In this document: positions 1 to 64,000 of the stretch, one piece after another | Layout of the letters: each line of letters opens with the position of its first letter | Numbering within the stretch: position 1 is the stretch's first letter | Source of the DNA: Emcibacter nanhaiensis | GTDB lineage: Bacteria > Pseudomonadota > Alphaproteobacteria > Sphingomonadales > Emcibacteraceae | Reading direction: 5' to 3' | Assembly: GCF_006385175.1 (NCBI RefSeq) | Contig: NZ_VFIY01000008.1 | Location: 1 to 64,000, forward strand | Length of the DNA stretch: 64,000 nt | The notes under the pieces: model-generated | What the model saw: the letters and a program-made list of their open reading frames with translations, nothing else | Databases searched by the model: none | What the model was told of the DNA's origin: nothing | Translations under genes and position numbers: made by a program

Positions 1-988
1 CCTTTATCGGCACATATCGCGCGGTTTCGGGGGTGACATAGCTGACATCCCATTCCGGCTCATGCTCCTTGAGCCAGTCCGGCATGTCGTGAATGAAGGT
101 AAAGGCGGCAAAGGCGGCGCCCCATACCCGCGGACGCCAGTTGCCATCAACCTGGTCGCAGTCGGCGCCATACTCCACTTCGCCTCCGGCCGGCGACGGC
201 ATATAGAGGAACAGTTCGGAACTGACCCGGTGGCGGCCAAAGCCCCAGCCGTTGTCGCCGTAACCCTTGCGGGTCATATAGTTCTTGCCGGCCATGATCT
301 CGTCCAGGTCCTCGACCCCGAAGTTGACATGGTGGAACCGGAACTTGCCGTCAAAGCCGAACAGCACCTGGTCCGCATCGGCCAGCATGATGTTATGGTG
401 GTTGGTGGAGCGGCCGGCGCGGATATAGATGCCGACCCCCTTCTGGATGTCGCTCATCCTGAAGCCGAGCCGCTGGCTGTAAAAGTCAAAGGCCTCATTC
501 ACATCGAGGAAAGTCCACACACAGTGGCTGATGGTTTTCGGGATCGCCCGGCTCAGCCATTTGCGCGGCACATTCATGCGGTTGATGATCCCCGGCGCAT
601 TGGTCGGCGCCGGACAGCAGGTATAGGGCAGCGGCTGGAACACCCTGAGGCCGATCGCCTGGCCGAACGAGGTGACAAAATGGGCCGTGCCGGTCTCGTC
701 GATGGTCACCTCGTGGTCCCGGGACAGGTCGGCCACCAGGCCGTCCAGGTCCTGCTGGCGCGGCACCGCCCAGATACATTCCTGGACCCCCGGCCCCATC
801 AGCTCGCTTTTCGGCACCCGGTCATCGCCCAGCGGGTAGACCCGGATCTGCTGGCCGCTGATCACGCTGAACAGCGCATGATCGCTGCCGCTCTCCAGCC
901 TGCTGAGCCCGTAGTCCTCGAAAAACTCAACGCAGGTGTCAAAATCCTCAACGCCGTAAATAATTTCTGCTATCCCGGTAATCGGCAC
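1..988 (-). CDS. VOC-family extradiol-dioxygenase-like protein (3' end cut by window)
   Basis: Two-domain vicinal-oxygen-chelate protein resembling type I extradiol (catechol-cleaving) dioxygenases. The reading frame is open from a GTG at 988 to the window edge (329 codons), so the stop lies outside. GGGAG stands 8 nt before the GTG. The C-terminal domain keeps the expected metal ligands: His in ISHCVWTF, His in FRFHHVNF and Glu in GGEVEYG. It is monocistronic or last of a minus-strand group, separated from the aldehyde dehydrogenase by 223 bp that include an IclR-promoter-like motif. Ring cleavage of a catechol is inferred from family only; non-oxygenase VOC proteins exist. Confidence 0.8.
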   Translation of the reverse strand, partial: MPITGIAEIIYGVEDFDTCVEFFEDYGLSRLESGSDHALFSVISGQQIRVYPLGDDRVPKSELMGPGVQECIWAVPRQQDLDGLVADLSRDHEVTIDETGTAHFVTSFGQAIGLRVFQPLPYTCCPAPTNAPGIINRMNVPRKWLSRAIPKTISHCVWTFLDVNEAFDFYSQRLGFRMSDIQKGVGIYIRAGRSTNHHNIMLADADQVLFGFDGKFRFHHVNFGVEDLDEIMAGKNYMTRKGYGDNGWGFGRHRVSSELFLYMPSPAGGEVEYGADCDQVDGNWRPRVWGAAFAAFTFIHDMPDWLKEHEPEWDVSYVTPETARYVPIK

Positions 989-1068
989 GGTAGATCTCCC
1001 TTGTTTCAAAGTTGCTCTGAACCCTGATCACACAACAAACGCCGCCAATCCCATGCCTGGCAGCCTCC

Positions 1069-1084
1069 TTCTATATTTTGAATA
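1069..1084. promoter_or_regulatory. Candidate operator TTCTATATTTTGAATA upstream of VOC gene
   Basis: This 16-mer lies 81 bp upstream of the GTG start at 988. It matches 15 of 16 bases of the sequence at 10332-10347 between the acyl-CoA ligase and the IclR gene. Shared use by the IclR regulator is inferred. The rest of the 989-1211 gap shows nothing else recognisable. Confidence 0.4.
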
Positions 1085-1211
1085 GACTAGGGGAAGATAA
1101 AAAGACTTGTAAAATCGTTCTTACTTATCGGACGTATCGGGGAAGCTTATGTCCGTTGTAGCAAAAAGATGGGAACAGGCCGCCACAAGGGCAACCTGCT
1201 CCCAGTCACTG

Positions 1212-2687
1212 CTAGAGACCGCCGAGGGCGATATATTTAATTTCCAGATAATCATCGGCACCATATTTGGAGCCTTCGCGCCCAAGGCCTGACGCCTTGA
1301 CGCCGCCGAACGGCACCACTTCAGAGGAAATGAAGCCCTCATTCACACCGATAATGCCAAAGTCGAGACCGGAATAGACCTTGACGATGCGACCGATATC
1401 CCGGGCATAGAAATAAGCGGCAAGACCATACGGCGTATCATTCGCCATTTCCAGGGCTTCTTCCTCGGTTTCAAACTTGAACAAAGGCGCCACAGGCCCA
1501 AAAGTCTCGTCGCGGAAGATCAAAGCATCCCGCGGCACATCGGTCAGAACCGTCGGCTCAAAGAAAGTACCGCCCAGTGCGTGCTGCTTGCCGCCGACCG
1601 CAACCTTGGCGCCTTTGGCAACAGCATCGGATATATGCTCTTCCACCTTGTCCACAGCCGCCTGGTCGATCAGCGGACCCTGGACCACATCCGGATCGGT
1701 GCCGTTGCCGACCTTGAGCTTGGCAGTTTCCTCGGCCAGCTTTTTGGCGAACTCATCGTAGATGCCGGCCTGCACCAGCACACGGTTGGCAGCGACACAG
1801 GCCTGGCCGCAGTTGCGGTATTTGGCCGCCATGGCGCCGGCCACTGCCGCATCAAGGTCCGCATCGTCAAACACGATAAACGGTGCGTTGCCGCCCAGCT
1901 CCATGCTGGTTTTCTTGATGGTCGGGGCGCACTGTTCCAGCAGCTTGGCACCAATCTCGGTGGAGCCGGTGAAGGACAGCTTGCGCACGCCCGGGTTCTG
2001 GGTCAGCTCGCCGCCGATATGGCGGGCGGAACCGGTCACGATGTTGCACACGCCTTTGGGCAGCCCTGCCCGCTCGGCAAGAACGCCAAGGGCAAAGGCA
2101 GAGAAAGGGGTCTGTGATGCCGGCTTAATCACGCCGGTACAGCCCACGGCCCAGCCAGGACCGGCCTTGCGGGTGATCATGGCAGACGGGAAGTTCCACG
2201 GCGTAATGGCAGCAAACACACCAATCGGCGCCTTTTCCACCAGAATACGGCGACCGGCCATGTTCGGCGGAATGATGTCGCCGTAAATACGTTTCGCTTC
2301 CTCGGAAAACCATTCGATAAAACCGGCGGAATAAATGATTTCGCCTTTGGCTTCCGCCAGGGTCTTGCCCTGCTCGGCGGTCAGGATCATGGCGAGGTCG
2401 TCAATATGCTCATGCATCAGGTCATAGAGCTTGCGCAGGATGGCGGAACGTTCCTTGGGCAGGGCTTCCTTCCATTCCTTCAGGGCCACCTCCGCGGCGG
2501 CGATGGCGCGGGCGGTTTCCGCCTGCCCGGCTTTCGGCGCATAACCGACCAGTTCGCCGGTCGCCGGGTTACGGATTTCAATGCACTCGCCGCTGTCGGC
2601 CTGGACCCATTCGCCATCAATCAGCATAGCCTCGCGGAACAGGTCGGGATCGGACAGGTTGAGGTTCATCTTGGTTTCGTTGGTCAT
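1212..2687 (-). CDS. NAD(P)-dependent aldehyde dehydrogenase, succinate-semialdehyde dehydrogenase type
   Basis: Oxidises an aldehyde to the acid in the cytoplasm. The 491-residue length fits the GabD/ALDH superfamily. Visible elements are the cofactor region ITPWNFP (about residues 161-167), FTGSTEIG, the general-base Glu263 in MELGG and the catalytic Cys297 in CGQACVAANR. AGGGAG lies 7 nt before the ATG. It is the distal gene of an operon after the OCD-like and DapA-like genes, with an 11-bp gap. This suggests that it consumes the aldehyde released by the upstream aldolase. The exact substrate is unknown; GabD-like annotation reflects similarity only. Confidence 0.92.
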   Translation of the reverse strand: MTNETKMNLNLSDPDLFREAMLIDGEWVQADSGECIEIRNPATGELVGYAPKAGQAETARAIAAAEVALKEWKEALPKERSAILRKLYDLMHEHIDDLAMILTAEQGKTLAEAKGEIIYSAGFIEWFSEEAKRIYGDIIPPNMAGRRILVEKAPIGVFAAITPWNFPSAMITRKAGPGWAVGCTGVIKPASQTPFSAFALGVLAERAGLPKGVCNIVTGSARHIGGELTQNPGVRKLSFTGSTEIGAKLLEQCAPTIKKTSMELGGNAPFIVFDDADLDAAVAGAMAAKYRNCGQACVAANRVLVQAGIYDEFAKKLAEETAKLKVGNGTDPDVVQGPLIDQAAVDKVEEHISDAVAKGAKVAVGGKQHALGGTFFEPTVLTDVPRDALIFRDETFGPVAPLFKFETEEEALEMANDTPYGLAAYFYARDIGRIVKVYSGLDFGIIGVNEGFISSEVVPFGGVKASGLGREGSKYGADDYLEIKYIALGGL

Positions 2688-2698
2688 CTCTCACTCCC

Positions 2699-3709
2699 TT
2701 ATTCAGGATTGCGGCCGATGAAGAAATCTTCATCGGGATCGGAGGTCGGGTTCAGGCCGGCCAGTTCGAGGCCGCGGCGCAGGGTCACCATGTCTTTCTT
2801 GTAGACGCGGGCGGTCGGACCGCGCAGCGGGCCACCGTTGTAGCCCTGCAGCCAGCCGTGATATTTCCACAGCATGCGGTTCAGCAGTCCCTGGCCGCCG
2901 AAACCGACGCTGAGCACGGCCTTGCGGGCCGGATCAATGCGGTACCATTCCTCGGTCGCTTCGTCATATTTTCCAGCCTGCAGCATGGCATGCACTTTCG
3001 GCAGCCAGTCGCCGAAATAAGCGGAATAGTTGGTGCCGGAAAACGGCAGCGGCATCAGCTGGCCCAATGGCACCAGATCGAATTCCAGCGGCGAGGAAAT
3101 CACCACTTCCTCATGAAATTCGCGGTGCACTTCCACCTGGGACATGAAGTTCGGGTAGCCGCCTTCGGCCTTGATGGCGACGATATTGGGGCAATCGTCA
3201 ACCAGACGACGCAGCATCGGCACCGGAATATCGGCCGGATGCAGGCGGGAAAAGCCCCAGGTCGGCACCGGGAACAGCATCACGGCCAGGTTGGTGGCGT
3301 CACAGAAGGCCTTGGTATAGTCGTAAACTTCCTCCAGATCCTTGGGGTAGAAGTAGGGCGGGTAGCACAGCAGGACGAATTCAGAACCGGCGTCTTCGGC
3401 CACTTTCACCGCTTCGATATTGTCTTCGATGGTGTTGAAGGCCGCATGGTGAATGGTCAGCATCCGGCCCTGGGCCTGGTCGACCATGGTGCGGCAGAAC
3501 TGACCGTATTCATCCAGGCTGATCGCCACTTCGGAACAGGCCAGGCTGCCGATAAAACCGTGACCAATGGCGGTTTCCACGTCGTGGCGGATCGCTTTTT
3601 CATTGAGCGACTTGAAGTCGGACTTCATGGTCGGGATCGTGACGTTGGCCACGCCAACCAGCTTTTCCCTTGCCCAGGTGCGGGCTTCGCTTTTGGTATA
3701 TTCAGGCAT
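2699..3709 (-). CDS. DapA-superfamily aldolase / hydratase-aldolase-like
   Basis: Class I (Schiff-base) lyase of the dihydrodipicolinate synthase/N-acetylneuraminate lyase fold, 336 residues. The presumed Schiff-base lysine is Lys180 in NIVAIKAEGG, and the YPPYF strand carries the conserved tyrosine. The length is closer to the hydratase-aldolases of aromatic pathways (NahE/PhdJ type, about 330) than to DapA (about 290). The ATG at 3709 is preferred over an upstream start because TAGGATT precedes it and the longer version would run into the upstream gene. Neighbouring aldehyde dehydrogenase and ring-cleavage proteins fit a pyruvate-plus-aldehyde releasing step; this role is inferred. Confidence 0.8.
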   Translation of the reverse strand: MPEYTKSEARTWAREKLVGVANVTIPTMKSDFKSLNEKAIRHDVETAIGHGFIGSLACSEVAISLDEYGQFCRTMVDQAQGRMLTIHHAAFNTIEDNIEAVKVAEDAGSEFVLLCYPPYFYPKDLEEVYDYTKAFCDATNLAVMLFPVPTWGFSRLHPADIPVPMLRRLVDDCPNIVAIKAEGGYPNFMSQVEVHREFHEEVVISSPLEFDLVPLGQLMPLPFSGTNYSAYFGDWLPKVHAMLQAGKYDEATEEWYRIDPARKAVLSVGFGGQGLLNRMLWKYHGWLQGYNGGPLRGPTARVYKKDMVTLRRGLELAGLNPTSDPDEDFFIGRNPE

Positions 3710-3734
3710 TTTTGTAATCCTACTTGTGAATAGA

Positions 3735-4742
3735 TCAGACGTATTTTGTATCGAAAACGATCGGCAGTTCGGTCGCGCAGCCGGCTTCACGGGCCCGGTC
3801 CAGGATCATCCCGGCGACCACCACATCCTGCAGGCCGCCGCCCACCGACTTGAACATCGGGTACTTGGCCGCCGCCATCTTGTCGGCAATCGCCCCGGAC
3901 AGCAGGTCATTCATGGAGAAGCATTTGCCTTCCACATCCATGCCGGCTTCGGCCGCAGCAATCATGTCGCCGGTTTCCTTGACCACCTCGTGCACCATGT
4001 CGCAGACAATGACATCACTCTGCTCCACCACGGAGATATCGATCTCGCGCTGATTGGGCACGGTGGAGCCGATGGAGACAGTGACCGCGCCCTGCTTGAT
4101 CCAGTCGGCAAACAGGATCGGCTGTTCGCCGTAGGACCGGGCGGCAGACAGCACCACATCCGCATCGGCGACCGCCTCTTCAGGGGTTTCGGCCGGGGTC
4201 GTCTTGACACCCAGTTCGCCGCCGATAGTAGCCGCAAACCGTTCCCGGCTCGCCGGGGTCGGGCTGAACACCATGATCTCGTCGAAATCACGGATGGAGG
4301 CAAAGGCTCGGGTATGCATCTGGGCTTCCAATCCGCTGCCCAGCACGGCCAGTTTTGAAACCTTTGCCGGGGCCATTTTATCCAGTGCGGCAGCAGAGGT
4401 TGCCGCGGTGCGATATCCTGTAACCTTTTCCGCATCGACGAAAGCGGCAATCTTGCTGGTGGTGCGATCATACAGCACGATCACATACTGGACGCCGGGC
4501 TTTTCCACTTCCGAGGCCATACCCATCAGTTTGGCGCCGAAATAACGGCCACCCGGCGGTACCGCCGGCAGGGTGCGGAGCCAGGATTTTCCACTGGCCG
4601 CGATGGAGCGGGCCGGTGTCGCGGCTTCCTCATGGGGATTGGCATAAACATCCTGCAAAGCGGAAATTGCTGATTTCCAGTCGAAAACCTTTGCCGCAGA
4701 TTCGGAAGATATAAAGACGGGGGACACGTTGTCGGAACCCAT
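3735..4742 (-). CDS. Ornithine cyclodeaminase / mu-crystallin family protein
   Basis: NAD(P)-dependent enzyme family that includes ornithine cyclodeaminase, alanine dehydrogenase and ketimine reductases. The 335 residues contain the family hallmarks FGAKLMGM (substrate site), EKVTGYRTAATSAAA and the Rossmann turn LGSGLEAQMH near residue 135. GAGAGGTG precedes the ATG. It is the first gene of the minus-strand operon with the DapA-like and aldehyde dehydrogenase genes, divergent from a GntR regulator. The presence of an imine or amino-acid reductase here hints at a nitrogenous intermediate, but the substrate is not known. Confidence 0.85.
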   Translation of the reverse strand: MGSDNVSPVFISSESAAKVFDWKSAISALQDVYANPHEEAATPARSIAASGKSWLRTLPAVPPGGRYFGAKLMGMASEVEKPGVQYVIVLYDRTTSKIAAFVDAEKVTGYRTAATSAAALDKMAPAKVSKLAVLGSGLEAQMHTRAFASIRDFDEIMVFSPTPASRERFAATIGGELGVKTTPAETPEEAVADADVVLSAARSYGEQPILFADWIKQGAVTVSIGSTVPNQREIDISVVEQSDVIVCDMVHEVVKETGDMIAAAEAGMDVEGKCFSMNDLLSGAIADKMAAAKYPMFKSVGGGLQDVVVAGMILDRAREAGCATELPIVFDTKYV

Positions 4743-4829
4743 TACACACCTCTCTAAACACTAAAATCATCAATATCCGCCCACTCCGGGTCAAACATTG
4801 ATTTATCTTATTTCTTTCTTTAATTTGCA

Positions 4830-4903
4830 TCAATTCGTAAATTGATTTATTTATTGCGTCAATGATTAAATTGATTTTTAATATCTTTCAATGCATTAAT
4901 TGA
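4830..4903. promoter_or_regulatory. Triple tandem operator TCAAT-N6-ATTGA
   Basis: Three identical-architecture inverted repeats, TCAAT-N6-ATTGA, start at 4830, 4859 and 4888, so the period is exactly 29 bp. An additional ATTGATTTAT half-site lies at 4797-4806. They sit in the 220-bp AT-rich region between the divergent OCD-like and GntR genes. This is the expected place for an autoregulatory FadR-type operator; binding by the GntR protein is inferred. Confidence 0.65.
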
Positions 4904-4962
4904 TTTATCAGTGATGCGATAACATCGTGAACACGGGCAGAACCCTATAGTGCGAGTCGAAT

Positions 4963-5643
4963 ATGAAACAGACATCCCGAGCCGAGCAGCAGAAAGAGCG
5001 CGACCTGGCGAAATTGCGCGCCTATGTGGACCAGGCGCGCCGGGAAGACAAACGGCGCCTGCCGCCGGAGGTCCAGCTGGTCGAAGAACTGGGGATCTCC
5101 CGCGCCAAGCTCAGGGGCCTGTTGAAAATTCTGGAAAACGAGGGACTGATCTGGCGCCATGTCGGCAAGGGCACCTTCATCGGGGAACGCTCGCTAACCA
5201 CAGAACTGACCTCAATGCCGGAAACACTCACCCCGCCCGAGGCCTTTGAAGCGCGACTGGTGATTGAACCGCAGATTGCCGCCCTCGCCGCGCGCCGGGC
5301 CACCCCGGTGCAGATCGAGGAAATGCGGCATTGTCTGTCCCAGATGCAAAACCTGGACGATTTCGATCAATGGGCGGTGTGGGACGAACGGCTGCACCGG
5401 CTGGTGGCGAAAGCCGCCGGCAACAAGCTGCTGCTGGCGGTCTATGATACTATCCGGGAATGTGCCCCCTCCGGCATGCATAAAATCATCAACCGGGTGT
5501 TCTCCTCCAGCACACGCCAGGAAAGCAACCACGAGCACGCGCGCTTCATCGACGCCATTGCCAATCACGATCCGGAAAATGCGGAAAAATATATCAGAGA
5601 ACACCTGCAGGCGGTGCGCCAGGCCATGTTCGGCGACCTGTAG
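4963..5643 (+). CDS. GntR-family (FadR/FCD-type) transcriptional regulator
   Basis: 226-residue regulator. The N-terminal winged helix spans about residues 8-75, with RLPPEVQLVEELGISRAKLR as recognition region and the wing HVGKGTFI. The C-terminal all-helical FCD ligand domain contains EARLVIEPQIAALAA and histidines that usually bind a metal or organic acid. It is transcribed away from the OCD/aldolase/ALDH operon across the triple operator, so it probably controls that operon and itself. It ends 8 bp before the convergent thioesterase gene. The effector is unknown. The RBS before the ATG is weak. Confidence 0.9.
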   Translation: MKQTSRAEQQKERDLAKLRAYVDQARREDKRRLPPEVQLVEELGISRAKLRGLLKILENEGLIWRHVGKGTFIGERSLTTELTSMPETLTPPEAFEARLVIEPQIAALAARRATPVQIEEMRHCLSQMQNLDDFDQWAVWDERLHRLVAKAAGNKLLLAVYDTIRECAPSGMHKIINRVFSSSTRQESNHEHARFIDAIANHDPENAEKYIREHLQAVRQAMFGDL

Positions 5644-5651
5644 GACTTTTC

Positions 5652-6083
5652 CTAATCCTTCTTGGGAACCGGCATAATGCTCCAGACGCCGGTGGCTTCC
5701 ATGATATCCTTGTCGTTGGATTTGAGGATGCCCCGCAGGAAGGCCGTTCTCCTGCCCTGCCGCAGGATTTCCGTCTCCACCTCGATGAAACAGGGCGCGC
5801 GCAGGGGCGCCAGGAAATGACAATCGAGATGGACCGTGGAACAGATGGAGCGATCGGAGGCTTCCCAGATTTTCAGCGACAGGACATGATCCATGATGGA
5901 CATCATCAGGCCACCATGGACAAATCCCTGGGCATTGCAATGCCGCTCGTCGAGCTCGACGCCATAACGGAAACCACCGTCCTCACGCTTGGTCCAGAAG
6001 GCCTCGAACGAGGCCGGGATGCCCTTCATCTCGCGGCGGGTCCAGCCTTCCGGTGCCAGACCCTTTTCCTGTTCTGTGGTCAT
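5652..6083 (-). CDS. PaaI-type hotdog thioesterase
   Basis: 143-residue single hotdog-fold protein of the PaaI/YbgC acyl-CoA thioesterase superfamily. The signature GFVHGGLMMSIMDH gives the conserved HGG active-site loop, followed by the typical beta strands STVHLDCHFLAPL. It hydrolyses acyl- or aryl-CoA esters, often as a proofreading step that frees CoA. It follows the CaiB-like gene by 21 bp, and the next gene (GntR) converges with it. The operon with CoA-transferase, MaoC and acyl-CoA ligase indicates a CoA-thioester pathway. Confidence 0.88.
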   Translation of the reverse strand: MTTEQEKGLAPEGWTRREMKGIPASFEAFWTKREDGGFRYGVELDERHCNAQGFVHGGLMMSIMDHVLSLKIWEASDRSICSTVHLDCHFLAPLRAPCFIEVETEILRQGRRTAFLRGILKSNDKDIMEATGVWSIMPVPKKD

Positions 6084-6104
6084 AGAATGTTCCCCTCCCC
6101 GATA

Positions 6105-7319
6105 TCAGCTCACGACCTTGTCGGCGCGCAGCTTTTCGATCTGTTCAGGGGTCAGCCCCAGCACCTCCGCCAGCACATCGTCGGTATCCTGGCCCAGCAC
6201 CGGCGGCGCCGTCGGCACCGGCTGCTGCTCGCCGGGGAATTTGAACGGGCGATTGACGATCGGGATTTTGCCCAGTGTCTTGTGCTCGGTCTCGACGACC
6301 ATTTCCCGGGCCACCGCCTGCGGCTGCGACAGCGCATCCGTGATCCCGAGGATCGGCGCGTTGGGCACCTGATGTTCAGTCATCAAATCAACCAGGTCCT
6401 GGACATTCCGTTCACTGGTAAATTCGGAAATAATGGCATTGACCTCTTCGCGACTATCGCGGCGTTTTTCCAGCGTGTCATAGCGCGGATCTTCAGCCAG
6501 TTCCGGTCGGTCAATTGCCGTGCACACCCTGCCCCAGAAGGCGTTGGTCAGGCAGGCGATAATGATCGAGCCGTCCTTAGCCGGGAACAGCCCGTAAGGC
6601 ACCAGGTTGGGATGCTGCGAGCCGACCGGCTTGGGATCCTCGCCATTGAAAAAGGCCAGTTGCGCCAGATAACCCAGCATACCCATCAGGCCGTCCAGCA
6701 GACTGATGTCGATCAGACGCCCCTTTCCGGTGATGGTGCGTTCATACAGAGCGCCAAGGATCGCAATGGGCCCGTTGATGCCGCCGACCAGGTCGCCGAG
6801 CGGAATACCCAGCTTGGTCGGCAAGCCGTCGGGCTCGCCGTTGACGCTAAGCGCCCCGGACAGGGCCTGCAGCACGATATCAAAGGACGGCCGGTCGCAG
6901 AGCGGGCCGTTCATGCCGAAACCGGAAATGGAACAATAGATCAGCCGCGGGTTGATGGCGGACAGGGTCTCATAATCCAGGCCAAGCCGTTTCATCACGC
7001 CCGGGCGATAATTTTCCACCACAATATCGCATTTGGCGGCCAGGTCCTTGACCAGGGCGACACCGGCTTCGCTTTTCAGGTCGACAACGATGCTTTTTTT
7101 ACCGCGATTGATGGCAATGTAATAATGACTTTCCCCGTCACGAAACGGCGGGAAGGTCCGGGTTTCGTCACCTGACCCCGGCGGCTCGAGCTTGATGACT
7201 TCGGCACCAAGATCAGCAAGCGCCAGCGCCGCCGCCGGTCCCGCCAGAACCCGGGTAAAATCAAGAACGCGTACGCCCTGTAGCGGGCCGGCCCATGATG
7301 TTTTCTCATTCTGCTGCAT
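6105..7319 (-). CDS. Class III CoA-transferase (CaiB/BaiF family)
   Basis: Moves CoA between carboxylic acids through an aspartyl-CoA intermediate. With the ATG at 7319 the protein has 404 residues, normal for the family. The presumed catalytic aspartate is Asp176 in IPLGDLVGG, preceded by the typical RVLDFTRVLAGP N-terminus and VVENYRPGVM. A TTG at 7355 would add 12 residues, but GGTAGAG lies 8 nt before the ATG. The gene stands between MaoC and the thioesterase in a CoA-activation operon. Its substrates cannot be assigned. Confidence 0.9.
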   Translation of the reverse strand: MQQNEKTSWAGPLQGVRVLDFTRVLAGPAAALALADLGAEVIKLEPPGSGDETRTFPPFRDGESHYYIAINRGKKSIVVDLKSEAGVALVKDLAAKCDIVVENYRPGVMKRLGLDYETLSAINPRLIYCSISGFGMNGPLCDRPSFDIVLQALSGALSVNGEPDGLPTKLGIPLGDLVGGINGPIAILGALYERTITGKGRLIDISLLDGLMGMLGYLAQLAFFNGEDPKPVGSQHPNLVPYGLFPAKDGSIIIACLTNAFWGRVCTAIDRPELAEDPRYDTLEKRRDSREEVNAIISEFTSERNVQDLVDLMTEHQVPNAPILGITDALSQPQAVAREMVVETEHKTLGKIPIVNRPFKFPGEQQPVPTAPPVLGQDTDDVLAEVLGLTPEQIEKLRADKVVS

Positions 7320-7458
7320 GTTGCACACTCTACCGGGGTTTATATTGGCGGACAACTGATATCAAAGGGAGCGATATCGCCGTCTTCTTCTCTTAATTGG
7401 CAAAAAGGGTGGCTCCGCCAGGAACCAACCCAATTCGCACTTTACTGTTTGCTCCAAT

Positions 7459-7492
7459 CCCCCTGTCTGGAAAGCAGTAAAAAGACAGGGGG
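7459..7492. other. Hairpin between MaoC and CoA-transferase genes
   Basis: A perfect 10-bp inverted repeat, CCCCCTGTCT at 7459-7468 and AGACAGGGGG at 7483-7492, with a 14-nt loop. It lies just after the MaoC stop in the minus-strand direction and lacks a clear T-run. It may be a weak terminator or an mRNA-processing structure that separates MaoC from the CoA-transferase. The remaining bases 7320-7514 show nothing else. Confidence 0.5.
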
Positions 7493-7514
7493 TACGCGGA
7501 GCAACTCACTAAAA

Positions 7515-8642
7515 TTAGCCGCGGCTCGGCAGTTCCACGATGGAGGTACCGGAAGCAGACAGCTCGTCACGGTGCGTAACCGCTTTCTGCTCGATTTCCA
7601 CCAGATGCTTGCCGTCTTCAACATATTTGCGCTTTACAGTGCCGTCGATGAAGATCACGTCCCCGTCCGGGTTGTGACGACGGATCTGGCAGGACGTCTT
7701 GCGCAGGAAGCCTTCATCACTCATCCAGTTGGTGATGTGGTGCGTCAGCCAGGAGGTGCGCTCCGGTCCGTAGTCATAGGCACCGGGGGCGCCAACTTCG
7801 AGAGCGAAGGCTTCATCCCAGTGCACACGCTCCGGACAATCGGGCACATTAAAGCGGTTTTTGATGGCCAGACCCGGGTGAGCCTGCTGCATTTTCCAGG
7901 CCAGTTTGTTGGCGCGGATATAAAGACCACCCCAACCCTGGGCGTAACAGATAAAGCCGGTTACAGTCATCGGGCCTTTCATCATGCGCGGCAGAGCTTC
8001 GCCTTCAGTGACATCTTCCCAGTACCGGGTATTGACGCCACGGATCTCTTCATTGGCATAGAGTTCACCCCATTCGGCGAGCTGTTCGTCGGTGAAGGGC
8101 TCGACCTTGCCGCGAACTTCGGTGTATTTGGTGCCACGCTCGCGGGCTTCGTCACGGTCGGTACGGAATACCCAGCTGTCGGCATCAGCAACAAGCTCAT
8201 CATTCTGGTTATAGAAGTCTACATGATAGATCTGCTGGAAGGCACGACCGGCAAATTTGGTCTGGTGCTCGATCAGGTCTTTCAGGTGCGCTTCAGTGCG
8301 GATGACGTCGTTGCGCATAACCGGCTTGTGCCAGTTCCAGTCGGCGCCGGCCCACATGGCGTGCACGCCGGACAGGCCGCCGCAGTAACCGGAAATGATA
8401 CGGCTGGTGGTGAACAGGAAGCTCGGCAGCGCGATCACATCGCCGTATTTGGTGTTCTGGGCATATTCCGGGTCATTCCACAGCGGGTTGTCATCGCCGA
8501 TACCATGGGCATAGTGACGGATGGCGTCACGGGAAGCTTCATAGTTCCACGGCTCGATAGTGTTTTCGATCTTCACACCGATGCGCGAACGCAGGTCGGC
8601 CAGACCTTCTTCAGTAATTTTGGGGAAACGGTTCTCAGACAT
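7515..8642 (-). CDS. MaoC-like / FAS1-type dehydratase (enoyl-CoA hydratase fold)
   Basis: 375-residue double-hotdog protein of the FAS1-like dehydratase/MaoC group, which hydrates or dehydrates acyl-CoA thioesters. The N-terminal part (about 1-160) has the MaoC-type RHYAHGIGDDNPLWNDPEYA stretch, where the Asp and His resemble the hydratase catalytic pair. The second half (about 200-375) repeats the fold. The start follows the acyl-CoA ligase by 20 bp and TAGGAG precedes the ATG. Context places it after CoA activation, probably hydrating an unsaturated acyl-CoA. Confidence 0.85.
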   Translation of the reverse strand: MSENRFPKITEEGLADLRSRIGVKIENTIEPWNYEASRDAIRHYAHGIGDDNPLWNDPEYAQNTKYGDVIALPSFLFTTSRIISGYCGGLSGVHAMWAGADWNWHKPVMRNDVIRTEAHLKDLIEHQTKFAGRAFQQIYHVDFYNQNDELVADADSWVFRTDRDEARERGTKYTEVRGKVEPFTDEQLAEWGELYANEEIRGVNTRYWEDVTEGEALPRMMKGPMTVTGFICYAQGWGGLYIRANKLAWKMQQAHPGLAIKNRFNVPDCPERVHWDEAFALEVGAPGAYDYGPERTSWLTHHITNWMSDEGFLRKTSCQIRRHNPDGDVIFIDGTVKRKYVEDGKHLVEIEQKAVTHRDELSASGTSIVELPSRG

Positions 8643-8662
8643 GATTATCTACTCCTAAGATA

Positions 8663-10228
8663 TTAATTGCCGGCCGCCGCAGCTTTTGCTGCTTCGCGGT
8701 CACGCAGGACCTTGCGGTGAACCTTGCCTGCCGGCGTCTTCGGAAGCTCACTCACAAATTCAACGATACGGGGAAACTCGTGCTGTGCGAGACGGCTCCT
8801 CGTAAAATTCTGTAATTCTTCGACAAATTCCGGACTTTCCGGGCGCTTGCTCACCACGAAAGCCTTCACCACCTGGCCGCGGGTTTCATCGGGCACGCCG
8901 ATCACCGCGACTTCTTCCACATCATCGTGCTTCAGCATGGTGTTTTCGATTTCCACGGCGGACATGGTCCAGCCGGCGGAAATGATCACATCGTCGGCCC
9001 GGCCGCAGTGGTAGAGGTATCCCTCATTGTCGACACGGGCCAGGTCCTTGGTGGTCTCCCAATGGTCGCGTTTCCACAACATGAGCTCACCGACCTCTTC
9101 CGGATCTGTGGGCGTGCCGTCGGCGCGCTGCACTTCCAGCTTCAGGCCGGGGATCGGCTTGCCGAGGGAGCCCGGCTTGACTTCATAGTCTTCGGCGCCG
9201 GGGAAGTTCACCAGCACCACGCCGATTTCGGTGGTGCCGTACATGCTGCAGGCCGGGACATGGAAGGTCTCGTCGATAAATTCCAGAGTCGCCGGATCAC
9301 AGGGCTCGCCGGTAAAGGACAGTTTCTTGATCGAGAACGTGAAGTCCTTGCCCTTGCCGGAATTCTTCATCATCCGGTAATGGGTCGCGGCCGCGGACAT
9401 GTTGGTGATCTTGTAATCCTGCAGCGCCTGCATCAGGCGAACGGCATCGAACTTACCGGCAAAGGTACCGGTGGTCACCCCCAGGGCCAGCGGCGCCAGG
9501 GTGCCGTGCCACAGCCCATGTCCCCATGCCGGGGAAGACGGGCAGAAGAATTCATCTCCGGGACGAATACCAGTGCCATACAGGGCGGCAAACATCAGAG
9601 TCACCAGCGCCTTGTGGGTATGCTTCACCGCCGCCGGCAGTTCACGGGTAGTTCCAGAGGTATACTGGAACACCGCCATGTCGCTGGCTTTGGATTTGGT
9701 TTCAAAGGTTGTCGGATATTTGCTGATTTCTTGCAGCAGAGCGTCGTTGGCGACGACCACGCGCAGGCCTTCCACCTGGTGGGCGATCTCCGCCTTCTCT
9801 TCATTGGTCACCAGAATGCTCGGCTTGCAGTCATCCACGCGCAGACGCAGGCCGTCGAGGCCGAACAGGGTGAACAGCGGCACACTGATGGCGCCGGACA
9901 TGATGGCGCCGAACAGGCTGGTATAAAACGGCAGAGACGGTTCCAGCATGAAGGCGATACGATCCCCCGGCTGGATACCATTTTCCACCAGCCAATGGGC
10001 AAACTGGGCGGAACGGGCGGCAATTTCATCAAAGCTGATGATTTCGTCGCTGCCGTCGGCGTGGGCGATTCTCACAGCGGTGCGTCCTGAACCGTCCGCA
10101 TGACGGGTAATACATTCATGCGCGATATTCAGAAAGTCGCGATCGCCATCGAACAGGTCCCAGAGCGCCGCGGAACTGGCATGTTCCTGCGCATCCGCGA
10201 AAGAAGTGTAATCGGTGAGTTTGGTCAT
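8663..10228 (-). CDS. Acyl-CoA ligase (AMP-forming), medium-chain/aromatic-acid type
   Basis: Activates a carboxylic acid to its CoA thioester via an acyl-adenylate. 521 residues. The phosphate loop reads YTSGTTRELPAAVKHTH, a variant seen in benzoate/cyclohexanecarboxylate-type ligases. The hinge/A8 motif is GRADDVIISAGWTMSAVEIEN and the C-terminal catalytic Lys sits in PKTPAGKVHRKVL. The ATG at 10228 is chosen over a start 72 bp upstream because the ANL domain begins right after it. It leads the ligase-MaoC-CaiB-thioesterase operon and diverges from the IclR gene. Confidence 0.9.
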   Translation of the reverse strand: MTKLTDYTSFADAQEHASSAALWDLFDGDRDFLNIAHECITRHADGSGRTAVRIAHADGSDEIISFDEIAARSAQFAHWLVENGIQPGDRIAFMLEPSLPFYTSLFGAIMSGAISVPLFTLFGLDGLRLRVDDCKPSILVTNEEKAEIAHQVEGLRVVVANDALLQEISKYPTTFETKSKASDMAVFQYTSGTTRELPAAVKHTHKALVTLMFAALYGTGIRPGDEFFCPSSPAWGHGLWHGTLAPLALGVTTGTFAGKFDAVRLMQALQDYKITNMSAAATHYRMMKNSGKGKDFTFSIKKLSFTGEPCDPATLEFIDETFHVPACSMYGTTEIGVVLVNFPGAEDYEVKPGSLGKPIPGLKLEVQRADGTPTDPEEVGELMLWKRDHWETTKDLARVDNEGYLYHCGRADDVIISAGWTMSAVEIENTMLKHDDVEEVAVIGVPDETRGQVVKAFVVSKRPESPEFVEELQNFTRSRLAQHEFPRIVEFVSELPKTPAGKVHRKVLRDREAAKAAAAGN

Positions 10229-10331
10229 CAATCCAACCTTGCTGTTGTCTCCGGCAGCGCATGACTCGTGCCGCCCTTTCATGGTCCGGATATATGACAC
10301 AAAAGATTTTTGTTGTAAATACTGAATTTTA

Positions 10332-10347
10332 TTCTATATATTGAATA
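10332..10347. promoter_or_regulatory. Candidate IclR operator TTCTATATATTGAATA
   Basis: The 16-mer lies between the divergent acyl-CoA ligase and IclR genes. It is nearly palindromic (ATTC-N8-GAAT) and matches 15 of 16 bases of 1069-1084. IclR regulators usually bind such a palindrome next to their own gene. Binding is inferred. Confidence 0.5.
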
Positions 10348-10454
10348 TCTATCCTGTCAAAATAGAGCAAGACAAAAGTTGACTGTTTTTAAGCACTTGA
10401 TACTCTTCAGCCGATACTGAACATCAGGCAGGACAGTCGACACAGGAATGTAAA

Positions 10455-11267
10455 ATGACGAAAAAACCGACTTCTTCCGCGTCACAGGAGCGGGAACTGG
10501 CCAAGACGGTGAAGGAAAGCAAGGCTCCCGCCATTTCCCGTGCCGCCGCCATTCTGCGCCTGCTCGGCAAGAGCCCGACCCCCCTTGGCCTCCAGGCCAT
10601 TGCCCGGGAGCTGGGTCTGGTGCCCAGCACCTGCCTTTATGTGTTGCGGGCGCTGGTGGCGGAGGAACTGGTTTCCTTCGATCCCGACACCAAACGCTAT
10701 TCACTGGAGGCCGGCGTCCTGACCCTTGCCCGCCACTGGCTGCGCCGCAACCAGTTCACTGACCTGGCCCAGCCGGTGCTGGACAGAATCAGCCAGCAAT
10801 TCGACGTCACCATGCTGGGGGTAAATATCGTCGGCCTGGACCATATGATCGTGGTGGCCACGTCCCAGGCAGGGAATAATTTTCAGCTCAGCGCCCAGAT
10901 CGGCAGCCGCTTCCCCGCCCTGATCAGCGCCACCGGCCGCTGCATCGCCGCCTTCGGCGATTACCCGGAGGAGGAACTGGCGGAACGGTTCGAAACCCTG
11001 CGCTGGGATGATCCGCCAACCTTTGAAGAGTGGAAACAGCAGGTGGAGCAGACCCGCACCCAGGGCTTTGCCGTCGATGCCGGCCACTATATTTCCGGTG
11101 TCACTGTTGTCGCGGCCCCGGTCTGGAAGTCCAGCGGCGGACCGAGCCACGCCCTGGTCGCCATCGGTATCGGTAGCGCCCTGCAAAGATCCGGCCTTCC
11201 GGAACTGCAGGACGCCATGCTGAACTCCGCCAAAGCCCTGTCCAGTCAGTTAAGCGGTGAAATCTGA
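10455..11267 (+). CDS. IclR-family transcriptional regulator
   Basis: 270 residues. The N-terminal winged helix-turn-helix is at about 25-85 (AISRAAAILRLLG, LQAIARELGLVPSTCLYVLRAL). The C-terminal effector domain at about 100-265 is of IclR/GAF-like fold, with SATGRCIAAF and GHYISGVTVVAAPV. It is transcribed away from the acyl-CoA ligase operon and probably controls it. It is convergent with the VOC gene that follows at 11304. The effector is not known; in this family it is commonly an aromatic acid or pathway intermediate. Confidence 0.93.
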   Translation: MTKKPTSSASQERELAKTVKESKAPAISRAAAILRLLGKSPTPLGLQAIARELGLVPSTCLYVLRALVAEELVSFDPDTKRYSLEAGVLTLARHWLRRNQFTDLAQPVLDRISQQFDVTMLGVNIVGLDHMIVVATSQAGNNFQLSAQIGSRFPALISATGRCIAAFGDYPEEELAERFETLRWDDPPTFEEWKQQVEQTRTQGFAVDAGHYISGVTVVAAPVWKSSGGPSHALVAIGIGSALQRSGLPELQDAMLNSAKALSSQLSGEI

Positions 11268-11303
11268 CCGGCCAGCAGCTACTCCCGTATGGCGGAGAGG
11301 CTT

Positions 11304-12245
11304 TTATTCGTTCTCGTAATTGACGACGAAGTCTTCCGGCACGCCGGGACCCCAGAGATAAAGGGTGTCCTCCGGCGCCGGACCGTCCATATTAGGCTCC
11401 CAATACATGCCTTCAGGGATATAGTCGATATCGAAGTTGAACTCGACATAACTGTTCCACGGATCGCGCACATACTGGAAATAGTTGGAGCCAAGCACGT
11501 GCCGCCCAAGCCCCCAGCCTTTTCCGGTATATCCACCTTCTTCCATCTGCATGGCGCCGAGACCGATTTCCTCGATCGACCCCACATCCCAGGAGCTATG
11601 GTGATAGCCCACGCCGCCGGACGGCGATTCCGCAAAGGCCACCAGGTGATGGTCGCTGCCGTAGATGCCGTGCAGGAAGGCAATCGGCCCGGCTTCGTCG
11701 GAAATCCTCAGCCCCAGAACCTCACAGTAAAAATCCAGGGTTTTCTTGATATCCGGGGTAAAGAACAGGGCATGGGCAAAGCGCGAGGGGTGAACCTGTG
11801 TGATTTCGCGGCGGAACGGCGCCGCCCGGCCACCGACAGTACAGGGCATCGGTTGCGGGATGCGTTTGGAACTAGGCGATGATTTCGCGGCGACCTGGAG
11901 CTCGACCTTCATGCCGTTGGGATCGTGGAACCAGATACTCTCCCCGTTATCTTCATCGGGGGTGATGCCGTATTTCTCAAGACGCCCGCGAAAGACGTCC
12001 ACATCTTCCTTGAAAATGCCGAAACTTACATAATCAAGCTTCTTGCGCTCTGCGCCACCTTTGATGACGGCCCAGATGTGATCCTGGCCAAAGCAGCCGA
12101 GCTTCAGTTCATTGCCGCTGCGTTGAACGTCGAGTCCGAAGGTGGTGTAGAATTTTTCCGCCACGTCCAGATCCGGCACCTGCACCGCAAAATGGTCAAG
12201 TGAATGAACACCCGGTCCCGTGGAAGCTTTGCTCATGTCTGTCAT
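11304..12245 (-). CDS. VOC-family extradiol dioxygenase-like protein
   Basis: 313-residue two-domain protein similar to 2,3-dihydroxybiphenyl 1,2-dioxygenase-type enzymes, which open catechol rings next to the diol. Metal-ligand candidates are His in RFAHALFFTPD, His in GVGYHHSSWDVG and Glu in SYVEFNFDIDY. The N-terminal domain starts at HSLDHFAVQVPD. The ATG at 12245 is preferred because GGGAGAG stands 5 nt upstream. It lies 70 bp downstream of the dehydrogenase-NTF2 fusion gene in the same direction. It is the second of three such proteins in the window. Confidence 0.85.
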   Translation of the reverse strand: MTDMSKASTGPGVHSLDHFAVQVPDLDVAEKFYTTFGLDVQRSGNELKLGCFGQDHIWAVIKGGAERKKLDYVSFGIFKEDVDVFRGRLEKYGITPDEDNGESIWFHDPNGMKVELQVAAKSSPSSKRIPQPMPCTVGGRAAPFRREITQVHPSRFAHALFFTPDIKKTLDFYCEVLGLRISDEAGPIAFLHGIYGSDHHLVAFAESPSGGVGYHHSSWDVGSIEEIGLGAMQMEEGGYTGKGWGLGRHVLGSNYFQYVRDPWNSYVEFNFDIDYIPEGMYWEPNMDGPAPEDTLYLWGPGVPEDFVVNYENE

Positions 12246-12315
12246 ATCGTCTCTCCCGTGCTTTGGCCGTGTGGCCAGTCTGTGCCTGCTCCCCACAGGC
12301 AACAAGATTGTTCAA

Positions 12316-13605
12316 TCAGAGTGCCGCGGACTCCAGCGCCGTCGACGCCCAGGCCCGCATGCGCCACTTGCCGTGAGGCCGCTCCCAGACCGCCAGATAG
12401 CGGTTATGCAGCTTGCGGTTCTCGCCGGCCACATCCACATCAATCTTCACCGTGCCCTGGGCAATGGCCACATTGCCGTAGCAGGAAACGTCAATGCTTT
12501 CCCGGTCGATGCTGTTGTAGCTGATCTCGCCGGAGGTCTGGCTGGCGAGGAACTCGTCCTTGCTCTGGGTATAACCGTTGGTATGGGTATAGGTCAGTTC
12601 CGGGGAGTAGAAAGTCTCAATCTTGGCTCGCTCACCTTCCATCATCACCGCGTATCTTTCATCGTCGGCGGCAATAACTTCCGCGGCGCATTCATCGCCA
12701 CCGAAAGACGGGATCACACTCGGGCTTTTGTCTGCCAGCGGATATTCGGCCAGCGCGCTGACCTCCTGGTCGCCGCGGCCATCGTCCACCAGCTCCTGCA
12801 TGTTGCGGCCGACAAAGCTGTGGATCGGCAGCTCGTAACCGTTTGCTTCGGCATTGGCCAGGACCATCTTCAGGTCCTTGTAGCCCATCACCACCGGACC
12901 GGCGTTGGTGTATTCCTTGGATTTCAGGCCCGCCGCCCGGGACTGATAGTGGCGCGAGCCGACAATGCTGTTGTTGACCGCATCAACCAGCACCTCGCGG
13001 GACATGCCCCACTGCTCGCCGAAGCGAATGGCTTCGCCCAGGGTATTGGTCGCACTCATCACCAGCATATTGATGACCAGCTTGATCACCCGGGCGGCCT
13101 CCCCCTCGCCGACATAGTCGCGGCTCATGGACATATGCTCCAGGACCGGCAGGGCCCTGCCGTAATCTTCCTTGTTGCCGGAGGCAAAAACCGACAGGGT
13201 TCCGGCTTCGGCCAGATAGACGGTGCCGGACACCGGGGCCCGCAGGTAGCTGCATCCCTTGTCCTCAATCATTTTGGCAAAGCGCTCAGAGTCCTCGGGC
13301 GAGATGGTGCTGGTATCGACCACCAGTGCGCCGGGTTTGATGTTGGCCAGAATACCGTCTTCGCCGGTCAAGGCTGACTCGATCACTTCCCCATTGTACA
13401 GCATGGTAATAATGATGTCGGCGTCCCTGACAGCATCGGCAATGGTAGATACCGCTTTTACACCCTGCTCTGCAGCAAGCTGGCGACGCTCCGGAGAAAT
13501 ATCATAGCCGGCAACCTCGTAGCCGCCCTTGGCAATATGGGCGGCAATTGGCAACCCCATTGATCCCAGGCCAATACTTGCAACACGATATTGTGCGTCT
13601 CCCAT
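12316..13605 (-). CDS. 3-hydroxyisobutyrate-dehydrogenase-like domain fused to an NTF2/SnoaL-like domain
   Basis: Residues 1-292 form a beta-hydroxyacid dehydrogenase: the dinucleotide-binding IGLGSMGLPIA near residue 11, VDTSTISPED, APVSGTV and the catalytic Lys175 in VIKLVINML. Residues about 305-425 look like a SnoaL/DUF4440 (NTF2-fold) domain (FGGDECAAEVIAADDERYAVM, then DRESIDVSCYGNVAIAQGTV and NRYLAVWERPHGKWRM). Stand-alone dehydrogenases of this family are about 290 residues, so this is a genuine extension without an internal stop. The added domain could bind or pre-process the substrate. It is expressed with the VOC gene. Confidence 0.85.
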   Translation of the reverse strand: MGDAQYRVASIGLGSMGLPIAAHIAKGGYEVAGYDISPERRQLAAEQGVKAVSTIADAVRDADIIITMLYNGEVIESALTGEDGILANIKPGALVVDTSTISPEDSERFAKMIEDKGCSYLRAPVSGTVYLAEAGTLSVFASGNKEDYGRALPVLEHMSMSRDYVGEGEAARVIKLVINMLVMSATNTLGEAIRFGEQWGMSREVLVDAVNNSIVGSRHYQSRAAGLKSKEYTNAGPVVMGYKDLKMVLANAEANGYELPIHSFVGRNMQELVDDGRGDQEVSALAEYPLADKSPSVIPSFGGDECAAEVIAADDERYAVMMEGERAKIETFYSPELTYTHTNGYTQSKDEFLASQTSGEISYNSIDRESIDVSCYGNVAIAQGTVKIDVDVAGENRKLHNRYLAVWERPHGKWRMRAWASTALESAAL

Positions 13606-13647
13606 TTTCGCTTACCTCTTCTTTTCAAGCATCTAGAAATGAACGTA

Positions 13648-13672
13648 ATGCAGGGGAAAGGCTCCCCTGCAT
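13648..13672 (-). terminator. Hairpin after the isopenicillin-N-synthase-like gene
   Basis: ATGCAGGGGA (13648-13657) pairs with TCCCCTGCAT (13663-13672) around a 5-nt loop. It lies just past the stop of the minus-strand oxygenase gene. The T-run is poor, so termination may be partial. Confidence 0.55.
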
Positions 13673-13687
13673 GATTAGTTTTCAACC

Positions 13688-14716
13688 TTATTTCTTCGGC
13701 GTGGTATAGGCGTCGATATATCCGGCGAAATGTTCATAGAAATTCTTGCGCGGATATTTCCGTTCCTCGCCCTCTGCCGCCAGGCCCGGCAGCGGGTCAT
13801 TAAAGGCCTCGTCGCCCGGATCAAAGAACAGCGGCATGGAGACGCGCTCGGTCGGCGGCTCGGTCACCCGGTGCGGGGTTGCCATGAAGCGGCCGTTGGA
13901 CAGCTGGTTCAGCCATTCACCGCCATTGACGATGATGGCGCCCGGCACACATTCCACATCGATCCAGTCCATCCGGGGCGTACGCACCTGAAGACCGGGG
14001 ATCGGGGACATGGGCAGCAGGGTGATAAAGCTGTGGTCGCTGTGGGCGGTATTAGCCAGTTCGCCTTCGGCATTGGGGCTGCCGGCATAATAGTTCAGGC
14101 GGCCGTACCACTCGCTGTCGGCGAAATCTTCATCCAGGAAATCCGGACTCTGGCCCAGCGCGACGGAATAAACCTTCAACAGTTTGAAGGCCAGATCGAC
14201 CATGGCGTTGTGATAGCGGTTGATTTTAGCCTTGAAGTCCGGCAGCAGCTTCGGATCCGGCCATTTGTTCATGGCGCGATGTTTGATTCCCTTGACCACC
14301 TTGGGATCATCCGGTTCCCGGTCACGCAGCACGGCCCAGCCGGCCAAGGTGGATTTCCACTCCTTTTCGGCCTCATATCCGGGACGAACGTTGGTCACCG
14401 AGTTTGCCGGCCAATAGCCCTGGATATGCTCGCCATGGAAATATTTCTGCAGCTCGTCCTGGGGCAGATGGAACGCTTCTTTGACCTGCTGTTCCGCCTC
14501 ATCGATAAAGGACTGATCAACACCATGATTGACAATGGCGGAAAAGCCCAGTGATGACTGGATAGCCCTAACGTTGGCTGCCAGCTGTTCCAGGGCGCCG
14601 TCCTTGCCGGCCAAATAATCCCCGACATCCAGCAGCGGAAGTTCGGTGCAAACCTCGATAGCATGCGCCACTTCCGGAGTGGGGTCGGGCAATTTAATTC
14701 CGTTGAAATTTGACAT
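13688..14716 (-). CDS. Fe(II)/2-oxoglutarate-type oxygenase, isopenicillin N synthase family
   Basis: 342-residue double-stranded beta-helix oxygenase that hydroxylates or oxidises a small molecule with Fe(II), usually with 2-oxoglutarate. The facial triad is visible as His225 and Asp227 in AHSDHSF and His282 in TPHRV, and the co-substrate motif RxS as Arg291-Ser293 in ERVSM. The N-terminal part carries the typical GFSAIVNHGV. GGAGAGG precedes the ATG at 14716. It starts its own minus-strand unit after a 290-bp gap and may share a promoter with the dehydrogenase fusion downstream. Confidence 0.9.
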   Translation of the reverse strand: MSNFNGIKLPDPTPEVAHAIEVCTELPLLDVGDYLAGKDGALEQLAANVRAIQSSLGFSAIVNHGVDQSFIDEAEQQVKEAFHLPQDELQKYFHGEHIQGYWPANSVTNVRPGYEAEKEWKSTLAGWAVLRDREPDDPKVVKGIKHRAMNKWPDPKLLPDFKAKINRYHNAMVDLAFKLLKVYSVALGQSPDFLDEDFADSEWYGRLNYYAGSPNAEGELANTAHSDHSFITLLPMSPIPGLQVRTPRMDWIDVECVPGAIIVNGGEWLNQLSNGRFMATPHRVTEPPTERVSMPLFFDPGDEAFNDPLPGLAAEGEERKYPRKNFYEHFAGYIDAYTTPKK

Positions 14717-15007
14717 GGATACCTCTCCTAAATTCACTCTCATACACCTCAGCTTTTGCGGGCGCGCCTGTATCAGGCGTTCAGCGTGCGAGGCAATTGA
14801 TCTCCTGCTTCATTCAACCAATTGAACGCCAAAAAATCGAGGAGATCAAATCATCAATACTGATCAAAAACATAACCCCTATTAATGACTATTTACCCTT
14901 TAAAAACAGAAACTTATGCCCTGACAGCGCAAGCCGTCAAACATGCCTGTATCAGGAGGTATTGACCTCCGTTATATGCTCCGGGCGGCCGAAACCGCCC
15001 AGGCAGG
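14717..15007. other. Intergenic region with two hairpins
   Basis: Holds GGGCGG-CCGAAA-CCGCCC at 14983-15000 just past the FAH-family stop, and GGAGGT-ATTG-ACCTCC at 14955-14970. Neither has a strong T-run, but together they could end the FAH transcript. The AT-rich half nearer the oxygenase start presumably holds its promoter; no clear operator was recognised. Confidence 0.4.
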
Positions 15008-15850
15008 TTATTTCATTGCAACCTTGTGAACCTGGTCGCCAAGACCGGTGATGCCACAGGTTATCTCGTCACCATCCGCCAGGTAGGTTTCCGGCTTCAT
15101 GCCCAGACCGACCCCGGCCGGAGTTCCAGTGATAATCAGATCGCCGGGCAGCAGGGTCTGATAGGTGCTCAGATGCGCAATAAGCTCGGCAATGGTGAAG
15201 ACCATTTCGGCCGTGGTGCCGCGCTGGCGGGACTCACCATTCACATCCAGCCACAGATCGAGGGCCTGCGGATCGGCCACTTCATCGCTGGTCACGAACG
15301 TGGGACCAACCGGCGTAAAATTGTCATAGCTCTTGCCTTTGCCCAAGGTGCCGCCCTTGTCAAACTGCCAGTGGCGTTCGGACACATCGACAACCGTGCA
15401 ATAGCCGGCGACATAGTCCAGCGCTTCTTCCACGGCGACATGTTTGGCTTCTTTGCTGATCAGGAAGCCGAGCTCGATTTCCCAGTCCAGTTTTTCGGCA
15501 CTGGCCGGAACCTCGATCAGGTCGGTACAGCCGGACAGGGAACTGACAGACTTGTAAAAGACCAGCGGATCCACCGGCACGGGATAATTCGCTTCTTCTG
15601 CATGGTCTTTATAGTTAAGGCCGATGGCAATCACCTGGCGAATACCGGACACCGGCACGCCGAGCCGCGGGTTACCGCTGACAAGGGGAAGTTTTTCCGG
15701 ATCGATTGCCGCCAGAGCAGACAGCCACTCTTCGGTGAACATGTCGCAGCCAATGTCAGACAGCAGCGGCGAAAGCGCCCTGATATTGCCATCAGCGTCG
15801 ATCAGGCCCGGCAGTTCCTCATTTCTTGATCCGTAACGAACAAACTTCAT
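15008..15850 (-). CDS. Fumarylacetoacetate hydrolase (FAH) family protein
   Basis: 280 residues, the usual length for bacterial FAH-family hydrolases, isomerases and decarboxylases that act on ring-cleavage products. The catalytic core runs from about residue 70 (IAIGLNYKDHAEEA). Metal ligands are the two Glu in DWEIELGFLI and the Asp in VVDVSERHWQ. The C-terminal GDLIITGTPAGVGLGM is diagnostic. Possible reactions include hydrolysis of an acylpyruvate (for example maleylpyruvate) or isomerisation of hydroxymuconate-type acids. The gene is transcribed divergently from a GntR regulator. Confidence 0.9.
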   Translation of the reverse strand: MKFVRYGSRNEELPGLIDADGNIRALSPLLSDIGCDMFTEEWLSALAAIDPEKLPLVSGNPRLGVPVSGIRQVIAIGLNYKDHAEEANYPVPVDPLVFYKSVSSLSGCTDLIEVPASAEKLDWEIELGFLISKEAKHVAVEEALDYVAGYCTVVDVSERHWQFDKGGTLGKGKSYDNFTPVGPTFVTSDEVADPQALDLWLDVNGESRQRGTTAEMVFTIAELIAHLSTYQTLLPGDLIITGTPAGVGLGMKPETYLADGDEITCGITGLGDQVHKVAMK

Positions 15851-15913
15851 CTCTTAACCCTCAATAACGTTTCAACCCCCACATCGTTAACTTTCCCCCA
15901 CCGCTTCGTCAAC

Positions 15914-15931
15914 AAAAATATCGATATTTTT
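15914..15931. promoter_or_regulatory. 18-bp perfect palindrome, candidate GntR operator
   Basis: AAAAATATCGATATTTTT is a perfect palindrome 64 bp upstream of the FAH-family start. Its left 14 bases recur at 16121-16134. It is a strong candidate operator for the divergently encoded GntR protein. Confidence 0.6.
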
Positions 15932-16028
15932 ATCCTTCTTTTTCAGCGAGGAAAACCGGCCAACTCTTTTGCACTGCAAAACAATACGCATCCTTAAATT
16001 ATTTTTATATGCTTTATTTCAATTACTT

Positions 16029-16043
16029 AATAGATATTCTATT
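16029..16043. promoter_or_regulatory. Inverted repeat AATAGA-TAT-TCTATT
   Basis: A perfect 6-bp inverted repeat with a 3-bp spacer, midway in the FAH/GntR divergent region (15851-16238). It could be an accessory regulator site; the protein that binds is unknown. Confidence 0.35.
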
Positions 16044-16120
16044 CCAAAAATAAGTCAGCTTGAGCAAAAACACCAAGGGCCATTCTGAAGCAAGGGCAAA
16101 ATATTATTTGAAAGAACTGA

Positions 16121-16134
16121 AAAAATATCGATAT
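16121..16134. promoter_or_regulatory. Second copy AAAAATATCGATAT, candidate GntR operator
   Basis: Identical over 14 bases to the left part of the palindrome at 15914, lying 105 bp upstream of the GntR start. Two copies 207 bp apart flank the divergent promoters and could support looping or dual control. Confidence 0.55.
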
Positions 16135-16238
16135 ATTGAGGTGAGTAGAAAAAACCACTTTAGCCCCTGAATCGGCATTTACCCGAACAGGATAAAAGGC
16201 TAAACCTTTGGTGGGAGCAGTCATACAGCGGAGAGAGC

Positions 16239-16952
16239 ATGAGCGCGTTGATGGAAAAAACTGAACTGGGGGAAAGCAAAAGCCTGACCGGGCGGACCTA
16301 TGAAGAACTGCGGTCCGATATTCTGCGCGGCCGCATTGCACCTGACAAGAAGCTTCGCCTCAAGGACCTGCAGGAAAGATTCAGCACCAGCCTGAGCGTT
16401 GTGCGCGAAGCCCTGGCGCGCCTGAGTTCCGAGGGCCTGGTCCGCGCCCTGGACCAGCGCGGCTTTGTCACCGCCAGCCTTACCCTCGCCGACCTGAAGG
16501 ACCTGTTGCAAACCCGGCGCCAGATTGAAAGCATTGCCATCAAGCAGGCCATCGAACTGGGCACCCCGCAATGGGAAGCCGACGTCAGTGCGGCCTATGC
16601 CGCGCTTGCCACCCTCGACCAGAAGCATGGGGAAAAAAATTATCTCAGCGAAGACTGGATCAGGGCCCATGAAGCCTTTCACCAGCGCCTGATCGAAGGA
16701 TGCCAGTCCAAGACCCTGACCGCTATTTGCACGGGGCTCTCGGAACGCATTCAGCGCTATCGATATCTGTCCGTCTCGCTTGCCCCGCATCGCGACGCCC
16801 CCGGCGAACATAAAGAAATTCTTCAGGCCGTGCTGGCCCGCGACGTTGCACTGGCGCAGGCCGTTCTCGACAAACATTACGCCAGAACCGAGCAAATTCT
16901 GACCGATGCCTGGTCGAGTGTCGAAAGCCAGAACAACAGCCGGGACGATTAG
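16239..16952 (+). CDS. GntR-family (FCD-type) transcriptional regulator
   Basis: 237 residues. The N-terminal winged helix at about 15-80 includes YEELRSDILRGRIAPDKKLRLKDLQ and SLSVVREALARLSSEGLV. The C-terminal FCD domain (about 90-220) has DLLQTRRQIESIAIK, HEAFHQRL and HKEILQAVLARD, whose histidines probably bind a metal that positions a carboxylate ligand. The gene is divergent from the FAH gene and 60 bp upstream of an acyl-CoA ligase in the same direction, so both are likely targets. Confidence 0.92.
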   Translation: MSALMEKTELGESKSLTGRTYEELRSDILRGRIAPDKKLRLKDLQERFSTSLSVVREALARLSSEGLVRALDQRGFVTASLTLADLKDLLQTRRQIESIAIKQAIELGTPQWEADVSAAYAALATLDQKHGEKNYLSEDWIRAHEAFHQRLIEGCQSKTLTAICTGLSERIQRYRYLSVSLAPHRDAPGEHKEILQAVLARDVALAQAVLDKHYARTEQILTDAWSSVESQNNSRDD

Positions 16953-17012
16953 GAAATCCGGCCAGGAACGACAGGTTTATCTACCTCCTTTTGAATTGGG
17001 AGCTTTCTGCTA

Positions 17013-18497
17013 ATGAATATTTTCAGTTTACTCACCCTGGGAACAAGCCGTTACAAAAACGAGGGCGCCATTTTCCACGGCACCAGACAGGTCTGCAGCT
17101 GGGCCGAACTCAGCGACCGCAGCCTGAGACTCGCCGCCCACATGCATGACAACACCCCCCCCGGCGGCCGGGTGGCCGTGGTGGCAAAAAACTGTCCGCA
17201 ATATATCGAAATCATGTTTGCCAGCTGGGCCGCGGGCCGGGTGGTCGTCCCCATCAATGCAAAACTGCACAGCCGCGAGATTAACGACATTATCTCCGAC
17301 GCGGAAGCCGCCCTGGTCTTTGCAACCCCGGCGGAGGCGGCAAAGCTGGAAGGCGTGGACTGCCCGGTGACCATTATTGGCTCGCCAGAGTATGAAGAGA
17401 TGTTCGCAGGTGATCCAACCCCTCCGGCAGAGGTTGCCCCGGACGACCTGGCCTGGCTGTTCTTCACCAGCGGCACCACCGGCCGCTCAAAGGGCGCCAT
17501 GCTGTCGCATCGTAACCTCATGGCCATGACAATTTCCCATCTGGCCGATTTCGAAGCCCTGACGGAGAATGACGGCATTATTCATTCCGCCCCCATGTCG
17601 CACGGCTCCGGGCTCTATATCCTCCCCTATGTGGCGCGGGCGGCACGGCAGATTGTGCCGGAGTCCGGCGGCTTCGAACCGGAAGAAGTGCTGGACCTGT
17701 GCGAACATCATCGCAATATCGGCATGTTCCTGGCCCCGACCATGGTGCAGCGCCTGCGCCTGACGCTGGAAAAAACCGGACGCCATCCGGAAGGCCTGCG
17801 CAATATCGTCTATGGCGGCGGCCCCATGTATCTGGAGGAAATCCGCCAGTCACTCGACGTTTTCGGACCGGTATTCTGCCAGTTATACGGCCAGGGCGAA
17901 GCGCCCATGACCATCACCGGGCTGCGCCCCGGCGATTTTGCCGATGGCGACGATGCGGTGCTTTCTTCCGTCGGTTGGCCGCGCTCCGGCATGGAAGTGG
18001 CCATTTTTGACAACAATGACCAGCCCCTGCCCCCGGGCGAGACCGGCGAGATCGTCTGCCGCGGCGACGTGGTCATGTCCGGCTACTGGAACAATCCGAC
18101 CGCCACCGAATCCACCCTGGCCGGCGGCTGGCTGCATACCGGCGACCTGGGCTCCCTGGATGAAGACGGCAAGCTGACCCTGCGCGGCCGCTCCAAGGAA
18201 GTGATTATTTCCGGCGGCACCAATATCTATCCCCGCGAGGTGGAGGAGGTGCTGCTCACCTGCCCCGGGGTCAGTGAAGCCTGTGTGGTCGGGGAAAAGG
18301 ATCCGGACTGGGGTGAAAATGTGGTCGCCTTTATCACCTGGCAGGAAAATGCCACACCGGATGAAAAGCTGCTTGAAACTCATTGCCTGGAAAATATGGC
18401 CCGGTTCAAACGGCCGAAACGCTATATCTTCCTTGATGACTTCCCCAAGAGCGCCAACGGCAAGGTCCTGAAGCGGGAGCTGGAAAACCTTCTGTAA
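17013..18497 (+). CDS. Acyl-CoA ligase (AMP-forming)
   Basis: 494-residue ANL-superfamily ligase that forms an acyl-adenylate and then an acyl-CoA. Motifs are the phosphate loop FFTSGTTGRSKGAMLSH near residue 150, YGQGEAPMT, GWLHTGDLG, the hinge GRSKEVIISGGTNIYPREVEE and the catalytic Lys in PKSANGKVLKREL. It follows the GntR gene by 60 bp, and the regulator and ligase may form one unit. The MHYT-LytTR gene converges 25 bp further on. The acid substrate is unknown; context suggests an aromatic or branched acid. Confidence 0.9.
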   Translation: MNIFSLLTLGTSRYKNEGAIFHGTRQVCSWAELSDRSLRLAAHMHDNTPPGGRVAVVAKNCPQYIEIMFASWAAGRVVVPINAKLHSREINDIISDAEAALVFATPAEAAKLEGVDCPVTIIGSPEYEEMFAGDPTPPAEVAPDDLAWLFFTSGTTGRSKGAMLSHRNLMAMTISHLADFEALTENDGIIHSAPMSHGSGLYILPYVARAARQIVPESGGFEPEEVLDLCEHHRNIGMFLAPTMVQRLRLTLEKTGRHPEGLRNIVYGGGPMYLEEIRQSLDVFGPVFCQLYGQGEAPMTITGLRPGDFADGDDAVLSSVGWPRSGMEVAIFDNNDQPLPPGETGEIVCRGDVVMSGYWNNPTATESTLAGGWLHTGDLGSLDEDGKLTLRGRSKEVIISGGTNIYPREVEEVLLTCPGVSEACVVGEKDPDWGENVVAFITWQENATPDEKLLETHCLENMARFKRPKRYIFLDDFPKSANGKVLKRELENLL

Positions 18498-18521
18498 AAC
18501 CCCCGAACCGGCTCCCCTGAA

Positions 18522-19868
18522 TCACAGGGCATGCTGATTTTGGGTGATCGCCTGGCTGACCATGCCAAAATGTTTGCGGCTGATGGGGAGTTTCCTGCCC
18601 ACATGGGTGGAGAAGATAATCGATCCGGCTTCACCCTGGCGTTTATAGCCCACCACCTTGGCCAGATTGACCAGATGGCTGCGGTGGACCTTGATGAAGC
18701 CATGTTCCCGAAGGACCTCTTCCAGGGCAGAGAGGCGCCGGTCACAGAAGTTCTCCTCAATCTCCCCCTGTTCGTTCAGATGACCAATCTGGGTATAATG
18801 CCCGGCGGCAGAAATATAGAAAATGCTGGAAGATTTGATAAAGCGGATCTCACCGTTTTTAGAGATCTGGATACTGCTTTCCTCTTCCTGCAGCGAAGAC
18901 TCCGGTCCCGCCCCTTCGGATCCGTTTGCCGCCGTCGGTGAAGCACTGACGGCACCAAACAGGGGATAGAGATTCGAGCCCCCCTGTCCCGCCTGCAAAT
19001 CAACCGCGAAGTTCAGGCCGTTGACCTTGGGTCCCTTGGCGATATCCTTATCATCGAAGCGGACTTTGACCACATCGGGCGTCAGCCCGCCCCGCCAGGC
19101 ATCCGACAGGGAGTAGGCCAGTTCAAGACCTAGACGTTTTTTGCGGCGGTATTTGTTGTCCTTGGCGCTGGGCAGGGAAAGCAGCAGGAAAGCATCAAGC
19201 AACAGGAAGGTGACCAGAGCGATGATGCCCGCCAGGAAAGTATTGTCAATGGCCGACACCTCAAGCACGTCACCACTGTCCAGATAATCAAACGTGGTGC
19301 CGAACATGGCCACATAATGCATCGCTGAAATGGCGATCCCCAGGATAATCGAAGCGACGATATGGTTCCGGCCCTTCATGGTCACCGACGTTAAAACCCA
19401 CAAGGCGATCCAGGAGGCAACGACGCTGATGGCAAAGGCGCCGGCGATGCCGACGGTACTATAGGACACCCGGCAGACAATGCGCAGCGCGTCCATCCCG
19501 ATATAATGCATGGTGGAAATGCCCAGCCCCATCAGCAATGCCCCCGCCGGCCGGCCATATTTGGTCAGCACCCCGGAGGTCGCGGCATAGAGAGCCAGTC
19601 CGGTAAGCACCACCGCCACCAGAGACGACAAAAGCGTGGGCAGAAAGGCGTAACTGACCGGGATCGGCAACTGGATCGCCAGCAAGCCGATAAAATGCAT
19701 GGACCAGATCCCCACGCCCAGAGCAAGTGACCCGAGGGCGATCCGGGTTTTATAGGCAATATGCCGGGTGGCCCGGGCCTTGGCCAGGATAATAATGGCC
19801 GTGTAGGTGCCGAGCATGGCGGCGCCTATGGAGAGAAGTACCAAAATAGGATCATAATGAACGATCAT
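18522..19868 (-). CDS. MHYT membrane sensor with LytTR DNA-binding domain (CoxC/CoxH-like)
   Basis: 448-residue membrane-bound regulator. The N-terminal seven-helix MHYT domain (about 1-235) shows three repeats of the hallmark: SMHFIGLLA, TMHYIGMDA and AMHYVAMFG. These Met/His residues are thought to bind copper and sense a diatomic gas. A linker leads to a C-terminal LytTR domain (about 345-448: ISKNGEIRFIKSSSIFYISAAG, VHRSHLVN, RKLPISRKH). This architecture is known from CoxC and CoxH of Afipia carboxidovorans cox clusters. Divergence from coxM makes it the probable CO-responsive activator. Confidence 0.9.
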   Translation of the reverse strand: MIVHYDPILVLLSIGAAMLGTYTAIIILAKARATRHIAYKTRIALGSLALGVGIWSMHFIGLLAIQLPIPVSYAFLPTLLSSLVAVVLTGLALYAATSGVLTKYGRPAGALLMGLGISTMHYIGMDALRIVCRVSYSTVGIAGAFAISVVASWIALWVLTSVTMKGRNHIVASIILGIAISAMHYVAMFGTTFDYLDSGDVLEVSAIDNTFLAGIIALVTFLLLDAFLLLSLPSAKDNKYRRKKRLGLELAYSLSDAWRGGLTPDVVKVRFDDKDIAKGPKVNGLNFAVDLQAGQGGSNLYPLFGAVSASPTAANGSEGAGPESSLQEEESSIQISKNGEIRFIKSSSIFYISAAGHYTQIGHLNEQGEIEENFCDRRLSALEEVLREHGFIKVHRSHLVNLAKVVGYKRQGEAGSIIFSTHVGRKLPISRKHFGMVSQAITQNQHAL

Positions 19869-20352
19869 TATGAAATGTCATCCCTCTTTTACAGCATCCA
19901 TGCCCTGATGGAATGCATTGAGAATTTCTGTTGCTACCCCCTGAAAGAAAATACCTTCCGGCCTCTTTTCCCTATTTATGTTTTCCTGTCCATGGTTCCC
20001 GGGACAGATTTTTTGTATATCTGAAAAATAATCCTAATCCGGAACCTTTTCAATCACTTTTGTATATTCAGATAAGCCGGCTTCAGGAAAACTAACGTGA
20101 GACTCGCCTTTGTACCCTGCCGACACTCCTGCAGTCTCGTAACGTTTTTCGTGGAAATAATTCGCCACTGGTGAAAATAAACCGTCCTTCACGCACAGTC
20201 GGGAGGAAACGTTTGCAAGGCCCTGAATTCTGTTGTTAGCCTTCTTGAATAGAGGGAGTGCGCGCATTTACGGGATTGGAGAATGCGCACATTTTTTCAT
20301 GTTTTCCACAAGAATAATCTATCGACCAGCTTCGAACGAAAGGCGGAAAAAT
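19869..20352. other. Divergent regulator/cox intergenic region
   Basis: 484 bp without a convincing gene. AACGTT occurs at 20141-20146 and AAACGTTT at 20207-20214; LytTR proteins often bind spaced repeats of this general type, but the 66-bp spacing is not typical. The 3' end contains the hairpin listed separately. The cox promoter presumably lies between these elements. Confidence 0.45.
20259..20297 (+). terminator. Terminator-like hairpin in the cox leader
   Basis: GCGCATT (20262-20268) pairs perfectly with AATGCGC (20282-20288), extendable by flanking TG/CA bases with a small bulge. It is followed by ACATTTTTT to 20297. It sits 56 bp before the coxM start and could attenuate read-through or be a protein-binding site. 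Confidence 0.45.
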
Positions 20353-21255
20353 ATGATTCCTGGGAGCTTTGAATATCTATGTCCAACATCCAAGGGCGAT
20401 GCCCTGAAGATGCTGGCCGACGGCGGTGAGAACACCCGTCCCCTGGCAGGGGGCCACAGCCTCATCCCGATGATGAAACTGCGCATGGCCAGTCCGGAAA
20501 AGCTTGTTGACCTGAGCAAGATCAGCGAGCTGAAGGGTATCTCCGTGGGGAAAAAGGAAATCACCATCGGGGCCATGACCACCCAGCATGAACTCATCGG
20601 CGATGAGGATCTGCATCGCGCCTGCCCGATCATGCGGGAAGCAGCCCTGCTGATCGCCGACCCCCAGGTGCGTTACTGCGGCACCTTGGGCGGCAACATC
20701 GGCAACGGCGACCCGGGCAACGACATGCCCGGCCTGATGCAGTGCCTCGACGCCACCTATGTGGTCGAAAGCAGCGGCGGCTCCAGAAATATCAAGGCCC
20801 GGGACTTTTACCAGGGCGCCTATTTCACGGCCCTTGACACCGGTGAAATCATCACCGGCGTGAAAATTCCCATGCCGGCTGAAAATCACGGCTATGCCTA
20901 CACCAAGCTGAAACGGAAAGTCGGCGATTACGCCACCGCCGCAGCAGCGGTCATTGTGGAAATAGCCAAGGGCCAGGTCCGGGCGGCATCCATTGCCCTG
21001 ACCAACGTGGCCGATACGCCGCTGTATGCAGAGGACGCGGTAAAGGCGATTGTCGGCACGTCCCTGGACGCCACTGATATCGACAAGGCCGTGGCGGCGG
21101 CCGAGGCCATTACCAGTCCGGTTTCCGACGGACGGGGTTCGGCGGAATATCGGACGAAAATGGCCGGTGTAATGGTGCGACGGGCGCTGGAGAGCGCCAA
21201 GGATCGTGCAGGTGAAGCTAAAAGCGGAGGTATATTGGGATGGCTAAAAGGGTAG
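20353..21255 (+). CDS. coxM: Carbon monoxide dehydrogenase medium (FAD) subunit
   Basis: 300-residue flavoprotein subunit of aerobic Mo-Cu CO dehydrogenase, which passes electrons from the iron-sulfur subunit to the quinone pool. The N-terminus [11 protein letters not shown] matches the family start, and AGGCGG precedes the ATG at 20353, so longer versions are rejected. FAD-binding motifs [11 protein letters not shown] and [15 protein letters not shown] are intact. It is the first gene of the cox operon and overlaps coxS by 16 bp, which implies coupled translation and equal subunit amounts. Confidence 0.95.
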
Positions 21256-21731
21256 TCAATTTAACCATCAACGGCGAGCCACAGGAACTGCTTGTCGAGG
21301 ATCGGGAACTTTTAATTCATACATTGCGCGAGCAGCTGTTGCTGACCGGGGCGCACATCGGCTGTGACACCACCCACTGCGGGGCCTGTACCGTCGATCT
21401 TGACGGCCGTTCCGTCAAAAGCTGCACCATGTTCACGGTCCAGGCGGACGGCGCCGACATCACCACGGTTGAAGGCATGGCCCAGCCGGACGGTACCCTG
21501 CATGCCCTGCAGGAAGCCTTCCGCCAGAACCATGGTCTGCAATGCGGCTTCTGCACCCCGGGCATGATCATGCGGGCCCATCGCCTGCTGCAGGAAAACC
21601 CGGATCCCACCGAGGAAGAAATCCGCTGGGGCATTTCCGGCAACATCTGCCGCTGCACCGGATACCAGAATATTGTCAAGGCGATCCAGAGCGCGGCAAA
21701 CACACTGAACCAGAGGGAGGCGGCAGAATGA
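21240..21731 (+). CDS. coxS: Carbon monoxide dehydrogenase small (2Fe-2S) subunit
   Basis: 163-residue iron-sulfur subunit that relays electrons from the molybdenum-copper site to FAD. The proximal plant-type cluster has Cys in [13 protein letters not shown] plus KSC. The distal cluster has CGFCTPG and CRCTGY. Length and sequence follow the CoxS family (about 166 residues). Its TGA overlaps the coxL ATG as ATGA, typical for tightly coupled subunit genes. Confidence 0.96.
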
Positions 21732-24145
21732 ATGATCAAACTCCAGTTTCCGCACAGGAAAGAGAAGAAAAACTTGAAGGCATCGGCTGTAAAAGAAAAC
21801 GCGTCGAAGACGTCCGTTTCACCCAGGGCAAAGGCAACTACGTGGACGATGTCAAGCTGCCCGGCATGCTGTTCGGGGATTTCTATCGTAGTCCCTACGC
21901 CCATGCCCGCATCAAAAACATCAACAAAGACTCCGCCCTCGCCGTCCCCGGCGTGGTGGCGGTGGTTACTGCAGAAGACCTTATTCCGCTGAACCTCCAT
22001 TATATGCCGACCCTGGCGGGCGACGTGCAGGCGGTGCTGGCCCACGAAAAAGTGCTGTTCCAGAATCAGGAAGTGGCCTTCATCATCGCCAAGGACCGCT
22101 ATGCGGCCGCCGACGGGGTCGAGGCCCTTGAAGTGGAATATGAAGAGCTGGAGCCGCTGGTCGACCCCTTCAAGTCCATGGAGCCCGACGCGCCGCTGCT
22201 ACGTGAGGACATCAAGGACAAGAAGGAAGGCGCCCACGGTCCCCGGGTTCATCACAATCATATCTTCACCTGGACCGCCGGCGACAAGGACGCCACCGAA
22301 GACGCCTTCTCCAAGGCCGATGTGGTGGTCAAGGAATATCTGGCCCATCCCCGGGTCCATCCCTGTCCGCTGGAAACCTGCTGTTCTGTGGCCAATATGG
22401 ACAAGATCACCGGCCAGCTGACCCTGTGGGGCACCTTCCAGGCGCCCCATGTGGTCCGTACTGTGGCCTCGCTGATTGCCAATATCCCGGAACATAAAAT
22501 CCGGGTCATTGCCCCGGATATCGGCGGCGGCTTCGGCAATAAAGTCGGGGTCTATCCCGGCTACGTCATGTCCGTGGTCGGCACCATCGTTGCCGGCGCG
22601 CCGGTCAAATGGGTGGAGGACCGGATCGAAAACCTGACCACCACCGCCTTCGCCCGTGACTATCACATCACTGCCGAACTGGCGGCGACCAAGGACGGCA
22701 AGATCCTCGGCATGCGCTCGCACGTGCTGGCTGACCACGGGGCCTTTGACGCCTGCGCCGACCCGACCAAATTCCCGGCCGGCCTGTATCATGTCTGTAC
22801 CGGCTCCTATGACATTCCCTCCGCCTTTATCCAGGTGGACGGGGTCTATACCAACAAGGCACCGGGCGGGGTGGCCTATCGCTGTTCGTTCCGGGTGACC
22901 GAGGCGGTCTATACCATCGAGCGGATCATCGACGTGCTGGCCCAGAAACTGGACATGGACCCGGCCGATATCCGCAAGAAAAACTTCGTCCAGCCGGAAC
23001 AGTTCCCCTATACCTCGGCCACAGGCTGGGAGTATGACAGCGGCGACTATCCCACCGCTATGGCCAAGGCCATGGACGCCGTGGGCTATGACCAGCTGCG
23101 CCAGGAACAGGCCCAGAAGCTTGCGGACTTCAAAGCCGGCAAGTCCCGGCAACTGATGGGCATCGGCATTTCCTTCTTTACGGAAATTGTCGGCGCCGGA
23201 CCGTCCAAGAACTGCGACATTCTCGGCATCGGTATGTTCGACAGCTGTGAAATCCGTGTTCATCCGACCGGCGCGGCCATCGCCCGGCTCGGCACCAAGT
23301 CCCAGGGACAGGGCCATGAAACCACTTATGCCCAGATCCTGGCGACCGAGACCGGCATCCCGTCTGACATGATCACCATCGAGGAGGGCGACACCGACAC
23401 CGCGCCTTACGGGCTCGGCACCTACGGCTCCCGCTCCACCCCGGTAGCGGGGGCCGCTTGTGCCCGGGCCGGCCGCAAGATCAAGCAGAAAGCGCAGCTG
23501 ATCGCCTCACACCTTCTGGAAGTCCATCATGACGATCTGGAATGGAATGTGGACGGCTTCCAGGTCAAGGGCAATCCGGAAAAACGCAAGTCCATGAAGG
23601 AGCTTGCCTGGGCCGCCTACAATAATGTGCCGGAAGGCATGGAGATGGGGCTGGAGGCCGTGGATTACTATGATCCGCCGAACTTCACCTATCCTTACGG
23701 CGCCTATTTCTGCGTGGTCGACATTGATGTGGACACCGGCGAAAGTAAAATCCGGCGCTTCTACGCCCTGGATGACTGCGGCACCCGGATCAACCCGATG
23801 ATTATCGAGGGCCAGATCCACGGCGGCCTCACTGAAGCCTTCGCCGTCGCCATGGGCCAGCTGATCCATTATGACGAGTATGGTAACGTCCAGGGCGGCA
23901 GTCTGATGGACTTCTTCCTGCCGACAGCAGTGGAGACTCCCCATTGGGAAACCGACTATACCGAAGTGCCGAGCCCGCATCATCCGATCGGCGCCAAGGG
24001 CGTTGGTGAAAGCCCCCATGTGGGCGGCGTGCCGGCCTTCTCCAATGCGGTCAACGACGCCTTCAAGAAACTGGGCGGGGTGCATACCCATATGCCGCAT
24101 ACATCGGCCAATATCTGGGCCTATGCCCAGAGCCTCGGGCTCTGA
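21728..24145 (+). CDS. coxL: Carbon monoxide dehydrogenase large (Mo-Cu) subunit, form I
   Basis: 805-residue catalytic subunit that oxidises CO with water to CO2. It carries the active-site loop AYRCSFR with Cys386, the residue that holds copper in form I enzymes; this separates it from the form II (AYRGAGR) relatives. The Moco-coordinating Glu761 lies in [11 protein letters not shown], and GGGFGNK is present. The ATG at 21728 overlaps the coxS stop; longer in-frame starts run inside coxS and are rejected. It binds a molybdopterin cytosine dinucleotide cofactor. The enzyme is cytoplasmic, at the inner face of the membrane. Confidence 0.97.
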
Positions 24146-24179
24146 GCCATCCCGGGCCGCACGTCCGGTAAAACAATCC

Positions 24180-24213
24180 GAGAAAGGGCAAAATGGAAAT
24201 TTTGTCCTTTCTC
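24180..24213 (+). other. 15-bp intercistronic hairpin between coxL and coxD
   Basis: GAGAAAGGGCAAAAT (24180-24194) pairs with ATTTTGTCCTTTCTC (24199-24213) over a GGAA loop, with a single G-U pair. No T-run follows. It lies in the 99-bp gap between the catalytic genes and the assembly genes. It may stabilise the upstream mRNA 3' end or lower expression of coxDEF. Confidence 0.65.
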
Positions 24214-24244
24214 CTTGCCATGACCAAACATTGGAAAGCTTTTG

Positions 24245-25117
24245 ATGAGTAGCGTTCAGGAATACCGACAATATCTGGAACAGGGCTCCTATGTGGCCGA
24301 GGATGTCCTGGCCACTGCCCTGTATATGGCGGAGAAGCTGTCCCGTCCGCTGCTGCTGGAAGGCGAAGCCGGGGTCGGCAAGACCTTTGTCGCCAGCGCC
24401 CTGGCCGAGGCCATGGGCCGCAAGCTGATCCGCCTGCAATGCTATGAAGGGCTGGACGCCACCCAGGCCATCTATGAGTGGAACTACCAGCGCCAGATCC
24501 TGACCATCGCCAAGAAGGCCAACGAGCATACCCCTATTGCCGACAAGGACCTGTTTTCTGAAGATTTCCTGTTGAAACGTCCGCTGCTGCAGGCCATCAC
24601 CCAGGACATCTCCCCGATCCTGTTGATCGACGAGATCGACCGGGCCGATGAGGAGTTCGAGGCCTTCCTGCTGGAACTGCTGGCCGAATACCAGATTTCC
24701 ATTCCCGAATATGGCGTCGTCAAGGCCAAGACCATTCCCCTGGTGATCCTGACCTCCAACGGCACCCGGGAACTGTCCGACGCGCTGCGGCGGCGTTGCC
24801 TCTATCATTACATCGACTATCCCGATGCCGGCACCGAACTCCGGATCGTGCGCAAAAGAATGCCCGACTGTCCGGAGAGCCTTGCGAGCCAGATCGTGAA
24901 CTTCATTCAGACCCTGCGCAAGGAAGACCTCAAGAAAACCCCGGGCATCGCCGAAACCCTGGACTGGACCGCCGCCCTTGTCGGCCTGAATGTCCGCGAC
25001 CTGGGCGATGACGTGGAACTGATCCATAATACCCTGTTGTGTGTCCTGAAAACCCGGGAGGATATTGACGCCCTGCCGGTTGAAATCGTCTCCAAACTGA
25101 TTGCCAAATCCGCATGA
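24245..25117 (+). CDS. coxD: CoxD, MoxR-type AAA+ ATPase for CO dehydrogenase maturation
   Basis: 290-residue AAA+ ATPase. Walker A is GEAGVGKT near residue 43 and Walker B is ILLIDEIDRAD. In Afipia, CoxD is a membrane-associated chaperone needed to install the [CuSMoO2] centre in CODH. The ATG at 24245 is preferred to the adjacent TTG at 24242. Its stop overlaps the coxE start (ATGA), forming the MoxR-VWA pair commonly found together. Confidence 0.93.
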   Translation: MSSVQEYRQYLEQGSYVAEDVLATALYMAEKLSRPLLLEGEAGVGKTFVASALAEAMGRKLIRLQCYEGLDATQAIYEWNYQRQILTIAKKANEHTPIADKDLFSEDFLLKRPLLQAITQDISPILLIDEIDRADEEFEAFLLELLAEYQISIPEYGVVKAKTIPLVILTSNGTRELSDALRRRCLYHYIDYPDAGTELRIVRKRMPDCPESLASQIVNFIQTLRKEDLKKTPGIAETLDWTAALVGLNVRDLGDDVELIHNTLLCVLKTREDIDALPVEIVSKLIAKSA

Positions 25118-26322
25118 CAGAAACGGCCACCCCAAACATAACAAGTGATATCCCCGGCTTCGAAGCCCGCCTGGTGCAGTTTTCCCGGCTGCTGCGGGAC
25201 AACGGTTATACCATCGGCCGCCGGGATGTGGCGGATCTCTGCTCGGTACTGTCCCTGGAAGATACCCTTCGGCAGCGGCGCTTCCGCCAGGCCCTGCAGG
25301 TGGTCTTTTGCTCCACCCCTTCGGAAATCGGCCGCTTCGACGAATTGTTCGACGCCTACTGGAACGAACGGGTGGGCCGGAAACGCACCGTCTATCGCCA
25401 GAAGTCGGCCGCCCGGGAAGCCGTCGTTTCCAAGGAACAGGAACAAGGCCCCGGCGCCTCCGGCGGCGGACTGGCCCATTATTTCGAATGGAAGCAGCAA
25501 CAGGACGAAACATCCGGCGAAGAAGAACAGCAAAGCACCGGCAACGTCCAGGGCGGTGCCTCAGAAAAAGGCTCAGGCGCCCGGGCCGATTTCGGCAAAA
25601 TCAGCGATCCCGAGGAGTTCGAGCGGCTGATGGCCCTGGCGGAACGGCTGGCCCGGCAGATGCGCTACCGGATCGCCCGGCGCTACCGCAAGTTCAACAA
25701 AGGCGTGGTGATCGACCTGCGCCGCACCCTGCGCCACATGATCGAAACCGGCGGTTTCCCGGTCAAGATCAGAAAGAAGCTGAAAAAACGGCCACCTGTT
25801 TCGCTGCTGACTTTTGTCGATGTGTCGGGCTCCATGGACGCTTATTCACTGTTTTTTGCCCGTTTCGTCCATGCCCTGACCGGCGGGTTCCTCAGGGCCG
25901 AGGCCTTCCTGTTCCACACCCGGCTGGTGCATATCACCCAGACCCTGAAAGAAGCCGATCCGGTCAAGATGATGGAAAAGCTGGCCCTGATCAGCCAGGG
26001 CTGGTCCGGCGGCACCCGGATTGGTGACGCGCTGGCCACCTTCAACCGCAACTACGCGCAGAAATATACTGGCAAGCGAACCGTCGCCATCATCATGAGC
26101 GACGGTTATGACACCGGTGCGCCGGAAAAGCTGGAAGCTGAGCTGAAACGGCTCCGCACTCGCTGCTACAAAATCATCTGGCTCAATCCCATGCTGGGTC
26201 GCGAGAGTTATGAGCCTTCCACCAACGCCATGCAGAAAGCGCTGGGCCAAATCGATGTCTTTGCCCCCGCGCATAACCTCAGATCTCTTCTGCTGCTGGA
26301 GAAATACCTTGCCGCCGCTTAG
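25114..26322 (+). CDS. coxE: CoxE, von Willebrand factor A domain maturation protein
   Basis: 402-residue protein. The C-terminal VWA domain (about 225-395) has the metal-ion-dependent adhesion motif DVSGSMD near residue 239, followed by SGGTRIGDAL and IIMSDGYDTG. The middle (about 110-170) is a low-complexity Gln/Glu-rich linker. CoxE works with the AAA+ protein CoxD in inserting copper and sulfur at the CODH active site. It overlaps both neighbours in the operon (4 bp with coxD, 14 bp with coxF). Confidence 0.92.
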   Translation: MTETATPNITSDIPGFEARLVQFSRLLRDNGYTIGRRDVADLCSVLSLEDTLRQRRFRQALQVVFCSTPSEIGRFDELFDAYWNERVGRKRTVYRQKSAAREAVVSKEQEQGPGASGGGLAHYFEWKQQQDETSGEEEQQSTGNVQGGASEKGSGARADFGKISDPEEFERLMALAERLARQMRYRIARRYRKFNKGVVIDLRRTLRHMIETGGFPVKIRKKLKKRPPVSLLTFVDVSGSMDAYSLFFARFVHALTGGFLRAEAFLFHTRLVHITQTLKEADPVKMMEKLALISQGWSGGTRIGDALATFNRNYAQKYTGKRTVAIIMSDGYDTGAPEKLEAELKRLRTRCYKIIWLNPMLGRESYEPSTNAMQKALGQIDVFAPAHNLRSLLLLEKYLAAA

Positions 26323-27136
26323 TGAACTGGAAACCTCCCTGCTGGGGGCAAGAAATGCGGTTGCCGCTTTCCAGGAGCGCTGGGACGGCAAAACTCCCTA
26401 TGTGGTCGCCACCATTATCCGGGTCCATGGTGCGGCCGCTGCCAAGCCCGGCGACAAGGCGATCATCACCGGTGACGGCGAGATTATCGGCACCATCGGC
26501 GGCGGCTGCCTGAGGGGCGCGGTCAAGAAGGCGGCACAACACGCCATCGAGAGCGGCGAGCCCCAGTTCATCCGCACCATGCCCAAGGAACGCATGGATG
26601 AGGTCGAGGAAGAAGAAGGCCTCGAGACCTTTCCCAGCAGCTGCCCGAGCAAAGGCGAAGTGGAGGTATTCCTCGAACCGGTCAAACCCAAACCGACCCT
26701 GGTGGTATTCGGCGAAACGGAACTTGCCCATTCCCTCGTGGTCTTTGGCCGGGCGCTGGGCTTCCGCTCCCTGCACGGGGAAAGTGGCGGCAACTCGGCG
26801 GCCACGGAAAACTTCACCCTTGACGATCTCGCCGCCGGCAACAAACCTGCCCCGGACTATATTGTCGTCGCCACCCAGGGCGTCAAAGACAAGGCTGCGC
26901 TGGAGGCCGCCGTGAAAAGCTGTTGCCCCCATGTGTTTTTTGTGGCCAGTATGAAAAAAGCCGCTTTCTGGAAAGAACGGCTTGTGGAAAGCGGGATCTC
27001 GGATCAGGATCTGGACCGGCTGATCTCACCGGCCGGGTTGCATATCGGCGCCCGGGGGCCGGCGGAGATTGCCGTCTCCATCCTGGCCCAGGTCATCCAG
27101 ATCAAGAATGAGAAGAAACCGAGTGACGACAGCTAG
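26309..27136 (+). CDS. coxF: CoxF, XdhC-family molybdoenzyme maturation factor
   Basis: 275-residue XdhC/CoxI-family protein thought to protect or modify the molybdenum cofactor before insertion. N-terminal conserved YVVATIIRVHGAAAAKPGDKAI and GGGCLRGAV; a C-terminal Rossmann-like domain with TLVVFGETELAHSL and PAGLHIGARGPAEIAVSI. The TTG at 26309 is chosen because GGAG lies 8 nt upstream and it matches the overlapping start pattern of this operon. A start 99 bp earlier would lie inside coxE. Confidence 0.88.
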   Translation: MPPLSELETSLLGARNAVAAFQERWDGKTPYVVATIIRVHGAAAAKPGDKAIITGDGEIIGTIGGGCLRGAVKKAAQHAIESGEPQFIRTMPKERMDEVEEEEGLETFPSSCPSKGEVEVFLEPVKPKPTLVVFGETELAHSLVVFGRALGFRSLHGESGGNSAATENFTLDDLAAGNKPAPDYIVVATQGVKDKAALEAAVKSCCPHVFFVASMKKAAFWKERLVESGISDQDLDRLISPAGLHIGARGPAEIAVSILAQVIQIKNEKKPSDDS

Positions 27137-27731
27137 TCCTGACATAGAAATCGTCGTGCTTGCCGCAGGACTGTCCCGGCGCATGGGCGAAGCCAACAAG
27201 CTGCTGCTCGAAATTGACGGCGAGCCGCTGGTCCGCCGGGCCGTGCGCCGCTACCGGGCCTGCGCCGAGCGGGTCATCGTCGTCCTCGGCCATGAAGCGG
27301 ACCGGGTGCGTGAAGCCCTCAGCGGCCTCGACGTGCGCTGTGTGGTCAACCCGGACTATCAGGAAGGACGGCAGTCCACCGCCCGGGCCGGTTTCCAGGC
27401 GGCGGCTATGGACGGGGAAGCGGTCATGCTTGCCCTCGCCGACCAGCCGCTGCTGGAGGAAGCAGACATTGCCCTGCTGATCGACGGATTTATGCATAGC
27501 GGTAGAGATAAAATCTTCATCCCCTATTTCCAAGGCGCCAGAGGCAACCCGGTGATATTTCCGGCGTCCCTGGCACGGGATATCAAGGCTGACAGGCAGG
27601 TGCCGGGATGCCGGAAATTCATCGATGCCCACCCCGAACTGGTGCACCGGTTCGAGGTTCCCAACAACCATTTCATGACCGACATCGACACGCCGGAAGA
27701 GGCGCAACTTTTCGGGGCAATGCCCCAATGA
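27123..27731 (+). CDS. MocA-like molybdenum cofactor cytidylyltransferase
   Basis: 202-residue MobA-like nucleotidyltransferase. The N-terminal signature VVLAAGLSRRMGEANKLL is the nucleotide-binding loop, ALADQPLL carries the metal-binding Asp, and RGNPVIFP is typical of MocA/NboR relatives. CODH needs the cytosine dinucleotide form of the cofactor, so attaching CMP to molybdopterin is the likely role. The GTG at 27123 gives a 14-bp overlap with coxF like its neighbours. The start is less certain than the family. Confidence 0.82.
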   Translation: MTTASPDIEIVVLAAGLSRRMGEANKLLLEIDGEPLVRRAVRRYRACAERVIVVLGHEADRVREALSGLDVRCVVNPDYQEGRQSTARAGFQAAAMDGEAVMLALADQPLLEEADIALLIDGFMHSGRDKIFIPYFQGARGNPVIFPASLARDIKADRQVPGCRKFIDAHPELVHRFEVPNNHFMTDIDTPEEAQLFGAMPQ

Positions 27732-27757
27732 ACATTTAAAGAAACAGGAAGACATCA

Positions 27758-28306
27758 ATGAAAATTACAGGTGAAAACGAAATTCCCGCCACCAAGGCAG
27801 AAGTCTGGGAGGCCATCAACGATCCGGAGATCCTGGCCAAATGCATTCCCGGCTGCGAAAGCATGGAACGGATCGGCGAGAACAGTTTTAAAGCCAAGGT
27901 GACCAACCGCATCGGCCCGGTGACCGCCAGCTTTGAGGGCCAGGTGGAACTCAGCGACCTCAACCCGCCACACAGCTATACCCTGAGCGGCGCCGGCAGC
28001 GCCGGCTCCATGGGCAATGCCAAGGGGGCGGCCAAGGTCACCCTGACCGAGACGGAGGTTGGCACCAAGCTCAGCTATGATGTGGATGCGGAAGTGACCG
28101 GCAAGATCGCCCAACTGGGCGGACGCCTGATCCAGAGCACCGCAAATATGCTGGCCGGGCAGTTCTTCAAGAAGCTGGCCCAGGTCATCAGCGTGGAAAC
28201 CGGTGCCGAGCTGCCGCCTGAAGAAGGTCCGGGTGTGGTGAAGTGGGTTGTGATCGGCGGCGTGGTGATTGCCGTTGCGGTCGTCGCCTATGTGCTGCTG
28301 TCCTGA
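27758..28306 (+). CDS. coxG: CoxG, membrane-anchored SRPBCC protein
   Basis: 182 residues. The N-terminal START/SRPBCC lipid-cavity domain (about 1-145) begins MKITGENEIPATKAEVWEAIND. A C-terminal membrane helix (about 160-181, VVKWVVIGGVVIAVAVVAYVLL) acts as tail anchor. CoxG tethers CO dehydrogenase to the membrane and assists electron transfer to quinone. It is the last gene of the plus-strand cox operon, 26 bp after the MocA-like gene and just before the shared terminator. Confidence 0.93.
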   Translation: MKITGENEIPATKAEVWEAINDPEILAKCIPGCESMERIGENSFKAKVTNRIGPVTASFEGQVELSDLNPPHSYTLSGAGSAGSMGNAKGAAKVTLTETEVGTKLSYDVDAEVTGKIAQLGGRLIQSTANMLAGQFFKKLAQVISVETGAELPPEEGPGVVKWVVIGGVVIAVAVVAYVLLS

Positions 28307-28329
28307 CTGGGCGAACTTCTCTACCAAGG

Positions 28330-28356
28330 AAATGGCGGGCCGGGCCCGCCATTTTT
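28330..28356. terminator. Bidirectional terminator between coxG and coxI-like gene
   Basis: AAATGGCGGGC (28330-28340) pairs with GCCCGCCATTT (28344-28354) over a 3-nt loop, with T5 at 28352-28356. Read from the plus strand it ends the cox operon. From the minus strand it lies directly after the coxI-like stop. Confidence 0.85.
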
Positions 28357-29329
28357 ATTTGCCGGTCCTGTCCAGGATAACCTTGCTGTAGCCCTCGATG
28401 ATTTCCGCCAGGGTCGAGATCGCCACCATGGACGCATCCCGGAGCGAGGACACCAGCCCGATGGGACCGTGGATGCGGGCGATATCGCTGTCGTCGACTC
28501 CTGCTTCCTCCAGCTGGTCACAGCGGATGGCGTGGGCCTTGCGGCTGCCGAGGGCGCCGATGTAAAAGGCTTTGCCGCCGAGGGCGGATTTCAGCAGCTC
28601 GGTTTCCCAGCTGTGGTCATGGAACATCAGCACAAAGGCGGTATAGATATCGTCGTGGTTTTCCGGCGGCCGGGAGGGACTGTTCAGCAACTCGGTGGTC
28701 CCAGCCCCGAGCGCCCGCGCCTGACGCAGACAGTTTTCGTCCGGCGACTGGACAATGACCTCAAAGCCGGAGGCACAGGCCAGCCGGGTCAGGGCCAGCA
28801 CCTCTGCGCCGATGCCGGCAATGCGCAGCTGCAGTTTGGGCAGGCAGCTGACCACGAACGTCTCCCCGTCCCGCCAGCGGGACATATCAGAGCGAGTATC
28901 GCTGAGCTTCAGGCCTCCATCCACGCCCACCTCCAGCGCACATTCCCGGCGATCCGACAGGCGCTCGATGGCCTGGCGGAGGACCTCCAGGTCCGGGTTG
29001 GGAGTGATCAGCAGGTCGATGGCGCCGCCACACGGCAGCTTGATATCCACATAGGGAGAGCCCTGACCGTACCTGACCTGGGCCGGGGTGTTCGTGTCCA
29101 TGGCCTGCTGCGCCTGAAACACCAGATTGCCGTCGACACAGCCGTTGGAGACATAGCCGGCGACGGTGCCGTCTTCCAGCACCCCCATCAGGGCACCGGG
29201 AGCACGCACCGACCCGCCGACGGTCTCGGTCACCGTCACCAGGGCGGTCTTTTCCCCTCTCCCTGCCGCCTCCAGAAGAAAAGACAGCACATCAAGGGGG
29301 TGATCATAGTTGTGAAAAAGACTGGTCAT
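28355..29329 (-). CDS. coxI: CoxI-like XdhC-family protein
   Basis: 324-residue XdhC/CoxI-family protein. The N-terminal part (about 10-110) has KTALVTVTETVGGSVRAPGALMGV and VSNGCVDGNLV, with a Cys typical of the family, and LPCGGAIDLLI. The C-terminal Rossmann domain has AGIGAEVLALTRLA and KAFYIGALGSRKAHA. It probably serves molybdenum-cofactor sulfuration and delivery alongside CoxF. The ATG at 29329 is used rather than the TTG at 29335; the ribosome site is weak. It is encoded convergent to the cox operon, unlike the canonical cluster. Confidence 0.88.
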   Translation of the reverse strand: MTSLFHNYDHPLDVLSFLLEAAGRGEKTALVTVTETVGGSVRAPGALMGVLEDGTVAGYVSNGCVDGNLVFQAQQAMDTNTPAQVRYGQGSPYVDIKLPCGGAIDLLITPNPDLEVLRQAIERLSDRRECALEVGVDGGLKLSDTRSDMSRWRDGETFVVSCLPKLQLRIAGIGAEVLALTRLACASGFEVIVQSPDENCLRQARALGAGTTELLNSPSRPPENHDDIYTAFVLMFHDHSWETELLKSALGGKAFYIGALGSRKAHAIRCDQLEEAGVDDSDIARIHGPIGLVSSLRDASMVAISTLAEIIEGYSKVILDRTGK

Positions 29330-29883
29330 GGGCAAGCTGGGATTAATTTACTGACTTCCTGTTCGATACTGCATGGATGCAGTTTAGGGCATCCAGCTGC
29401 ATTTGAACATTCCCGGCCTGCCCAAATGGTAAGTTTATATCGTCATTCGGGAGAAAATTCCGCCTTTGAAGAAGGTGACCCCGGGCAACCGCTGAAGAAC
29501 AGGGCCCCGGCGGTCCGCGGACTGGTGGAGGACTGTCGGATAATTTTACAACTTTTGATCTGCGATTCCGGCACCGTTTCGAAGGTTCCGCCCCAGTTAT
29601 TTCAATGACTTATAACCTATTGAAATATAATTGAAAAATCACTGAAACACCCTTGTAACATTGAGCTGTCGGCAGACTTTACAGTTTTTGTGACAAGCCC
29701 TCCAAAATACATCATAACCTTTTGTTTTATATAAGAAATATCATTCTGGCGCAGATATTGCTTTGCCGTTGCAGGATTCCCGCGGTGCGCAACCTGCGGG
29801 AATAAAGAACCAATCGGGCTTAAAGAGCCGGGCAGGCATCCAGACTTGTCCGGCAGGGATTTAGTAAAAGAACAGGACTACCA
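29330..29883. other. Intergenic region coxI / RTX gene
   Basis: 554 bp without a credible gene. It becomes AT-rich between 29590 and 29770, where the RTX promoter probably lies. An inverted repeat, ATTCCCGC (29776-29783) and GCGGGAAT (29796-29803), stands 80 bp upstream of the RTX start and may be a leader hairpin or operator. Confidence 0.4.
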
Positions 29884-30726
29884 ATGAAAAATATTTTAGC
29901 GTTCAGCTTTCTTGCGGCAGTGTTTTTGACAACCGCGACCGCACAGGCCGATGTGATTATCGGCAATTCCTCAGATGAAATCCTCATCGGCACAAACGGC
30001 AACGACATTATTGATGGGCGCGGCGGCGCAGACCTGATCAAGGGCCGCGGCGGCGATGATGATATCTTCGGCGGCAACGGCCAGGATGAAATCCGCGCCG
30101 GCGCAGGCGAGGATCGTGTCGCCGGCGGCGGCGGCGCCGACTACCTCTATGGCAATAACGGCAATGACATCCTCTTTGGCGAAAACGGCGCAGACCGCCT
30201 GTTTGGCGGCAATGACAATGATTATCTTGTCGGCGGCGCCGGCAACGACCGCCTGTACGGCCAGAACGGCGACGACCTGATGGTACTCGGTGACGGCAGG
30301 GACCGGGCCAGCGGCGGTACCGGATCTGACGTTTTCTTCATGGACATCCTCGACTCAAAAACCGACATCCTGATCGACTTTGAAACCGGAGATTACCTGG
30401 ACCTCACCACCCTGCTGCTGGGGTATGACACCGACGTTTCCGAGATGGAAGACTATGTATCCTTTATCCAGGACGGCAACGACACCCTGGTGCAGGTTGA
30501 CCGGGACGGTCTCTCTGACGGCTATAGCTTTGTTGACGCCCTGATCCTCCGGGATGTTATCGCCTGGCGTATCGATCTTATCAACCTGGAAGACATGGAG
30601 TGGGCCGGGGAAGAATATGTGGATTTCGGCCCCGTCCTGTTTGTGGATGTACCGGCCCCGGGCGCCCTGTCGCTGGGCCTGCTCGGCCTGGCCAGCATGG
30701 GCCTTGTTCGTTCCCGCCGCAAGTAA
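29884..30726 (+). CDS. Secreted RTX-repeat calcium-binding protein with PEP-CTERM-like tail
   Basis: 280 residues. A Sec signal peptide (about 1-22, cleavage after AQA) is followed by about ten glycine/aspartate nonapeptide repeats (GGxGxDxhx type, about 35-150, such as GGAGNDRLYGQNGDD) that bind Ca2+. An acidic domain follows. The C-terminus VPAPGALSLGLLGLASMGLV plus RSRRK has the PxPG-hydrophobic-Arg layout of PEP-CTERM sorting signals. RTX proteins normally use type I secretion without an N-terminal signal, so this protein is atypical. It stands immediately upstream of the type II secretion operon. Confidence 0.8.
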   Translation: MKNILAFSFLAAVFLTTATAQADVIIGNSSDEILIGTNGNDIIDGRGGADLIKGRGGDDDIFGGNGQDEIRAGAGEDRVAGGGGADYLYGNNGNDILFGENGADRLFGGNDNDYLVGGAGNDRLYGQNGDDLMVLGDGRDRASGGTGSDVFFMDILDSKTDILIDFETGDYLDLTTLLLGYDTDVSEMEDYVSFIQDGNDTLVQVDRDGLSDGYSFVDALILRDVIAWRIDLINLEDMEWAGEEYVDFGPVLFVDVPAPGALSLGLLGLASMGLVRSRRK

Positions 30727-30753
30727 CGGTTCACAGCGGACTTGACCAATACC

Positions 30754-30780
30754 GGGAAGGGTGTCCCCACCACCCTTCCC
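30754..30780 (+). terminator. Terminator after RTX gene
   Basis: GGGAAGGGTG (30754-30763) pairs with CACCCTTCCC (30771-30780) over a 7-nt loop, followed by a T-rich stretch. It separates the RTX gene from the type II secretion operon. Confidence 0.7.
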
Positions 30781-30789
30781 TTCGCATTT

Positions 30790-30807
30790 CTGTCATACCG
30801 ATGTCAC
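30790..30807 (+). promoter_or_regulatory. PhoB-box-like direct repeat upstream of gspE
   Basis: CTGTCAT-ACCG-ATGTCAC is two 7-bp units 11 bp apart and matches the Pho box consensus (CTGTCAT-N4-CTGTCAY) at 13 of 14 unit positions. It lies 64 bp before the gspE GTG and right after the RTX terminator, which fits an activator site. Binding by PhoB is inferred. Confidence 0.65.
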
Positions 30808-30870
30808 ATAGCCGCTCTAGTTTGAAACCTTAAGATCTCAACGGGTCCGGGCAGGACCTGCAGCGGTTCA

Positions 30871-32619
30871 GTGGAAATGTCCCAGTCATTGTCAGAACAG
30901 TCAATACAGCATGGTGTAGCGGACCAGCCGGAGGATTTTGTCAGCTTTCTGGTGCGGCAGGACGTGCTTGATGAGACCGGCGCAACACGCATCCGCCGTG
31001 CGGCTGAGGAAAGCGGCGGTCGTCCGGCGCATATCCTGGTCAGCCTCGGCCTGATGAACGACGAACAATGCTGCCGCACCCTGGCCGACTTCACCGGCTG
31101 TTCCCTGCTGAGCGGCGCGGACCTGGAACAACGGGACCCGGAGTTGCTGACCGGGGGCCCCCTGCCCGTCAAATTCCTGCGGGAAAACCTGGTCCTGCCC
31201 CTGCGGGATCAGGAAGACGGTTTTGCGCTGGCGCTCACCGACCCGACCGACAAGTTCCTGATCCACGCCATTGACCTGGCCGTGGGCAAGCCCCTCGCCC
31301 TCCTTATCGCCACCCGGGCGCAGCTGGAGCGCAGCCTGGCGGACCACGATACGGCTGAGACTTCCGCGCCGGACAGCACGACCGAAGGCGTCGAGCAGGA
31401 GGACCTTGGCCGCCTCAGGGAACTGGCCAGCGAGGCGCCGGTCATCAGGCTGGTCAGCAGGTTGCTGGACCGGGCGGTAGAGCTTAAAGCCACCGACATC
31501 CACCTGGAATCCTCTGAACGGGACCTGACTGTCCGGTTCCGGCTCGACGGCCAGCTGAAAGTGATCGAGAAAATCGACCGTGGCCCGCGCGCCGCGGTGC
31601 TGTCCCGCATCAAGCTGCTGGCCCATATGAATATTGCCGAAAACCGCCTGCCCCAGGACGGTCGCATCCGCACCACCATCCGCGGCCGCAATATCGACCT
31701 GCGCGTCGCCACCCTGCCGGCCATTCACGGGGAAACCATCGTCATCCGGATCCTCGACCAGCAGGCTGTTGAACTGGATTTTGCGGCACTCGGTTTTTCC
31801 GACCGGGATAGCGCCGCCCTGATGGAGATCCTGCACCGGCCCAACGGCATTTTCCTGGTCACCGGCCCGACCAGTTCCGGGAAAACCACGACACTCTACG
31901 CCGCGCTGAAATCCATCAATCAGCCGGAGCGCAAAATCATTACCGTGGAAGACCCGGTGGAATATGAACTGCCGGGCATCGTCCAGACCCAGGTCAAGCC
32001 GGAGATCGGCCTCAGCTTCGCCCGGGTGCTGCGCGCCACATTGCGCCATAATCCCAATGTGCTGCTGATCGGCGAAATCCGCGACCTGGAAACGGCAAGT
32101 ATCGCCGTCGAAGCGGCCCTGACCGGCCATCTGGTGCTGGCCACCCTGCATACCAACAGCGCCGCCGCCAGCATCTCCCGGCTGCTGGATATGGGCGTCG
32201 ACGATTACCTGCTGGCCTCCACCCTGGCCGGGGCCTCGGCCCAGCGCCTGGTGCGCTGCCTGTGTCCGGACTGCCGCACGGAAGTGCAGGTGGACGGGGA
32301 CGTCCTGCGCCGCCATCTGGCCGGACAGGAACAGATCCTCGACGGCCATGTCACCGACGGCAAGGTGACCCTGTGGCAGCCCGCGGGCTGCCCGGTCTGC
32401 GATCACACGGGCTACAGGGGTCGCACCATCATCCACGAACTGATGCCGGTTGATGAACAATTGCGTCAGCAGGTATATGGGCACCGGGACAGTGCCGACA
32501 TCGAGAAAAGCCTGCTGTCCGACGGCTGGGTCAACATGCGGGGCAGCGGCATCAAAAAAGCGCTCGGCGGCCGGACCTCGCTCGAAGAGGTGCTGCGCAT
32601 GACCTCCGGCTCGTATTAG
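30871..32619 (+). CDS. gspE: Type II secretion ATPase GspE
   Basis: 582-residue cytoplasmic secretion ATPase that powers pseudopilus assembly. The N-terminal GspE-N domain (about 15-150) precedes the RecA-like core: Walker A GPTSSGKTTT, the Asp box ITVEDPVEYEL, Walker B LIGEIRD and the His box TGHLVLATLHTN. A tetracysteine zinc motif, CLCPDCRTE with CPVCDHTG, is present. The start may be GTG 30871 or ATG 30877. It is the first gene of an eleven-gene operon running to gspK, preceded by a Pho-box-like sequence. Confidence 0.93.
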   Translation: MEMSQSLSEQSIQHGVADQPEDFVSFLVRQDVLDETGATRIRRAAEESGGRPAHILVSLGLMNDEQCCRTLADFTGCSLLSGADLEQRDPELLTGGPLPVKFLRENLVLPLRDQEDGFALALTDPTDKFLIHAIDLAVGKPLALLIATRAQLERSLADHDTAETSAPDSTTEGVEQEDLGRLRELASEAPVIRLVSRLLDRAVELKATDIHLESSERDLTVRFRLDGQLKVIEKIDRGPRAAVLSRIKLLAHMNIAENRLPQDGRIRTTIRGRNIDLRVATLPAIHGETIVIRILDQQAVELDFAALGFSDRDSAALMEILHRPNGIFLVTGPTSSGKTTTLYAALKSINQPERKIITVEDPVEYELPGIVQTQVKPEIGLSFARVLRATLRHNPNVLLIGEIRDLETASIAVEAALTGHLVLATLHTNSAAASISRLLDMGVDDYLLASTLAGASAQRLVRCLCPDCRTEVQVDGDVLRRHLAGQEQILDGHVTDGKVTLWQPAGCPVCDHTGYRGRTIIHELMPVDEQLRQQVYGHRDSADIEKSLLSDGWVNMRGSGIKKALGGRTSLEEVLRMTSGSY

Positions 32620-32630
32620 GGTACTGGCCA

Positions 32631-33845
32631 ATGGTTCAGTTCAGCTATCATGCCCTGTCCGCAGATGGAAAAAGTCATAAAGGCGAACTTGACGCCCGCG
32701 ACCGCATGGACGCCCTGCGCCAGTTGCGCCGGGAAGGCCTGTCCCCGGTCAGCCTGAGCGGCGACGAGGGTGCGATCCGACGGTTGCTGGCCATGGAAGT
32801 GGGCGGCAGCAAGGCCGTCACCGCTGAGGACCGGGCGGAAATGATGGAACAGCTCGCCCTGCTGCTGGGTGCCGGCATGACCATGGAACAAAGCCTCGCC
32901 CTGCTGATCGACACCCTGCGCACCGACCGGCAAAGACAACTGATGCAGGCGGCGCTGGACAAGCTCCGGGCCGGGGAAAAGCTCACCGACTGCCTGGCTG
33001 AACCCGAATTCGGTTTTTCCCGCATCGACCTCAACCTGATCCGGGCCGGGGAACTGAGCGCGACCCTGCCCGCCGTCCTTAACCGGCTGGCGGAACACCA
33101 CCGCAAGACGCTGGAGCTGAAAAGCCAGCTGATCTCCGCCCTCACCTATCCGACGGTCCTGGTGATTGCCGCTATCGGTGTTGTGCTGCTGATGGTCACT
33201 GTGGTGCTGCCGCGGTTTGAACCGATCTTCGCCAATGCCGGGGAAAAACTGCCGCTGCTGACCCGCATCCTGTGGGATGTCAGTCAGGCCGCGCTCGACT
33301 ATGGCCCGCTGATCCTGCTGTTGCTGGCACTGCCGGTCCTTTATCTGCTGCTGATGCTGCGCAGCGCGGACGGACGCGCCAGAATTGACGCCCTGATGCT
33401 GAAAGTCGGGCCGCTGCGCCGTCTTGTGGTCGACCTGGGCACCGTTCGGTTCGCCCGCGCGCTTTCCATCCTGACCGAGGGTGGCGTCTCCCTGCAGCAG
33501 GCACTGGCGCTGGCGACCCGGGGCAGCGGCAACCGGGCGATGGATGACAAACTCAGGGAAGCCGGTCAGGAAGTGGAACAGGGACGCCCGCTGTGGCAGG
33601 CGCTGGAGGGGACCGGGCTGCTGCCCCGCCTCAGCCTGCAGTTCATGCGCATCGGCGAGGAAACAAACCAGCTTCCCCATATGCTGACCCGGCTTGCCGA
33701 CATCATCGAACGCCGGATGGAAAAGAAACTCAACCGGCTGACTAGCCTGCTCACCCCCGTTGTCACCCTCATCATGGGGATCGTGGTCGGGCTCGTGATC
33801 TGGTCCATCATGTCCGCCGTTCTTGGTATCAACGAACTTGTATGA
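32631..33845 (+). CDS. gspF: Type II secretion inner-membrane platform protein GspF
   Basis: 404-residue polytopic platform protein, the usual length. Two T2SSF domains lie at about 70-190 and 270-395, with membrane segments near 170-200 (LISALTYPTVLVIAAIGVVL), 223-245 and 375-400 (LTPVVTLIMGIVVGLVIWSI). The N-terminus MVQFSYHALSADGKSHKGELDA is characteristic. It connects GspE to the pseudopilus base. It lies 11 bp after gspE and 10 bp before gspG. Confidence 0.94.
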   Translation: MVQFSYHALSADGKSHKGELDARDRMDALRQLRREGLSPVSLSGDEGAIRRLLAMEVGGSKAVTAEDRAEMMEQLALLLGAGMTMEQSLALLIDTLRTDRQRQLMQAALDKLRAGEKLTDCLAEPEFGFSRIDLNLIRAGELSATLPAVLNRLAEHHRKTLELKSQLISALTYPTVLVIAAIGVVLLMVTVVLPRFEPIFANAGEKLPLLTRILWDVSQAALDYGPLILLLLALPVLYLLLMLRSADGRARIDALMLKVGPLRRLVVDLGTVRFARALSILTEGGVSLQQALALATRGSGNRAMDDKLREAGQEVEQGRPLWQALEGTGLLPRLSLQFMRIGEETNQLPHMLTRLADIIERRMEKKLNRLTSLLTPVVTLIMGIVVGLVIWSIMSAVLGINELV

Positions 33846-33855
33846 AGTAAGAAAC

Positions 33856-34296
33856 ATGGGCAACAAACGGAAATATCAACAAAGAGCCGGTGACGAAGGC
33901 TATACCCTGCTGGAACTTCTGGTGGTGCTGGCGATCCTGGCGCTGCTGGCCACTTTCGCCGCACCGGCGGTATTGAAATACCTCGGCTCCGCCAAGGAAG
34001 ATGTGGCCGGTGTACAGCTGGAAAACCTGGCCGCTGCGCTTAATCTCTACCGCCTGGAAGTCGGCGATTACCCCAGCACCGATGACGGGCTCCAGGCCCT
34101 GCTCACCGCGCCGAAAGACGCCGCCAGCTGGAATGGCCCCTATCTGGAAAAGGAAAGCGGCATCATCGATCCCTGGGGCACGCCCTATGTCTATAAAAAA
34201 CCCGGAACGGACCGTGCCTACGACCTGATGAGCTATGGCGCCGACAAGGTGGCAGGCGGAGAAAACGAGAATGCGGACATCGTGGCCCGCAAATAA
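33856..34296 (+). CDS. gspG: Major pseudopilin GspG
   Basis: 146-residue major pseudopilin, assembled into the periplasmic pseudopilus after cleavage by a prepilin peptidase. The prepilin motif is EGYTLLELLVVLAILALLA, with cleavage after Gly and the Glu at mature position 5. The C-terminal Ca-binding GspG fold shows LYRLEVGDYPSTDDGLQALL, WNGPYLEK and DPWGTPYVYK. The ATG at 33856 keeps the short basic leader. No prepilin peptidase gene (gspO) is in the window. Confidence 0.95.
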   Translation: MGNKRKYQQRAGDEGYTLLELLVVLAILALLATFAAPAVLKYLGSAKEDVAGVQLENLAAALNLYRLEVGDYPSTDDGLQALLTAPKDAASWNGPYLEKESGIIDPWGTPYVYKKPGTDRAYDLMSYGADKVAGGENENADIVARK

Positions 34297-34741
34297 CCCT
34301 CACGCAGGCGATCAGGGCTATACGCTGCTGGAGATTCTGGTGGTGATCGCCATCCTGGCGCTGCTGGCGGGCCTTGCCGGGCCGCGCCTGTTCAGCGGCA
34401 ACGCGCGCACCGAGCTCACGCGCCTGGTACAGGAAAGCCGCCAGCTGGTGCTGGATACCGGCCTCAGGGCCCGGCAGACGGCCCGACCCCAGGCTCTGGT
34501 CCTGGACCTGACCGACAAGCGCCTCGCCAATGAGCGGGACAGCCTGTCCCTCGCCGGCCTGGATCGGCTGGACATGGTCACTGCCCGTGAACTCGGGGAA
34601 CAAAAGGACCAGGGACAGATCCTGTTTTATCCCGACGGCAGTTCCACCGGCGGTGAAATCCGCTTAGGGAAAGGGCCCTTTTCCGAGGTCCTGAAAATCG
34701 ACTGGCTGACCGGACAGGTGACCCGTGCCCCGGCGTCCTGA
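34271..34741 (+). CDS. gspH: Minor pseudopilin GspH
   Basis: 156-residue type II pseudopilin with leader and motif DQGYTLLEILVVIAILALLAGLAGPRLF. The globular part has short beta strands (QALVLDLTDKRLA, QILFYPDGSSTGGEIRLG) typical of GspH. The ATG at 34271 lies inside the end of gspG (26-bp overlap). It also overlaps gspI by 17 bp, in keeping with translational coupling of minor pseudopilins. Confidence 0.9.
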   Translation: MRTSWPANNPHAGDQGYTLLEILVVIAILALLAGLAGPRLFSGNARTELTRLVQESRQLVLDTGLRARQTARPQALVLDLTDKRLANERDSLSLAGLDRLDMVTARELGEQKDQGQILFYPDGSSTGGEIRLGKGPFSEVLKIDWLTGQVTRAPAS

Positions 34742-35084
34742 TCCTGAACGGGGCTTTACCCTGCTCGAGACCCTGGTGGCACTCGCCATCCTGTCGCTGG
34801 TGATGGTGGCGGCCTTCGGCGGCATATCCGACAGCCTGAACCGGACCGTCAGGCAACAGCAGGAACTGGACCGGCTGGCACAGGCGGAAAACCTCATGAC
34901 CCGGATCATGGCGGGAGAAAAGGTTTCTGAGACCGGCGACCTGCGCCTCAGCGTCCGGGATATCAGTCCCGAGGGCTTGACGGAAAAAGGATTTATCCTT
35001 GAACACATCCGGATCCTGGATAAGACCGGGGACCGGGTACTTCTGTCCAGCCAGTGGCTGCACCGGCGGGAGGAGGAACAATGA
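34725..35084 (+). CDS. gspI: Minor pseudopilin GspI
   Basis: 119 residues, normal for GspI, starting at a GTG with AGGTG upstream. The prepilin motif is ERGFTLLETLVALAILSLVMVAAFG. GspI forms the pseudopilus tip complex with GspJ and GspK. Its stop overlaps the gspJ start (ATGA). Confidence 0.9.
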   Translation: MPRRPDPERGFTLLETLVALAILSLVMVAAFGGISDSLNRTVRQQQELDRLAQAENLMTRIMAGEKVSETGDLRLSVRDISPEGLTEKGFILEHIRILDKTGDRVLLSSQWLHRREEEQ

Positions 35085-35713
35085 GCCCCCGTCCCGACGA
35101 CAAGTCAGCCGGCTTCACCCTGCTGGAAATCCTGATCAGCATCGCGCTGTTGTCCCTGATCATGCTGATGATCACCGGCATTATCGGCTTCAGCCAGAAA
35201 TCCCTGCAGGCGACAGAGCAAAGCAGCCTGGAGCTCCACGCTGACATTGCCGTGAAACGCTTGCTGAAAAGGCTTGTGGAACAGGCGGCCCCGGCTTTTG
35301 AAACGACTGCCGACGAGGGCCAGCGGCTCGCCTTTTCCGGCACCTCAAAACGCCTGGATTTCCTGGTGCGCTCCCCGATTGACGCCCTGCCGCCGGGGCT
35401 GTACCGGGCGCGTCTGGCCCTTGAGGAAGGAACACTGCACCTGTCCCTTGCCACCATGAACGGGAAAAACCTGGTCGAGCATAAACAGCTCGAACTCGGG
35501 CCGCGTATCCTCGGCATTTCCTATTATCAGCAGAACGGCGACCGGGGGCGCTGGAGCAACCAGTGGTCTTTCCCGTCGCACGGTCCCGACCTGATCCGAA
35601 TCGCCTGCGAAAATCCCGACGATGGTGATCAAACTGAAACAATTGGCTTGTATATAAGGCCGTTATTGCTGCCGAAAGCCCAAGAAAACGAGAATGAAAC
35701 CGACACCTATTGA
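35081..35713 (+). CDS. gspJ: Minor pseudopilin GspJ
   Basis: 210-residue tip pseudopilin with the motif SAGFTLLEILISIALLSLIML. The long C-terminal beta-rich domain includes RLDFLVRSPIDALPPGLYRA and LGISYYQQNGDRGRW. GGAGGAAC stands directly before the ATG at 35081, so the earlier in-frame start is rejected. It overlaps gspL by 20 bp. Confidence 0.9.
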   Translation: MSPRPDDKSAGFTLLEILISIALLSLIMLMITGIIGFSQKSLQATEQSSLELHADIAVKRLLKRLVEQAAPAFETTADEGQRLAFSGTSKRLDFLVRSPIDALPPGLYRARLALEEGTLHLSLATMNGKNLVEHKQLELGPRILGISYYQQNGDRGRWSNQWSFPSHGPDLIRIACENPDDGDQTETIGLYIRPLLLPKAQENENETDTY

Positions 35714-36683
35714 ACCACAGGTCACAAGACTTTTTGACGGCCCGCTCACGGCGCCTGTGCTGGGCTGTTTCTGGCGGGGCGGACTTTTGCGTCAGGCAGG
35801 CTGGAATGTGGAAAAGGCCCTGGACTGGTGGTTCGAGGCCCTGGAAAATTTGATCCCGGGGAGCTGGTTGTCTGGTCCCGGCAACAATGCGGCCAACCTC
35901 CTCAGGCTGGAGGACAGCCAGACACTGGATTTTACTTTTTCCCTGCCGGCCAGCAGCTATCGTCATCTCGAAGACCTGGTAAAGCTGGAAATCGAGGAAC
36001 GCACCCCTTTCCGGCCAGAGCAGGTGCTCGGCGGCTACAAAGTCAGCCCGGCGGCTCAGGCCGGACAACTGTCCTGCCGGGTCGTGATCCTGCCGGTGCG
36101 GCAACTTGACGGCGCCGCCCTGGAAGGCGTTGACGGCCTGTGCCTGTCGACGGAAATGGTCCTTCCACTAACCGCAAACGACACTCCCTGGTCCCGCCAG
36201 CACAAGAGCAGGTCACGGCGGCGGCTTGTCCTTGCCGGTCTCACATCTTCGTTCCTGCTGCTTGCGTCCTATGTGCCTCTGCTGCTTTCCGGCCGGCAGC
36301 TTGAACAGGCCCGGGCGGAGTTGGGCCAAATCCAGGAATCCGCCACCCAGGCCGCCAACCTGCAGCAGGACCTGAACCGGCTGGCGCAAAAACAGACCGC
36401 CGCCCTCAACCTGCGGGACGGAAGCCCGTCAAGGCTTCGGGCGCTGGCGGAAATCGGCCGGGCGCTGGACGGCAGCATGGAAATCGAAACCATCGAAGTG
36501 CGGGACAATCTGCTGCTACTTGGTGGCAACAGCATTCGCGCGGCCGAGACGATTGAGAAACTGAAACAGCTGGACCTGATCCGCGGAATAGAGTTTGACA
36601 GCCAGGTCACCCTGGAAGTGGACGGTCGCGAAGCCTTTACCCTTAGGGCCATCATCAACGGGGAGACAGACAATGACAACTGA
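35694..36683 (+). CDS. gspL: GspL-like inner-membrane assembly protein
   Basis: 329-residue bitopic protein. The cytoplasmic part spans about 1-178, one membrane helix lies at about 182-205 (LVLAGLTSSFLLLASYVPLLL), and the periplasmic PilN/GspL ferredoxin-like domain begins after a coiled coil at about 206-245. It is shorter than enterobacterial GspL (about 400), as in other alphaproteobacteria. It couples GspE to the platform. Position between gspJ and gspM supports the call, although PilN-type naming is also possible. Confidence 0.8.
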   Translation: MKPTPIEPQVTRLFDGPLTAPVLGCFWRGGLLRQAGWNVEKALDWWFEALENLIPGSWLSGPGNNAANLLRLEDSQTLDFTFSLPASSYRHLEDLVKLEIEERTPFRPEQVLGGYKVSPAAQAGQLSCRVVILPVRQLDGAALEGVDGLCLSTEMVLPLTANDTPWSRQHKSRSRRRLVLAGLTSSFLLLASYVPLLLSGRQLEQARAELGQIQESATQAANLQQDLNRLAQKQTAALNLRDGSPSRLRALAEIGRALDGSMEIETIEVRDNLLLLGGNSIRAAETIEKLKQLDLIRGIEFDSQVTLEVDGREAFTLRAIINGETDNDN

Positions 36684-37254
36684 TCCCCGCTCACTTGCCG
36701 GCCGGCTGCTGGCCGTCCTGATCCTTGCCGTTCTGGTGTGGCTGGCCTATACCCTCCTGTTTGCCCCCGGGGTGTCCGGCACAGCGCAGAATATCAGCGC
36801 CCTGACACAGACCCGCGGACTGGTAGAGAAGTATACTCGCCTTGCCGGACGGAAAGACGAGATTGTCGCCCGACTGGCGGAACTGGAGCAAAATACTGAC
36901 TGGCAGAACACCTACCTGCAGGGGGAAAGCCATGCCCTCGCCGGGGCGGAACTGCAGCGTTACATCCAGTCGCTGTTGGAAGATCACGGCGCCGACCTGA
37001 AAATGATGCGCCTGCAAAGCCAGAACCCGGACAAATCGGAACGGGTCGACCTGCAGGTCAGCGTCGAGCTGAACTATGAGATGCTGACAGCTATTCTGCT
37101 TGATATTGAAACAGCGGAAATCGCCCTTGTTGTGGATCAACTGACAGTGCGGGAAAAGGCGCCGAGTGCCCGGCCGGGGGCAGACAACAGCCGTAATCTG
37201 GCCACTAAATTTGTCGTTTCCGGCCTGGCGGATATCGGGGAGGACGCGCCATGA
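36673..37254 (+). CDS. gspM: GspM-like inner-membrane protein
   Basis: 193-residue bitopic protein. The single N-terminal helix is at about 8-28 (LAGRLLAVLILAVLVWLAYTLL), followed by a coiled coil and a small periplasmic ferredoxin-like domain (LQRYIQSLLEDHGADLKMM, VSVELNYEMLTAILLDIE). It partners with GspL. The ATG at 36673 sits within the gspL end, and the stop overlaps the next gene by 4 bp. Confidence 0.8.
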   Translation: MTTDPRSLAGRLLAVLILAVLVWLAYTLLFAPGVSGTAQNISALTQTRGLVEKYTRLAGRKDEIVARLAELEQNTDWQNTYLQGESHALAGAELQRYIQSLLEDHGADLKMMRLQSQNPDKSERVDLQVSVELNYEMLTAILLDIETAEIALVVDQLTVREKAPSARPGADNSRNLATKFVVSGLADIGEDAP

Positions 37255-37868
37255 CCAAATGGACAGAGTCCTGGAATATTTTTGACACTGTTCTGGCCTT
37301 TTGCGCGGGCGCCAGCCTTGTTGTCTTTGTTCTCTCCCTTGTCACTCTCTACCATACCGACCGGGAGAGCCCCGCCAACATGTCATCCCGGTCCATTTCC
37401 CAACCTATCCAGGAAACGGACAAACAGGCCCTTTATGTTTTCGCCCGCCAGGCAAACGCCTTCCCGCTTTATGACAGCGAGGACGAACCCCGGCAAACGC
37501 AGGACAAAAACGTCATAGCAGAACCCGCTGAAGGGCAACCCCGCCTGATGGGTATCATCCGGTCCGGTAAAACAGTCTGGGTTATCCTGGAGAGCGAAGA
37601 CGGGGAAAGCCGGGAAGTGGCGGTTGGCGATAGTTTCGCGGGCTGGACCGTCAGAAGTGCTGCCGCCAACTCGGTCGAACTGGAAAAAAATGGGCGGACC
37701 CTGACCCTGTCCCTGCAGACCGAATCAGTGTCGCAAGAGACGGAAAAAGCCACATTCTCATCAGTACGAAAACCGGCAAAAAACACCTCAAATCCGGGAA
37801 AAATGGCCAATGAGGAACCGGAACCGCTCAAGATCGGAAAATATACGATCCCGCAGGTAGATGACTGA
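37251..37868 (+). CDS. gspC: GspC/GspN-like periplasmic connector
   Basis: 205 residues. An N-terminal membrane helix lies at about 13-34 (LAFCAGASLVVFVLSLVTLY). A homology-region-type beta domain at about 93-155 (RLMGIIRSGKTVWVILES, VAVGDSFAGWTVRSAAANSVELEKNG) resembles the HR domain that docks GspC to the secretin N0 domain. A disordered C-terminal tail replaces the PDZ domain of enterobacterial GspC. Its place before gspD, instead of at the operon start, is unusual. Confidence 0.75.
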   Translation: MTKWTESWNIFDTVLAFCAGASLVVFVLSLVTLYHTDRESPANMSSRSISQPIQETDKQALYVFARQANAFPLYDSEDEPRQTQDKNVIAEPAEGQPRLMGIIRSGKTVWVILESEDGESREVAVGDSFAGWTVRSAAANSVELEKNGRTLTLSLQTESVSQETEKATFSSVRKPAKNTSNPGKMANEEPEPLKIGKYTIPQVDD

Positions 37869-37947
37869 GCGCTTGTAAAACCGCTGTCACAATAGGCGGC
37901 CAATTATTCTTGGTTTGGAATCTCATCAGAATAAGGTGCGCAGGGTT

Positions 37948-40095
37948 ATGTTTCAGGTCGCAAAAAATATCATTGTTCAACCCCTCCTCGGGCTTACCGT
38001 CATATTGATTTTGCAAGGCTGTTCCCTGTACGGCAACAGTGAAAGCCCGACGTCCGCGACATTGAACCGACTGGATACCCTGCCGATGGAAACAGAAGTT
38101 TCCGACAACGGTCCCGCTGACATTTCCCCGGAAGGTGAAGCGGGTCCCAATGGAGGCTTCGAAAAGAGAGGCACGGGCCAGGTTGTGGCAAGCGCCCTGC
38201 CCTCCGTAAAACAGTGGCAGGCCTCCGGCGACGGAGTTGACCTGAACTTCCAGAATGCGGATATCCGCGCCGTCGCCGATGTGATTTTCGGCAAAATTCT
38301 GAAAGCCGCCTACAGCGTTGATCCCGCCATTGACGGCCGCATTTCCCTGCAGACCGGCGAGAGCCTGCCACGGCCGGCCCTGCTGATGGCCTTTGAAAGC
38401 GCTCTGGATACGGTGGGCGGCCGCCTGGTATTCGACGGTGTAACCTATCATATCAAATCTGCCGCCGCGGACGACTTCCCGGGCGGGCATCTGGTGGGAC
38501 TGTCATCCAAGGACATCAAAGCCGGCTACGGCCTCCATATCCTGCCGCTGAAGCATGTCTCTGCCGACCGGATTATGGACATCATCGAACCCTTTGTGCC
38601 CGTTCGCGCCAAGGTCACCGTCGAGCCGGAACGCAACCTGCTGGTCATCGCCGGCACCGGTCCGGAGCGGATGAGCCTGATCGACATGATTTCGGTCTTT
38701 GACGTCGACTGGATGCAGGGCATGTCCTACGGCCTGTATCCGCTGGAAGCCGCCAATGCCACCGACGTGATCAGGGAACTGGAAACCCTGTTTGCCACCG
38801 CCAGCGGCGATACGGCCCCCAACGCAGTGCAGTTCCTGCCGGTCGAGCGCATGAATGCCATCATGGTCATCGCCGTTAATCCGGACCTGCTGGAACGCAG
38901 CCGCGAGTGGATCACCGAACTGGACCACGGCGGCCAGAGCAGCGGCAACCGGCTCTATGTCTACAAGGTCCAGAACGGCCGGGCCCGCGACCTGGCGACT
39001 GTCCTGGGCGGCATTTTCGGCGCCGAGCAACACACCCTTGGCAACAATAGCACCGTCGCCCCCGGCCTCACCCCCAAACGCCTGTCCTCCGGCACAGACA
39101 ATCGGAACCAGGACACCAGCGAGCACGCCGGCAGAACCAGCTCTGCCATGAGCACCCTTGGCGAGGCCCGAAACTCGCAGCAGGAAGCCCAGGTCAGTTT
39201 TGTCGCCGACAACCTGCGCATCATTGCCGACGACCGCAACAACGCGCTGCTGATCATGGCCTCGCAACAGGACTACCGGCTGATCAAATCATCCCTCAAG
39301 CAACTGGATATCGAACCGCTGCAAGTGATGATCGAGGCGACCGTCGCCGAGGTGAAGCTCAACAATGACCTGCGTTACGGCCTGCAGTGGTTTTTCCAGG
39401 AAGGGGATTTCGACCTGACCCTGTCCGATGCTGATACCGGCACGGTTGCCAGTTCCTTTCCCGGGTTTTCTGCCGTGTTTGATGACCCGGATGCGAGGGC
39501 GGTACTCAATGCACTGGACAGCGTCACAGACGTGGAAATCGTCTCCTCGCCGCAGCTAATGGTGCTCAACAACCAGACCGCGATCCTGCAGGTCGGCGAC
39601 GAGGTGCCGGTGCCGGTCCAGTCCGCCACCAGCACGGAGAACTCCAATCCCCTGATTGTCAACAGCATCGACTATCGGGACACCGGTGTGATCCTGCGCG
39701 TCACCCCGCGGGTCAACAGCTCCGGCATGGTGCTGATCGATGTGGAGCAGGAAGTCTCCAATGTGGTCGAAACCCTGACCTCCGGCATCGATGCCCCGAC
39801 CATCCAGCAACGTTATCTGGCCAGCACCATCGCCGTTAAAAGCGGCGCCACCATCGCCCTTGGTGGCCTGATCCAGCATCAGATCAGCGAGGAGGAAAGC
39901 GGTGTGCCGGTGATCAGCAAAATCCCGCTGATGGGAAATCTGTTCAAGACCACCGGTTACGCCAACAAGCGCACCGAACTTCTGGTGCTGATTACACCCC
40001 GGGTCATCGGCTCCACCAGGGAAGCCCAGGAAGTCACCAAGGAACTCCGGGAACGGCTGAGCCGTATCGCCCCGGCTGCCAAATCCGATGACTGA
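37948..40095 (+). CDS. gspD: Type II secretion outer-membrane secretin GspD
   Basis: 715-residue secretin. The N-terminus MFQVAKNIIVQPLLGLTVIL is followed by ILQGCS, a lipoprotein box, so the channel may be lipidated. N0 (about 85-165) and N1-N3 repeats (with AGYGLHILPLKHVSADRIMDI and similar) follow. The C-terminal secretin barrel runs about 430-690, with VPVPVQS, DTGVILRVTPRVN and IALGGLIQHQ. The ATG at 37948 is chosen as start of the signal peptide; a TTG 33 bp upstream is possible. No pilotin (gspS) is seen. Confidence 0.93.
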   Translation: MFQVAKNIIVQPLLGLTVILILQGCSLYGNSESPTSATLNRLDTLPMETEVSDNGPADISPEGEAGPNGGFEKRGTGQVVASALPSVKQWQASGDGVDLNFQNADIRAVADVIFGKILKAAYSVDPAIDGRISLQTGESLPRPALLMAFESALDTVGGRLVFDGVTYHIKSAAADDFPGGHLVGLSSKDIKAGYGLHILPLKHVSADRIMDIIEPFVPVRAKVTVEPERNLLVIAGTGPERMSLIDMISVFDVDWMQGMSYGLYPLEAANATDVIRELETLFATASGDTAPNAVQFLPVERMNAIMVIAVNPDLLERSREWITELDHGGQSSGNRLYVYKVQNGRARDLATVLGGIFGAEQHTLGNNSTVAPGLTPKRLSSGTDNRNQDTSEHAGRTSSAMSTLGEARNSQQEAQVSFVADNLRIIADDRNNALLIMASQQDYRLIKSSLKQLDIEPLQVMIEATVAEVKLNNDLRYGLQWFFQEGDFDLTLSDADTGTVASSFPGFSAVFDDPDARAVLNALDSVTDVEIVSSPQLMVLNNQTAILQVGDEVPVPVQSATSTENSNPLIVNSIDYRDTGVILRVTPRVNSSGMVLIDVEQEVSNVVETLTSGIDAPTIQQRYLASTIAVKSGATIALGGLIQHQISEEESGVPVISKIPLMGNLFKTTGYANKRTELLVLITPRVIGSTREAQEVTKELRERLSRIAPAAKSDD

Positions 40096-40864
40096 CCGCC
40101 GGGATGCCGAGGCCGGCTTCGCGCTCATCACCGTCCTCTGGGCGGTGATCCTGATTTCCGTCTTCGTTATCCTGATCCTGCGCAGCGGCACCGGCGACAG
40201 CCTGGCCCTGACCCATGACCAGGAGGACCGACAGGCACGCGCCCTCGCCCTTGGCGAAGCAAACCATATCATGGCGCAGATGATCGCCGGGGAAGAGATA
40301 CCGATCGCGCAGGAAGTTGCACTCCCCCGGAAATCTGGAAAGCCAATTCACCTGACCGCGCTATTTCCGGAAGTTTCAAAGCTGGACGTCAACCGGGCGG
40401 ATGCAACATTGATCCGGGCCGTACTGGAAGAAAGCGGCATGGGCCAGATTGACGCGCGGGAGACAGCAGAGCGCATTGTAAATTACCGCGCCACGGTCGC
40501 CCCGTTCCAGGATATCCGGGAACTGGAAAGCCTGGGATTTGTTTCTGCCGCCACATTCCGGATCCTCGCCCCGGCCCTGACCCGCTACGGCGGAACGGTG
40601 ATTGATGCTCGTTATTTGCCGGACCTGCTTCAGCGCAGCCTCCGGCGCCTGAAGCCTTCTGACCGCCAGGCCTTTTTCCACGCAGCGGAGGCGAAAGACA
40701 AGGGGCTGACGGCGGGGAATTACCGGCTTGACCAGACCATCACAATGTCCGCAGGACGGGAATTTGATTACCACACCATCATCCGTTTCCGGCCCGGCTT
40801 TGCCACCCCAGCCGAGATCATCGAACACCGGCCCGGCAACCGCTCTCCCGACGGCATCAGCTGA
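40088..40864 (+). CDS. gspK: Minor pseudopilin GspK
   Basis: 258-residue large minor pseudopilin that caps the pseudopilus. The prepilin-like segment EAGFALITVLWAVILISVFVIL has the Leu/Ile replacing Glu at +5, typical of GspK. The helical insert includes KLDVNRADATLIRAVLEESG and RIVNYRATVAPFQDIRELES. It overlaps gspD by 8 bp at its start and the convergent oxygenase gene by 8 bp at its end. The usual order places gspK next to gspJ. Confidence 0.9.
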   Translation: MTDRRDAEAGFALITVLWAVILISVFVILILRSGTGDSLALTHDQEDRQARALALGEANHIMAQMIAGEEIPIAQEVALPRKSGKPIHLTALFPEVSKLDVNRADATLIRAVLEESGMGQIDARETAERIVNYRATVAPFQDIRELESLGFVSAATFRILAPALTRYGGTVIDARYLPDLLQRSLRRLKPSDRQAFFHAAEAKDKGLTAGNYRLDQTITMSAGREFDYHTIIRFRPGFATPAEIIEHRPGNRSPDGIS

Positions 40865-41825
40865 AAAAGCTGATCAGCACGTAACGCTGCCCCCTGGTTA
40901 CGGGCAGAACCCGGTGGGCGAGACCGCAGGAAAAAACCACGGCACCCCCGCGGGGCGGCACCACCGGCGTCGATGAATATTCCGGAAACACCAGGCCACC
41001 GCCTTCATAGTCACCGGTGTTCAGGTTTACGGTCAGGGCAAATTTGCGCTGCCGTGCATCCGGTGTCGAATTGTCCCGGTGAACTGCAAAATGGCCCTCA
41101 TCTTCGTTGCTGTAACAGGCCAGCTTGAACTTTTCCACCTGGGAGGGGGTGAAATGATACACCTGCCTGAGTTCGGGTCCCAACCGCCGGGAAATCAGCA
41201 TCATGAGACGTTCCGTCAGTGTGCTGTCATGCACATGAACATCCCGGCGCCGTTTAAGATCCGGCCGGTACTCAAGTGCCACGCCATCCCCGGCAGCGCC
41301 GTGGGAGCCGGACAGTTCCGCGCTGCCCTGCTGAAAATAGCTGATCAGGCTCCGGCATTCATCCGGCGAAAAAAGGCCTGGCACCTGCAACACCGGCGGT
41401 ACAACATTGCTGCGATCCGCAAGTGCGGGTAAGGGTCCGGTGCCGCGCCAGGCAACCCGGAGGGTACTGTCCGTCAGAATCATCTCCGGCTTTTCCAGTC
41501 CCGCGGCAGTATCCAGGCCGGTAAAATGCCGGATCAGGGCGCCGTCCGTATCCACCAGCACAATCCAGCCGTCCTGCCCCTGGGTCCCGGGCGAAACCGA
41601 CAACAGGATCGGCACCAGGCCCTGTTGTTCAGCACGGGCCCGGCACTCCGCCATGACCTCACCGTCCTGCCAACCTGCCGGCGCCAGCAGGATCAGCGCC
41701 CCCTGCCCACAACAGAGATCGTAAAACAGCCGCGCGCTCCCGGACGTATCCAGGCGGGCAAAATTGGGGATGCGTTCCCCGGTGATCATGCCCGGCCCAA
41801 CTTGGTCTGATAGCAGGTTACTCAC
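40857..41825 (-). CDS. Thioredoxin-like domain fused to prolyl-4-hydroxylase-like 2OG-Fe(II) oxygenase
   Basis: 322 residues starting at GTG (GGGAGA 7 nt upstream). The N-terminal part (about 15-130) looks like a peroxiredoxin/redoxin fold (GERIPNFARLDTSGSARLF, GALILLAPAGWQDGE) but lacks an obvious CxxC. The C-terminal part (about 215-322) is a P4Hc-type oxygenase: His and Asp in HFAVHRDNST, His in CGLAHRVLPV and the 2OG-binding Arg in RGQRYVLISF. It may hydroxylate a protein, possibly one passing through the neighbouring secretion machine. The function is not known. Confidence 0.78.
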   Translation of the reverse strand: MSNLLSDQVGPGMITGERIPNFARLDTSGSARLFYDLCCGQGALILLAPAGWQDGEVMAECRARAEQQGLVPILLSVSPGTQGQDGWIVLVDTDGALIRHFTGLDTAAGLEKPEMILTDSTLRVAWRGTGPLPALADRSNVVPPVLQVPGLFSPDECRSLISYFQQGSAELSGSHGAAGDGVALEYRPDLKRRRDVHVHDSTLTERLMMLISRRLGPELRQVYHFTPSQVEKFKLACYSNEDEGHFAVHRDNSTPDARQRKFALTVNLNTGDYEGGGLVFPEYSSTPVVPPRGGAVVFSCGLAHRVLPVTRGQRYVLISFFS

Positions 41826-41847
41826 TACACGTCTCCCATAACGAAAG

Positions 41848-41868
41848 AAGGGGCCAGAATGGCCCCTT
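41848..41868 (-). terminator. Terminator after phoX
   Basis: AAGGGGCCA (41848-41856) and TGGCCCCTT (41860-41868) form a 9-bp stem with a 3-nt loop downstream of the minus-strand phosphatase gene. The following bases are moderately T-rich. Confidence 0.7.
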
Positions 41869-41895
41869 CCCTTTGCAATTTAATGACGGTCGGTC

Positions 41896-44106
41896 TTAGC
41901 GGCCAACCGGCTTGTTGTCCTTGCGACGAACACCGATCAGGGTCGGACGGGGCTCGGAAGAACCACCGTTCGGGAAGTTGGAGTTCGGCGTACCCAGAAC
42001 ACCGCGGTCACCCGGGTGCTGGATGTTCAGGAGCAGGGTGCGGTTGTCCGGAGTAAATTCACAGCCGCAAACTTCTGAGTCGTTCGGGCCGCTCATGAAC
42101 TGACGCAGGTAACCACGGTTCGGACCTTCGGTCGGAACAGCGAATGTACCGTTGTGAACGCCGGTCGGCTGGGAACCGTCAGTCACGATCCACAGATTGC
42201 CCTGTTTGTCGAAGCTGATGTTGTCCGGAGCGCCGATCGGGCTAACCAGGTCACCGTGAGCAAAACCGGCATAGTAGGTGTCGTCACGGTCCAGGGCTTC
42301 TTCGCTGCCCAGATCCACATCGTTCAGGTCTTCGTCCTGGGTCAGGAAGCGACCAGCGGAAGACTGGGGATCACCGGCCAGCAGGAAAATTTCCCAGGTG
42401 AAGCTGGTGGCTGTGTTGTCGTCACCATCTTCGGAGATTTCGATGATATGGCCCCAGCTGTTGGCCGGACGCGGGTTGGCGATGTCCGGGAACTGCTGTA
42501 CGTCACGGCCGTCACGCTCAGCAATAGAGTCACCGGAGGTACGTTTAGTGTTGTTGGTACAAGCGACATAGACCTTGCGGGTCACCGGGTTGGCTTCCAC
42601 ATCTTCCGGACGGTCCATCGGGGTAGCGCCCAGCAGGTCACCGGCGCGACGGGCGTTGATCAGAACTTCAGCCTGGTTGTCGAACTGCGGAATGTCAGTG
42701 CCTTCAACCTTGGCGGTCTGCAGCACTTCCTGGCTGTCATAGTCCACTGCCATCCACTCACCGGTGCCGTCTTCGTTGAACTTGGCCACATAGAGTGTAC
42801 CTTTGTTCAGCAGGTTTTTGTTGCGGCGACGGTTTTTGTTGATTTTGCGCTCGGAAACGAATTTATAAACATATTCGAAGCGGGCGTCGTCACCCATGTA
42901 AACCACACAATGTTTGTTGGCGGCTTCGATGGTTGTGGCACATTCGTGCTTGAAGCGACCCAGGGCGGTCAGTTTGCGCGGCGCAGCGCCCGGATCATAG
43001 GGGTCAACTTCACAAACCCAACCGAAACGGAACGGCTCGTGCGGCTCTTTAGCAACGTCGAAGCGATCATCGAAAGCTTCGAAGCCGAGGTAGCTGCTGC
43101 CGGATGCCGGCTGCAGGCGACGGTGCATGTCAAGCAGCTTGATGTCTTTCGGATCGGTTGAACCGGACAGAGCGGCTTCCAGACCGGCGAAGTTGGAGAA
43201 GACACCGTCGGTGTTTTCTTCAGCAGACAGGTAAGTGCCCCAGGGCGTGCCGCCGGCAGCACAGTTGTTGTAGGTCCCTTTGACACGGGTACCAGCCGGG
43301 TTGGCGGAAGTCTGCAGATACTCATTCTTGCGGGCCGGACCGGTCAGCGCAAACGGTGTGTTCATGGTGATACGGCGGTTAAAGCCGGAGGATTTAACAA
43401 CCTGCCATTTGCCGTGCTTGCGCTCGATTTCGGCAACGGTCATGCCGATGGCATTGCGGGCCCATTTGTCGGCTGTCGGATAAGCCATGAAATAGTCGGC
43501 AGTGCTGCCGTAGGAACCGCGGTCCGGATACACCAGGTTGTCGTTGATATATTCGTGGTTCACACAGATCACGGCATTGTTTTTACCATTGGAGTCCGGT
43601 GTCGGCAAGGCAAAGAACTCAACCGCGTCGTTGTTGTAGCCAAACTGCTCGGCCTGGTCCTTGGCGCCTTTGTTGGTCAGGTGCTTGCCAGCCACCAGGT
43701 CAGCGTCGGACAGGTCGGAAACAAACGGGCTCAGGGACTGGCCGAACTGCAGGATGGAGTACCACTCGTAACCTTCCGGAACAACGGCAGTGTCTTCGGT
43801 GGAACCTTCGATCGGGGTGAAGGTCAGGCTGTCGGCCGGAGCAGCAGCAGCTTTGGTCGCCATCATGGGGGAAGCAACCATAGCGGAAACGGAAGCAGCA
43901 GCGGCAGAACCTTTCATAAAGCTGCGGCGCTTGATCCGCTTGGCCATCAGCACGCCGATCGGCTCGGAAGCGTTACCACGGTTTTCCAGCGGCATATCCA
44001 CTGAAGCATCCATATCGTGTGCTTTGCTTTCCAGCTCAGCGGCAATTTCATTGACTTCATGTTCAACGGTCTCCGTACCGTTAACATCTTTGACAATCTT
44101 GTCCAT
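41896..44106 (-). CDS. phoX: PhoX-family (DUF839) Tat-exported alkaline phosphatase
   Basis: 736 residues. The protein has an unusually long n-region of about 60 residues before the twin-arginine signal KRIKRRSFMKGSAAAASVSA, with processing near TKAAAA. The mature part matches PhoX phosphatases: ICVNHEYINDN, NCAAGGTPWGTYLSAEENT, the repeated blades and PDNISFDKQGNLWIVTDG. PhoX binds Fe3+ and Ca2+ and frees phosphate from organic esters outside the cytoplasm. The ATG at 44106 is favoured by GAGAG 9 nt upstream; 44115 is possible. Pho-box-like repeats lie upstream, and tatB and tatA follow in the upstream direction. Confidence 0.88.
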   Translation of the reverse strand: MDKIVKDVNGTETVEHEVNEIAAELESKAHDMDASVDMPLENRGNASEPIGVLMAKRIKRRSFMKGSAAAASVSAMVASPMMATKAAAAPADSLTFTPIEGSTEDTAVVPEGYEWYSILQFGQSLSPFVSDLSDADLVAGKHLTNKGAKDQAEQFGYNNDAVEFFALPTPDSNGKNNAVICVNHEYINDNLVYPDRGSYGSTADYFMAYPTADKWARNAIGMTVAEIERKHGKWQVVKSSGFNRRITMNTPFALTGPARKNEYLQTSANPAGTRVKGTYNNCAAGGTPWGTYLSAEENTDGVFSNFAGLEAALSGSTDPKDIKLLDMHRRLQPASGSSYLGFEAFDDRFDVAKEPHEPFRFGWVCEVDPYDPGAAPRKLTALGRFKHECATTIEAANKHCVVYMGDDARFEYVYKFVSERKINKNRRRNKNLLNKGTLYVAKFNEDGTGEWMAVDYDSQEVLQTAKVEGTDIPQFDNQAEVLINARRAGDLLGATPMDRPEDVEANPVTRKVYVACTNNTKRTSGDSIAERDGRDVQQFPDIANPRPANSWGHIIEISEDGDDNTATSFTWEIFLLAGDPQSSAGRFLTQDEDLNDVDLGSEEALDRDDTYYAGFAHGDLVSPIGAPDNISFDKQGNLWIVTDGSQPTGVHNGTFAVPTEGPNRGYLRQFMSGPNDSEVCGCEFTPDNRTLLLNIQHPGDRGVLGTPNSNFPNGGSSEPRPTLIGVRRKDNKPVGR

Positions 44107-44353
44107 GTCCAACATCTCTCTGTTAAAGTTGAAGTTAAGAAAATAATCAAACCCACCCATCCCCTTTGAAAGACGAGGATCAATGCTTGACTGCCGAAGA
44201 AACTAGAGATGAATTGTGAAACTAGGATCGAAACAAAATTAACGTTTTTTTAACTATTTGTTATCGAGCAAACGGGATTGCCGGAGCAGGCCGCCCCGGT
44301 CCCGAAAGAAGCTGATTTCCAGCCGTGAAATTGTATAAAATTGTATCAGTTTG

Positions 44354-44382
44354 GAGACAGTTCTGTTACAGGCGGGTCACAT
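44354..44382 (-). promoter_or_regulatory. PhoB-box-like triple repeat upstream of phoX
   Basis: On the minus strand: ATGTGAC-N4-CTGTAAC-N4-CTGTCTC, three units at an 11-bp step. TACAAT follows 8 nt downstream and could be a -10 element. The site lies about 250 bp before the phoX start, implying a long leader. PhoB binding is inferred. Confidence 0.5.
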
Positions 44383-44408
44383 AGAACATCGGTAAGGCCC
44401 TAATATAA

Positions 44409-44693
44409 CTAGACCTTATTATTTGTCTTAGACTGATTCTGATCTGCAATATCAATTTTGCCCTGGGCCAGGTTTTTTGCCGCCATGGCCTGCTCGCGCA
44501 CCTTCCTGATTTCGGCCATTTCATCCTGGCTGATCAGTTCTTCAACCTGGTCGGTTACAGTTTCCTTGAGGTCCCGGACATGGCCCCAGAACCGCCCCAT
44601 CGCGCGGAGCGCCTTGGGCAAATCGCGGGGACCGATGACAACAATGGCAATCACCGCCACCACCATCATTTCCATGGCACCGATATCAAACAT
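44409..44693 (-). CDS. tatB: Sec-independent translocase TatB
   Basis: 94-residue TatB. The N-terminus MFDIGAMEMMVVAVIAIVVIGPRDLP has the short membrane helix and the GP hinge, followed by the amphipathic helix KALRAMGRFWGHVRDLKETV and a charged tail. TatB recognises twin-arginine signal peptides together with TatC. It lies 27 bp after tatA and 302 bp before phoX, itself a Tat substrate. No tatC follows, unlike the usual tatABC operon. Confidence 0.92.
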   Translation of the reverse strand: MFDIGAMEMMVVAVIAIVVIGPRDLPKALRAMGRFWGHVRDLKETVTDQVEELISQDEMAEIRKVREQAMAAKNLAQGKIDIADQNQSKTNNKV

Positions 44694-44720
44694 CCGGGAA
44701 ACCCTCTATGCCAGTTCTGA

Positions 44721-44921
44721 TCAGGCGCCGGTCTTGCTGCCGGAAGAGGAGGTTTCCCCTTCCGCCAGTCGGGAAGAGTTGTCTTCGACCGAATTCATTT
44801 CTTTTTTGAAGGAGGTAATACCCCGCGCGACGTCACCCATCAGGTCGGAAATCCGACCGCGGCCGAACAACAGGACACCAAGGGCGACAACAATGGCAAT
44901 CTGCCAGATACCAATCGACAT
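44721..44921 (-). CDS. tatA: Sec-independent translocase TatA
   Basis: 66-residue TatA, which oligomerises to form the translocation site. [24 protein letters not shown] is the membrane helix and FGRG hinge, followed by the amphipathic helix [17 protein letters not shown]. The ATG at 44921 fits the family start; a GTG 12 bp upstream is less likely. It is the first gene of a tatA-tatB unit with a Pho-box-like site 53 bp upstream. Confidence 0.94.
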
Positions 44922-44973
44922 TTTCTGATCCACTCCAGAAGAATAATATGATCAGCTTTCCTAGCAGGCCTAT

Positions 44974-44991
44974 ATGACAGTTCAACGACGG
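44974..44991 (-). promoter_or_regulatory. PhoB-box-like repeat upstream of tatA
   Basis: On the minus strand CCGTCGT-TGAA-CTGTCAT: the second unit is a perfect Pho-box half and the first matches 5 of 7, at the correct 11-bp step. It lies 53 bp before the tatA ATG. Weaker than the gspE site on its own. Confidence 0.45.
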
Positions 44992-45090
44992 CGGTCGGAA
45001 AACGGGAATTTATTGCTGGAAAAAGATTTAGGAATGGGGCCTCTGGTCCACACCACAGACGTTATATTTTACAGATAGTTAAAGGCAGTA

Positions 45091-45109
45091 GTGCGCAATT
45101 TTTGCGCAC
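45091..45109. other. Inverted repeat GTGCGCAA-TTT-TTGCGCAC
   Basis: A perfect 8-bp inverted repeat with a 3-nt spacer in the 331-bp gap between the TonB-receptor gene and tatA. It could be an operator for the tat unit or a second hairpin ending the TonB transcript. Confidence 0.45.
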
Positions 45110-45200
45110 AACCTTCATGCATGTGACCTGAGAACAGGGATGAAAAGAAAGAGTTCTGTATCGATATTGGTTAAAATAAAGAACAAACACTTAAAAGACA

Positions 45201-45226
45201 GCGGGCCGGAATATCCTCCGGCCCGC
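45201..45226 (-). terminator. Terminator after TonB-receptor gene
   Basis: GCGGGCCGGA (45201-45210) and TCCGGCCCGC (45217-45226) form a 10-bp GC-rich stem with a 6-nt loop. In the minus-strand direction TGTCTTTTAAG follows. It lies 27 bp past the stop. Confidence 0.8.
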
Positions 45227-45252
45227 TCTCCAGTTTTATACTGGCTTTTATT

Positions 45253-47670
45253 CTAGAAATCACGACGAACGGAGACGCCCCACCAGCGGGGTTTGCCGTA
45301 CAGCATTTCATTACAGCCGCACAGATTTGCCAGGTCAAATCCGATGGTCGCATAGCTTTCATCAAAGACGTTGCTGACAAAGGCGGATACCGTCCAGTCC
45401 ATGTCGACACTGGTCCAGTCTGCCCGCACATTGGTGATGACATAGCTGTCCAGTTTCTGGGAGTCGAAGTTCCGGATATTGTGATAGATTTCATCCACAA
45501 AGGTGGCATCTGCCTGAACTGAAACATGGCCACCGAAGACTTCCGGTTCAAACTCATAGCGGATCAGGCCGGTGGCCTGGAAATCCGGGGTAAACGCCGG
45601 CTTCACGTCCCTGAACACACCCGGCGCAATTTCCAGGTTCTCCACCTCGGCATCCACATAACTGGCGCTCAGCATGATATCGAGACCGGAAGCCGGGTTG
45701 ATAAACAGTTCCAGCTCCATCCCTTTGATCATCGCATCCGCATTTTCGGTCACACTGGACACGTTGGAAAATACAGAAGCCTGATAATCTTCATAGTCAT
45801 AATAGTAGGCCGCACCGTTCAGTCGTGCCTTGCCATCCATAAAGGTTGCCTTGAAACCGATCTCATAGGACGTCAGGATTTCCTCGCCGTAGCCGATCGC
45901 ATCATCGGACAGCGGCGTGGAACCGTCAGGCAGCTTGGCATTGAAGCTTCCCGCCTTTACCCCGCGGTTGATGCCGGCATAAACCAGCAGATCATCAGTC
46001 GGGCGCCAGTCCAGCTGAACCTTCCCGGCCCAGAAAGTATCGCCTGCACTTTCTGCATAATCAGACCGCAACGGCACGATCAGCGTATTCGTATCAATGG
46101 CCAGGTTATCCGCATTGGCGTAGAGCCCCTGGGAGAAGGCATAATCCTTTTCCTCGCGGATCACGCGGGCCCCCGCGGTGAAGGTCAGCGTGTCGGTCAG
46201 GTCATATTCGATCTGGCCGAAGGCAGAATAGGAATTGGTGGTCAGGTCGATCAGGTTGACCAGATCCGCCCCGACACCCGCCCCCAGGAAGGCCGGGCTC
46301 ATGACAGAGGACGGCATAACCAGGAAGCCATTCTGTGTTGAGTTGTCGATATAGAGATAGTACAGACCGGTGATCCAGCGGAACCGGTCGCTATCCCCTT
46401 CCAGCCTGATTTCCTGGGTAAAGGTATCTTCGTCGGCGCCGGAGGCATAAACAAACTGATCCGCCGGTCCGGCATCAACGTCGTTGGTAGCAAACTTGTC
46501 GAAATGCTTGTAATCGGAAATGGCAATCAGGGTCATGTTTCCGATATCCCAGGTCAGTTTCGCCGTTGTTCCGTAGGTAGTAAACTGGTTGATATCGCTG
46601 AAAGCGAAGTCCTTGGAAGTCCGCCAGCCGCTGCCGTCCGGATCGATATAGCCAAAGAAATCACCGCCCGGCACCGGACGAAGCGTGGCCACACCGCTGC
46701 CGTCAACTTCCGCATTGACGCCGCCGGGACCGATGGCCTCGCGCACTTCGTCTGCATCGGAATAATAACTGTTGATCACCCGGCCCTGGGCATCGACTTC
46801 GGCTATGGTGGCAACATTCTGATAAGGCGCCTCGGAAAGATTGGAATCCGCCGCAAAACCACTGATCAGAAGTTCCGCTTCATCATTGATCTTGAACAGC
46901 AACTGGGCCCGACCGGCCAGGGTATCGTCGTTATACAGGTCCTGGCCGCCACCCGGCACGGGACCACCGATATTGACTGCGCCGTCCGGGAACTCGTTCT
47001 TGAGGAAGGCGTCGTTATAGCTGTAGAAAACAGAAACCCGGCCCAGCACTTTATCAGACAGGGCGCCACCGATGGCAGCCTCCGCCTTGACCTGGTTGAA
47101 ACGGCCATAGGTCAGGTCGACAAAACCTTCGGTTTCCTCGGTCGGCTTGCGGGTAATATAATGCACCACACCGCCGGTGGCGTTACGGCCGAACAGTGTA
47201 CTCTGCGGCCCCTTGATCACCTCCACCCGATCAACATCAAAGGTGGAAAAGGTCTGCCCCTGCATCATGGCGATGTAACCCTCGTCCACATAGACGGCAA
47301 CCGGAGATTCCACGGAGTCGGTAAAATCATTCTGGGTCACGCCGCGAATGGTAAACTGGGACATCTGACCGCCGATGCTGCCGGAAACATAAACCCCGGG
47401 CGTGATACGGGCCACATCCACGCTCTGGGTCATGCCCAGCGCCCTCATCTGGTCCCCGGACAGGGCCGTCACGGCAAGCCCTACGTCCTGGATCATCTGT
47501 TCCCTTTTCTGAGACGTCACAACGATCTCTTCAAAGACCGAAACATTGCCGTTCTCGGCTGCCGCCTCTTCCTCCGCCTGGACAATCGTGCCCGCAAGCA
47601 ACGGTGTACTTACCGCGGTGGCAAGCAAAAGACTTTTTAACCCTGTGTATTTTGTCCTGATTATATACAT
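45253..47670 (-). CDS. TonB-dependent outer-membrane receptor
   Basis: 805 residues. A signal peptide (about 1-32) is followed by a TonB-box-like segment FEEIVVTSQKREQ, the plug domain (about 55-165, VEVIKGPQSTLFGRNATGGVVHYITRKP) and a 22-strand barrel ending with the C-terminal aromatic WWGVSVRRDF. GGAGG precedes the ATG at 47670. It takes up a ligand with energy from TonB. Position next to the hydrolase, amidase and ring-cleavage genes suggests import of the substrate of that pathway, rather than iron. Confidence 0.93.
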   Translation of the reverse strand: MYIIRTKYTGLKSLLLATAVSTPLLAGTIVQAEEEAAAENGNVSVFEEIVVTSQKREQMIQDVGLAVTALSGDQMRALGMTQSVDVARITPGVYVSGSIGGQMSQFTIRGVTQNDFTDSVESPVAVYVDEGYIAMMQGQTFSTFDVDRVEVIKGPQSTLFGRNATGGVVHYITRKPTEETEGFVDLTYGRFNQVKAEAAIGGALSDKVLGRVSVFYSYNDAFLKNEFPDGAVNIGGPVPGGGQDLYNDDTLAGRAQLLFKINDEAELLISGFAADSNLSEAPYQNVATIAEVDAQGRVINSYYSDADEVREAIGPGGVNAEVDGSGVATLRPVPGGDFFGYIDPDGSGWRTSKDFAFSDINQFTTYGTTAKLTWDIGNMTLIAISDYKHFDKFATNDVDAGPADQFVYASGADEDTFTQEIRLEGDSDRFRWITGLYYLYIDNSTQNGFLVMPSSVMSPAFLGAGVGADLVNLIDLTTNSYSAFGQIEYDLTDTLTFTAGARVIREEKDYAFSQGLYANADNLAIDTNTLIVPLRSDYAESAGDTFWAGKVQLDWRPTDDLLVYAGINRGVKAGSFNAKLPDGSTPLSDDAIGYGEEILTSYEIGFKATFMDGKARLNGAAYYYDYEDYQASVFSNVSSVTENADAMIKGMELELFINPASGLDIMLSASYVDAEVENLEIAPGVFRDVKPAFTPDFQATGLIRYEFEPEVFGGHVSVQADATFVDEIYHNIRNFDSQKLDSYVITNVRADWTSVDMDWTVSAFVSNVFDESYATIGFDLANLCGCNEMLYGKPRWWGVSVRRDF

Positions 47671-47755
47671 ACTTAAAATCCTCCATTTTGGCATGTTTGC
47701 CGGTTTGGTTTGACTGTTGCTGAATATTTTTGTCTTTCCAGGTATCTCCTTCAGC

Positions 47756-49081
47756 CTAGAGACCTGTTTCTGAACGCTTGCGGGTGCAGGTATCGATCAC
47801 CGCATAGAGTATTTTTTGAGCGCAGGGCATAAGGTCCGGCACATAGGTGGCCCCCATGCCGCCAAGCCCTTCGGCTATTTCTTCCGGGGAGCCCTCTGCC
47901 GGCCAGGGCCAGCCCATACGTGCTGTGGGAATGCCCATGCGCCGCAGGGCAGCGCCGTCTGTCTGACCGCCGAGCAAATCCGGGTCACGATAATTTTCAC
48001 CCTCAATATGTTCCCAGCCGCGACGGGCAGACTGGATAATCCAGTTGTCGGGATCAGTGGTGCCACCCGGTGTAGAGCCATACATTTCCCACTCCACTTC
48101 GAGATCGGGATGTTTCGCCTGAATATCCCGCATGAAGCTGGCTACCTGCGCCTTGACTTCGCCCGGGCTGGTACGTGGATTGATGCGAACGTCGAAATAG
48201 ATTTCCGTAGCGGCAGAGGGAAAGGCCGGACGCTCGGGCCAGCCGGCACGCACTGCCGAAATCCAGCCGTCGGGCCGGATTACGCCGGAAGTGTTGCGTT
48301 CGGTATATTCCTGGAGCCAGTCCTCGAGTTCGAGAATGAAACCGGCGGCCGGAACAATGGAACTCCTGAAGTCCGGCAGGCCGCGCGGCACACCGGCATA
48401 CCCCAGAGTGCCCCAGACCGTGACCTTGAACCAGCCCATGCCCGGCTCCTCATGATATACCCAGTTCCAGGGTTTCATGATAATGGCGTAATCCGGCGCC
48501 ATGCCGCGGTTAATCAGATGCTCCACGCCGTTTGACATCCCGGCATTATCGCGCCAGGGAATGGTGACCGGCATGCCGCCGTCGGCAAAGCCCAGATTGA
48601 TATCGCCGACCAAAGGAACGTCCGCATCGATCAGGGCATTGACCACCTCGGTCAGGGTCGCCACCATGGCCTTGGGGTTGGAAGAACCGAGCCCGTAAAC
48701 CCAGTCATCAACCATTTTCGCCTGCGGTTTCAGGTCCACATACTGTTTCGGACCGGCCCAGGGATAATCGCTTTCATCTCCTTCGAGATGGGTATCGATC
48801 GGTGCGTAAAGCAGCAGGGTCGCGCCGTCGCCGGTGCCCCGCAATTCGCCCAGCGTGTTGCCTGAGATGTCATTCATGGGATGGTAGGCGGCCTTCATGC
48901 CCATATTGCTCATATAGGACGTCATAAACTGGCTGGCGTCGGCTGTAGCCCCGGTCGGACTGTGAATATCGGTCAGGTCAAACAGAAGCTTCTTCAGGCG
49001 ATCCTGGTCCAGCTTTTCACATGCCTGGTCGTACCAGCGCTTCTGTTCTTGCGTGAAAGGTATCTGTGTTGTCGGTTCCAT
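47756..49081 (-). CDS. M20-type metallohydrolase-like protein with altered metal site
   Basis: 441 residues of the M20/ArgE-DapE fold: N-terminal LLFDLTDIHSPTGATADAS, a His-containing LYAPIDTHLEGDE and the dimerisation domain at about 195-310. Usual members have a bridging Asp in a GxxDxK motif and a Glu-Glu pair. Here the matching segments read YGLGSSNPKAMVATL and INLGFADGGMP, so key ligands seem replaced. It may be a divergent amidohydrolase or a non-peptidase. AGGGAG lies before the ATG at 49081. It follows the amidase by 22 bp in one operon. Confidence 0.75.
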   Translation of the reverse strand: MEPTTQIPFTQEQKRWYDQACEKLDQDRLKKLLFDLTDIHSPTGATADASQFMTSYMSNMGMKAAYHPMNDISGNTLGELRGTGDGATLLLYAPIDTHLEGDESDYPWAGPKQYVDLKPQAKMVDDWVYGLGSSNPKAMVATLTEVVNALIDADVPLVGDINLGFADGGMPVTIPWRDNAGMSNGVEHLINRGMAPDYAIIMKPWNWVYHEEPGMGWFKVTVWGTLGYAGVPRGLPDFRSSIVPAAGFILELEDWLQEYTERNTSGVIRPDGWISAVRAGWPERPAFPSAATEIYFDVRINPRTSPGEVKAQVASFMRDIQAKHPDLEVEWEMYGSTPGGTTDPDNWIIQSARRGWEHIEGENYRDPDLLGGQTDGAALRRMGIPTARMGWPWPAEGSPEEIAEGLGGMGATYVPDLMPCAQKILYAVIDTCTRKRSETGL

Positions 49082-49103
49082 AGCGTTCTCCCTGATGATC
49101 GCT

Positions 49104-50396
49104 TTACAGTTTGCTTTGCCAGCGGCCGGCCACATTGACCATCCAGTGACCGAAGCCGAGAATTTCCCTGTCCTGCCCCTGCCGGCCGATAATCTGCAGG
49201 CCGATCGGAAGCCCCTTCTCCCCTTCCTTCACAGGGAATCCGAGACAGGGCGTACCAAGCGCAGTCCACATCCGGTTAAAGACGGGATCTCCGGTGCTAT
49301 CGATGCCATAGGGGGCAATCCCCGGTGCGGAAGGGGTCAGCAGAAAATCACATTCGCCGAACAGACTATCCTGTTCGTTCACGCAGACTTTCTGGATATC
49401 CAGTGCCTCGAGATATTTTTCGGCCGGCAGATCGCGCCCCGCGGCAATGAATTGCTTGAGGACATCGCTGATCCTGTCAGCATGCTTTTCCACAACGGGA
49501 CCGAGGCAAATCCAGGCTTCCCGCATGTGAATCAGGCGCTGGGCTTCCCCGAGACGATCGAACAGCTCACTGCCCTCTACCCCCATCAGCTCGGCGCCGG
49601 CGTCCCGCAGAACATCCGCGGTTTCAAAAAATAGTTTCTGGGTTTCCGGGCTGGCCTGGTTCCAGGCCCCTGACCGGTAGAGCCCGATCCTCGGCGGTTC
49701 AGACGTCGGCTCGATATCCTTTGTCTCGCTCCCGAGAACACTGTCGAGCAGTTCCAGGTCTTCCACCGCCCGACCAAAACCGCCAAGCGTGTCCAGATGA
49801 TGGGCGGTATCGACCATACCACCGGTGTCATAGCGCTTGCGGGTCGGCTTGAAACCGATCACCCCGCAGAAAGACGCCGGCCGGATAACCGACCCCGCCG
49901 TCTGGGTGCCAAGTGTCAGGGGGACATGAAAGTCCGCCACCGCCGCGGCAGATCCGCTGGAGGATCCCCCCGGCGTATGATCCGGATTATGGGGATTGCG
50001 GGTCGGCCCCGGACGATAGGTGGCGAATTCGGCAGTGACAGTCTTGCCGAGAATTATGGCCCCGGCTTCCTTCAGCAGCCGGACACATTCGGCGTCTTCC
50101 CTTGGCTGGAAACCGTCGAAAGCATCACTGCCGTAGTCGGTCGGCATATCCGCCGTATCAATCACATCCTTGATCCCGACCGGGACGCCGTGCAACGGAC
50201 CGCTGGCAGCAGAACGGTCTCTTTCCCGCGCTTCGGCCAGAGCCTGTTCCGCGGCCACATAGGCCCAGGCCCGCACTGTCCCTTCCCGCGCTTCAATACG
50301 TTCAAGACAAGAGGTAACCAGGGCTTCCGAGGTGAGTTCCCCCCGGGCGATGGCCCGGGCGGCTTTTGTCGCAGAAAGTCTGAAGAGGTCACTCAT
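49104..50396 (-). CDS. Amidase-signature family amidase
   Basis: About 430 residues, hydrolysing a carboxamide to acid and ammonia through a Ser-cisSer-Lys triad. The lysine is in GVPVGIKDVID, the cis-serine in TPGGSSSGSAAAVA and the nucleophile region in LGTQTAGSVIRPASFCG. The ATG at 50396 is preferred; a GTG at 50408 that overlaps the upstream stop is an alternative. It is translationally close to the extradiol dioxygenase gene and may act on an amide in the same pathway. AS amidases also act in transamidation, which is less likely here. Confidence 0.88.
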   Translation of the reverse strand: MSDLFRLSATKAARAIARGELTSEALVTSCLERIEAREGTVRAWAYVAAEQALAEARERDRSAASGPLHGVPVGIKDVIDTADMPTDYGSDAFDGFQPREDAECVRLLKEAGAIILGKTVTAEFATYRPGPTRNPHNPDHTPGGSSSGSAAAVADFHVPLTLGTQTAGSVIRPASFCGVIGFKPTRKRYDTGGMVDTAHHLDTLGGFGRAVEDLELLDSVLGSETKDIEPTSEPPRIGLYRSGAWNQASPETQKLFFETADVLRDAGAELMGVEGSELFDRLGEAQRLIHMREAWICLGPVVEKHADRISDVLKQFIAAGRDLPAEKYLEALDIQKVCVNEQDSLFGECDFLLTPSAPGIAPYGIDSTGDPVFNRMWTALGTPCLGFPVKEGEKGLPIGLQIIGRQGQDREILGFGHWMVNVAGRWQSKL

Positions 50397-50404
50397 CCGC
50401 AAAC

Positions 50405-51280
50405 TCACTCCTCTTCCGGTGAATGATGCCCCCAGAGACGCGGCGAGTCATAGCTGCGCACGCTCCAGTTTTCATCAATGAGCAGACCGCCATAACCATA
50501 TTCGATCCCGAAACCGGACGGTGTCACGATGTAGAAGGACTGGACATGGTCATTGGTGTGACGGCCCATTTCCATGATCAGCGGCAGTTGCATTTCGCGC
50601 GCCACATCATAGGCATAACCGATATCATTGACGGATTTTGCCTCGATCATGACATGGTTGAATTCGCCGCCCTTGAAGTCACCGAACGGCTTCATGATGG
50701 CCAGGGAATGATGGCGGGCATTGCAATGATAGAAGGTGGCGTCCTTGTCGTCCCAGATGATGTAGTCCGAGAGTTTAAAGCCCAGCACCCGCTCGTAGAA
50801 CTTCTTGCTTTCCTCATAGTCCCTGACCACATAGACCACATGGCCAAGACCGAGGTCGCCGGTCTTGTAGCCGTCAATCCCGCGGGTCGGTTTGAAGGGA
50901 TACATTTCCCGTTGCGGGGCATAGAAAAGTTCCGATGGCGTGCCGCTGGCCGGATCGATAAACTGGTAAAGCTCGATGACCTTGCGCTCTTCCTTCAGAG
51001 CGTCCGTTCCTTTGGTGACTTCCACGCCGTAATCGCGTAGCCGGCCGACCAGGTCTTCCAGGTCCGCCAGGGATTTAGTTTCCCAGCCCACGGCTGCAAT
51101 GGAGTCCTCAGCCGCAGGATAGAGAGTAAAGCGATGATGATAGTCGTCAATCCTGAGATCCACCGCCTCGCTGTCGGCTCTCTGCAGGACTTCCATGCTG
51201 AAAATTCCCGTGGCGATCTCCAGCCATTCCTTCATATTGGTTACATTCAGGGCCAGATAGCCCAGTCCACTGACGCTCAT
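50405..51280 (-). CDS. Type I extradiol ring-cleavage dioxygenase (BphC/HsaC-like)
   Basis: 291 residues, the exact size of two-domain BphC-type enzymes that open a catechol next to the hydroxyls. The ligands are His in LGLGHVVYVV, His in FNHVMIEAKS and Glu in FGIEYGYGG, all at the family positions. GGAG precedes the ATG at 51280. It lies in the operon with reductase upstream and amidase downstream, near a Rieske oxygenase and two meta-cleavage hydrolases. Together these would dihydroxylate, cleave and hydrolyse an aromatic ring. The substrate is unknown. Confidence 0.9.
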   Translation of the reverse strand: MSVSGLGYLALNVTNMKEWLEIATGIFSMEVLQRADSEAVDLRIDDYHHRFTLYPAAEDSIAAVGWETKSLADLEDLVGRLRDYGVEVTKGTDALKEERKVIELYQFIDPASGTPSELFYAPQREMYPFKPTRGIDGYKTGDLGLGHVVYVVRDYEESKKFYERVLGFKLSDYIIWDDKDATFYHCNARHHSLAIMKPFGDFKGGEFNHVMIEAKSVNDIGYAYDVAREMQLPLIMEMGRHTNDHVQSFYIVTPSGFGIEYGYGGLLIDENWSVRSYDSPRLWGHHSPEEE

Positions 51281-51333
51281 TGTCTTGTCTCCTTTAGCAT
51301 TTCCACCACTTGTTATTTTTGCCGTGCCGGCGA

Positions 51334-52359
51334 CTACTCGCTGGGCACAAATTTTTCCGCATGTATATTTTCCGGTTTCAGTCCCGCGTCGAGCAGGAAG
51401 GACTGGGCGGCTTCGATCATGCCCGGCGGCCCGCAAAGGTAGGCGACCGCATTCTCATCGATTGCATCACTGGCAAGACTTGAAACAGGATTTCCAACAA
51501 GGATTCCCTCTTCCGCCTCCCCTTTATCGACGGAGATCCGGTTTTGCAGGGTCGGCATCCACTGTTGCCTGAGATCAAGTTCTTCGACATAGAAAAGGCC
51601 GTCCCGGTCCACGCAGCCAAAGCTGAGCAGGATATTCGGCTTTTTGCCGCTACGGACCCGGATCACATCCAGCATGGACATCATCGGGGCAAGCCCGGTC
51701 CCGCCGGCGATCATGATGTGTGGCGCCTTGACGCCGTCCCGCAGGAAGAAGGACCCGAAGGCGCCTTCGATTTCCAGCACATCATCCACCCGGGCCCGGT
51801 CCCGCAGGTAGGACGACATGACGCCGTCTTCCAGCACACGGATCAGCAGTTCAATTTTCGGCAGGTCCGCCGGCGTACTGGCAAAGGAATAGCTGCGAAA
51901 CTGTTCGGTTCCCGGAACCTTGACCTGAATGAACTGCCCCGGGATAAAATCAATCCAGTCCCCGTCGGCCAGTTCCATGCTCAGTTTCACCACATCACGG
52001 GACACCCATTCGATAGCATCGATAAAAGCGTTGGCCCGGACCGGCTGGTTGCTTCCGGCCGTACTGTCATAATCCAGTTCAAGCGTACAGTCGCTTTGCG
52101 GTGTGGTAATACAGATCAGACGCTGGCCTTCCTGCTGTTCGCTCTTCAGCAGGGAAGCCGCGACATCCCTGCGCATTTCAGCACTGCCCTCAACAAGTTT
52201 TGCCTGGCAGGCCGCGCAGCTTCCGCTCCTGCACTGATAGAGAAGCGGAACCTCCTGATCGAGCGCCACATCGAGAATATTCTCATCCTCGGCCACCTCG
52301 ATCCGGCGGCTTTCCCCGTCGGAAAAATTCAGCGTTACGGAATGTTTTACGCCTGACAT
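51334..52359 (-). CDS. Oxygenase reductase: 2Fe-2S / FAD / NAD(P)H, BenC-type
   Basis: 341-residue electron-transfer protein. The N-terminal plant-type ferredoxin has CRSGSCAACQAKL plus a distal Cys in RLICIT. The FAD domain has RSYSFAST. The NAD domain has IAGGTGLAPMMSML and YLCGPPGMIEAA. It passes electrons from NAD(P)H to an oxygenase, most likely the Rieske protein encoded just upstream (78-bp gap). A strong terminator lies between the two, so expression could differ. Confidence 0.92.
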   Translation of the reverse strand: MSGVKHSVTLNFSDGESRRIEVAEDENILDVALDQEVPLLYQCRSGSCAACQAKLVEGSAEMRRDVAASLLKSEQQEGQRLICITTPQSDCTLELDYDSTAGSNQPVRANAFIDAIEWVSRDVVKLSMELADGDWIDFIPGQFIQVKVPGTEQFRSYSFASTPADLPKIELLIRVLEDGVMSSYLRDRARVDDVLEIEGAFGSFFLRDGVKAPHIMIAGGTGLAPMMSMLDVIRVRSGKKPNILLSFGCVDRDGLFYVEELDLRQQWMPTLQNRISVDKGEAEEGILVGNPVSSLASDAIDENAVAYLCGPPGMIEAAQSFLLDAGLKPENIHAEKFVPSE

Positions 52360-52401
52360 ACCCTTTGTACCTTTTGGTTTTTCTTCAATTACCCTGAGAA
52401 G

Positions 52402-52430
52402 AAAAAAGGCCCTGCCTTGCGGCAGGACCT
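52402..52430 (-). terminator. Intrinsic terminator after the Rieske oxygenase gene
   Basis: On the minus strand AGGTCCTGCC-GCAA-GGCAGGGCCT forms a 10-bp stem (with one G-U-type mismatch) followed by a run of T. It is well formed and sits between the oxygenase and its presumed reductase. Confidence 0.85.
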
Positions 52431-52437
52431 CTCCTCT

Positions 52438-53781
52438 TTATTCTTCGATTTTTTCCACGAAATAGCCCAGCTTCTTGCCTTCCGCCAGACGACGCATGCG
52501 GATGCTGGACGCCTTGACAGACCCGTCCACGCCCCTGCCCGGTTTGGCAATGCCGCGATTATGGCGCGACGCCACCTTGCGCCAGGTGATCGGCGATACA
52601 TCGGTGTCGACAAGCTGTTCGTCGTCCCAGCCGGTGCCGTCCGCGTAGAAATCCTGCATGGCTTCACGGGCATATAGATCGCAGTCGTTGAATCCTTCCA
52701 GGCAAAGCGGTTTATAGAAAACGTCAAAGCGATACTGGAACGCTTTGCGCTCTTCCTCGGTGTTGCAGACCTTGACCAGGACTTCCCAATACTCATAGGT
52801 GTCGTCGGTGATCGGCACATACCATTCCAGCTGAACCACATGTTCTTCCGGCCAGTTTTCCACCATCAACACACCGGGAAGCACCACGGAAGTGCGGTAG
52901 AAGCGGCTGTTCAGGCCTTCAACTTTGAGATCGACCTTCTTGTTCTCGAGAATGGGTTCCCAGCGGTCGGTAAACAGCCACTGCATCAAGCCCTTGGGCT
53001 TGTCTTCCTCTTCCATGGTGGTGATACAGTCGTCACTGGCGGGGCGGATCCCCAACGGCAGTACCCAGTCCTTGGCATGGATAATGGAATTATCCTTGTG
53101 CACCAAGATATGGGCGTTATCAAAACCGTTTTCGCAGGCGATGCGCCAGTTGGCTTCACCGGTCCGGTGCATGCCGAGACAAACGGCATTGTCATCCAGC
53201 AGGCTGGGTGAAGCCGGCCACAGCGGATGGGGAAACTCTTCGCTGCTCTCCGGGAACCGGATCGGCAGGTCTTCCGAAAGCGGCGGCACATCTTCCAGCG
53301 GATAGTCATCTTCACGAACAAAGACAAAAATCATCCCGCCGACTTCTTCCACCGGATAGGAGGTGATACCGGTGGTGCCGATCAGCTTGTCATCAGGGTT
53401 GCCGACGATAGTGCTGAGATCGCCGTCGTCAAGATTGAAAGTAAAACCGTGGTACCAGCAGGAGATGGTGTTTTTGGTCAGGCACATGGGTTTGGAAGAA
53501 AGCCGCACGCCCCGGTGAATACACTGGTCTTTCAGGGCGTAAACCTTGCCGTCCACGCGACGCAGCACAATCGGAATACCGCAGATGGTGATCCCTTCAA
53601 CCTCTTCTTCTTTCAGCTCCTCGCTGAACAGGGCCGGATACCAGTGGTTGACAAAACCCCACTCCGCATCCTTGTAAGGCTGATACTGGCTCTGCGTGCG
53701 GGCGTCATTCTTCCTCGCCTCGCTGATGCCGTGCTTGCCACCTTCTCCCGAACGGCGCCGCACCGGTTTTACTTCATTCAT
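52438..53781 (-). CDS. Rieske non-heme iron oxygenase, CarAa-like terminal oxygenase
   Basis: 447 residues. The Rieske cluster ligands are QCIHRG and CWYHG (about 92-118). The mononuclear iron site is in ENGFDNAHILVHKDN (Hx4H), with a later carboxylate. Overall sequence resembles carbazole 1,9a-dioxygenase CarAa (GFVNHWYPALFS, LEGFNDCDLYAREAMQDFYADG and WRKVASRHNRGI match remembered CarAa segments). An extra N-terminal segment of about 35 basic residues and a C-terminal tail make it longer than CarAa (384). It probably starts attack on an aromatic ring; substrate unknown. Confidence 0.88.
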   Translation of the reverse strand: MNEVKPVRRRSGEGGKHGISEARKNDARTQSQYQPYKDAEWGFVNHWYPALFSEELKEEEVEGITICGIPIVLRRVDGKVYALKDQCIHRGVRLSSKPMCLTKNTISCWYHGFTFNLDDGDLSTIVGNPDDKLIGTTGITSYPVEEVGGMIFVFVREDDYPLEDVPPLSEDLPIRFPESSEEFPHPLWPASPSLLDDNAVCLGMHRTGEANWRIACENGFDNAHILVHKDNSIIHAKDWVLPLGIRPASDDCITTMEEEDKPKGLMQWLFTDRWEPILENKKVDLKVEGLNSRFYRTSVVLPGVLMVENWPEEHVVQLEWYVPITDDTYEYWEVLVKVCNTEEERKAFQYRFDVFYKPLCLEGFNDCDLYAREAMQDFYADGTGWDDEQLVDTDVSPITWRKVASRHNRGIAKPGRGVDGSVKASSIRMRRLAEGKKLGYFVEKIEE

Positions 53782-53815
53782 TTACAGTCTCCTCGTCTAT
53801 ACAAAATATTCTGGT

Positions 53816-54700
53816 TCAGGAGGCCAGAAAGGCGTTCACCACCTCGTCATGTTCCTCCGGTCGTTCCCACTGCGGCCAGTGGGCACACCCTTCCATGATG
53901 TGTTTCTGTGAATTGGGGATCAGTTCCGCAAGACGGTCCGCGGCATCAACGCCATGAATGGGATTCTTGTCGCTCCACAGGACCAGGGCCGGACATTCGA
54001 TTTTCGGAAAATCTTCTTCCGTGAAATAGAATTCGGCAATGTTCGGCGCGAACAGATAGTCATAATATTTCAGCAGTGCGTCGCGGGTTTCCGGAATCGA
54101 CCAGAGTGCATAGCGCAACTGCACCAGTTCATCGGTCACGCCGCCCAGAGGCATCAGCCATTCCAGCCGCTTGCGCAACAGTTCAGGGGTGGGGTTCATC
54201 AGAGCGTTGACTGACGTTTCCCGCAGAGCGTCCAGGTCATGGTCGCCTTCGTGAACCTTGCTGGGGTCGAAGCTCATTCCCCAGGCCGTATTCAGAATAA
54301 CCTTTTCGGTGCGATCAGGATGGTTGATGGCCATATCCATGGCGATCCAGCCACCCAGGGATTCTCCTTCGACAGACGCTTTTTCAATGCCGAGATGATC
54401 CATCAGGTTGAGAAGCTGATCGGTGAACTGGCTGAGCCAGTGATCCTTATCATTCGGCCCGGCCTTGGAAAAATCCGGCCGGGAGGACATGCCATGCCAG
54501 ATGAAATCAATGGCATAGGGATGACTTGATTTGGACAGGGCCACCATGTTGCGGGAATAGGTTTCCGCATGGCCGCCACCGCCGTGCAGCAGGAACAGCG
54601 GCTGTTTGTCGTTAACCACCTCAATGGTCCGTGTGCGGTATTTACCCGTGTCGTAGAAACGCGTTTCGGTGCCCAGAAGGTCTACGTGAATTGAGTTCAT
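53816..54700 (-). CDS. Alpha/beta hydrolase, meta-cleavage-product-hydrolase-like
   Basis: 294 residues. LFLLHGGGGHAETY gives the oxyanion loop, the nucleophile Ser is in VEGESLGGW, the acid Asp in VLWSDKNPIHG and the His in MEGCAHWPQWERP. It resembles hydrolases that cleave C-C bonds of ring-fission products (BphD/CarC-like), but the GGGG oxyanion loop differs from the usual HGSGPG. It begins the minus-strand operon with the Rieske gene, 34 bp apart, and shares a divergent promoter with the maleate isomerase gene. Confidence 0.82.
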   Translation of the reverse strand: MNSIHVDLLGTETRFYDTGKYRTRTIEVVNDKQPLFLLHGGGGHAETYSRNMVALSKSSHPYAIDFIWHGMSSRPDFSKAGPNDKDHWLSQFTDQLLNLMDHLGIEKASVEGESLGGWIAMDMAINHPDRTEKVILNTAWGMSFDPSKVHEGDHDLDALRETSVNALMNPTPELLRKRLEWLMPLGGVTDELVQLRYALWSIPETRDALLKYYDYLFAPNIAEFYFTEEDFPKIECPALVLWSDKNPIHGVDAADRLAELIPNSQKHIMEGCAHWPQWERPEEHDEVVNAFLAS

Positions 54701-54790
54701 CTTAATCCTCTAAATTTTGCTTTTTCTGATCAGTCAATGTCGACTGCCATACCCGTAACTAATCGGTAATAGATTTAAAATAGAATTTCA

Positions 54791-54806
54791 ATTGATTTTT
54801 TATTGA
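54791..54806. promoter_or_regulatory. Shared motif ATTGATTTTTTATTGA (copy 1)
   Basis: Lies in the 224-bp divergent region between the alpha/beta hydrolase and maleate isomerase genes. It consists of two ATTGA half-sites 11 bp apart and is embedded in TTTCAAT-N9-ATTGAAA. It is identical to the copy at 60694. Candidate site for the MarR protein encoded at 59272-59823 or another local regulator. Confidence 0.6.
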
Positions 54807-54924
54807 AAATCTATAAATCTATTCTACACAATCGATGAGGCGTTGATTTCTTTAGGTTTTCAGCGCCTTTCACCAAAGAAACAATGCCCGCACGGAGCGG
54901 GCAAATATCAGGGACAGGTCCAGA

Positions 54925-55674
54925 ATGACTCAAAAATTAATCAGAATCGGGCAGATCGTGCCCAGCTCGAACACCACCATGGAAACGGAAATACCGGCGA
55001 TTTTTCGGGCCCGGGAATCGATCGAACCGGAACGGTTCAGCTTTCATTCCAGCCGCATGCGTATGCTGAAAGTCACCAAGGAAGAACTGGAGGAAATGGA
55101 CAACCAGTCGCTGCGTTGCGCGGCAGAACTGGCAGACGCGCGTATGGACGTGATGGGATACGCTTGCCTGGTCGCGATCATGAGCCGCGGCAACGGCTAT
55201 CACAATACGGCAGAAAAGAACCTGATTGCCGCCAGCAGGGAAAATAACTGTGACGCGTCTATTGTCACCAGCGCCGGCGCACTGTGTGAAGCCCTCCATG
55301 ATCTTGGCGCCCGCAAGGTGGCCCTGATTGCCCCCTATATGCGCCCCCTCACCAATCTGGTGATTGAGTATCTGGCCGCCGAAGGGATCGAGACCCTGGA
55401 CAGCATCAGTCTGGAAATTGACGACAATCTTGAAGTTGGCGCCCGGGATCCGCTTGCCCTTGTGGATATTTTCCAGGACCTGAAAACCGATGGCGCCGAC
55501 GCTGTCGTGTTGTCCGCCTGCGTTCAGATGCCGTCGCTGGCCGCCGTAGACAGGGTCCAGGCCATGACCGACCTGCCGGTCGTTACCTCCAGTATCTCCA
55601 CGGCCTACGTGATGATGAAACGGCTTGGCCTCAAGACCGTCGCCCCCGGCGCCGGCAAACTGCTTTCTGCTTGA
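54925..55674 (+). CDS. Maleate cis-trans isomerase (NicE-like)
   Basis: 249 residues of the Asp/Glu racemase superfamily, converting maleate to fumarate. The N-terminus IGQIVPSSNTTMETEIPAI and FHSSRMRM match maleate isomerases such as NicE of nicotinate degradation. Both catalytic cysteines are present: VMGYACLVAIMS (about residue 77) and VLSACVQMPS (about 194). It is monocistronic, divergent from the hydrolase-Rieske operon. Maleate would arise from a maleamate or maleylpyruvate intermediate; the enzyme that makes it is not certain here. Confidence 0.92.
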   Translation: MTQKLIRIGQIVPSSNTTMETEIPAIFRARESIEPERFSFHSSRMRMLKVTKEELEEMDNQSLRCAAELADARMDVMGYACLVAIMSRGNGYHNTAEKNLIAASRENNCDASIVTSAGALCEALHDLGARKVALIAPYMRPLTNLVIEYLAAEGIETLDSISLEIDDNLEVGARDPLALVDIFQDLKTDGADAVVLSACVQMPSLAAVDRVQAMTDLPVVTSSISTAYVMMKRLGLKTVAPGAGKLLSA

Positions 55675-55684
55675 CTTAAACTGG

Positions 55685-55727
55685 CCCCCGCACGTCTTAC
55701 CTTCCCTGGTGCGGGGGTCCCTTTTTT
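55685..55727 (+). terminator. Terminator after maleate isomerase gene
   Basis: CCCCCGCA (55685-55692) pairs with TGCGGGGG (55710-55717), then TCCC and a T6 run. It ends right at the stop of the convergent oxidoreductase gene. Confidence 0.8.
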
Positions 55728-56680
55728 CAAAGCGTGTGATCAATCGCCAGTTTGCCAAAGACATGATTCCTGCCGGCCAGCAGGGCATGGGCATCGGATA
55801 TTTCCCCGAGGGCAAAAACCCGGTGAATATGGGGGCGAAATTTTCCTGCTTCTACAAGATCTGCAAGCCCCTTCAGCTTACGCCGTTCGCGCAGTGAGAA
55901 CTGGAATTTTACAGTGAGGTTCTTGCGATAGGCCCTGTCCAGGTTGCCGGTCGGCGGCGCGATGGAGATCATGGTGCCGAAATCCCCCACAGCGGGAATG
56001 GATTTTTCAAGAAGCCCCCGCCCGACCGTGTCATAGACAACATCCACACCTTCCGGGCATAACTCCTCTACGGCCCGGACAAATTCCTCGCTGTCATAGG
56101 CGATCACCCTGCGCACGCCGATTTCCCGCAGGTGGCCGGTCATGCTGCTGTGGCAGGTGGCGAAGACTTTGGCACCGCGTGCCAGGGCGATCTGGACGGC
56201 AAGCGCCCCCACACCTCCGGTCCCGCCGTGAATGAGAACCGCATCACCGTCCCTCACCGGGTACAGACAGCTGAGCGCATCCCACGCCGTCCCGCCCGCC
56301 AGCGGCAGCGCGGCAGCCTCGACAAAGGACAGTCCCTCAGGCATGTGCCAGATGACCCTCTCGTCCACCAGATGCTCGTCGGCGTGGGTTCCTGAGGGAG
56401 AATTGAAATCAGCCGCATAGAAAACCCTGTCGCCGACAGCAAAATCGGCGACGTCCGGACCGGTTTCGATGACTTCTCCGGCCGCGTCAAACCCGGGCAC
56501 GGCCGGCGGCCGGATACCCACATCCAGGGATCCGGCGCGGATCTTCATATCGATAGGATTGACCGACGACGCCCGGACCGCCACCTTGACCTGCCGCCCC
56601 GTCGGGGCAGGTAAAGGCTCTATCTCCACAGGTTTCAGGACCTCCGGACCGCCAAAAGCGTCATATCTGACAGCGCGCAC
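55727..56680 (-). CDS. MDR-family quinone oxidoreductase-like / zinc-free alcohol dehydrogenase-like
   Basis: 317-residue medium-chain dehydrogenase/reductase. The N-terminal GroES-like part shows RASSVNPIDMKIRAGSLD and PGFDAAGEV. The NADPH site is GGTGGVGALAVQIA. No structural zinc cysteines are visible, so it belongs to the QOR branch that reduces quinones or enones. It starts at GTG, 4 bp after the MatB-like gene, and is the last gene of the hydrolase-ligase-oxidoreductase operon. It might reduce an unsaturated intermediate. Confidence 0.85.
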   Translation of the reverse strand: MRAVRYDAFGGPEVLKPVEIEPLPAPTGRQVKVAVRASSVNPIDMKIRAGSLDVGIRPPAVPGFDAAGEVIETGPDVADFAVGDRVFYAADFNSPSGTHADEHLVDERVIWHMPEGLSFVEAAALPLAGGTAWDALSCLYPVRDGDAVLIHGGTGGVGALAVQIALARGAKVFATCHSSMTGHLREIGVRRVIAYDSEEFVRAVEELCPEGVDVVYDTVGRGLLEKSIPAVGDFGTMISIAPPTGNLDRAYRKNLTVKFQFSLRERRKLKGLADLVEAGKFRPHIHRVFALGEISDAHALLAGRNHVFGKLAIDHTL

Positions 56681-56684
56681 CCCG

Positions 56685-58211
56685 CTATCCCGCGAACAGG
56701 TCCCGATGGATCTGACGCAGCTCGTTTTTCTGCACCTTGCCCATGGTGTTGCGGGGAAGTTCCTCCATAAAGAAGGTCTTTTTGGGTTGCTTGAAGCGGG
56801 CCAGCTTGCCCTTCAGGGCGTCAATGATATCCTCTTCCGAAATCTTTCCGTCCGGTCCACGCACCACAATGGCCACGACCGCTTCACCGAAATCATTGTG
56901 CGGCACGCCAATGACAGCTGATTCCTTCACGCCGGCCAGGTCATCAATAACCGCCTCGATCTCCTTGGGGTAGACGTTATAGCCGCCGGAAATGATCAGG
57001 TCCTTGCTGCGCCCGACAATGGTCACCCTGCCGTCTTCAGACCTGGTGGCCAGATCACCGGTGCGGAAATAGCCGTCATCCGTGAATTCCTCGGCTGTCT
57101 TTTCCGGCATTTTCCAGTAGCCTTTGAACACATTGGGACCGGTAATTTCCAGATTTCCCACTTCACCGGCCGGCAACATTTGACCTTCATCATCCACCAC
57201 CCGGACGCTGACACCCGGCAGGGCCATCCCCACAGTCCCGGCGACACGGGCATCATTTTCATAGGGATTGGAGGTAATCATGATAGCCTCAGTCATGCCA
57301 TAACGTTCCAGGATTCTTTTCCCGGTACGTTGCTCAAATTCCGTGAAGGTCTCCGCCTGCAGCGGCGCCGACCCGGAAATAAACAGGCGCATGCCCTGGG
57401 CAAGCTCCGGCGTGAAACGCGGGTCTCCCAGCAGCCGTGTGTAGAAGGTGGGAACGCCCATGAATACCGTCGCCTTCGGTAAATTCTCCAGCACCAGATC
57501 CAGGTCGAATTTTGCCAGGAAGATCATCGGCGACCCGTTCAGCAGTGCCAGATGGCAGCCGACAAACAGACCGTGGGCGTGAAAAATCGGCAACGCATGC
57601 AGCAACACATCCCCCGGCTCCCACTGCCAGACCTGATGCAAAGCCTGCACATTGCTGGACAGGTTCTTGTGGGTCAGCATTGCCCCCTTGGACCGCCCGG
57701 TCGTACCGGAAGTATAAAGGATGGCGGCAATATCCTCATCGGCCATCTCCTCTATTGCTTCATCCGGCTTAACGACGGCTGCGGCATCGGTCAGACTTCC
57801 CGTGCCATTACTGTCCAGGGTGAGGATATGGGCGACATCTACATCGGCCGCCACCTGCTTCAGTGCTGGTTCCTTTTCCGGATCACAAACCAGCAGCCCC
57901 GGTGTCGCATCACTCAGGAAGTAACGAACTTCCTCCTGTGTGTAGGCGGTATTGAGGGGAATGAAAATCACCCCCTTGCGCAGACAGGCAAGATAAAGAA
58001 AAAGCATTTCCGGCGACTTGTCCACCTGAACCACGACCCGGTCGCCCCGGCCAACCTGCAGTTCAGTCAACAATGCAGCTATCCGGGCGGTATACTCCTC
58101 CAGATCACCGAAACTGTATCTGACCGTCCCGTCCGGATCGATAATCACCGGCCGTTCAGATTTTCCGGCATAGCTGTTCTGAAAGAGCGCAAAGAGGTTC
58201 GCGTTACTCAT
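56685..58211 (-). CDS. MatB-like acyl-CoA ligase (malonyl-CoA synthetase family)
   Basis: 508 residues. The phosphate loop is ILYTSGTTGRSKGAMLTHKN. MatB-like segments are LFISGSAPLQAETFTEF, RYGMTEAIMITSNPYE and the C-terminal LPRNTMGKVQKNELR with the catalytic Lys. The match to malonate-CoA ligases is strong over the whole length. It may activate malonate or a related small dicarboxylic acid produced by ring breakdown. It lies 29 bp downstream of the meta-cleavage hydrolase gene. Specificity is inferred from similarity. Confidence 0.85.
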   Translation of the reverse strand: MSNANLFALFQNSYAGKSERPVIIDPDGTVRYSFGDLEEYTARIAALLTELQVGRGDRVVVQVDKSPEMLFLYLACLRKGVIFIPLNTAYTQEEVRYFLSDATPGLLVCDPEKEPALKQVAADVDVAHILTLDSNGTGSLTDAAAVVKPDEAIEEMADEDIAAILYTSGTTGRSKGAMLTHKNLSSNVQALHQVWQWEPGDVLLHALPIFHAHGLFVGCHLALLNGSPMIFLAKFDLDLVLENLPKATVFMGVPTFYTRLLGDPRFTPELAQGMRLFISGSAPLQAETFTEFEQRTGKRILERYGMTEAIMITSNPYENDARVAGTVGMALPGVSVRVVDDEGQMLPAGEVGNLEITGPNVFKGYWKMPEKTAEEFTDDGYFRTGDLATRSEDGRVTIVGRSKDLIISGGYNVYPKEIEAVIDDLAGVKESAVIGVPHNDFGEAVVAIVVRGPDGKISEEDIIDALKGKLARFKQPKKTFFMEELPRNTMGKVQKNELRQIHRDLFAG

Positions 58212-58240
58212 AATAAACTCCTCTACGGGGCTTTCACCCC

Positions 58241-59068
58241 TTACTCTTCATCCAGGAAATTCTGCACCAGCTGGTTAAAGCGCGCCGCATGCTCAATCTG
58301 AGTCCAGTGGCCGCAGTTGCCGAACATGTGCAGTTGCGAGTTCCTGATATGCCGATGCAGGTTCAGGGAGACTTCCGGCGACACCACAATATCATCCCGG
58401 CCATGGATCAGCAGGGTTTCATGGGTAATATTCTGCAGTTGGGCAACGGAAAGGACCTGGGCGTCGAGCCAGCGCTGGCGCGGCACCGGGAAAACCCGCT
58501 CGAAAGTCTCCTGGGCGCCGGGGCGGATCGTCGCCCGGTAACGCAGCTCGGCCAGTTCGTCAGTCACCAGGCCGCGATCATAGGCCATGATATCCATGAT
58601 CCGTTTCATATTTTCCACAGAAGGGGTATAGCCCCAAAGTTCTTCCAGTTCGGAATTAACCTCAAGCGGCCAGCCACCGGGCCCCATCAGAACCAAACGG
58701 CCGAAGCGATCCGGATACTGGCTCGCCAGCCACATGGACAGAGAGCCGCCGAAGCTGTTGCCAACCAGATGCGCCTTTTCAAGGCCCAGCCCATCCATCA
58801 ACGCCACGATCTGGTCGATCCAGCTGGACATGAAATCAAACTCAAAGTCCCCGGGGGTTTCGGTGTAGCCAAAACCCACCAGGTCCGGGACAATGACCCG
58901 GAAGCGAGTGGACAGCAGGGGAATCATGCCCCGCCAGTTGGCCCAGCCGGAAACCCCGGCGCCGGACCCGTGCAGCAGAATCACAACGTCACCTTCGCCC
59001 GCATCATGATAGTTCGTCAGATAACCGCAGGTTTCAATTTTCTGACCGATTTCCGGATTATTTTCCAA
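58241..59068 (-). CDS. Meta-cleavage-product hydrolase (BphD/DmpD-type alpha/beta hydrolase)
   Basis: 275 residues, the typical length of C-C bond hydrolases acting on 2-hydroxy-6-oxo-dienoates. The oxyanion motif LLHGSGAGVSGWANW matches the family HGSGPG(A) loop, with nucleophile Ser in LVGNSFGGSLS, acid in HGRDDIVV and His in GNCGHWTQIEH. It heads the operon with the MatB-like ligase and the oxidoreductase. It is the best candidate partner for the extradiol dioxygenase at 50405-51280. Confidence 0.9.
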   Translation of the reverse strand: MENNPEIGQKIETCGYLTNYHDAGEGDVVILLHGSGAGVSGWANWRGMIPLLSTRFRVIVPDLVGFGYTETPGDFEFDFMSSWIDQIVALMDGLGLEKAHLVGNSFGGSLSMWLASQYPDRFGRLVLMGPGGWPLEVNSELEELWGYTPSVENMKRIMDIMAYDRGLVTDELAELRYRATIRPGAQETFERVFPVPRQRWLDAQVLSVAQLQNITHETLLIHGRDDIVVSPEVSLNLHRHIRNSQLHMFGNCGHWTQIEHAARFNQLVQNFLDEE

Positions 59069-59175
59069 TGCCCTAACTCCATTTGCCCTGTTCTGGACAC
59101 CTGCAGCGCTCCGAAATTCCTCCGGTTGCAGGTCTCCGTTGATATGTCTTGGAGTATTTTATATATTTATTTTCT

Positions 59176-59202
59176 ATTGATTTTCAATTTATTTTTTATT
59201 GA
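59176..59202. promoter_or_regulatory. Shared motif (copy 2): three half-sites at 11-bp step
   Basis: ATTGA at 59176, ATTTA at 59187 and ATTGA at 59198. The segment 59187-59202 differs by one base from ATTGATTTTTTATTGA. It lies 108 bp upstream of the hydrolase start at 59068, between it and the MarR gene. Confidence 0.55.
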
Positions 59203-59218
59203 ATATTAATTTTAAAAC

Positions 59219-59248
59219 AAAAAAGGCCCTCACGGCATCATGAGGGCC
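59219..59248 (-). terminator. Terminator after MarR gene
   Basis: On the minus strand GGCCCTCA pairs with TGAGGGCC over an 8-nt loop, followed by TTTTTT. It lies 24 bp past the MarR stop and separates it from the hydrolase operon. Confidence 0.85.
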
Positions 59249-59271
59249 CGATCAGAACTTATGGAATCTTT

Positions 59272-59823
59272 CTATTCGGCCGGCTTCTGATTATAGGTCG
59301 AAGAAATTCGCCCGCTTTCCTCGTAAACACCTGTCAGCACCGACAAAAGCTGGGTCGCGTCTTCCAGGCGCTCCTGAACATCGGCGATCGCAGACAGATT
59401 CTTGATCAGCAACTCAGACCGCAGATCACTATATTCGTTGGTCAGCTTCTGGCCCTCTTCCGTCACCGAATAGGTAAAGGTCTTGGAGCCCTTTTCCTTC
59501 TTCTTTTCGATCAATTTCGCCGTTTCAAGTTTACGCAGACAATACTGAATATTGGGAATATCGTCACGATTGATCATCCGGGCGATGGTTGCGGCTGCCT
59601 TGGGCCGGTTCTGCATGCGGATAACATGCAGAATTAGATGCTCTGCAAACCCGATATCCAGTGGGGAAACCACTTCAACTGCACTTTGCACCCAGCGGAT
59701 GAAGGCTTCATAATAGCGGATGACCGCATATTCAAATTCCGTTACCTTGAGCTCGGGAATGGTCTTGGCCAGATGCCAGCGCCTGTAGTAGGTCGGATCC
59801 AGATTTTCGTCTTTCGTCATCAT
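59272..59823 (-). CDS. MarR-family winged-helix transcriptional regulator
   Basis: 183 residues. The winged helix at about 55-130 includes LDIGFAEHLILHVIRMQNRPKAAATIARMINRDDIPNIQYCLRKLE and the wing KKKEKGSKTFTYSVTEEG. N- and C-terminal helices form the dimer interface. The start may be either of two adjacent ATG codons (59823 or 59820). The gene is flanked by a racemase-like gene and a hydrolase operon on the same strand. It is the most central candidate to bind the ATTGATTTTTTATTGA sites. TTGA half-sites also occur in its own 96-bp upstream region. Confidence 0.9.
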   Translation of the reverse strand: MMTKDENLDPTYYRRWHLAKTIPELKVTEFEYAVIRYYEAFIRWVQSAVEVVSPLDIGFAEHLILHVIRMQNRPKAAATIARMINRDDIPNIQYCLRKLETAKLIEKKKEKGSKTFTYSVTEEGQKLTNEYSDLRSELLIKNLSAIADVQERLEDATQLLSVLTGVYEESGRISSTYNQKPAE

Positions 59824-59919
59824 TCTTCCTCTGCAAAGCTTTAAACTTCAATTATAGTTCTACATAGCCTCAATCAATTTTTCAAAGAAAATCAAAGCTT
59901 TCTTGCAACAGTACACTGT

Positions 59920-60681
59920 TCAGGCAAACTTGCATTCAACGCCTGAAAACAAATTCTCATCCTTTTCCCGGGGCGGCTGGTAATAGCGCGGACTATGTGC
60001 CATCCCCAGATCCAGGAACATTTCACAGGTCTTAAGCGCAATGAGCCCCGGGTTCAGTACCGGCACCGGCAGGTTGGCCGACAGAAAATCATAGGACTGA
60101 TACATGGTGGTCGAGCCCAGAATAATGACATCGGCGCCGTCTTTCTCAATCGCGGCCTCGCCTTCACGCTTTAGGAGGTCGAAAACAACTTCCTCCTTGC
60201 CCGCCAGCAATTCCTCCGCATCCGGATTGACACCAATGGCGCGTATCGAGGCCAGTCGGGTCTGCAGCCCCTGCTCGCGAATGGTCTTCATATACATGGG
60301 CTTCCATCTGTCCCACATCGTCAGGATGGAAAATTTCTGACCGGTCATGCAAGCCGTCAGCAATGTGGCTTCACAGGGACCGATCACCGGTATGGAGAGA
60401 CAGGATCGGAGGGCATGCAGACCGGAATCACTCATGGAGTTGATGCAAACCGCATCATATCCTTCTTTTTCGGCGGCCATGCCGGCGTCAAGGACAAAGG
60501 CATCTGCCAGGGTGAATTCATAAAAGGAATCCAGGATCTTTGCCCCGTTGCGGGGGGCAACAAAATCAATGGTTATATCGGACCGGCGCAAATTTTCCGG
60601 AATCTGCTGTTCAAACATCCCTATCGCCTCCGCAGGAAGCGGCACGGGCAATATCATTTTGATCTTTTTGGGCTCATTCAT
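59920..60681 (-). CDS. Asp/Glu/hydantoin racemase-superfamily protein lacking the second cysteine
   Basis: 253 residues. The first catalytic cysteine is present in YDAVCINSMSDSG (about residue 79). The second position, normally LGC followed by a small residue, reads IILGSTTMYQSYDF, so Cys is replaced by Ser/Thr. One-cysteine members of this fold include decarboxylases, so racemisation by the two-base mechanism is unlikely. The gene starts a minus-strand unit upstream of MarR and diverges from the AraC gene. The substrate is unknown. Confidence 0.82.
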   Translation of the reverse strand: MNEPKKIKMILPVPLPAEAIGMFEQQIPENLRRSDITIDFVAPRNGAKILDSFYEFTLADAFVLDAGMAAEKEGYDAVCINSMSDSGLHALRSCLSIPVIGPCEATLLTACMTGQKFSILTMWDRWKPMYMKTIREQGLQTRLASIRAIGVNPDAEELLAGKEEVVFDLLKREGEAAIEKDGADVIILGSTTMYQSYDFLSANLPVPVLNPGLIALKTCEMFLDLGMAHSPRYYQPPREKDENLFSGVECKFA

Positions 60682-60693
60682 ATTACATTTTCC

Positions 60694-60709
60694 ATTGATT
60701 TTTTATTGA
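60694..60709. promoter_or_regulatory. Shared motif ATTGATTTTTTATTGA (copy 3)
   Basis: Identical to copy 1, and 13 bp from the racemase-like start, in the 216-bp divergent region with the AraC-family gene. Its closeness to the start codon suggests repression. Nothing else was recognised in 60682-60897. Confidence 0.6.
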
Positions 60710-60897
60710 TATTTAATTTATATTACATGCCAGAAATTGGAAATGTAAAGAAAAATGGAGGATAAATTCCGTCCTCCGACACGGACGGAGTGCGGATACA
60801 AAAATAAAAATCCGCTGACACCTCCGGGCCGGCAGGCGATGTTTGCAAGACATGCACAATATAGCCTGTCCACATAGACAGATGACAAGGCAAGAAG

Positions 60898-61869
60898 ATG
60901 TATTCAGGGTATTTTTCATCTTTACCTGTTACCAGTTCCGGTTCCCTGGACGAGACGCGGGAAATCGTCTCCAGCCTGTTTTGTTCCCATACACTCAGGA
61001 AAGAACAACGGGACCCGGGTCTTTACTACTGGCACAAAAGAATGAAGCTTGACCAGTTCTCTCTGGTCGAAATGAGCTATGGCGCCGATGTCGCCATAGA
61101 ACCCGGCGAACTGGAAAAATTCTATCTGATCCAGATTCCCCTCAATGGTCATGCCGAAATAAGTTGCGGCGGGCGCACCGTCACCTCGACGCCGCAGCAT
61201 GCCTCCATTCCAAACCCGGCCCGCTCTCTGAAAATGAGATGGAGCAGCGACTGCCGGAAGCTTGTCCTGAAGATAGAGCGCGCAAAGCTGGAACAACACT
61301 TGTCCAATCTGCTCGGCAGTCCGATCTCCCGAAGCATCGATTTCGACCTGGACCTCGACCTCACCTCGGTAAACGGAGCAAGCTGGAAAAGATCGCTTGG
61401 CTTCCTGCTGGAGTCCATCAAACACAACCCGGACCTGGTCAAGCATCCGTTTATGGTCAAGGAGATGGAACAACTGGTTATGACCAGCCTGCTGCATATG
61501 CAGCCCCACAATTACAGTGACTCGCTGCATTCCCGCACCTGTGCGGTCGCGCCAAGGCATGTAAAGCTTGCCGAGGAATTTATTCTGGAGAATGCCGCCA
61601 GCCCCATTACCATTGAAACCCTGATCGATGTCACCGGCGCCAAGGCCAACCAGCTTTTCAGCGGCTTTCGCCAGTTCCGGGGCACCACGCCAATGCGTTT
61701 TCTTGCTTCTGTCCGACTGGACAGGGCGCATCGCGATCTGATGAAGGCGACCGCGGACGATACGGTCACGGAAATCGCCACCAAATGGGGTTTTACCCAG
61801 TTGGGCCGTTTCTCGGTAGTGTATCGCAAGAGATATGGCATCTCCCCGTCCGAAACCCTGAGAGCCTGA
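60898..61869 (+). CDS. AraC-family transcriptional regulator
   Basis: 323 residues. The N-terminal AraC-binding-like sensory domain covers about 40-210 (FSLVEMSYGADVAIEPGELEKFYLIQIPL). The C-terminal double helix-turn-helix covers about 220-320, with ITIETLIDVTGAKANQLFSGFRQF and the signature DTVTEIATKWGFTQLGRFSVVYRKRYGISPSE. It lies 141 bp upstream of the flavoprotein monooxygenase gene, in the same direction, and is the probable activator of it. Relatives regulate aromatic catabolism. Confidence 0.92.
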   Translation: MYSGYFSSLPVTSSGSLDETREIVSSLFCSHTLRKEQRDPGLYYWHKRMKLDQFSLVEMSYGADVAIEPGELEKFYLIQIPLNGHAEISCGGRTVTSTPQHASIPNPARSLKMRWSSDCRKLVLKIERAKLEQHLSNLLGSPISRSIDFDLDLDLTSVNGASWKRSLGFLLESIKHNPDLVKHPFMVKEMEQLVMTSLLHMQPHNYSDSLHSRTCAVAPRHVKLAEEFILENAASPITIETLIDVTGAKANQLFSGFRQFRGTTPMRFLASVRLDRAHRDLMKATADDTVTEIATKWGFTQLGRFSVVYRKRYGISPSETLRA

Positions 61870-62010
61870 TTACTTTCCCTGTTTCATCCACAATTCCCCA
61901 GTTTCTGCATAATTGCTGAAGTCTCGGAATAGGCACCCTTCCCCGCGCGCGACATACTGATGGTCATGACACAAAAGCGAAGAATTCCTAGAGAAAGGAA
62001 AGGAAGTTTC

Positions 62011-63234
62011 ATGAAAGTGACCATTATCGGCGCTGGCCAGGCAGGCCTGCAACTGGGTATTGGACTGCTCCACAGCGAGATCGAAGTGGAAATCGTCTCC
62101 AACCGGACCGGTGAAGAAATCAGGACGGGACGGATCATGTCGAGCCAGTCCATGTACCAGGAAGCCCTGGACCACGAGCGGGAACTGGGCCTGAATTTCT
62201 GGGACGATGAAGCGCCCGCCTATAACAATGTCAACATGATGATCGGAAACTCAGCCAAACCGATGATCGACTGGCACGCACCGCTGGACGGTGCCGGCAA
62301 CTCCATCGACCAGCGGGTCAAAATGCCGCGCTGGATGGAAGAGTTTGAAAAACTCGGCGGCACATTAACCATTCTTGAAGCCGGGATCGAACATCTGGAA
62401 GACTATTGCAGCACCAGCGATCTGGTCATTGTTGCGTCCGGCAAGGGGGAAATCGGCAGCCTGTTCGAAAAGGATGTGGAAAAATGCCAGTTTCATCAGC
62501 CCATGCGCGGCCTGTCCCTGGTGTACTTTACCGGCATGGAACCCTATGAGCACACCCCAAGCCTGAACATCAACGTCAACCCGGGCATCGGCGAATGCGT
62601 CACCTTCCCTGGCCTGACCACCAGCGGCGCCTGCGACATCATGACCTTTGAAGCTGTCCCCGGCGGCGAAATGGATGTCTGGCACGAAGTCAAAACTCCG
62701 GACCAGCATCTGGAAATGACAAAGACATTGCTGGACAGGTTCTTCCCCTGGCTCGGAGAACGCTGCCGGAACATCAAACTCACCGACGACAATGCCCGAC
62801 TTACCGGCCGCTTCCCGCCGACGGTGCGCAAACCCATCGGCTACCTGCCGTCCGGCCAGATTGTGCTCGGTATCGCCGACGCCATCTGCCTGAACGACCC
62901 GATCACCGGCCAGGGCTCCAACAACGCCAGCAAGGCGGCTGCCATCTACCTGAAACGCATTGTCGACAATCGCGGCAGGGCCTTTGACGAAAACTGGATG
63001 CAGGGTACTTTCGATGCCTACATGGACTATGCCCACTGGGTCATCAAGTTCACCAATACTTTCCTGACCCCGCTGCCGGACCACATTGTGGAAATCTTCG
63101 GCGCAGCGCAAAGCAACCAGGCCATCGGCCGTATCTTTGCAGGCGCTTTCAACGACCCGCGCCGGGTAGATCCTTGGCTCTATGACCCTGCCGAAGCCAG
63201 GAAATTCATCCAGGCGCACAGCGAAGCTGCCTGA
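62011..63234 (+). CDS. Styrene/indole monooxygenase family FAD oxygenase (StyA-like)
   Basis: 407 residues, close to StyA/IndA (about 415). The N-terminal Rossmann FAD site is VTIIGAGQAGLQLGIGLL. The second conserved segment is DLVIVASGKGEIGSLF, and the late FAD loop is DAICLNDPITGQGSNNASKA. These group E monooxygenases accept reduced FAD from a separate reductase and epoxidise vinyl arenes or indole. The ATG at 62011 has AAAGGAAG upstream; a longer start 51 bp earlier is rejected. The StyB-like reductase gene converges from the other side. Confidence 0.88.
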   Translation: MKVTIIGAGQAGLQLGIGLLHSEIEVEIVSNRTGEEIRTGRIMSSQSMYQEALDHERELGLNFWDDEAPAYNNVNMMIGNSAKPMIDWHAPLDGAGNSIDQRVKMPRWMEEFEKLGGTLTILEAGIEHLEDYCSTSDLVIVASGKGEIGSLFEKDVEKCQFHQPMRGLSLVYFTGMEPYEHTPSLNINVNPGIGECVTFPGLTTSGACDIMTFEAVPGGEMDVWHEVKTPDQHLEMTKTLLDRFFPWLGERCRNIKLTDDNARLTGRFPPTVRKPIGYLPSGQIVLGIADAICLNDPITGQGSNNASKAAAIYLKRIVDNRGRAFDENWMQGTFDAYMDYAHWVIKFTNTFLTPLPDHIVEIFGAAQSNQAIGRIFAGAFNDPRRVDPWLYDPAEARKFIQAHSEAA

Positions 63235-63299
63235 TGGCGACAGATTAACTTTCTCCCAGACGGGATACCCAACCTCATAGACCATCCCGTTAAACTTTA

Positions 63300-63327
63300 C
63301 AGCACCCCCGCGGGGGTGCTGTTTTTT
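63300..63327. terminator. Strong terminator between monooxygenase and flavin reductase
   Basis: CAGCACCCCCG and CGGGGGTGCTG form a perfect palindrome at 63300-63321, followed by T6. It ends the plus-strand monooxygenase transcript and lies just beyond the minus-strand reductase stop. Confidence 0.88.
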
Positions 63328-63329
63328 CG

Positions 63330-63812
63330 TCAGGCCGGTACTTTGCGATACCCCCCATCGAGATAGACCAGAGGCGCCACCTCTTCCCGGCTCAGCACCT
63401 CCTCAACTTCTCCGATAAAGACGGTATGGGAGCCGAACTCCACCGCTTCTGCTTTCCTGAGAAAGAAGACAGCCTGGGCATCTTCCAGCCAGGGAAGCCC
63501 GCCCTGTTCACACCAGTTCCCCTGCCTGAACAGATCTGCTTGTGAGGCCGGACGACTGAAACGATCAGAGATCTCCTGCTGGTTGTCCTGCAACAGGTTG
63601 ATACAAAAGTGCTCCTGCGCGCTGATCATTTTATGAAACAGCGAAGAGCGGTGAATACAGACCAGCAATGACAGGGGCTCGAAACTGACCGAGACCACGG
63701 AACTGACGGTTGCTCCCGCCCGTTCCTTTCCATCACCTGCTGTCACAATGGAGACGCTCGCCGCCATCCGGCGCAGCGCCTTTTGAAAACCCTTTTTCAG
63801 TTCTTCAGACAT
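63330..63812 (-). CDS. Flavin reductase (StyB/HpaC-like)
   Basis: 160-residue flavin reductase of the split-barrel FMN-binding family, which reduces FAD with NADH and hands it to a separate monooxygenase. Typical stretches are FQKALRRMAASVSIVTAGDG, GATVSSVVSVSFEPLSLLVCI, HFCINLLQDNQQEISDRFS and GSHTVFIGEV. It converges with the StyA-like gene, whereas styA and styB are normally in one operon, so the two are probably controlled separately. A TonB-receptor gene on the same strand lies upstream. Confidence 0.92.
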   Translation of the reverse strand: MSEELKKGFQKALRRMAASVSIVTAGDGKERAGATVSSVVSVSFEPLSLLVCIHRSSLFHKMISAQEHFCINLLQDNQQEISDRFSRPASQADLFRQGNWCEQGGLPWLEDAQAVFFLRKAEAVEFGSHTVFIGEVEEVLSREEVAPLVYLDGGYRKVPA

Positions 63813-63845
63813 ATTTTCCTCTCGCTATAAAATGCTATATAAAGA

Positions 63846-63882
63846 AACCCGGGCAGCGCGATATATCGCCGCTGTCCGGGTT
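63846..63882 (-). terminator. Terminator after the partial TonB-receptor gene
   Basis: AACCCGGGCAGCG pairs with CGCTGTCCGGGTT (one G-T pair) around a 10-nt loop. In the minus-strand direction TTTCTTTATATAG follows. It separates the receptor from the flavin reductase gene. Confidence 0.75.
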
Positions 63883-63922
63883 CAGTTCGAAGCGTTATGG
63901 GGTCGTTTAGCGCTTCGACAGA

Positions 63923-64000
63923 TCAGAAGTCAAACCGGCCGGTGATGTACCACTGGCGACCGCGGTCATAGAGACCTTCATAGGCTTGGAAGGCGTCACC
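63923..64000 (-). CDS. TonB-dependent receptor, C-terminal 25 residues (cut by window)
   Basis: Open from the window edge to a TGA at 63923-63925. The peptide GDAFQAYEGLYDRGRQWYIT followed by GRFDF has the alternating aromatic pattern and terminal Phe of a barrel's last strand, as in alphaproteobacterial TonB receptors. The call rests on 25 residues only. A receptor next to the StyA/StyB-like pair would parallel the one at 45253-47670. Confidence 0.65.
   Translation of the reverse strand, partial: GDAFQAYEGLYDRGRQWYITGRFDF

Follow-up and report, generated by a model that had tools for sequence, protein, structure and literature searches.

The closest described relative of the system considered here is the quinoline system of Pseudomonas putida 86, in which OxoO (structure 1z01), the oxygenase component of 2-oxo-1,2-dihydroquinoline 8-monooxygenase, was both named and deposited as an 8-monooxygenase. 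Our search of the open-access literature found no gene assigned to the release of the ring nitrogen after 2-oxoquinoline 8-hydroxylation. Aromatic amino groups can be removed by hydrolysis, as is done by the 5-nitroanthranilate aminohydrolase (PMC10306065) of Bradyrhizobium JS329 (5k8m-5k8p).

Several other systems resemble parts of the locus. SkaA of Rhodococcus produces 3-methyloxindole from skatole, and the steps of bacterial skatole breakdown past this compound are stated to be unresolved (PMC13101512). Acinetobacter piscicola p38 has the StyA-type gene1687/1688, where skatole also induces a gene for a Rieske alpha subunit that is three gene numbers off (PMC11434297). Both have in common with our locus a StyA-type flavoprotein with a flavin reductase, but the ring-hydroxylating oxygenase of the Rhodococcus skatole cluster is multi-component. 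The lumichrome (lum) cluster of Nocardioides simplex likewise has heterocycle hydrolases and a Rieske oxygenase followed by extradiol cleavage; however, that oxygenase has alpha and beta subunits and a separate ferredoxin, and the substrate and the lower route differ (PMC12746152). The riboflavin/lumichrome route was rejected for our locus because of these subunits and its other gene set. The auxin iad pathway was also rejected, because IadDE is an alpha3beta3 enzyme whose structure (9o71) matches our oxygenase weakly (E 1e-6).

The window is the whole 64,000-nucleotide stretch of Emcibacter nanhaiensis DNA that was analysed (NZ_VFIY01000008.1, positions 1-64,000; assembly GCF_006385175.1). 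A first-pass annotation had described a ring-cleavage pathway with a CarAa-type oxygenase at 50405-59068. The genes that it listed were all found as intact ORFs near the coordinates it had given, each with a significant Pfam/NCBIfam match, and chance is excluded as the source of this gene set. The cluster is bigger than this interval and extends both ways, up to 63.8 kb. On one side are the M20-like gene, the amidase and a TonB receptor; on the other, at 59272-63812, are a MarR regulator, an Asp/Glu-racemase-family protein, an AraC regulator, StyA and a flavin reductase. A malonyl-CoA synthetase and an MDR oxidoreductase inside the interval had gone unmentioned. The minus-strand genes are densely packed, and the sole break is the plus-strand maleate isomerase gene. 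The features are as follows.

45253-47694, minus strand: TonB-dependent receptor, last gene of the core operon (ORF)
47756-49081, minus strand: M20-like protein without all five canonical M20 metal ligands (alignment, fold, profile)
49104-50408, minus strand: amidase-signature hydrolase, Lys80, GGSSSGS (PF01425, E 7e-81, 273 bits; motifs)
50405-51280, minus strand: type I extradiol dioxygenase, BphC-like (BphC model)
51334-52359, minus strand: 2Fe-2S/FAD/NAD reductase, BenC/OxoR type (Pfam/NCBIfam)
52438-53781, minus strand: OxoO-type Rieske oxygenase (75% identical to P. putida 86 OxoO, 1z01)
53816-54700, minus strand: alpha/beta hydrolase Hyd1, meta-cleavage-product-hydrolase type (Pfam/NCBIfam)
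54791-54806, plus strand: operator-like element ATTGATTTTTTATTGA, between Hyd1 and maleate isomerase (motif search)
54925-55674, plus strand: maleate cis-trans isomerase, Cys81, Cys199 (4fq7, 294 bits)
55727-56680, minus strand: MDR (quinone oxidoreductase-like) reductase (Pfam/NCBIfam)
56685-58211, minus strand: malonyl-CoA synthetase MatB (NF005702; 4fuq, 569 bits)
58241-59068, minus strand: alpha/beta hydrolase Hyd2, HsaD/BphD-like (NF045632, 199 bits)
59165-59202, plus strand: two more operator-like copies (59165-59180 and 59187-59202), upstream of Hyd2 (motif search)
59272-59823, minus strand: MarR-family regulator, winged helix (PF13463)
59920-60681, minus strand: Asp/Glu-racemase-family protein, allantoin-racemase fold (fold match; residue comparison)
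60694-60709, plus strand: operator-like element ATTGATTTTTTATTGA, between the racemase-like gene and AraC (motif search)
60898-61869, plus strand: AraC/XylS-family regulator (family match)
62011-63234, plus strand: StyA-type flavoprotein, indole-monooxygenase branch (7zca/7z4x, 451 bits, versus 3ihm, 119)
63330-63812, minus strand: flavin reductase (PF01613, E 9e-39)

The starts given for the extradiol dioxygenase (51280) and for the M20-like protein (49081) are the most plausible ones.

The Rieske oxygenase matches PF11723, the 'homotrimeric ring hydroxylase' family (E 2e-66), which it has in common with CarAa, the carbazole 1,9a-dioxygenase. The annotation was right as to the CarAa family, but its label 'CarAa-type' is wrong. 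The closest solved relative is 1z01 (E 1e-244, 815 bits), with 331 of 441 positions identical over the full length, as counted from the alignment, whereas CarAa comes second among solved families (about 310 bits) and the CarAa proteins of carbazole plasmids are about 40% identical to the window protein. The Rieske motif is present (CIHRG...CWYH), and around Asp221 and His228 the mononuclear-iron region does not differ from that of 1z01. The first-pass annotation had proposed a phylogeny of the Rieske alpha subunit; in the tree, the window protein groups with alpha- and gammaproteobacterial proteins from loci where a type I extradiol dioxygenase is close by, while the protein of P. putida 86 falls inside a Pseudomonas group. 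As judged from sequence, the window oxygenase is an OxoO ortholog, and this identity of the core enzyme is well supported.

The remaining assignments of that annotation stood up. The reductase is of the BenC/MmoC type (259-270 bits), and the hydrolases are two HsaD/BphD-like alpha/beta hydrolases, with Hyd1 scoring 117 bits. The ring-cleavage enzyme, a single chain of two domains, matches the BphC model (270 bits, E 2e-80) and carries the triad His147/His209/Glu260; such a type I extradiol dioxygenase is at odds with the carbazole route, as had been pointed out. A carbazole-type pathway was therefore rejected: the identity of the oxygenase is too low, and the cluster has this enzyme in place of a LigB-type CarBaBb. 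The amidase and maleate isomerase assignments were borne out by the scores listed above; the M20-like protein has an M20 family score of 25 bits only.

The M20-like protein is unusual. When it is aligned with M20 proteins encoded in this genome, the positions of the five metal ligands (H, bridging D, E, D/E, H) are occupied by P, N, G, K and G/M, and many residues near the lost ligand positions are invariant in 65 relatives. An AlphaFold2 model (mean pLDDT 90.7) has as its nearest fold the 5-nitroanthranilate aminohydrolase mentioned above (Z 40.5 over 406 residues, rmsd 2.6; next family 34.6), to which there is also a profile match (E 2e-30). Hydrolytic deamination of an aromatic ring is what this nearest relative does, so a part in removing nitrogen is suggested, but no more than suggested. 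Of the M20 metal ligands the aminohydrolase still has several, whereas all five are replaced in the M20-like protein, and the loss of a site that its relative partly keeps makes deaminase activity uncertain. The protein may be a metal-free aromatic deaminase.

Scanning genome contigs gave 134 OxoO relatives, and the best 80 of these loci were compared; some are short contigs, so that a gene missing from a locus is weak evidence. In most of the 80 loci OxoO is followed by the reductase, the M20-like protein and the amidase, and the M20-like proteins of OxoO loci are 63-79% identical to the window protein. This core recurs in many proteobacteria. TonB genes (43-50% identical) adjoin OxoO in many of the 80 loci, as do MhpD/F/E, and an MhpB-type dioxygenase is near the core in Burkholderiaceae, Thauera, Acinetobacter and L041. 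The large subunit of quinoline 2-oxidoreductase (Qor) adjoins the core in three of the 80 loci (L041, L079 and L084); the Qor of L079 matches 1t3q with 1070 bits, and a maleate isomerase lies alongside it and the core. The first-pass annotation could name no pathway for this combination of genes. This no longer holds, as the OxoO-reductase-amidase-M20 core is found in many genomes and twice beside both Qor and a type I extradiol dioxygenase (L079, L084). Our search of the open-access literature found no description of the window cluster itself. Because of this recurrent core and the 75% identity of OxoO, we class the window locus with the P. putida 86 quinoline system, as a member or a variant that has feeder genes of the indole type, which the first-pass annotation had not linked to it. 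The two have in common the oxygenase and an adjoining reductase gene, and an AraC-type regulator is close by at Pseudomonas OxoO loci, as it is here. The window genome differs in having no Qor, and the window cluster differs in its MarR regulator and common DNA element, its close type I extradiol dioxygenase, maleate isomerase, MatB and StyA. Genome samples added no further clusters: the window genome was the only one with OxoO among 385 genomes of the class, and the only one matching the M20-like profile among 398 of the phylum.

Some of the 80 loci deserve a remark of their own. L029 and L030 each have two OxoO genes. The cluster in L031, a record titled as a Klebsiella pneumoniae MAG, resembles those of the freshwater gammaproteobacterial MAGs L008, L011 and L019, with which it also groups in the OxoO tree; the Klebsiella label may be wrong.

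Three promoter regions of the window cluster, upstream of Hyd1-OxoO, of Hyd2-MatB and of the racemase-like gene, have a 16-bp element in common that is found nowhere else in the genome. ATTGATTTTTTATTGA is exact at two of them (see the list), and a one-mismatch copy lies upstream of Hyd2; counting this variant, there are three occurrences genome-wide, every one in the cluster. MarR orthologs (40-61% identical) are beside OxoO in 33 of the 80 loci. A form of the element with 11-bp phasing is present in 25 of these 33 loci versus 2 of the 47 others, and the general form ATTGA-N6-ATTGA gives 29 matches in the 33 MarR loci and three in the 47 others. As controls, permuted words averaged 0.48, and with other spacers, up to 12 bases long, there were at most four matches per set, except for 12 at a spacer of 10. 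Many loci have their matches upstream of OxoO or of some other gene of the pathway, at distances of tens to a few hundred bases. That a shared-element regulon exists is well supported, and MarR probably acts at the element, as its co-occurrence with it suggests. The element also provides a handle for recognising further such clusters.

Among solved structures the window StyA is nearest to one of the indole monooxygenase type (451 bits) and distant from styrene monooxygenase (3ihm, 119 bits). It has the S, Q and M of the indole monooxygenase fingerprint S46-Q48-M50-V/I73-I76-A96 (PMC13101512); of the five positions compared, it differs at 73, where classic indole monooxygenases do not have its Tyr, and at 76, which is Val. 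StyA is present in 18 of 50 OxoO genomes versus 10 of 397 other Pseudomonadota (14-fold, Fisher p 2e-12, with samples unmatched for taxonomy), and it lies within about 10 kb of OxoO in 10 of the 80 loci. The window genome has a single OxoO and no Qor; a search of the genome for Qor gave as its best match the large subunit of CO dehydrogenase (33%). A molybdenum hydroxylase encoded at 20-24 kb was considered as Qor and rejected, because it is a genuine large subunit of CO dehydrogenase (1447 bits, which exceeds the cut-off); maturation-like ORFs come after it in this aerobic CO dehydrogenase region (20233-27731).

Among the genes that could handle the products, the MatB (NF005702, 792 bits against a curated cut-off of 558) and maleate isomerase (both catalytic Cys kept) assignments are strong on sequence grounds. 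In three genomes MatB and StyA are about 2.7 kb apart. StyA is associated with MatB (p 0.007), and MatB with Hyd2 (p 0.013), within the type I extradiol group, values that count for less because the loci are partly related. For this reason, and because MatB is near OxoO without StyA in L037, L040 and L042, the StyA-MatB link is no more than suggestive. Contig C10 of the window genome encodes an MhpE homolog (582 bits) and an adjoining MhpD-like hydratase. Two more VOC/extradiol-like proteins are encoded in the window at 1-1009 and 11304-12305, the second weakly like HpaD/catechol 2,3-dioxygenase (56 bits).

From this gene content we infer a route from oxindole or 2-quinolone through a catechol acid and meta-cleavage to hydroxypentadienoate and malonate or maleate. 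The StyA-type monooxygenase and flavin reductase would convert an indole (indole, skatole or a relative) to a 2-oxindole; in some other genomes Qor would instead supply 2-oxoquinoline. OxoO and its reductase would then hydroxylate the carbon peri to the nitrogen, that is C8 of 2-oxoquinoline, as is known for the P. putida 86 enzyme, or C7 of oxindole. The amidase would open the lactam to a 2-amino-3-hydroxyphenyl acid, and the M20-like protein would exchange the amino group for a hydroxyl. The type I extradiol enzyme would cleave the resulting 2,3-dihydroxyphenyl acid, and either Hyd1 or Hyd2 would release 2-hydroxypenta-2,4-dienoate, passed to MhpDFE encoded elsewhere, and a diacid. A C2 side chain would give malonate, which MatB would convert to malonyl-CoA, and a C3 side chain would give maleate, which the isomerase would convert to fumarate. 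The exchange of the amino group and the natural substrate are the least certain parts of this scheme. The conserved gene set supplies named candidates for every step, including a conserved M20-fold protein without a metal site. A bolder reading, which we propose tentatively and consider unlikely as a whole, is that this protein would be the first of its fold to carry out hydrolytic aromatic deamination without metal. It would then supply the step that is missing on the way from 8-hydroxy-2-oxoquinoline or 7-hydroxyoxindole to the catechol acids, the release of nitrogen, and indoles and skatole would be degraded by a route from oxindole to malonate that has not been described before.

Two proteins have no firm place in the scheme. 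The nearest fold of the racemase-like protein is allantoin racemase (Z 28.2), and of its catalytic Cys pair Cys79 is invariant while the second is replaced by an invariant Ser190. The MDR reductase could, by analogy, reduce a coumarin-type double bond, as HcdE does with 7-hydroxycoumarin and XenA with 8-hydroxycoumarin (PMC7913881).

We give a probability of about 0.6 to the locus being one catabolic regulon for benzo-fused lactams (oxindole/2-quinolone), built round an OxoO-type Rieske monooxygenase. The linkage of StyA, the absence of Qor and the presence of MatB are the reasons for the oxindole reading. Further observations count against the account. No copy of the element accompanies StyA and its flavin reductase, which are neighbours of AraC, and the genome has a second StyA, on contig C15, with a fuller indole-monooxygenase fingerprint and in an indole-type cluster. 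An OxoO that is 75% identical to the quinoline enzyme could also belong to a plain pathway of the P. putida 86 type for quinoline (coumarin), starting from 2-oxoquinoline, with StyA, AraC and MatB as unrelated neighbours. The maleate isomerase, which also occurs in the Qor-bearing L079, would fit its cis-2,3-dihydroxycinnamate route, but such a pathway would have to be reconciled with a genome without Qor, with the strong enrichment of StyA among OxoO genomes and with the common element in the MatB promoter, and we think it unlikely.

The family relationship to CarAa raises another alternative, namely angular dioxygenation at the ring-junction carbon, after which the nitrogen ring would open by itself to a dihydroxyphenyl amide, the amidase would free the ammonia and the M20-like protein would do something else. 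A different Rieske enzyme opens a quinoxaline-dione in this way in lumichrome degradation (PMC12746152), and an M20-like protein without metal ligands would be in keeping with the idea. The naming and deposition of the P. putida 86 enzyme as an 8-monooxygenase argue the other way, as does an aromatic aminohydrolase being the nearest relative of the M20-like protein, and we regard this alternative as quite improbable. Degradation of carbazole, dibenzofuran or dioxin, which CarAa as second-closest solved family would bring to mind, is highly improbable: the identity is low, the extradiol enzyme is not of the LigB type, and the lactam, maleate and malonate enzymes would be left without explanation.

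A few other features of the window and genome were observed. The region of the second StyA (2994-9249 of locus L118) also has AraC, SDR and TonB receptor genes as neighbours, and the start of this receptor is much like that of a receptor just past the window end (L088, 3924-6302). Sets of matches of equal length and near-equal score on contigs C4, C6, C10 and C17 and on C11, C17 and C18 suggest repeated segments in this genome. Finally, the ORFs at 30871-40864 of the window resemble, by eye, a type II secretion gene set.
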